Below, one piece after another: positions 1 to 22,787 of a DNA stretch of 22,787 nt (the stretch's first letter is position 1; each line of letters opens with the position of its first letter). The stretch is from the IMG/VR virus record IMGVR_UViG_3300035698_025451, positions 1-22,787 of that record; one strand, 5' to 3'. Origin of the DNA: a virus. A model generated the notes under the pieces. That model worked only from the letters and a program-made list of their open reading frames with translations, made no database searches and was not told the DNA's origin. Made by a program: the position numbers and the translations under genes.

Positions 1-3000
1 CAAGTGTTATCATCACCGTCTATCGCATAGTCCCTTATTGTCTCTGTGTTATTGCCATATGTTATCATATTCGAATCTATCACTGTTTCAGGAGTGGGTA
101 ATTGCAATTGAACCTTGTCTACTTTTACATAAAAGGCTGGGATTGTTACGGTCTCTTTTGTGGCCGTATCTACAATATATTCATATGTCCCCAAGTGCCA
201 CACATCTGTATTGTCTAAATAAAGAACGCATGTTAACGTTCCAGTAAAGACACTATTCCATACTTCACTTGAATAATCGCTCCCAAACGTATAAATGCTT
301 CCTAAATTATCCGATGGCTCATAATCCATATATGCTTCTGGGGAAGGAACTGTTTCGTTTTGAACATTTGCCGGAATTTGAAGAACAATGTTTTCTACTG
401 TCATTGCCAGACCCGCCCGATAAAATGTTATTACGGAATTCGGATCTACCTTATAAGGAAACCTTATTTGGTTCCTGTCTGTTCTACCCCATGTTTCAAC
501 GCTGCCTTCTTCTTTTGCTATATAACTTACACCAATAAGAGGAATGTTTGGGGCGGTAGTATCTCCCCCCTCTTGAACTAATAATGTATCACCTATGTAT
601 AATTTTGGTTTATGTGGATATGTTAATATTTGAGACACCCTATCATCATCAAGATTTGCCTCACCTACTGTATAAATATAATATTCTCCCGTTGAATCGG
701 TCGCAACATGCCGAAGTGCGACTCCATTTGCAAAAGATATATAATTAGCATCTCCTCCAACCAAAAGACTTCCACTGTTCTCACTATCATCAAGGTCTAA
801 CATTAAATTATGAGGGGCAGAGTTTTCCCCGAATAAAACTACTCTTGTATATATCTCTTCGTCTGCTATCCAATTAATAGATTTTTTGAGTTTTAATTCA
901 TAATCTTCTGTGTCCTTTTGATACAAATAACTGGCCCATATTTTATCACTTCCAACAGTTCTAATAATATAATTTGGAGCGACAATTTTCCTTAACGCAG
1001 TAACACAATCAAATCTATTCTTATATTTGTCAATTTTAAATTCTATACCATTAATTTGAATCCCAGTTGCTTGTAACGTCTTAAATGTATAAGACACATT
1101 ATATGATAGTGTCTCTACTCCAGCATAAGCACTATCAAGCACAATAAACCCAAATCTTTGTGCAATTTTATTAGAAGCAGTGTCTGAATTTGGTAAACGA
1201 GTAATTGTAAACCCTCCTGGAATTGTAAAATCTCCAGAAATCATATCGTCGGTTATGTTGTTATAATCAAAATACCAAACCCTATTTGCTTCATAATATT
1301 GATTCGCAGAGGCAGGAACCATATGCGGTACAGCAACTGTTCCCTGCGTCCCTCTTGTGCATCCCTGGAACGATGGTTGATAATACTGATTAACCGTACT
1401 ATCATTCTCTCCATACCCATTAAGATCAGAATCAAATTGTCCCCTGACACATCCTGTTAAATTATTTCCTGCTTTTCCAGCATAATATATTATTTCCTCG
1501 TTATTTATCTGAATATATCCAGACGAATCAAATCCAGACGCATCTGTTAATGAAATTGTTGTATCATCATAATCAATGTTAGCAGACAACGTTGTAGTAG
1601 ACACGGTTCCAGTGCCAGTCTTGGAAGTATAACTTATAACCTCTTCCCCTATCCTAATTTTTCCAGCAGAATCAAAAGCATCCGTATCATTTACCCAAAT
1701 TATTGTAGCAGCCGAGGTTAAATCCTTTTTAAGTTGCGTTTTGGCATCTATTGTTATTGCCGATGAATTAGGTATCAGGTTATCATAAGATCTTCCTTCC
1801 CAATTTGAAAGAGTTTCCAATATGTTGGTTGAAGTAAACACCTGGTTACCATATCCGTCTGGTTCTGTTATTATCTCCTCTAATATATCCTCAATATAAT
1901 TCGCCGTTGATAAATCATAATAACTATAATTAACAACAATATAATAATTTTCAATATTTATAGCAGAACCCAATACTAATTGTCCTGTTTCATATTTAAT
2001 TTCATATCCAGTCCATACAGGATCTATTCTCCCCTCTTTTGTATTCCATACCCTAAGGGTTGGCGGCGGAATATTAGCTATGTTTGAATTATTAAAATTA
2101 AACACCTGGGCATGGTCTGTATAACTACTCATCTCTATTGCGGTTAATCTTTCGTTGTTTATGTCTGTCTTTGTTGATTCAAAAACCTTATCAATTTGCA
2201 TGTCCTCAAGTTTAACTATCTTATCAAGACATTTTAATGCTACAACACTATTTCCTGCCGAGGCTTGAGGATTAGATTGTCGCACATACCCAGTAAATTT
2301 TGTAAATAATTCTCGGTTTCCTTTTACTAACATACCCTCTTTAAGTTCTATCTCATCCCCAAAGTTTATCTTTTGTGCTGATATCACTTGTTCCGCAGGT
2401 TGTTCTTCAGGCTCAACTATTATACTGCTTAATGTTGATACCTCTGCATCGGTTAATGCTGAATTGTATATGGCAAAATTATCTATTTTACCATTTGAAC
2501 AACCACTATATGTGTCAGGACCATATGCGGGTGACGCTGGGGACGAACCTATTAAAAAGTCAGGGTTGTCAATAGGATTAACAGTCATACCAGATCCATC
2601 ATATGAACCAACATTCACACCATCCACAAATAAATCTAATTGTTTCGTTGTTCCGTTCCATCTTAAACATATTTTATACCATACATTATTGTCTGGAATA
2701 CATCCACCATTTAAGATTTGTATATATGAAAAGCCCGGCTTCTGAGCAAAAAATTGTGCTCGCAATCCTGTCCCATAATTTTCCGTTAACCAAAACCCAC
2801 CACGAGTCACTCCAACAAGATCGGACATACAAAATAAAGCAGGACTCATAGAATACCATGCCGATCTGTTATATGCTAAAATTATAGTAAAACCACTATT
2901 TATTAAATTATGAAACCCAGGTCTAATTCCACAGCTTATGGCACTAGCCTTGCCAGGAAGATTACTCGTCATAAAATAACCTGCCCGCCCAGTTTCCCCT

Positions 3001-3362
3001 GCCTCAACCGTGTTTGGTAAATTTATACCCTTGGCAGTACCATGAAAGTTACTTCCAGAGGAATCAACAGCCTCTCCAGTCGCTCCATCCCAATAATCTT
3101 CGTCCATTTTATAAAGAGCTATTGGTTGTGGAATATCTTCAGGGGTAGGTTGCTGAATTTCCTGTTCCGCCAACTCTATAGAATATTTACCTTGGTTATT
3201 ATCAAGAGAAACGGTCATTGATGCTGCACCAAAATCACGATTATACGAATTCTGATACGAGATAGGTTTAATTAAACCACCATTAAGCCTAATCTCGCTT
3301 ATGATTTGCACATTTTTATTTGTTAAAGCTTCCTCGGCCTCAATTGATAATCTTCTTGACAT
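1..3362 (-). CDS. Tail hub / tail-tip adhesin with inserted LamG-like domain (3' end beyond window)
   Basis: Open from ATG at 3362 to the window edge (1,120 codons, no stop). AGAGGT lies 10 bases before the ATG. Residues ~1-65 and ~325-400 look like the two halves of a siphovirus tail-hub domain: a 'SMTVSLDNNQGKYS' strand, later 'LFTKFTGYVRQ' and 'VVALKCLDKIVKLE'. Between them residues ~81-313 form a LamG/concanavalin-like jelly roll ('ALYKMDE', 'DSSGSNFHGT', 'WYKICLRWNGTTKQLDLFVDG', 'KIDNFAIYNSALTDAEV'), bounded by Pro/Glu/Gln-rich linkers. Residues ~554-641 carry two copies of a phage beta-repeat ('DSAGKIRIGEEVISYT', 'DSSGYIQINNEEIIYY'). The last residues visible, 'AIDGDDNT', resemble the opening of an F5/8 type C (discoidin) domain. 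It probably acts at the tail tip, attaching the baseplate and binding host surface glycans. Domain names are inferred by eye; the tail location follows from gene order. Confidence 0.8.
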   Translation of the reverse strand, partial: MSRRLSIEAEEALTNKNVQIISEIRLNGGLIKPISYQNSYNRDFGAASMTVSLDNNQGKYSIELAEQEIQQPTPEDIPQPIALYKMDEDYWDGATGEAVDSSGSNFHGTAKGINLPNTVEAGETGRAGYFMTSNLPGKASAISCGIRPGFHNLINSGFTIILAYNRSAWYSMSPALFCMSDLVGVTRGGFWLTENYGTGLRAQFFAQKPGFSYIQILNGGCIPDNNVWYKICLRWNGTTKQLDLFVDGVNVGSYDGSGMTVNPIDNPDFLIGSSPASPAYGPDTYSGCSNGKIDNFAIYNSALTDAEVSTLSSIIVEPEEQPAEQVISAQKINFGDEIELKEGMLVKGNRELFTKFTGYVRQSNPQASAGNSVVALKCLDKIVKLEDMQIDKVFESTKTDINNERLTAIEMSSYTDHAQVFNFNNSNIANIPPPTLRVWNTKEGRIDPVWTGYEIKYETGQLVLGSAINIENYYIVVNYSYYDLSTANYIEDILEEIITEPDGYGNQVFTSTNILETLSNWEGRSYDNLIPNSSAITIDAKTQLKKDLTSAATIIWVNDTDAFDSAGKIRIGEEVISYTSKTGTGTVSTTTLSANIDYDDTTISLTDASGFDSSGYIQINNEEIIYYAGKAGNNLTGCVRGQFDSDLNGYGENDSTVNQYYQPSFQGCTRGTQGTVAVPHMVPASANQYYEANRVWYFDYNNITDDMISGDFTIPGGFTITRLPNSDTASNKIAQRFGFIVLDSAYAGVETLSYNVSYTFKTLQATGIQINGIEFKIDKYKNRFDCVTALRKIVAPNYIIRTVGSDKIWASYLYQKDTEDYELKLKKSINWIADEEIYTRVVLFGENSAPHNLMLDLDDSENSGSLLVGGDANYISFANGVALRHVATDSTGEYYIYTVGEANLDDDRVSQILTYPHKPKLYIGDTLLVQEGGDTTAPNIPLIGVSYIAKEEGSVETWGRTDRNQIRFPYKVDPNSVITFYRAGLAMTVENIVLQIPANVQNETVPSPEAYMDYEPSDNLGSIYTFGSDYSSEVWNSVFTGTLTCVLYLDNTDVWHLGTYEYIVDTATKETVTIPAFYVKVDKVQLQLPTPETVIDSNMITYGNNTETIRDYAIDGDDNT

Positions 3363-3377
3363 AATTGTTCATACCTC

Positions 3378-3431
3378 TTAGATGAATTTTCTACCATCCT
3401 TTTCCTTTTTACATTTTGGGCAATTCTTCAT
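3378..3431 (-). CDS. 17-codon zinc-knuckle micro-ORF, possible remnant of an HNH endonuclease N-terminus
   Basis: The ATG is one base after the stop of the upstream tail gene, with GGAG 9 bases before it. It encodes MKNCPKCKKEKDGRKFI and then stops. The CxxC pattern followed by Lys-rich sequence and a Phe matches the opening of the zinc-ribbon type HNH proteins found in phages, and resembles the start of the HNH gene just upstream (CYKCGMKKDITKF). It may be a decayed endonuclease fragment or a tiny translated peptide. No function is assigned. Translation is plausible because it is perfectly placed in the operon, but nothing proves it. Confidence 0.35.
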   Translation of the reverse strand: MKNCPKCKKEKDGRKFI

Positions 3432-3432
3432 G

Positions 3433-3861
3433 CTAACAATCTCCAGAACCATCCACGTCAAACTGTTTAAGTGTAATAACTAACGTATATAACTGATTTA
3501 AACCAGTCATTTTATAATTTTTATTAATGTTTTTTATATACCCCTCAAAAACTTCCCCCGTATGTGTTGTTATTCGTATTCCTGTGGTATTTCTTGTATA
3601 TCCTTGTAGTTTACTAATCATTTCATCTGTAACAGTGAGCGGGGAAGCATTGAATTTAATATCCCCTTTTATAAACTCAACTTCTGGCGTAACTTTTGCT
3701 TCGTCTCCATCATACAACTTAACAAACGTAGAATTAGAAATCGTGTCCTGCGATATTTCCTGGGTTGAACTTGGGAATTTAACTGCAGAACCATCTGCAT
3801 ATAAATCTGTCTCCCATGTCGGAGTAACATCATTTAAATTATATATTTCAAGGCTCCACAT
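3433..3861 (-). CDS. Small tail protein between tape measure and hub
   Basis: 142 residues, ATG start with AAGGGAG five bases upstream, a site that lies inside the 3' end of the HNH gene. The first 28 bases overlap the HNH coding end. The sequence is beta-rich ('VKLYDGDEAKVTPEVEFIKGDIKF', 'RITTHTGEVFEGYIKNINKNY', 'LYTLVITLKQFDVDG') without membrane segments or enzymatic motifs. The position after the tape measure and before the hub is where siphophages encode the distal tail protein or small tail-tip parts, so a structural role in the tail tip is inferred from order alone. It is shorter than a typical distal tail protein (usually over 200 residues), so I do not assign that name. Confidence 0.7.
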   Translation of the reverse strand: MWSLEIYNLNDVTPTWETDLYADGSAVKFPSSTQEISQDTISNSTFVKLYDGDEAKVTPEVEFIKGDIKFNASPLTVTDEMISKLQGYTRNTTGIRITTHTGEVFEGYIKNINKNYKMTGLNQLYTLVITLKQFDVDGSGDC

Positions 3862-4637
3862 ATTAACTCCCTTTTAATTGTCAAAAACTTACACCACCTA
3901 TTTCTTCTTGCACTATTTTTAGAGTGACAACTTTTACATAATGGAATCAGATTATATTCATTATTATTATATTTATCATAATCTATATGATGAACATCTA
4001 ATTTTTGCTTCAATTCAGATTCCAATATACCACATTCTATACATACATGATTAAATGCTGATCTTATTTTTTCTCTCAGGTCCCTATTAAACCCAGGACC
4101 ATATATTTTATCAGATTTTTTAACCTTCCATGCGGGAGAATTACTTCCCGACAAATATTTACGTTGATATAATATATGACATTTTCTGTTACAAAAATGA
4201 TGTTTTGCTCTTCTCGCAAAATGTTTTGCTACCAGAACATCTTTTCCACACCAATCACATATAAATTTGACCTTACCACCTTTCCAATGAGGATTATTTT
4301 TCCCAAAAAAATTTGTATGATTAAGACTCATTTTTAATTTTGTTTTATCACCGAACTTCTTGCCCGAATTTGCCCCAACCCTACCAAGCCAATAACTTCT
4401 TTCGCCTAACTGAGAATGTTTTTGACAGTATTTTGCATTTTTAGTTATAAGAACATTACATTTTCCATAAATACATCTATTATTAAAAGCCTTTTTCCTT
4501 TCAAACGAATATTTCATACCATATTTAGAAATGCAATCCTTACAAAAACCACCATGTCCATCTTTTCTTTTTCTATTTATATGGAATTTGGTTATATCTT
4601 TTTTCATCCCACATTTATAACATCTTTTAATTAACAC
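3834..4637 (-). CDS. HNH endonuclease with zinc ribbons (homing type)
   Basis: 267 residues from a GTG start whose G is shared with the TAG stop of the tape measure gene; AAGGAG sits about 7 bases upstream, inside that gene. Zinc ligands are visible as C6/C9 with C32/C35, and C127/C130 with C149/C153. 'NPHWKGGK' at 115-122 is a NUMOD3-like DNA-binding motif. The nuclease core at ~188-250 has C199/C202, the catalytic 'DVHHIDYD' (H216/H217), the Asn of 'NEYNLIPLC' and the 'CKSCHSKN' ligands, i.e. a complete HNH. Such genes are free-standing mobile endonucleases in phage genomes; no flanking intron is apparent because both neighbours are intact. Its C-terminus overlaps the next gene start by 28 bases. 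All key residues appear present, so it is probably active. Confidence 0.93.
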   Translation of the reverse strand: MLIKRCYKCGMKKDITKFHINRKRKDGHGGFCKDCISKYGMKYSFERKKAFNNRCIYGKCNVLITKNAKYCQKHSQLGERSYWLGRVGANSGKKFGDKTKLKMSLNHTNFFGKNNPHWKGGKVKFICDWCGKDVLVAKHFARRAKHHFCNRKCHILYQRKYLSGSNSPAWKVKKSDKIYGPGFNRDLREKIRSAFNHVCIECGILESELKQKLDVHHIDYDKYNNNEYNLIPLCKSCHSKNSARRNRWCKFLTIKRELICGALKYII

Positions 4638-7600
4638 TAATCGACTCCTTGATACATTCTTGAGCTATTTATTGAAAAAGCATTCTCAAGAGCACTTACA
4701 ACATCCTCTCCTGTCGCTTCATCACCAACTGTTATATTTATACTATCAACAGATACATTGGTCCCCATGGTAAATCTTGAGCTGGCTGGTAAAATTGGTT
4801 CTCCACCATGAGCAACAATTACTTGAGGTTCCCCTATGGCTCCTGGCACAATTCCTCCATTGGCAAAATGTGGTAAATTTTGGAAATAATAAGATTCTGG
4901 CAATGGATAAGGTTCTATTTTATCCCTGATATCTGTTAATATTCTATTAGATATGGCCAGTTTTGCATTTGTTGTATTTATGGCAGAGGTTATGGTTGTT
5001 GTTCTTTTGTCCTCGTCCTCCTTGTCTCCCTCAAACCAGCTTCCAATTTCTTTTCCAAGTATTGTAGATATAAGTGTAATACCTATTTTCGCCCACCACG
5101 GAGCTGACAATGCCTCCGAAATAGCAAGCCCTGCTGTAGCACCTATTGTAGCACCAATTTGTTTTGCTTCGGAATCTGCTGTTGCAGCAAATGCTACCCC
5201 AATTAATACACCTGTTCCTGTACCTATTAAATCCTTTGTTTTCTCCCAATCAGTGTCTGATTTTTTTTGGGCCCCACCTAGTCGTTTTATGTCATCTTTA
5301 GAGAGGAAATTACCAAACCCCTTTTTCTTTTCCTTCTCAAATGCTTCAAATGCCTTGGTAATTGCCCCAGATATTACCCCGCCAACCACATCTATTGTTT
5401 TACTTACTAAAGTTACACTAACTAATGTATCTAATATTTGTTTTCTAATTCCTCTAAAGAATTTAGCAAGAACCCCTCCCATTTCATCAATACCAACTAC
5501 TGATAATAATGATTTAGCAAGTTCATCTGTAAGTTCAATTGTTTCCATAACAGCTGGACTCATTTTTTCAAGAACCAGGGTTCTCTCTAATATATTTGTT
5601 GTTGTTTTCTGTATCGCAGTTTTTAGCTCTTGTTCTTTTTGAATAGAATTAAGAATAATTTTATATGATTCCCTCTCTTTCTCGCTAAGTTCCTCTTCCG
5701 AACCAGAGAGCTTTCTTAATGCTTCATTATAATCCATAGTAGCATATACACCAAAAACCGTAAGATTTTTTATTTCTCTTCGAGAATTAACAAGAGAATC
5801 TAACTGTTTTTTTAATCGTAATTGCAATATAGATTCGGCAACAATACTTCTGTTTGCCTCTTTTCGTGTAATAGTATATTCTCTTTGAGCCTTATTAATA
5901 CCTCTTAAATGTTCAATCTCTGTTTGTTCTAGTAATGATAATTGTTTGGTTCCTTCGTTTGTTACTTCGTATTCCTGATTCATTAACTTTTGAGCAATAG
6001 TAACAGCTTTAACACTATTATGGAGAACCGTCATGGATGCATCTAATTTATCATTAACTTCCACATCAGAACTAGCAACGTCCTGTGATTTTTTAAGCTC
6101 TATTCGAAGAATTTTAAGAATATTTATTAATTCTTCTTTACTCCTTTCCTCTACTCCAACAATCCTTGATGTTGGAGCGTCACCCTCGTCTGGAGCAGTT
6201 AACCCATAAAGTTCTTCCTCTCGAAGTTTGATTAATCCCTTTAACCATTTAACTTGGTTTTGAGCTTCCGCCTGCATCTCTTTATTGTGCTTTTTATATG
6301 CCTTAAGGGCATCTTCCCCTGTCTCAACTTCCCCAAAAATACTTGGTCTGCTTTTCCTTAGATCTTCTACCCATTTTGCAATTTTTATATGCGATTCTAT
6401 AACTTCCTCCGCCACCAGCTTTCCTTCTTTCATCTTTCTAATCTCTTTTTCAATTTTACCAGTTAACGATGATATAGAATTTCCTGTTTTGTCTGATTCG
6501 TCCGCCATTTTATGTAAATTTTTACTTCCTAATACTGCGGCAATCGCCAAATCCACCGCCACAAAAGCTATCCCACCAAGAGCAATTTTCGTACTTATCG
6601 CAGTCCATTTTACTTTTTCTAAAGATGCTCTTATAGCATTTATGGCAATAACTAATCCATAACCCACAGCTGTTACAATAGCAATCGTTCCACCAATCAT
6701 TACAACCGCAGGATTTAACGCATTTAATACATCTAAAAAATCAGTAGCAACAGAAACTACCCCGTACATTGCTCCCTGTAATCCACCCTTCCCAATCCCC
6801 AGCGAAGCTTCTTGGAATTTTGCCTTTGCTTGTTCAACCATCTTTGCCAATGAGGTCATAATAATTTCATTACGTTTTGCTGCTTCCCCAGCAGAATCCA
6901 TTGAAATACTAACACCATCTTGAACCCGTTTCCAATTAGACATTAAAGCATAAAATTTATCTACCTGTCTTACTCCTGCCATTCTCTGTGCTAAATGCCG
7001 CCTGTCTGCAAGGCTCAAGGTTTCCCATTTTCCAGCTAATTCACCAAGAACTTCCATCAAATCTCTGAACCCACTCCTTGTTGTTGCAACTACTCCAGCA
7101 AGGTTATATAAATCATCTATTGTTTTAGGTCTATATGCCCTAACGAGAATCATTCTTACGGCACGACCTATTTCCGATCCGCCCCTTCTGGTCTTTTCAA
7201 TCATTGCCGCCATCATCGACGCTGTTTCAGATACATTAAGCCCAAATTCCTTAGCAGTAGAACCAGCTATTTGCATACCTGTCGCAATTTCCGAAGTAGA
7301 AGCAGCAAACCTAGCATCAAGAGCCACAAGGACATCAATTACTTTTATTGAATCCTCTGCTTCTAAATTAAATTGGTTTAGTACTGCCGTAAGGAATGAG
7401 GTCGATTCTGCGGCTTTTAATCCAGAAACATTACTAAGCATTAAAGACGCATTCATTAATTTATTAATTTCAACAGTTGTTTTACCCTGCCTTGCCCATA
7501 ATATCATACCATCAACAATCTTATTTATGGCAAATCCATATTTACTCCCCAATTCTATTGCATCATCCCCAAGTTTATTAACTTCAGTGGCAGAAGCCAG

Positions 7601-8662
7601 CGTCACGGCCCGAATCTCTGTTAAGCTCTTATTAACGTCATATATTGCCTTTCCTACGGCCGCAAACCCACTAACAACCAATCTTATAGCCCTATACAAT
7701 ACAAACCAACCAACAGCCCATTTAGCCATATTTAACACGTTTCTACCCATTTGTCGTTCTTGTTTATGATATTGTTGTGTTAAGTTTGCTAAATCTTTTT
7801 TCTCACCTTTTGTTAATGTAATCCCTCTTTGTTGAAGTTGTAAATATTTTGAAATTTGCCTTCTAGTTAATGTTATTGATTTTCCAAGTGCTTGTTCTTC
7901 AGCCCTGACCCCAGCCAGGTCTCTTCTCATTTGATTATGGGGATTTTGAAGTGAGTTTAAGGAACTTATTTGACTTTTATTAAGCTGTAACCCATCTGCT
8001 TGTGCTTTAGATAATAGTTGTATTTGTTGAGTTCTGGCAGTATCCATCTGACCAGTTTTCTTCCCCTGGGTAGCAACTTCTTGTAATTTTTTCTTTAAGG
8101 ATTCTTCGGTATGTGCTTGACCATTGACTTGTTTTACTAATAATTCCCGTGTTTTGAGTTCGCCTTGAAATGCTCTGGTACGACGACTTATTATTTGTTC
8201 CCCTTTTTTTATTCCTTCCTGATGTTTAACCAAAGCATCACCATGCTCTTTAACCATTCTTCTATTATATTTTAAACTTCCAGAACTATCATCAATCCTT
8301 GATTGATAATCTCCTAACTTTTTTGTTTCGTCTTTTATTCCTTCTTTATGTTGTGTTATCGATCTGCCAGCTTCGTCTATCCTTTTTTTATTAGACATTA
8401 ATGAACTATTAACCCTCATAAGACTCTTGGTTTCTTTGCCATTTAAAATAGACATATCACTTATAACTTTACCAACTTTTGTATTAGACGCTGCATATTG
8501 CTCGCTTATACCAGTAGCACCTCGCATAGCTTCTGCGTTTGTTACAGTTCCACTCGCAAGATCTTTAAGCCTAGCATGGGTTCTCGTAAGGCTACGTTCA
8601 ACTACCTGTGCCCCTTGAACACTCATCATAAAAAGCAAGTTAATATTATTTTGTACTGCCAT
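4637..8662 (-). CDS. Tail tape measure protein
   Basis: 1,341 residues, by far the longest complete gene here. ATG start with AAGGA six bases upstream; its A overlaps the stop of the -1 extension of the chaperone gene. Residues ~1-310 are charged, helical and coiled-coil-like. Residues ~340-625 match the phage minor tail / tape measure family (PhageMin_Tail style: 'LTEIRAVTLASATEVNKLGDDA', 'TSEIATGMQIAGSTAKEFG', 'MAAMIEKTRRGGSEIGRAVR'). Hydrophobic segments occur near 312-340, 650-675 and 693-712, plus a glycine-rich one near 1145-1210. The C-terminal 'FANGGIVPGAIGEPQVIVAHGGEPIL' type motif is typical of tape measures. It sets tail length and probably leaves with the DNA to help cross the cell envelope. 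Confidence 0.95.
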   Translation of the reverse strand: MAVQNNINLLFMMSVQGAQVVERSLTRTHARLKDLASGTVTNAEAMRGATGISEQYAASNTKVGKVISDMSILNGKETKSLMRVNSSLMSNKKRIDEAGRSITQHKEGIKDETKKLGDYQSRIDDSSGSLKYNRRMVKEHGDALVKHQEGIKKGEQIISRRTRAFQGELKTRELLVKQVNGQAHTEESLKKKLQEVATQGKKTGQMDTARTQQIQLLSKAQADGLQLNKSQISSLNSLQNPHNQMRRDLAGVRAEEQALGKSITLTRRQISKYLQLQQRGITLTKGEKKDLANLTQQYHKQERQMGRNVLNMAKWAVGWFVLYRAIRLVVSGFAAVGKAIYDVNKSLTEIRAVTLASATEVNKLGDDAIELGSKYGFAINKIVDGMILWARQGKTTVEINKLMNASLMLSNVSGLKAAESTSFLTAVLNQFNLEAEDSIKVIDVLVALDARFAASTSEIATGMQIAGSTAKEFGLNVSETASMMAAMIEKTRRGGSEIGRAVRMILVRAYRPKTIDDLYNLAGVVATTRSGFRDLMEVLGELAGKWETLSLADRRHLAQRMAGVRQVDKFYALMSNWKRVQDGVSISMDSAGEAAKRNEIIMTSLAKMVEQAKAKFQEASLGIGKGGLQGAMYGVVSVATDFLDVLNALNPAVVMIGGTIAIVTAVGYGLVIAINAIRASLEKVKWTAISTKIALGGIAFVAVDLAIAAVLGSKNLHKMADESDKTGNSISSLTGKIEKEIRKMKEGKLVAEEVIESHIKIAKWVEDLRKSRPSIFGEVETGEDALKAYKKHNKEMQAEAQNQVKWLKGLIKLREEELYGLTAPDEGDAPTSRIVGVEERSKEELINILKILRIELKKSQDVASSDVEVNDKLDASMTVLHNSVKAVTIAQKLMNQEYEVTNEGTKQLSLLEQTEIEHLRGINKAQREYTITRKEANRSIVAESILQLRLKKQLDSLVNSRREIKNLTVFGVYATMDYNEALRKLSGSEEELSEKERESYKIILNSIQKEQELKTAIQKTTTNILERTLVLEKMSPAVMETIELTDELAKSLLSVVGIDEMGGVLAKFFRGIRKQILDTLVSVTLVSKTIDVVGGVISGAITKAFEAFEKEKKKGFGNFLSKDDIKRLGGAQKKSDTDWEKTKDLIGTGTGVLIGVAFAATADSEAKQIGATIGATAGLAISEALSAPWWAKIGITLISTILGKEIGSWFEGDKEDEDKRTTTITSAINTTNAKLAISNRILTDIRDKIEPYPLPESYYFQNLPHFANGGIVPGAIGEPQVIVAHGGEPILPASSRFTMGTNVSVDSINITVGDEATGEDVVSALENAFSINSSRMYQGVD

Positions 8663-9605
8663 TATTTATCCTTCTCAAGTTTTTCTTCTTCGGCTATTTG
8701 GTTAAAAACATCATCTGACAATTTTATAGTTTTATGAGTTACTTTGTTTTTTGGTTCTTTCCCACCATTCCGCTCTATTTCTTCATAGGCCTCTTTCTCT
8801 ATTAAATAATCCTCATGGGTAACACAAGAATCTAATGTCAATTGTTCCTCTGTTATTCCGTTTTCTTCGTTTAATTTTCCTGCGTCTCCCCAGATTGCTC
8901 TTCCAAAGGGGTTAAGTCCGTATCGCTTTGCAAATCTGAACCTGCTTCTAACCGAGGAGACGTTGGCAAGTTTTTTAAGTTAGTATCCTTTACTTTAAGA
9001 ATATCCATATACTTACCCAAAATATCATTTATTCTTATTTGATTTAATGTTCCTACCTCGTCAGGAGATTTAAAAACCTTTTTATTATGATTACCCAATT
9101 CCCTTGCTGAAAAATATACTAATATACAAGCTATGGCATTGTTATATAATTCATCATATATTTCCTGATCATAATAATCATAAGCCACAATTACTTTCGA
9201 TATTGGGGGCTTATAAAAAAAAAGCACCCTAAGATCAGAATTGTATGAATACTCATCTGAATTACAAAGAGTGCTTCCTCTAAATACCTTTAAAGTCCCT
9301 TCTACTATAGAATGGGGCTCAATTGAAAACGCCGAATTTTTTCCGTCGACGATGCCTGTTGGGGCCTTGTTCACATGCGATCTGGTTATAACGTCCATAT
9401 CTATCGCTTCTTGTAGTTTCTTCTTAAAATAAGCATGATAGAATACTCTGCTATCAAACCCCGTTCTCACCCAATAAACTTTTTTCATCACATCATCTTC
9501 ACCGATAGGAATTTCCATCTCTCCTTCGGGTCTGATAACTTTTGACAATACTTCATCATCTTTTTTACTAGCCTGTCTTAATGGACTAGACTTTTCCTCT
9601 GCCAT
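8662..9605 (-). CDS. Frameshifted tail assembly chaperone (G-T type fusion, 314 residues)
   Basis: This product uses the 244-residue frame first and then the -1 frame. The -1 frame opens at 8979, right after a TAA at 8980-8982, and stays open to TAA at 8662-8664, which overlaps the tape measure ATG by one base. A slip at A_AAA_AAC (8970-8976) gives residues 1-212 plus 102; a slip at C_CCT_TTG (8904-8910) gives 1-234 plus 80; both total 314. The extension reads as ordinary protein ('FAKRYGLNPFGRAIWGDAG', 'THEDYLIEKEAYEEIE', 'IKLSDDVFNQIAEEEK') and has no ATG of its own. This layout is that of lambda gpG/gpGT, where the fused form recruits tail tube subunits to the tape measure. Alternative: a separate 59-residue ORF from a TTG behind AGAGGA. 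Confidence 0.8.
8871..9605 (-). CDS. Tail assembly chaperone, unshifted form (G-like)
   Basis: 244 residues; ATG with AAGGAGGAGG upstream. It lies between the tail tube and tape measure genes, the conserved place of tail chaperones. Residues ~83-146 look like a beta-sandwich module ('VDGKNSAFSIEPHSIVEGTL', 'VIVAYDYYD'), similar in style to the C-terminal module of the tail tube protein. Residues ~147-205 are helical. The last ~40 residues are an acidic, Ser/Thr/Pro-rich tail that overlaps the -1 frame and is replaced when ribosomes shift. The beta module is unusual for a chaperone, which is normally helical, so the chaperone call depends mainly on position and frameshift signals. It would bind tape measure and tube proteins during tail assembly and be absent from the virion. 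Confidence 0.78.
   Translation of the reverse strand: MAEEKSSPLRQASKKDDEVLSKVIRPEGEMEIPIGEDDVMKKVYWVRTGFDSRVFYHAYFKKKLQEAIDMDVITRSHVNKAPTGIVDGKNSAFSIEPHSIVEGTLKVFRGSTLCNSDEYSYNSDLRVLFFYKPPISKVIVAYDYYDQEIYDELYNNAIACILVYFSARELGNHNKKVFKSPDEVGTLNQIRINDILGKYMDILKVKDTNLKNLPTSPRLEAGSDLQSDTDLTPLEEQSGETQEN
8904..8910 (-). other. Candidate -1 slippery heptamer C_CCT_TTG
   Basis: On the minus strand the zero-frame codons ACC CCT TTG place CCCTTTG exactly in X_XXY_YYZ phase at codons 233-234 of the chaperone. After slipping, the next codon is GGA and 80 codons follow to the stop at the tape measure start. It matches the heptamer rule, though Pro/Leu heptamers are less common than A- or G-rich ones. It is the second candidate after 8970-8976. 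Confidence 0.45.
8970..8976 (-). other. Candidate -1 slippery heptamer A_AAA_AAC
   Basis: Zero-frame codons TTA AAA AAC put AAAAAAC in exact X_XXY_YYZ phase at codons 211-212 of the chaperone. The -1 frame is closed by TAA at 8980-8982 and opens just before this heptamer, so the whole open part of that frame lies downstream of it. A_AAA_AAC is a well-known slippery sequence. I see no strong hairpin right behind it. I prefer this site to the one at 8904. Confidence 0.6.
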
Positions 9606-9659
9606 TAGAGTCCTCCTCCTTTTCTTTTTATTTTACCTTAACTAAAACTTATCTTACTT

Positions 9660-10364
9660 TTACGCTACTTGATAAACTATCCTTATAACAGCTCCGTCTG
9701 TAGGGGCCGTAGTAAATACTATTGATGGATATGTTGGAGATATCCCACCAGAAGCGGAAAATGTATAACCATCTTCAATAACACCTGCTGGGGTTTCAAC
9801 TAACAACACATCTGCAGCATTAACTACATCAGTATCTAAAATCATAAATTCTGTTGTAACTCCGTCTCCCTCCCATTGAATAACCTCAATTTTACCATCA
9901 AAAGCACCAATTAAATCGGCTCCTCCCTCAATAGTAACCGTGGCATTTGCATCTACCGCCATAGGAACAGAAGCTGTTCTTGACTTAAATCCTCCAGCGT
10001 ATTTAGACAGGTTTACTTCCGCCGTATCTGGATCTTTAAACCAGCAAACCGCATTAATAGATTCAAATTCTGTAACAACAAGTCTTTTTGCTGAAGTAGG
10101 ATTTAACCCAGACAACCTTGCTACTTGAACCAAATCTCTAACAAGCAACGTAATACTAACAGAATAACTGGCTGAACCATAAACAATCTTTGTAGCATCA
10201 TAACCTAGCTCTGATACTCTGGTTTCAGATCTTTCCTCTGTAGTATTAAAGTTCTGTGCTCCTCTCAATTTATTTTTTACAGCATATGGTGAACTTCCGT
10301 CCCATACGTATACCTCAATATTTTTCCCCTGATATGCAGCTATGTCATGATCATTAAATGCCAT
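9660..10364 (-). CDS. Major tail (tube) protein with extra C-terminal beta domain
   Basis: 234 residues; ATG with AAAAGGAGG upstream. Residues 1-150 have the length and strand pattern of a tail tube subunit ('KNIEVYVWDG', 'ASYSVSITLLVRDLVQVARL', 'ASVPMAVDANATVTIEGG'). Residues ~163-234 are a separate beta-sandwich module ('DGVTTEFMILDTDVVN', 'VEDGY'-like turn, 'IVFTTAPTDGAVIRIVYQV'), a type often appended to phage structural proteins and probably displayed on the tube surface. The position between the tail terminator and the tail chaperone supports the call. It would polymerise as rings around the tape measure to build a non-contractile tail. Confidence 0.82.
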   Translation of the reverse strand: MAFNDHDIAAYQGKNIEVYVWDGSSPYAVKNKLRGAQNFNTTEERSETRVSELGYDATKIVYGSASYSVSITLLVRDLVQVARLSGLNPTSAKRLVVTEFESINAVCWFKDPDTAEVNLSKYAGGFKSRTASVPMAVDANATVTIEGGADLIGAFDGKIEVIQWEGDGVTTEFMILDTDVVNAADVLLVETPAGVIEDGYTFSASGGISPTYPSIVFTTAPTDGAVIRIVYQVA

Positions 10365-10410
10365 TTTTACTTTCCTCCTTTTATTTTACGCTTTTATTTC
10401 TAATTTCTTA

Positions 10411-10905
10411 TTAGTAATCTTGTAGTAGTGAAACTGAAAAAAACAATCGACCTCTGTTTTCTTCTAATATTCCTGGGCCACTTTTCCTAATTGGAATTGC
10501 GTCGGGTGTCGATACCCTCAAATAACTTAATAGGGGAGTAATCTCTACTACACTATTATAATCCCTGTATGGAATTGAACCTAACTCTAATGCGTCTTTT
10601 ATTATTGACAAAAGAGTTTCTCTTTCTAATTCATTTCTTGCAAATATATCTATCTCAAATTCAACTCTATAATTACATGCTACTCCCATTTCCTCAGATT
10701 TTCGTGCATTATTCCGAGAAAAATCCAAAGCAACTGCTGGCATAGCTATTTCTAAAAAATTCCCTTCATCGTCTATTTTTGGAAAAGCATTCGTAAATTT
10801 CACTTCTCCAGCACCTTCTCCCACTGTATAGTCACTCTCATTTATTTTAGTAGTTAACCAACCATAAACATTCTTTTTTATAAGAGATAGCCTTTTATAA
10901 TCCAT
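10411..10905 (-). CDS. Tail terminator / tail completion protein
   Basis: 164 residues; ATG with AAGGAGT upstream. The N-terminal helix 'YKRLSLIKKNVYGWLTTKINES' followed by strands ('PAVALDFSRNN', 'CNYRVEFEIDIFARNELERETLLSIIKDAL', 'RLFFSVSLL') fits the alpha/beta fold of siphophage tail terminators (gpU-like), which cap the tail end and join it to the neck. It lies directly before the tube gene and after the neck gene, the usual place. No enzymatic motifs. The name is inferred from order and general fold pattern, not from a diagnostic motif. Confidence 0.7.
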   Translation of the reverse strand: MDYKRLSLIKKNVYGWLTTKINESDYTVGEGAGEVKFTNAFPKIDDEGNFLEIAMPAVALDFSRNNARKSEEMGVACNYRVEFEIDIFARNELERETLLSIIKDALELGSIPYRDYNSVVEITPLLSYLRVSTPDAIPIRKSGPGILEENRGRLFFSVSLLQDY

Positions 10906-10929
10906 TTATTACATACTCCTTCTCTTTTA

Positions 10930-11691
10930 TTACAAATGAACTCTGCCCATTAACTTCATTTGAAAACCGTCTTCAAAATCTTTTCTTGCAATTGTTCCTA
11001 AATGCCTTTCTACTTTATCTGCCATATAAGCATGAGTTTTCTTTATAAAATGTATTCCAGATTTATTTGGATGAAATGTCGACTCAAATACACCATAACC
11101 CTCATACCCTGGCCATAATTTCCGATCTGCTGGACTTAAAGGCTTTCCCCAACTTCCTTTACTCGAACCCCAGTATTTTCTAAATTTTGTTATATATGCT
11201 CGCCCACCCCTTGCGGATGAATCTCTCTTGCCAGCCAAAACATGAGCATTTACTGGATACGTCAATTTTTTAAGGCCTGCTATTTGCCAATATCCTTCAT
11301 ATCCACGATCAAGAATATCCCAATACTCAAATAGTCCATCTTCGGTTTTTAGTCTCGACAGGGCCTCTGTTTCTCCAACCCCACGATGAATAGTATAACT
11401 TCCACTAAACCCACCCTGAACTCCACCACCCCTGCCTGATGAAATATTTACAGTTCCTATGCCATGTCCAAGAGCCCGGCTTCGCCGTATAACATCATAC
11501 AGCCCGCCACGGGTTCTTTCTCTAACACCAGCATCATGTAATACTTTCTCACAGTAAACCGCACTATTATGTTGAATTCTGGCAAGCCTTGCATCAATCT
11601 TTTGCATAACTCGTCTTAATGACATATTTGGATTTCTTACATATTTAGAAAACCAATCAGGAACTGTTATGTCAAGCTTCATATTATACAT
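10930..11691 (-). CDS. gp10-like neck / head-tail joining protein
   Basis: 253 residues, longer than most HK97 gp10-like proteins (about 110-160). A helical N-terminus ('RRVMQKIDARLARIQHNSAVYCEKVLHDAGVRERTRGGLYDVI') is followed by a Gly-rich centre (residues ~80-100) and a C-terminal part with 'STFHPNKSGIHFIKKTHAYM', which resembles the end of neck proteins of this kind. The ATG at 11691 starts six bases after the preceding stop and lacks a strong Shine-Dalgarno, so it probably relies on re-initiation; ATG at 11682 is an alternative. The order (connector, this gene, tail terminator) supports a head-tail joining role. The middle ~100 residues are unrecognised. Confidence 0.65.
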   Translation of the reverse strand: MYNMKLDITVPDWFSKYVRNPNMSLRRVMQKIDARLARIQHNSAVYCEKVLHDAGVRERTRGGLYDVIRRSRALGHGIGTVNISSGRGGGVQGGFSGSYTIHRGVGETEALSRLKTEDGLFEYWDILDRGYEGYWQIAGLKKLTYPVNAHVLAGKRDSSARGGRAYITKFRKYWGSSKGSWGKPLSPADRKLWPGYEGYGVFESTFHPNKSGIHFIKKTHAYMADKVERHLGTIARKDFEDGFQMKLMGRVHL

Positions 11692-11697
11692 AATTAG

Positions 11698-12024
11698 TTA
11701 TGTCTCTTTTTTTTCTTCTTCTTCTCTTTTCAGTTCTTCTCTTACCTTGGGACTAAGTTTTATTATAGATTTAATCCCAACAATTTCAACCTCTTTGAAA
11801 AAAAGTTCAAGCATTCCAAGTAAATCGTTACCTCGATCAAGTAATTTTTTCCTAATTTTCTTAAATGCCTCTTCTTTATCTTCAGTTGTAAAGTTAACAA
11901 CTTTACCACTAACAACATCAAGTTCGTCAAGAACATCCTTAAACAAATAGTTCATTCGTCGTCTTAACTGATCATAAATGTTTTTCCCTATTCCATCTGG
12001 AATATCAATTTTTTTATCATCCAT
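11698..12024 (-). CDS. Small helical protein of the head-tail module, unknown
   Basis: 108 residues; ATG with AAAAGGAGG nine bases upstream, a strong site supporting translation. The sequence is almost wholly helical and highly charged ('IYDQLRRRMNYLFKDVLDELD', 'DKEEAFKKIRKKLLDRGNDLLGMLELFFKE') and ends in a Glu/Lys-rich tail. No membrane segment and no motif I recognise. It sits between the zinc-ribbon connector gene and the neck gene, so it is probably a structural or assembly protein of the neck. I do not assign a function. Confidence 0.7.
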   Translation of the reverse strand: MDDKKIDIPDGIGKNIYDQLRRRMNYLFKDVLDELDVVSGKVVNFTTEDKEEAFKKIRKKLLDRGNDLLGMLELFFKEVEIVGIKSIIKLSPKVREELKREEEEKKET

Positions 12025-12041
12025 CCTTGTCCTCCTTTTAT

Positions 12042-12524
12042 TTAATCTTTGTATACCCTGCTACATGAAACTGCTATTTCCGATTTTAATGTGTCTATAA
12101 CAATCTTTTGTGGGATAACCTCTATTGAGTCACTTATTGGGGTAATATCTCCCCCAAGTGGATCTATGTCTATCCGTGTCTCATATTTAATCGTATTTTC
12201 GAAAAAACTTCGAGATTCTATTCGTGCTATCAAAACACAATCTCCCACCTGCAGATTGCCTATTACTATTTCTTCTTCTACTGCTTCAGCTATCCATCTT
12301 ACTTTTACATATTCATTGTGAACTGTTGTGGCATAAATCCAATATTTCCCACCACAATAAGAACAATTTGGATCCCGGGAAACTTTGTATTGAGAATCGT
12401 AAGAACAGTGACTACAACCCGTTGGATTATCCGCCAAGACTGAAATGTTTATCTGCTGTCCAAATTTTATTCTATTTTCAGATTCCTTTCTTTTTATATG
12501 ACTTAATCTTTTTTCAAGTGCCAT
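12042..12524 (-). CDS. Zinc-ribbon head-tail connector (stopper-like) protein
   Basis: 160 residues. The ATG follows directly on the TAG stop of the adaptor gene, without a good Shine-Dalgarno, implying coupled translation. A rubredoxin-like zinc ribbon is formed by C37/C40 and C54/C57 ('CSHCSYDSQYKVSRDPNCSYCGG'-like spacing). The rest is beta-rich ('YVKVRWIAEAVEEEIVIGNLQVGDCVLIAR'). Small proteins with such a four-cysteine ribbon occur just after the adaptor in many siphophages, where the stopper protein closes the head. The role is inferred from position and this pattern. Confidence 0.65.
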   Translation of the reverse strand: MALEKRLSHIKRKESENRIKFGQQINISVLADNPTGCSHCSYDSQYKVSRDPNCSYCGGKYWIYATTVHNEYVKVRWIAEAVEEEIVIGNLQVGDCVLIARIESRSFFENTIKYETRIDIDPLGGDITPISDSIEVIPQKIVIDTLKSEIAVSCSRVYKD

Positions 12525-13163
12525 CTAAAATATCCCAAAATAAACTTTACCCAAACCAATTTTCTGTGTTAATTCTTCTATTTCTTGGTCTAGCCCTTTA
12601 ATTAAACCACTATAAGGCATGCCACCAGCATAACTCACAGAATAATCTTTTTCTTTTTCTGCCGTAGCTCCCTTGGCCTCATATGCCCCCGCCGCCCATA
12701 AAACTTTTTTACAGACCATATAAAATGCCAATGATTGAGCAGCATTATATTCATTAATATCTCCATATGAATATACAATTATTACATTCTGTAAATCATC
12801 TACTGAAAATGTAAGGGCTGCTGTTGCGTCCTCTGTCAAAGCAGAACCCACTAATGATACTTTTCCCGACTCTGCATAAAAAACATAATCAGATTCGTCT
12901 ATAAGAATATCATCAATGGTTACGCTCTCTATGGAAATTATCGGAGTATTGTTTAAAATCATGTCCGCAGTTCCATCTCCGTCCCGTACCTCTGTAATTT
13001 CTGTAGCAACAAACTTCTTTCTTGATAATTGTTCTATTTTACTTTCTGCTAATTCAAAATAAAAATCAATATCAACATCTTCAACAATATCAGAAGAAAC
13101 CCTGGTTAAATTTCTTACTCTAGTTATTAACTCATTGTCGCTAAAAATTGGAGTAATTTCCAT
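12525..13163 (-). CDS. Head-tail adaptor (gp6-like connector)
   Basis: 212 residues; ATG preceded by GGGAGATAGGAA. N-terminal helices ('ELITRVRNLTRVSSDIVEDVDIDFYFELAESKIEQLSRKKF') and C-terminal helices ('AAQSLAFYMVCKKVLWAAG', 'IKGLDQEIEELTQKIG') surround a beta module (residues ~60-135, 'DMILNNTPIISIESVTIDD', 'VIIVYSYGD'). This helix-beta-helix plan and the place right after the capsid gene fit the gp6/gp15-type adaptor ring that binds under the portal. The call is by architecture and order. Confidence 0.75.
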   Translation of the reverse strand: MEITPIFSDNELITRVRNLTRVSSDIVEDVDIDFYFELAESKIEQLSRKKFVATEITEVRDGDGTADMILNNTPIISIESVTIDDILIDESDYVFYAESGKVSLVGSALTEDATAALTFSVDDLQNVIIVYSYGDINEYNAAQSLAFYMVCKKVLWAAGAYEAKGATAEKEKDYSVSYAGGMPYSGLIKGLDQEIEELTQKIGLGKVYFGIF

Positions 13164-13178
13164 TTCCTATCTCCCAAT

Positions 13179-13204
13179 GGGACGATAACAAATGTTACCG
13201 CCCC
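13179..13204 (-). other. Stable intergenic RNA hairpin after the capsid gene
   Basis: On the minus-strand transcript an 11-base-pair stem (GGGGCGGUAAC against GUUAUCGUCCC, two G-U pairs) closes an AUUU loop, 23 bases after the capsid stop and 16 before the next ATG. No U-run follows, so it is not an ordinary intrinsic terminator. It could stabilise or separate capsid mRNA from the downstream message. Confidence 0.55.
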
Positions 13205-13227
13205 AAATTCTATTATAACAAAAAAGA

Positions 13228-14151
13228 CTACGCAATAGGACCAACGTTCTTGATCATTACTTGTCTTTCTTTTGCTTTAACCGCAATTGCTTCATACAGT
13301 TTTACCCTAAATGCCATACCGTCTCCAGTATAAGGCACATCTTCGTAACTCACGTTTTGAACAGTAGGAACCACAATTTGAGATGTGTCAAGAACCATCG
13401 CAAAAGATGTATTTGTCTCAGGAGTTACACCATAAGCCAAATTAGTTGGAATGAACTGGGTTGATAAAACTCTAATTCCTTGATAATATGTTACAACTGT
13501 TCCAAGAGCTTGATCCACTCTTTCCCAGTTGAAAATCATTTTATCCCTCATATAACCATTTAAACTTTGCTTATCCCTTGACGAAACCACAATAAGATCA
13601 ACCTTTCCGCCATTATCCTGGATGGTTCTTATTGATAAATCAAGAGCGTCACATCCATTGTCTGATCCAAGATCAGAACCAGCTAAATCAACGAATTGAT
13701 CTACCTGGGCAGCTATTCCGTCAAAACCATCAGCGTCTGTATAAGCAGCACTATAATTTCCCATAACTAATGCTCTTTCCTCTGCTTGCGATAATGATTC
13801 CGTTGCTCCTTCAATTTCTGCCTGTAATGCATCAATATATCCACCAGTTGTTTTCTGTAACAGGTTAGAAACTTGACCTTCTGCTTTTATCATGCAGATG
13901 GGTGCGGTCCGTCTTGCGTATGTTGAATTCCCAGATGAGAATGTATCAGATTCATTATAGAATCCGGCACTTGTTAGTGCAGTCCTTACATTCCATTGAT
14001 ACGAATTTGTATTCCAAGGAATTCTCTTTAACAGCGTTCTCAGCGGGGTTACTCTATCAGCAAGTTCTATAAGAACAGGATCTAATTTTTCAGGGATTAT
14101 TGTCCCTTCACCCTCGGCAGTTGTTAATGCTTTATAAATATCTAAACTCAT
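13228..14151 (-). CDS. Major capsid protein (HK97 fold)
   Basis: 307 residues; ATG with AAAAAGGAG upstream. It follows the protease/scaffold gene and precedes the adaptor. The sequence has the usual course of an HK97-type capsid protein without its delta domain: an N-terminal arm, 'VTPLRTLLKRIPWNTNSYQWNV', a long spine helix region ('GGYIDALQAEIEGATESLSQAEERALVMG'), an A-domain with 'VDLIVVSSRDKQSLNGYM', and a C-terminal strand 'DGMAFRVKLYEAIAVKAKERQVMIKNV'. The scaffold function appears to sit in the preceding gene. Hundreds of copies would build the icosahedral head. Confidence 0.88.
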   Translation of the reverse strand: MSLDIYKALTTAEGEGTIIPEKLDPVLIELADRVTPLRTLLKRIPWNTNSYQWNVRTALTSAGFYNESDTFSSGNSTYARRTAPICMIKAEGQVSNLLQKTTGGYIDALQAEIEGATESLSQAEERALVMGNYSAAYTDADGFDGIAAQVDQFVDLAGSDLGSDNGCDALDLSIRTIQDNGGKVDLIVVSSRDKQSLNGYMRDKMIFNWERVDQALGTVVTYYQGIRVLSTQFIPTNLAYGVTPETNTSFAMVLDTSQIVVPTVQNVSYEDVPYTGDGMAFRVKLYEAIAVKAKERQVMIKNVGPIA

Positions 14152-14183
14152 TCTTTACTCCTTTTTAATTTTTATTCAACTTT

Positions 14184-15074
14184 TTAGTTGGCTTTCCTAT
14201 CCTTTAATCTTAATTGAAGATTAAGTTTTTTCCCTAGGTCGAGCCCATTATAAGCTTCAAGTGCTTCTTTCTTTAGATCTTCTTTATCTTTTTCTGGGTC
14301 GACTGAAAATCCTTTTCTTTGTGTTTGAGGGATCTCGCTAATAATTTCTTCAATAATCCCCTTTAAGTTATCCTTGCTATTACTGTCTTCCAAACTGGCT
14401 AAACGAGTATTTACACTTTCCATAGTTTCTTTTATCTCATCAAGTGCTTTAACTTGGTCAGATTTTTCTTCTACTTTCTTTTCTTCGATTTTTTCCTCGG
14501 TCTTTTCTTCTTCTTTCTTTTCCTCGGTTTTCTTATCTTCTTTCTCTTCTTCCTTGATTATATTATTGTCAATATAATTTTTAATTTTGCTCATAACTTC
14601 TATTTCTTTTTTATCGCTTGTTGCTTTTATTGAATCATCCAGAACACCAGACATAGATCTTAATTCTGTCTGTTCTTTCTCAATTTCTTCGTCGGATTTC
14701 TTTTCCTCGGTTTTCTCTTCAGTTTTTTCCTCTTTTTCTTCAACTTTCTTTTCTTCCTTCTCTTCCTTTTTCTCTTCTACTTTCTTTTCTTCAGTTTTTT
14801 CCTCGGTCTTTTCTTCGGCCTTTTTATCTTCAACAGATTTTTCTTCTTTTTCTTCTTTTTTATCTTCCGTTTTCTCTTCTGTCTTTTCCTCGGTCTTTTC
14901 CTCTTTCTTCTCTTCTGTCTTTTCCTCGGGTTTTTCCTCTTCTTTCTTCTCTTCGATCTTTTCTTCGGTCTTTTCTTCTTCTTTCTTTTCCTCGGTTTTC
15001 TTATCTTCTTTCTCTTCAACAGATTTTTCAGCTTCAGTCTCTTTTCCTTTATCTTTTTCGGTTACTTCACTCAT
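14184..15074 (-). CDS. Nested scaffolding protein from internal in-frame start
   Basis: An ATG at 15074 (codon 178 of the protease) is in frame and preceded by AAGGAGG at 15085-15091 with a 10-base gap, as good as any gene start in this operon. The product would be 296 residues ('MSEVTEKDKGKETEAEKS...') containing only the Glu/Lys-rich segment and the C-terminal helical part. Lambda C/Nu3 uses the same arrangement: a scaffold nested in frame inside the protease gene. No other scaffold gene is apparent between portal and capsid, which supports the idea. Translation from this start is inferred. Confidence 0.6.
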   Translation of the reverse strand: MSEVTEKDKGKETEAEKSVEEKEDKKTEEKKEEEKTEEKIEEKKEEEKPEEKTEEKKEEKTEEKTEEKTEDKKEEKEEKSVEDKKAEEKTEEKTEEKKVEEKKEEKEEKKVEEKEEKTEEKTEEKKSDEEIEKEQTELRSMSGVLDDSIKATSDKKEIEVMSKIKNYIDNNIIKEEEKEDKKTEEKKEEEKTEEKIEEKKVEEKSDQVKALDEIKETMESVNTRLASLEDSNSKDNLKGIIEEIISEIPQTQRKGFSVDPEKDKEDLKKEALEAYNGLDLGKKLNLQLRLKDRKAN

Positions 15075-15605
15075 CTCTATGTTTCCTCCTTTTTCTGCAA
15101 TTTCTAATGATTTTGTTACATACCATCGTATAGATTTTGCTTCAGGATTCATAGGTACAGTAACCAGGGAAGCCTCGAGCAATACCATTTTTTTGATGAA
15201 CTTTACAACTTTCTTAACAGCAGCCACAAATTCTTTCTTAATTTCAAGAACACGAATTCTAACAGAAAACTTGTTAATAACCTCTTCTGTTATCTTTTGC
15301 CATATTTCCTCAACATCATTTGCTGCGGAAATCAATACTTTTATAAACAGTCCTCTTTTATCAAGTTTTGACTTTACAACTTTACCAATCGGAAAGTCTA
15401 GATTGTGATTATAAAGAACAGTTGAATTTCTTTCAAGATCTTTTTCTGACGCTTTAAATGCTTCATCGGTAATAACATCACCAGCTAAATCAAAGTCACC
15501 TGTGGCACAATATCCTTCAATAAATCTCTCACCACTCTTTTCTTGATATTTTTTAACGATGTCAACGGGAAAGCGAAACGTTACTGCGTTTAACTTATCA
15601 GCCAT
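14184..15605 (-). CDS. Prohead protease fused to Glu/Lys-rich scaffold-like tail
   Basis: 473 residues from ATG at 15605. This start is chosen over the longer reading from 15644 because AAGGAGG lies 9-10 bases upstream and it falls one base after the previous stop. Residues ~1-175 match the caudoviral prohead serine protease family (U35/HK97 gp4): 'GYCATGDFDLAGDVITDEAF', catalytic His67 in 'LYNHNLDFPIGKV', Ser114 in 'NKFSVRIRV', and Glu144 in 'LLEASLVTVPMNPEA'. Residues ~190-410 are an extreme Glu/Lys/Thr low-complexity stretch with an internal duplication, then a helical C-terminus with coiled-coil character. The protease would cleave scaffold and capsid arms during head maturation. An internal start can release the tail as free scaffold. 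Confidence 0.87.
   Translation of the reverse strand: MADKLNAVTFRFPVDIVKKYQEKSGERFIEGYCATGDFDLAGDVITDEAFKASEKDLERNSTVLYNHNLDFPIGKVVKSKLDKRGLFIKVLISAANDVEEIWQKITEEVINKFSVRIRVLEIKKEFVAAVKKVVKFIKKMVLLEASLVTVPMNPEAKSIRWYVTKSLEIAEKGGNIEMSEVTEKDKGKETEAEKSVEEKEDKKTEEKKEEEKTEEKIEEKKEEEKPEEKTEEKKEEKTEEKTEEKTEDKKEEKEEKSVEDKKAEEKTEEKTEEKKVEEKKEEKEEKKVEEKEEKTEEKTEEKKSDEEIEKEQTELRSMSGVLDDSIKATSDKKEIEVMSKIKNYIDNNIIKEEEKEDKKTEEKKEEEKTEEKIEEKKVEEKSDQVKALDEIKETMESVNTRLASLEDSNSKDNLKGIIEEIISEIPQTQRKGFSVDPEKDKEDLKKEALEAYNGLDLGKKLNLQLRLKDRKAN
14498..14549. repeat. 52-bp direct repeat, copy 1 (pairs with 14966-15017)
   Basis: Identical over 52 bases to 14966-15017, offset 468. Both lie in the Glu/Lys-rich part of the protease/scaffold gene and encode the same peptide block (KEDKKTEEKKEEEKTE). 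It probably reflects internal duplication or slippage, and could recombine to change the length of the tail in steps of 156 codons. Confidence 0.85.
14966..15017. repeat. 52-bp direct repeat, copy 2 (pairs with 14498-14549)
   Basis: Second identical copy, in the same reading frame as the first (468 is divisible by three). It lies near the N-terminal end of the Glu/Lys-rich region. Confidence 0.85.
15085..15091 (-). promoter_or_regulatory. Internal Shine-Dalgarno AAGGAGG inside protease gene
   Basis: Seven matched bases to the anti-SD, encoding Lys-Gly-Gly in the protease frame (residues just after the protease domain) and lying 10 bases before the in-frame ATG at 15074. It decides the nested scaffold start. 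Confidence 0.6.
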
Positions 15606-15606
15606 C

Positions 15607-16674
15607 TTATTTTCCCTCCTTTTTACTATTTTCTTTCTTTTCATATAAAATTATATCACAGTCTCTATTCTCATCTGTTTTTTTATTCTCTTCGTTTTCA
15701 TCATCATTATCTTCCACTTCTTTCGTTAAATCAGAATTTTCCAAATGCGAATATCCTTTTGATATTAATTCGTCTCCAATCCTTTCATGATATCCCCTGA
15801 TATCTTCTTGGTTAAGGCTTTTACCAAAAACATCAAGAATTTCTACTCCATTTTCCATGGCACCCCATACTTCATGAATTAAAGCGTGCTCATATAATAA
15901 ATCCTCAGAAGCTTTTAATGTAATATCTTCCTCGGTATTTAATTTTACTTGTATAACAGGATTATCTTTGTCAGCAATAAATTTTGGGGATCCTTTTTTA
16001 AACATCTGAAACCCCCTGGGCTTTCTATATTTTAATGGCTCTTTAAAACGAATATATGACCATATGTAATAAACATATAATGTTTCCGCTTTTGGCCACC
16101 ATCTTTGTCGTTCATCATCCGATATATGATGAAGCCATTCATATTCTTTAAACTGACTTAATCCAAGTTCCCTTGGTTCATCATCTATTATATAAATTCC
16201 ATATACCCTATCTGAACATAACCAAAGAAGTTCCTCGGTATGTTTCTTTAATTTAACCGACTTAACCATAACATGGGATGTTCTTCCCCAAATATTTTCC
16301 GCATATGGAGGAGATAAATATAACATCCAGTTAGGCGGTGCATCCTCAAATCGTTCTGACAACCAACCCTTTAAAATATCTTCCGATTTTTCCTCCATCG
16401 TTTCTACGTCTTTTTTATGTTCTTTTATCCATGCTCTTGCTCTAGCAACTGTCCATTTGTCCTTTTCAAAAAGATAACTTTGAACTACCATACTTCCTTC
16501 TTTTTCTGCTGAGGACTTTTTTAATTTCCCCATTATCGCTTTTATGCCTTTTTTGGCAGAAATGGTTACTGTTCTAAAAGTTCCTTTCTTAAATAATTTT
16601 GGGTCTTTCATTCTAAATCTAATATAATTTTCAGTTATATCGGGAGAAGGTTTAAGTATGTCCTGCTCGTTCAT
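15607..16674 (-). CDS. Head-module protein of uncertain role between portal and protease
   Basis: 355 residues; ATG with AAGGAGG five bases upstream, located inside the 37-residue ORF before it. Residues ~18-90 contain a block I recall from other phage head-module proteins ('GTFRTVTISAKKGIKAIMGK' and 'VVQSYLFEKDKWTVARARAW'). Residues ~110-225 form a separate Trp/Tyr-rich domain ('NWMLYLSPPYAENIWGRTSH', 'LLWLCSDRVYGIYIID', 'RQRWWPKAETLYVYYIW') that looks like a compact beta fold, possibly nucleic-acid related, but I cannot place it. The C-terminal ~50 residues are acidic and Asn/Lys-rich. It ends one base before the protease start. It could be a minor capsid or internal head protein, or a putative protease relative (XkdF-like by position). 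Confidence 0.6.
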   Translation of the reverse strand: MNEQDILKPSPDITENYIRFRMKDPKLFKKGTFRTVTISAKKGIKAIMGKLKKSSAEKEGSMVVQSYLFEKDKWTVARARAWIKEHKKDVETMEEKSEDILKGWLSERFEDAPPNWMLYLSPPYAENIWGRTSHVMVKSVKLKKHTEELLWLCSDRVYGIYIIDDEPRELGLSQFKEYEWLHHISDDERQRWWPKAETLYVYYIWSYIRFKEPLKYRKPRGFQMFKKGSPKFIADKDNPVIQVKLNTEEDITLKASEDLLYEHALIHEVWGAMENGVEILDVFGKSLNQEDIRGYHERIGDELISKGYSHLENSDLTKEVEDNDDENEENKKTDENRDCDIILYEKKENSKKEGK

Positions 16675-16784
16675 AAAATCCTCCTTAAGGAATTGTAAGA
16701 TAATACTATTAATAATCTACTCAATTCACATAAGTATTGCCAATCAAGTGCGGCCATTACTACAATAAGTTCTGATATCTCCAT
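16671..16784 (-). CDS. 37-residue ORF with strong ribosome-binding site
   Basis: ATG at 16784 preceded by AAAAGGAGG five bases upstream. Its TGA stop overlaps the ATG of the next gene (ATGA), and the Shine-Dalgarno of that gene is encoded in its last codons. The peptide begins MEISELIVVMAALDWQ and continues Leu-rich, ending in SLRRIL; it is probably one amphipathic helix. It may be a true small protein or mainly a device that couples translation into the 355-residue gene. Unrecognised. Confidence 0.55.
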   Translation of the reverse strand: MEISELIVVMAALDWQYLCELSRLLIVLSYNSLRRIL

Positions 16785-16796
16785 TACTTCCTCCTT

Positions 16797-16859
16797 TTAT
16801 ACTACTGCAATTAATAGAACAACCACTTGAAATAATACTATAAATACCATCTTAATCAT
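16797..16859 (-). CDS. 20-residue hydrophobic ORF overlapping the portal stop
   Basis: An ATG at 16859 overlaps the end of the portal gene (stop at 16852-16854) and runs for 20 codons of nearly pure Val/Ile/Leu/Phe, followed by TAA. It would be a single membrane-spanning peptide. The upstream site is only GAAGAA, so initiation would depend on the terminating portal ribosomes. Evidence for translation is thin; it is recorded because position and composition are suggestive. Confidence 0.3.
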   Translation of the reverse strand: MIKMVFIVLFQVVVLLIAVV

Positions 16860-18306
16860 TTTCTTCATTATTCGATCCCAGTTTTTGCTTTTTCTTTTTT
16901 TTCTTTATTTTCTGATTAGTAATTACCCCTATTTCCTCTTTCTTCTTCTTTTTACCCGTTTCCTCTGGTAACGTCGCTAATCCAGCATTTGAGAACGGAA
17001 TTATTGGTCTATCACCCCATTCAACACGATGTAGTCCCCTTGTTGCTCTAACTTCATTAACCGTCCTTATTTGGTTTTTAAGGTCCCGTTCGTCCTGTTC
17101 AACAACAAACGCCGCATCTAATGAATCAACGGGATTAAAGTTAAATGTTAATTTTATACCAGGAAATAAGTTTTTAATAATTTTTCTATTTATTCTCGAT
17201 TCTGCAATTTGTTGTAACGGTTTTACCGCTAAAGTCTTAAATAACGCAATTTGCTGTTCAGGAGAATTTCCCTGTGTTTCAACCATCCCTGCTATAAAAG
17301 GCATAACCCCATATTGTGTCACAATTTCTGTTTTAATGTTCTTTGAATAATCTTGGAATTCCTCGTCATTTGTTAATGATATCGGAGTAACCTTTACCCC
17401 GCCACCTGTAACAAGATTCTTATGAGGATTACCTTTTAAATCTTTTTCAGCTTTAGTAATAAATGCTTTTACATCTTCTTCTTTTGCATTTGGTCCTAAA
17501 TCTATGTGAAGTCTTGGAGTAGCATTATTTTCAAAGAATTTAGCATTATACACTGTTGCATATATATACGCTGCTATAATATTCTTTAGTGTTGCTCCTG
17601 GGGCCAACCCATAATTTTCATCAAGCGGTGAAGATAGTTTATAGTGTATTACTTCTTCTGGAGAAAATATAATTTCTTTGGTCCCTACCTTTTGTGTATA
17701 TCCCTCAACTTTTCCTTTTGCGTCAACATTTATCTTAATCGTTTGAGGATTAAGTCTATATAATTCATATGGAAATGCTATTTTGTATGGATCAAATCGT
17801 CTGTCGTTAATTTGATTTCTAAATTTAATAAACGATATCTCGTCTGTAACAATTTCTTGATATGCATCCCCATATGTTAATAGATCTAAAAACACATCCC
17901 TTAACAGGTCTTTAAATTCATCATCGGCATTTGGTTCGTCAAAAAATCTATGCAGAATTAATACATGCCTGTCATTAATTTCCTCGCCTCGCCATGGAAT
18001 AAAGTGATATCCTCCAACTGTTGATGCTTTAGCAATTATGTCTATCGCTTTTCTAGATGGAGTTGAATTCTCATAATACTTTCTAAGCAAAAAGTTTTTA
18101 GACACATCACGAGATTTTTCTCCAGGACCACTTAAATCAAGAGAACCTACCGTTGGGGCATAACTCTTTTTTATGTCCTGAGCACCCATCCCGGATTTCA
18201 TTCCACTAACTTCTTTGACAATGGCTTTTATCTGTGTTTTCGTAATTCCAGTAGATCTTCTTTTCGTTTTTCGTTTCTTTGTTACTGTTTTTTTCGTTTC
18301 TTCCAT
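16852..18306 (-). CDS. Portal protein
   Basis: 484 residues; ATG with GGAGG four bases upstream. Follows the large terminase by 15 bases. The core resembles HK97/SPP1-type portals: 'STPSRKAIDIIAKASTVGGYHF', 'LLTYGDAYQEIVTDE', 'ELYRLNPQTIKINVDAKG', 'IIFSPEEVIHYKLSSP', 'YGLAPGATLKNIIAAY', then the crown-side region 'TVNEVRATRGLHRVEWGDRPI'. Both ends are Lys-rich ('KKTVTKKRKTKRR' and 'KKKKKKQKLG'). It would form the dodecameric ring at one capsid vertex through which DNA is packaged and ejected. Confidence 0.9.
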   Translation of the reverse strand: MEETKKTVTKKRKTKRRSTGITKTQIKAIVKEVSGMKSGMGAQDIKKSYAPTVGSLDLSGPGEKSRDVSKNFLLRKYYENSTPSRKAIDIIAKASTVGGYHFIPWRGEEINDRHVLILHRFFDEPNADDEFKDLLRDVFLDLLTYGDAYQEIVTDEISFIKFRNQINDRRFDPYKIAFPYELYRLNPQTIKINVDAKGKVEGYTQKVGTKEIIFSPEEVIHYKLSSPLDENYGLAPGATLKNIIAAYIYATVYNAKFFENNATPRLHIDLGPNAKEEDVKAFITKAEKDLKGNPHKNLVTGGGVKVTPISLTNDEEFQDYSKNIKTEIVTQYGVMPFIAGMVETQGNSPEQQIALFKTLAVKPLQQIAESRINRKIIKNLFPGIKLTFNFNPVDSLDAAFVVEQDERDLKNQIRTVNEVRATRGLHRVEWGDRPIIPFSNAGLATLPEETGKKKKKEEIGVITNQKIKKKKKKQKLGSNNEEND

Positions 18307-18321
18307 TTTTCCTCCAATCCC

Positions 18322-19773
18322 TTATAATTCCACCGTTCCAAAACATGGTCTATTCCCTACGGCTTTTATTACTCTTGATGCATCTATTATCCATGGTGCT
18401 ACTGCATAAGCCCTCATCATCGCTAAATTATGATCTGGATTTTCATTATATACATAAGTACCGTCAGAAACTTTCATTTGTGTGCTTTCCTGTACTTCTA
18501 TCTCAATTTGTAAATCATTTTTTGAAAATTTAATCGTATTGTCTTCAAATCTTTCTTGTAGTTTTAATGTTGAGAAAAATTTAACTTTTTCCGTGATGTC
18601 TTTTCCCTGATCGTCTTCCGCCGTCTTTACTCTGCCACCAAAATTTACAGCTACAGGAACATATGATTTCTTTGGAAATAATCTCTCGTCACTTAAATCT
18701 AAACATATTGATCTTCCAGGACCTCCAGCATCTACCGCAACAAATCCAGCATTATAGAATTTCGCAAGTTCATTATAAAATGTAGCCTGTTTTGAATAAC
18801 TTACCTTTCTAAGAATCAATTTTTGAATTAATGTGGAAATACCATCTCTTCTGGCCCATATCCCTATTATTGACGGATCGGGGTCATATCCTGCATCCCC
18901 AGATAATTCTATTACAGAGTTAAGTGGAGGATTAACAAGTCTTAATCTTTCTATTCTCAAATCAACTTCAGGCCCTTCAAGTATTAGAGGATCATAATCT
19001 GCTACTTCAATTAAACATTTTCTCCAATGTCTTTCAGGAAATGTTAAATGGGCCATGCTTCCCCAATCAGCTCGAATCTGATTAATCCAGCCTTGAGAAT
19101 TCTCTCCCCCGTAAATTCTTCTTAATCTTGAGGCTATCTTCTCATTCCACGTAGGATCTTTCCATTTTTCTATCTTGTATTGCTTAAAATCGGGGTCCAC
19201 CGTACATTTGTAGAGATATGAATCTCTTACTCCATTAGGAACCCCAAATATCTTCATAATACAATCAGGATTAATACAACCTTGTAATTGCGTAGTTGCC
19301 GCAGGCATATATAATTGCCCTTCATCAACCCATAAAAAGTCAACATGGAGCCCTAATAATGTCTGGCCTCCGCTGGTACCCGCTATCCTGCCATGTAACT
19401 TGAACCCATTCCTAAATTGAATAAAATATTCCGGGGATCTAATAACTCTATTTGCCGATTTTCTTAATAAGACACTTCCATACATCCTCTGTAAAATTTT
19501 CTCAAATAATGGTTTTAGATGTGGTGCGTTTGGAGCTGTTATAAGTCCCTCTTTCCCAGGATTGTGTCTGGCTGTATAAAGGACATCAGACTCTATCAGA
19601 ATTGATTTCCCAACTCCACGAGCTGAGGCACAACAAATATGTTCTTTATCTTCAAGAAGCATATCTTCTTGATACGACCTTGCTGGCCAAGGAAATAAAT
19701 AAGCAAAAAAGTCTACTGGGTTAAAATAACTCTCTCCAAGTATCTTTTCCCCTTCAAATACTTTAAGTGCCAT
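18322..19773 (-). CDS. terL: Terminase large subunit
   Basis: 483 residues; ATG with AAGGAG upstream, overlapping the end of the small subunit gene by 11 bases. N-terminal packaging ATPase: Walker A 'SARGVGKS' at 50-57, Walker B 'FLWVDEG' at 146-152 with Asp150/Glu151, and a coupling segment 'FGVPNGVRDS' at 176-185. C-terminal RNase H-like nuclease: Asp293 in 'LSGDAGYDPDPS', Asp348 in 'VAVDAGGPG', and a probable third acid in 'NPDHNLAMM'. All expected motifs are present and the length is normal, so it should be functional. It cuts concatemeric DNA and pumps it through the portal. Confidence 0.96.
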   Translation of the reverse strand: MALKVFEGEKILGESYFNPVDFFAYLFPWPARSYQEDMLLEDKEHICCASARGVGKSILIESDVLYTARHNPGKEGLITAPNAPHLKPLFEKILQRMYGSVLLRKSANRVIRSPEYFIQFRNGFKLHGRIAGTSGGQTLLGLHVDFLWVDEGQLYMPAATTQLQGCINPDCIMKIFGVPNGVRDSYLYKCTVDPDFKQYKIEKWKDPTWNEKIASRLRRIYGGENSQGWINQIRADWGSMAHLTFPERHWRKCLIEVADYDPLILEGPEVDLRIERLRLVNPPLNSVIELSGDAGYDPDPSIIGIWARRDGISTLIQKLILRKVSYSKQATFYNELAKFYNAGFVAVDAGGPGRSICLDLSDERLFPKKSYVPVAVNFGGRVKTAEDDQGKDITEKVKFFSTLKLQERFEDNTIKFSKNDLQIEIEVQESTQMKVSDGTYVYNENPDHNLAMMRAYAVAPWIIDASRVIKAVGNRPCFGTVEL

Positions 19774-20512
19774 TTGTTTCTCCTTCTATCGGAGTAACAC
19801 TTACCAGGGCACTTATATTCTCGGCTTTCTTGATTTTTTCCCAATCGGGATTTTCCCGGGTTTCTACGTTTTTGGATCCACAATGCTTACATTTCCAAAC
19901 AAATCTGTCCATATTATCTGACCGATACTTTTTAAACCGTGCAATTACTTTTTCAATTGCCCCTTCTACGGTTTCATCTTCAGTTCGGTCAATTCGTTGG
20001 TCTCTTGTGATCCCAAGATTTTGCTGAACCTTAACCATCGCATCACTTATATTTATCAGACTTTTTATGAGTCTTGGTTCGTTCTTCCATAAACTCATTT
20101 TTTCCAATCGTTTTGCTTCTATTGTAAGTTGGAGGAATATTTTGAGAAGATCAAGTTCTGCCCCACTAAAATCGTAATTTTTGAGCAACTGATCTCTCCG
20201 TCCCTCGTAAAATAATTTTTCTTGTTCTGAAACTACTGGAAATACATCCCCGCCAGGTGCGTCTACATAACCAAATATTCCTTCTTCTAAATCTACTTTT
20301 TTCTTAACTAGTTTCTTTTTACCCTTTGGTGCGGCCACAACTTTTTTTAGGTTTTCAGCTTTTTTAGCCTTTCCGCAGGTTTTACAATATTTGTTTGGGG
20401 GCCTTCCGGGTTTTCGTTTAATTTTGAATTCTTCACATTCCAAACATTTGAATCGCCCAGCCCCATCTTTCTCTCTTTCCATACCACCAATTGTAACCTT
20501 AAAATTATCCAT
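19763..20512 (-). CDS. Probable terminase small subunit with zinc ribbons and AT-hook-like motif
   Basis: 249 residues from ATG at 20512. This is preferred to GTG at 20518, because AGGAG overlaps that GTG and is correctly spaced (5-6 bases) for the ATG. N-terminal four-cysteine zinc ribbon (C23/C26 and C43/C46) encloses an AT-hook-like 'KRKPGRPP'. Next is a Lys-rich linker, a helical centre ('ELDLLKIFLQLTIEAKRLEK', 'LINISDAMVKVQQNLG'), and a C-terminal CxxC (C208/C211, 'WKCKHCGSKN'). It lies directly before terL and overlaps it, which is the main ground for the name. It would recognise the packaging site. It is larger and richer in zinc motifs than typical small terminases. Confidence 0.72.
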   Translation of the reverse strand: MDNFKVTIGGMEREKDGAGRFKCLECEEFKIKRKPGRPPNKYCKTCGKAKKAENLKKVVAAPKGKKKLVKKKVDLEEGIFGYVDAPGGDVFPVVSEQEKLFYEGRRDQLLKNYDFSGAELDLLKIFLQLTIEAKRLEKMSLWKNEPRLIKSLINISDAMVKVQQNLGITRDQRIDRTEDETVEGAIEKVIARFKKYRSDNMDRFVWKCKHCGSKNVETRENPDWEKIKKAENISALVSVTPIEGETNGT

Positions 20513-20518
20513 TTCCAC

Positions 20519-20815
20519 TCCTGTGCTTCTCCCAGTATTATATTTTAACTTACTTAACTCATGTGTTTGAGGTAGGGAAAGGGTATAGGAAAAATTTAGT
20601 TTTAGTTCTTAGTAACGCTCTCGGTCCTTACACAGCACTGCCGTTCAAAACCAAAAGATATCCACGGAACCTTACTCCTACTTCGGCAATTGTAACCTTT
20701 TTCAGAGCGTAATACACGTTATGTCAAACTACACACAACTTGTCATGCTGTTTCCAGCTTTCTAATTATCGGTAATCCTATTATAGTCCCATACGGTAAG
20801 TCTTATATACATCAG
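20519..20815. other. Non-coding stretch between small terminase and tRNA
   Basis: No ORF longer than about 17 codons fits a ribosome-binding site on either strand. A perfect minus-strand TATAAT at 20537-20542 lacks a -35 element, and a perfect minus-strand TTGACA at 20722-20727 lacks a good -10. The packaging (cos/pac) site often lies near the terminase genes and could be here, but I see no diagnostic pattern. Confidence 0.5.
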
Positions 20816-20888
20816 TGGAAGAAACAGAACTCGAATCTGCAACCCCCTGCTTGCAAGGCAGGTACTCTCCCAATTGAGCTACTCCCCC
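20816..20888 (-). tRNA. tRNA-Ala, anticodon UGC
   Basis: 73 bases that fold into a complete cloverleaf: acceptor GGGGGAG with TTCTTCC, D-arm GCTC/GAGT, anticodon stem CCTGC/GCAGG with loop CTTGCAA (anticodon TGC), five-base variable loop GGGTT, T-arm GCAGA/TCTGT with loop TTCGAGT, and discriminator A73. The G3-U70 pair that identifies alanine tRNA is present. CCA is not encoded, so the host must add it. It is transcribed in the same direction as the virion operon. Confidence 0.95.
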
Positions 20889-20905
20889 ACTCATGTATAC
20901 TCTTA

Positions 20906-20936
20906 ACTATACAATCCTTTGTAAATTTTAATACAA
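20906..20936 (-). promoter_or_regulatory. Weak candidate promoter for the tRNA
   Basis: On the minus strand TTGTAT (20931-20936) and TATAGT (20906-20911) are separated by 19 bases, a little long, and the -10 ends about 17 bases before the tRNA. The placement is right and the match is moderate. Confidence 0.3.
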
Positions 20937-21032
20937 CTTCTTGTATCATTTCCCCTTATGCCACTACATATTGCGTATAGGTCCCTACTTATAGAGAAAC
21001 ATAATGCAATAACGTTGATAAATTTAATCACA

Positions 21033-21044
21033 TACCGACGATAT
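21033..21044 (+). repeat. 12-bp repeat TACCGACGATAT, copy 1
   Basis: Exact match to 21490-21501 and 21511-21522. This copy lies at the left side of the AT-rich repeat zone; the other two lie at its right side, so the copies bracket it. Confidence 0.8.
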
Positions 21045-21167
21045 TTTGCTTTATAAAATTCCAAAAAAACTTAGGGGCAATTTAGAAGATTTTGGCTGAA
21101 CAATATATATTACTTGATTTCAAAATTTTTTATTTTAGGATCCCAAACAATCAAAATTTCAAATATA

Positions 21168-21182
21168 ACTCTAAATTAGAGT
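21168..21182. repeat. Palindrome ACTCTAA-A-TTAGAGT
   Basis: Perfect 7-base arms around one base. Related CTCTAAT/GTCTAAT sequences recur at 21196-21204, 21338-21346 and 21363-21370, so it belongs to the repeat family of this zone. Confidence 0.7.
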
Positions 21183-21189
21183 ACTTCTT

Positions 21190-21204
21190 TAGATAGAGTC
21201 TAAT
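21190..21204 (+). repeat. 15-bp direct repeat (14/15 match with 21332-21346)
   Basis: TAGATAGAGTCTAAT here against TAGATAGGGTCTAAT at 21332-21346, 142 bases apart, both inside the AT-rich zone. Confidence 0.65.
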
Positions 21205-21403
21205 TTATAATATTAAGTCTTGTCTTTAAGTAAAAGATCTTGACTTATAAAAGCTTTAATTTAATAAAGACTTTGATCTTAATAACTGCTTCTATCTTAA
21301 AGGCAGGTCTTTATTTTTATGTCTTCTACTATAGATAGGGTCTAATATAACATATAAAGGGTGACTCTAATAAAATAAAAGCCTTTGTTAACATGAAGCT
21401 TCT

Positions 21404-21454
21404 ATTTAATAAAAGCTTTAATATAATAAAAGCTTTAATATAATAAAAGCTTTA
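21404..21454 (+). repeat. Three tandem 17-bp iteron-like repeats
   Basis: Units at 21404-21420, 21421-21437 and 21438-21454. Units 2 and 3 are identical (ATATAATAAAAGCTTTA) and unit 1 differs by one base. Each contains TAAAAGCTTTA, itself nearly palindromic. Diverged relatives occur upstream (e.g. 21247-21259 and 21371-21387). The setting, AT-rich and non-coding, is that of a replication origin with iterons. Confidence 0.85.
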
Positions 21455-21489
21455 TTGTAGTCGAAAATGTCGCAAATTCTATCTAGTTT

Positions 21490-21522
21490 TACCGACGATA
21501 TGTTTCGTTCTACCGACGATAT
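21490..21522 (+). repeat. Two copies of TACCGACGATAT spaced 21 bp
   Basis: Copies at 21490-21501 and 21511-21522 start 21 bases apart, two turns of the helix, so a protein pair would sit on the same face. A third copy is at 21033-21044. They are GC-richer than their surroundings. Confidence 0.8.
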
Positions 21523-21663
21523 ATTAACCTCTTGTTTCTTGCTACCTTGCCTGCTTTTGGCTCTATCTGCCTCATATCTCCCCCCAAAAAATCCGCTACC
21601 AAAAAGCCTTGTTATACATAAGCAGTAAGCCTTGGCCTTGATAGATTAAAAGTCTTATCCCCT

Positions 21664-21734
21664 ATCGGGTATAAATAGCCCTTAATCCTCTCTTCGGCCC
21701 TTCAATATGAGCATATTATATCAGATCGGGTATA
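21664..21734 (+). repeat. 10-bp repeat ATCGGGTATA, two copies
   Basis: Exact copies at 21664-21673 and 21725-21734, 61 bases apart. Short, so weak evidence for function. Confidence 0.4.
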
Positions 21735-22085
21735 GCATAAACTAGGGTTGTTACAATTGCTCTGTAATGCTTGTTTTTTGCCCTTAATTAATTATTCGAG
21801 TAATGCTACCAGTTTCTAGGGAGGGGCTTAAAAACCCCACAAAACACGCCACCATAGGCATTCTGTGGCAGGTACCATCCAGTCTTCCCAAATATAAATA
21901 TGTGACCTCACTCCAGTTTGTCTAAATTCCTCATAACGTTATTGAAACCTCACTGTCTATACACACCCGAAGAAAAATAACAATGTTGCATTTTCTATTT
22001 TTTAACTCATAAACCATTTAGGTAAACTTTTTAAACAGTCTTAGCGTTTATAGTCGACAGCACGGGCTGGGAATATAATAAAAAT

Positions 22086-22357
22086 GTGACATAATTCACC
22101 TCCCCCCCCTATGTGAATTAAAGTCACAGTATCGTCGACAAAAGTGACATGTTTCAATAACATACATTATTGAAACAAGGAATGTGAAGAAATCGCACAT
22201 TTATTTATACAGAATATTTTTTTAATGAGTGTGAAATAAGTCACGTGAATTCGTATTGTGAAATAAGTCACAGTTCCGATTTTGGGGTCAGAGTTAATTG
22301 TGTCACTTCCTCGTCGACAAACGTATAGTGAATAAAAGTCACGTGTCGAGATGTCAC
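22086..22357. promoter_or_regulatory. Cluster of GTGA-N6/7-TCAC palindromes (Crp/Fnr-like operator array)
   Basis: Full palindromes at 22086-22099, 22113-22127, 22231-22244, 22258-22271 and 22328-22342, a degenerate one at 22184-22198 (right arm GCAC), and extra half-sites at 22144, 22245, 22303 and 22354. 22257-22272 reads TGTGAAATAAGTCACA, an exact fit to the CRP consensus TGTGA-N6-TCACA. The array ends about 80 bases before the -35 of the rightward promoter. It probably binds a dimeric regulator, host or phage encoded, controlling the early operon; a role in origin function is the alternative. Confidence 0.7.
22150..22177. repeat. Perfect 11-bp-arm palindrome with 6-base centre
   Basis: Arms TGTTTCAATAA and TTATTGAAACA around CATACA. 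The right arm core TTATTGAAAC also occurs alone at 21939-21948. No T-run follows, so it is more likely a protein-binding site or cruciform than a terminator. Confidence 0.75.
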
Positions 22358-22437
22358 ATTATATTCTTGGCGTAAAAAAGAAAAATAATCGACGACGACG
22401 AAGTGATGGATATGCTATTGAGATTGAAAAATACCGC

Positions 22438-22466
22438 TTGACATACTGGGATTCCTGTGGTATAAT
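22438..22466 (+). promoter_or_regulatory. Consensus sigma-70/sigma-A promoter with extended -10
   Basis: TTGACA at 22438-22443, spacer of exactly 17, TATAAT at 22461-22466, with TGG just before the -10 (extended TGn element). Transcription should start near 22473 and run rightward into the gene at the right edge. Confidence 0.9.
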
Positions 22467-22613
22467 TGATTATATAGTAATAGTAATAAAATAGAGAAGG
22501 AGAGAGGAGCAGGTTCGATGATTAGATATAATAGTCAAGACGGGAATAGAGGGGAGGTGATAAATTTAACATTGACCAGTAGCATAAAAAACTTTAATAA
22601 AAAGGAGAAGAGT

Positions 22614-22787
22614 ATGAGCGGATTAAATGTTGTTGATAATGGAGTGAAGTTGAACAAGGCAGTCAGGTCAAGTGGGAGCACAGGAAAGAGTTATGCATGC
22701 GACCTTGCTCATGAGTTATTGGGAATATTGCCGAATTTGGTGGCAATTAAAAAAGAGCATACCGAGGAGGGTGAATTCGGGCAGACA
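22614..22787 (+). CDS. First gene of the rightward operon, unknown (3' end beyond window)
   Basis: Open from ATG at 22614 to the window end (58 codons). AAAGGAG lies 6 bases before it. The same frame is open back to an ATG at 22518, which also has AGAGGAG at a good distance (8 bases), so the protein may be 32 residues longer. The visible part (MSGLNVVDNGVKLNKAVRSS, then 'CDLAHELLGILPNLVAIKKE') has no motif I recognise. It is the first gene behind the consensus promoter and runs opposite to the virion operon, so it is probably an early gene for replication, host takeover or regulation. Confidence 0.7.
   Translation, partial: MSGLNVVDNGVKLNKAVRSSGSTGKSYACDLAHELLGILPNLVAIKKEHTEEGEFGQT

Follow-up and report, generated by a model that had tools for sequence, protein, structure and literature searches.

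A dense array of GTGA-N6/7-TCAC palindromes occupies 272 bp of non-coding DNA in a phage genome fragment, the 22,787-base IMG/VR virus record IMGVR_UViG_3300035698_025451, which is referred to throughout as the window. Comparison with other viral sequences suggests that the array is more likely an assembly site for the phage's own DNA-binding protein than a switch read by host CRP, and it is most economically read as a place where a winged-helix protein encoded by the phage forms a nucleoprotein complex. Tentatively, the array is proposed to be the multi-protein assembly site of such a protein, most likely a replication initiator, and the surrounding hub to be a replication origin. Dense 'CRP sites' in a phage invite a reading in terms of host-state sensing, and the survey reported here finds this half-site in wide use within the replication-initiator genes of phages.

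The non-coding hub and its palindromes

From its left end, the window carries a leftward structural module that encodes a tape measure protein, capsid (phrog_212), protease, portal (phrog_12) and large terminase (phrog_2). Between this module and the rightward early gene lies a non-coding hub of 1.63 kb; the landmarks in and around it are as follows.

18322 to 19773, minus strand: gene for the large terminase (phrog_2, E 1.3e-21), within the leftward structural module
20815 to 20888, minus strand: tRNA-Ala(TGC), the left border of the non-coding hub
22438 to 22466, plus strand: perfect sigma-70 promoter, TTGACA-N17-TATAAT, with TG before the -10 element (extended -10)
22615 to 22787, plus strand: first early gene, truncated where the contig stops; the ATG at 22518 is an alternative start, and the Shine-Dalgarno sequence AAGGAG precedes 22615

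No ORF of at least 60 codons, and no convincing shorter one, is present at 20889-22517, and no ORF of at least 50 codons spans the array. The contig ends approximately 270 bp into the early gene, for which no family match was found. The tRNA is the sole match to RNA families, and a search of the hub for intrinsic terminators returned one weak minus-strand match that is not above chance. The window's genes have strong Shine-Dalgarno sequences and prefer AGA and ATA codons, a combination that fits a low-G+C Gram-positive or similar host. Among 14 genes tallied at 3433-20518, the stop codons are TAA (10) and TAG (4), and the absence of TGA could be chance or a hint of host codon use. An HNH endonuclease gene lies between tail genes (3834-4637), and is probably a homing-type insertion.

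An exact pattern search of the window, together with a search for degenerate copies, gives the following sites.

22086 to 22099, plus strand: full site 1, GTGACATAATTCAC (N6)
22113 to 22127, minus strand: full site 2, GTGACTTTAATTCAC (N7, minus-strand reading), 27 bp after site 1
22144 to 22157, plus strand: degenerate site, GTGACATGTTTCAA, one mismatch to GTGACWTNNTTCAC
22184 to 22198, minus strand: degenerate site, GTGCGATTTCTTCAC (N7)
22231 to 22244, minus strand: full site 3, GTGACTTATTTCAC (N6)
22258 to 22271, minus strand: full site 4, GTGACTTATTTCAC (N6), identical to site 3 and 27 bp after it
22293 to 22306, minus strand: degenerate site, GTGACACAATTAAC
22328 to 22342, minus strand: full site 5, GTGACTTTTATTCAC (N7)
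22343 to 22357, minus strand: degenerate site, GTGACATCTCGACAC

The five full palindromes span 22086-22342, with degenerate copies extending the array to 22357, and no further GTGA-N6/7-TCAC copy is found elsewhere in the window, for which shuffling predicts 0.15 (N6) and 0.12 (N7) sites overall. Dinucleotide shuffling of this 272-base stretch, repeated 5,000 times, gave on average 0.028 full palindromes and at most 2, and GTGA/TCAC half-sites number 15 here as compared to 5 or fewer in any equal-sized segment to the left. Steps between sites are mostly 27-46 bp, a start-to-start distance of 27 bp being shared by the two close pairs (22086/22113 and 22231/22258), and the gaps are filled by the four degenerate copies, each of which is one or two mismatches from GTGACWTN(2-3)TTCAC. 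With its flanks, site 4 forms a perfect TGTGA-N6-TCACA (22257-22272), and two more sites are one mismatch off. A directional heterotypic motif, with one GTGAC half and one GTGAA half in 5/5 sites, was also considered, but would arise by random pairing with a probability of 0.13 and is thus not claimed.

The first-pass annotation of this DNA had described five full palindromes, one of them a perfect TGTGA-N6-TCACA, together with extra half-sites, as an array far beyond chance upstream of the early promoter, and all of these statements hold. It had counted a single degenerate palindrome where there are four, and had seen an alternation of 6- and 7-base spacers; both spacers are indeed present, but in a mixed order (6,7,6,6,7). 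The mixture, which had appeared odd for a rigid dimer, is less so when the half-site centres are considered, as their separation of 10 or 11 bp approximates a single turn of the helix, such that one dimer may be able to read both spacers.

In addition to the palindromes, the hub contains a second motif and several other elements, as follows.

22124 to 22137, plus strand: composite motif TCAC-N5-CGTCG, copy 1
22303 to 22316, plus strand: composite motif TCAC-N5-CGTCG, copy 2
22393 to 22406, minus strand: composite motif TCAC-N5-CGTCG, copy 3, inverted, between the array and the promoter
21036 to 21044, plus strand: CGACGATAT, of the CGTCG family, copy 1 of 3 (other copies at 21493 and 21514)
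22150 to 22177, no strand assigned: perfect 11-bp inverted repeat TGTTTCAATAA-N6-TTATTGAAACA, inside the array
22197 to 22230, no strand assigned: A+T-rich tract (85%) of 34 bp, between the array halves
21396 to 21455, plus strand: A+T-rich repeats of 17 bp in tandem (AAGCTTTAATATAATAA), lying leftward in the hub where G+C is 24-26%

The TCAC-N5-CGTCG motif, which had been overlooked in the first-pass annotation, is locked to the palindrome array, with three copies in or beside it against a mean of 0.0017 and a maximum of 1 in 3,000 shuffles. Within the non-coding hub as a whole, CGTCG/CGACG occurs 8 times as compared to 0.53 expected from hub shuffles, a 15-fold excess. The 11-bp inverted repeat had likewise been overlooked; the sequence TTATTGAAAC is present three times, twice as the perfect inverted repeat within the array and once at 21939. 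The sequence ATTGAAAC is also a common CRISPR repeat end.

Two motif families locked together (TCAC-N5-CGTCG) at a single non-coding location might be taken for a partition (centromere) site recognised by a ParB-type protein of a plasmid-like, persisting phage, and the ParB protein of phage P1 recognises motifs of two types. Against such a partition site, neither a ParA nor a ParB gene is visible in the window, so that any such genes would lie past the contig end, and no parS-like 16-mer is found at three or fewer mismatches. This is the least probable of the readings considered and a very unlikely one. Searches with Fnr, LexA and parS consensus sequences gave no convincing match.

The 34-bp tract inside the array may possibly be an unwinding element, with the 24-26% G+C stretch 600 bp away as a second A+T-rich candidate, in a background that is itself A+T-rich. 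The G+C skew changes sign at the array, but gene direction also flips there, and the two are hence confounded. No DnaA box better than 8/9 is present in the window.

The early promoter and the CRP code

With an estimated transcription start at approximately 22473, the full sites are centred at approximately -138 to -380, and the nearest degenerate site at approximately -123. The closest array site is approximately 80 bp from the -35 element, so that none overlaps or occludes the promoter, and none occupies an activating or occluding CRP position. The early promoter is a perfect consensus and needs no activator.

These positions bear directly on the proposal, made in the first-pass annotation, that a host Crp/Fnr-type regulator binds the array and so couples the phage's expression to the condition of its host. 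In favour of this proposal, the array has one perfect TGTGA-N6-TCACA and two sites at one mismatch, viral contigs ranging from 32-68% G+C contain this half-site again and again, and repression of phage T1 promoters by host CRP provides a precedent (PMC6737242). Three of the window's sites, including the perfect one, have the N6 spacer, but the remaining two of five are N7, whereas all 222 sites in 53 non-redundant N6 arrays of other viruses are N6, without a single N7 site. Activation of the early promoter by host CRP is unlikely, because the sites are far upstream and outside the usual CRP activation positions, the promoter is activator-independent, and two of five sites have the wrong spacer. 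As an activator of this promoter, a host regulator finds no support here, and in its wider form the host-regulator reading, which is ranked third, is quite unlikely.

A layout more in keeping with CRP-like activation is found in a 113-kb contig (IMGVR_UViG_3300032331_001766, hereafter G001), whose portal protein is 27% identical to that of the window. G001 has seven GTGA-N6-TCAC sites (16365-22211; loci L022 and L023), all within 6 kb of early genes, and four of them lie, as judged by eye, approximately 70-85 bp before likely early promoter starts, as in class I CRP activation. The G001 sites may represent a phage early regulon read by a host CRP/GlxR-type protein; theirs is the expected look of CRP-like activation, and the window is unlike it.

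The arrangement in G001 can also be counted in favour of a second-ranked reading, which is possible but doubtful, namely that the array consists of operators for a phage-encoded regulator (repressor or activator) that would act from a distance on the early and late operons, which are divergent, through DNA looping or by covering the hub. The array's position between divergent operons, upstream of the only perfect promoter, is consistent with such operators, as are the focal non-coding N6 arrays found in other phages in hubs beside terminase genes. On the other hand, the promoter is not overlapped, no site is near any other promoter of the window, as a phage regulon would require, and the second, phased motif is left unexplained.

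GTGA palindrome arrays in other viruses

Scans of IMG/VR with the terminase, capsid and portal found no close relatives of the window, and genome contigs yielded no close relative of the terminase. Searches by tblastn against phages, and with the terminase against plasmids, gave either no match or distant matches of at most approximately 28% identity, and the early gene gave no tblastn match. A distant portal alignment identified 80 viral and 3 genome loci which, together with earlier portal matches and two annotated phage stretches, make up 88 loci (1.1 Mb), and in none of these did the screen find more than a single site within 300 bp. Since no close relative is present in the collections searched, direct footprinting is impossible, and pattern scans of the whole collection were used instead. 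A literature search of incomplete coverage found no description of such arrays in phages.

In the case of the N7 spacer, at least 120 IMG/VR stretches have three sites in a row. Among the matches listed, 73 of 80 clusters examined are inside a coding gene, usually about one third along it, and the array steps are mostly 21-24 or 45 bp (54% at 20-25 bp). Among the 33 such genes scanned from the matches listed, 29 match a PHROG annotated as 'replication initiation protein' and 24 an 'O-like' PHROG, with 21 matching Pfam HTH_36 and 7 HTH_Crp_2. The GTGA-N7-TCAC iterons inside O-like initiator genes (loci L202-L281) are also the source of a pairing between protein helix and iteron. Initiators with RETVxR, the helix through which CRP recognises DNA, have TGTGA iterons (outer T in 37/50 half-sites), whereas those with a [RK]RSV helix have RGTGAA iterons (outer A or G in 100/104), an apparent protein-DNA recognition rule for phage origins. 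Some phage initiators thus carry CRP's recognition helix, and CRP-looking palindromes in phages are frequently initiator iterons. Because initiators with a CRP-like helix have TGTGA iterons, the 'CRP code' does not imply CRP. In the window, the outer position is T in 6/10 half-sites of the full palindromes.

For the N6 spacer, three sites in a row were found in 67 stretches, as compared to 27 for the reversed control AGTG-N6-CACT, a weak contrast given that many control stretches are palindrome arrays of another code or coding repeats. Diverse non-coding clusters with at least four sites are the better comparison (37 versus 4), and neither contrast proves CRP. The control pattern also recovered a recurrent palindrome array, TAGTGAGTACTCACTA and variants, that is non-coding in many contigs (L175-L201, for instance L198 and L189). 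Most of the N6 arrays lie outside coding genes, and the majority of contigs searched have them at a single place or at two that adjoin. Dense non-coding TGTGA-N6-TCACA arrays of up to 9 plus 5 sites are present in the unrelated contigs of L117, L128, L154, L138, L139, L135 and L129. Some adjoin terminase genes, L135 and L127 being upstream of the small terminase, and L139, L117 and relatives beside the large terminase. In L135, an A+T-rich stretch between terminase and array, followed by a rightward small gene, reproduces the window's layout without sequence similarity. Proteins with HTH_36 or a Crp-type helix are encoded in only a minority of N6-array contigs, two of the genes lying, by eye, near a DnaC-like loader, and are far from the array where they can be placed.

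An origin is ranked first because this is the role of GTGA palindrome arrays in the one class where the genes reveal what the arrays do, and because the sites ignore the promoter. Counted in its favour are the focal 272-bp site, the N7 arrays in initiator genes, the change in skew, the distance from the promoter, and the outer T beside the TGTGA iterons of RETVxR-type initiators. Counted against it are the lack of a visible initiator gene, the non-coding location, the steps wider than the 21-24 bp of O-type iterons, the imperfect DnaA boxes, the confounding of skew with strand, the closer resemblance of the array to non-coding N6 arrays, and the small share of N6-array contigs with HTH_36 or Crp-type proteins. 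The first-pass annotation had also suggested a phage protein using the same code and an origin or partition complex; the former is now the favoured class of protein, O-like initiators of phages having CRP-like helices and GTGA palindromes as iterons, and the latter is favoured as the putative function.

Were the array an origin, each palindrome would bind one dimer of the phage winged-helix protein, and several dimers, on five strong and about four weak sites, would assemble next to one another, wrapping or bending the DNA. Opening could then occur at the A+T-rich tract inside the array or at the A+T-rich repeats to its left, while the strong promoter beside the array would support early transcription without an activator. 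Both the binding protein's identity and the origin function are what we infer from these comparisons. A fuller proposal, held with considerable doubt, is that of an origin or control complex combining a CRP-like code, mixed 6/7 spacers, the phased CGTCG motif and a winged-helix protein of the phage with the same recognition helix as CRP. Such a complex would belong to a wide class of non-coding GTGA arrays, as yet undescribed, each of which marks the one control point of its phage genome.

Comparison with known systems

Lambda-type origins consist of arrays of inverted-repeat iterons and an A+T-rich tract, with the iterons located within the O gene (PMC7466680). The window shares with them tandem inverted-repeat sites, a nearby early promoter and perhaps the A+T-rich tract. 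Elsewhere among phages, lambda-type origins have GTGA-N7-TCAC iterons that are placed within the initiator gene and recur with a 21-24 bp period, whereas the window's array is non-coding, has the wider steps given above, mixes 6- and 7-base spacers, includes a second motif and has no visible initiator gene.

CRP/Fnr regulon sites share the GTGA half-site and the single perfect TGTGA-N6-TCACA, but the window differs in its spacer mixture, number of sites and distance from the promoter. Operator arrays of other phages, among them the stoperators of mycobacteriophages, are comparable in that a single phage has a repressor site in many copies; stoperators lie dispersed across the genome, whereas the window has one cluster. 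The non-coding TGTGA-N6-TCACA arrays are similarly focal, frequently have steps of 26-42 bp and in some cases lie beside terminase genes, but are strictly N6.

For uncultured phages, these comparisons provide a testable rule to distinguish an origin from a regulatory array, with spacer 7 inside an initiator gene on the one hand and spacer 6 in a non-coding hub on the other. The window's array stands between the two classes, being non-coding, focal and widely spaced like the N6 arrays, while carrying two N7 sites.
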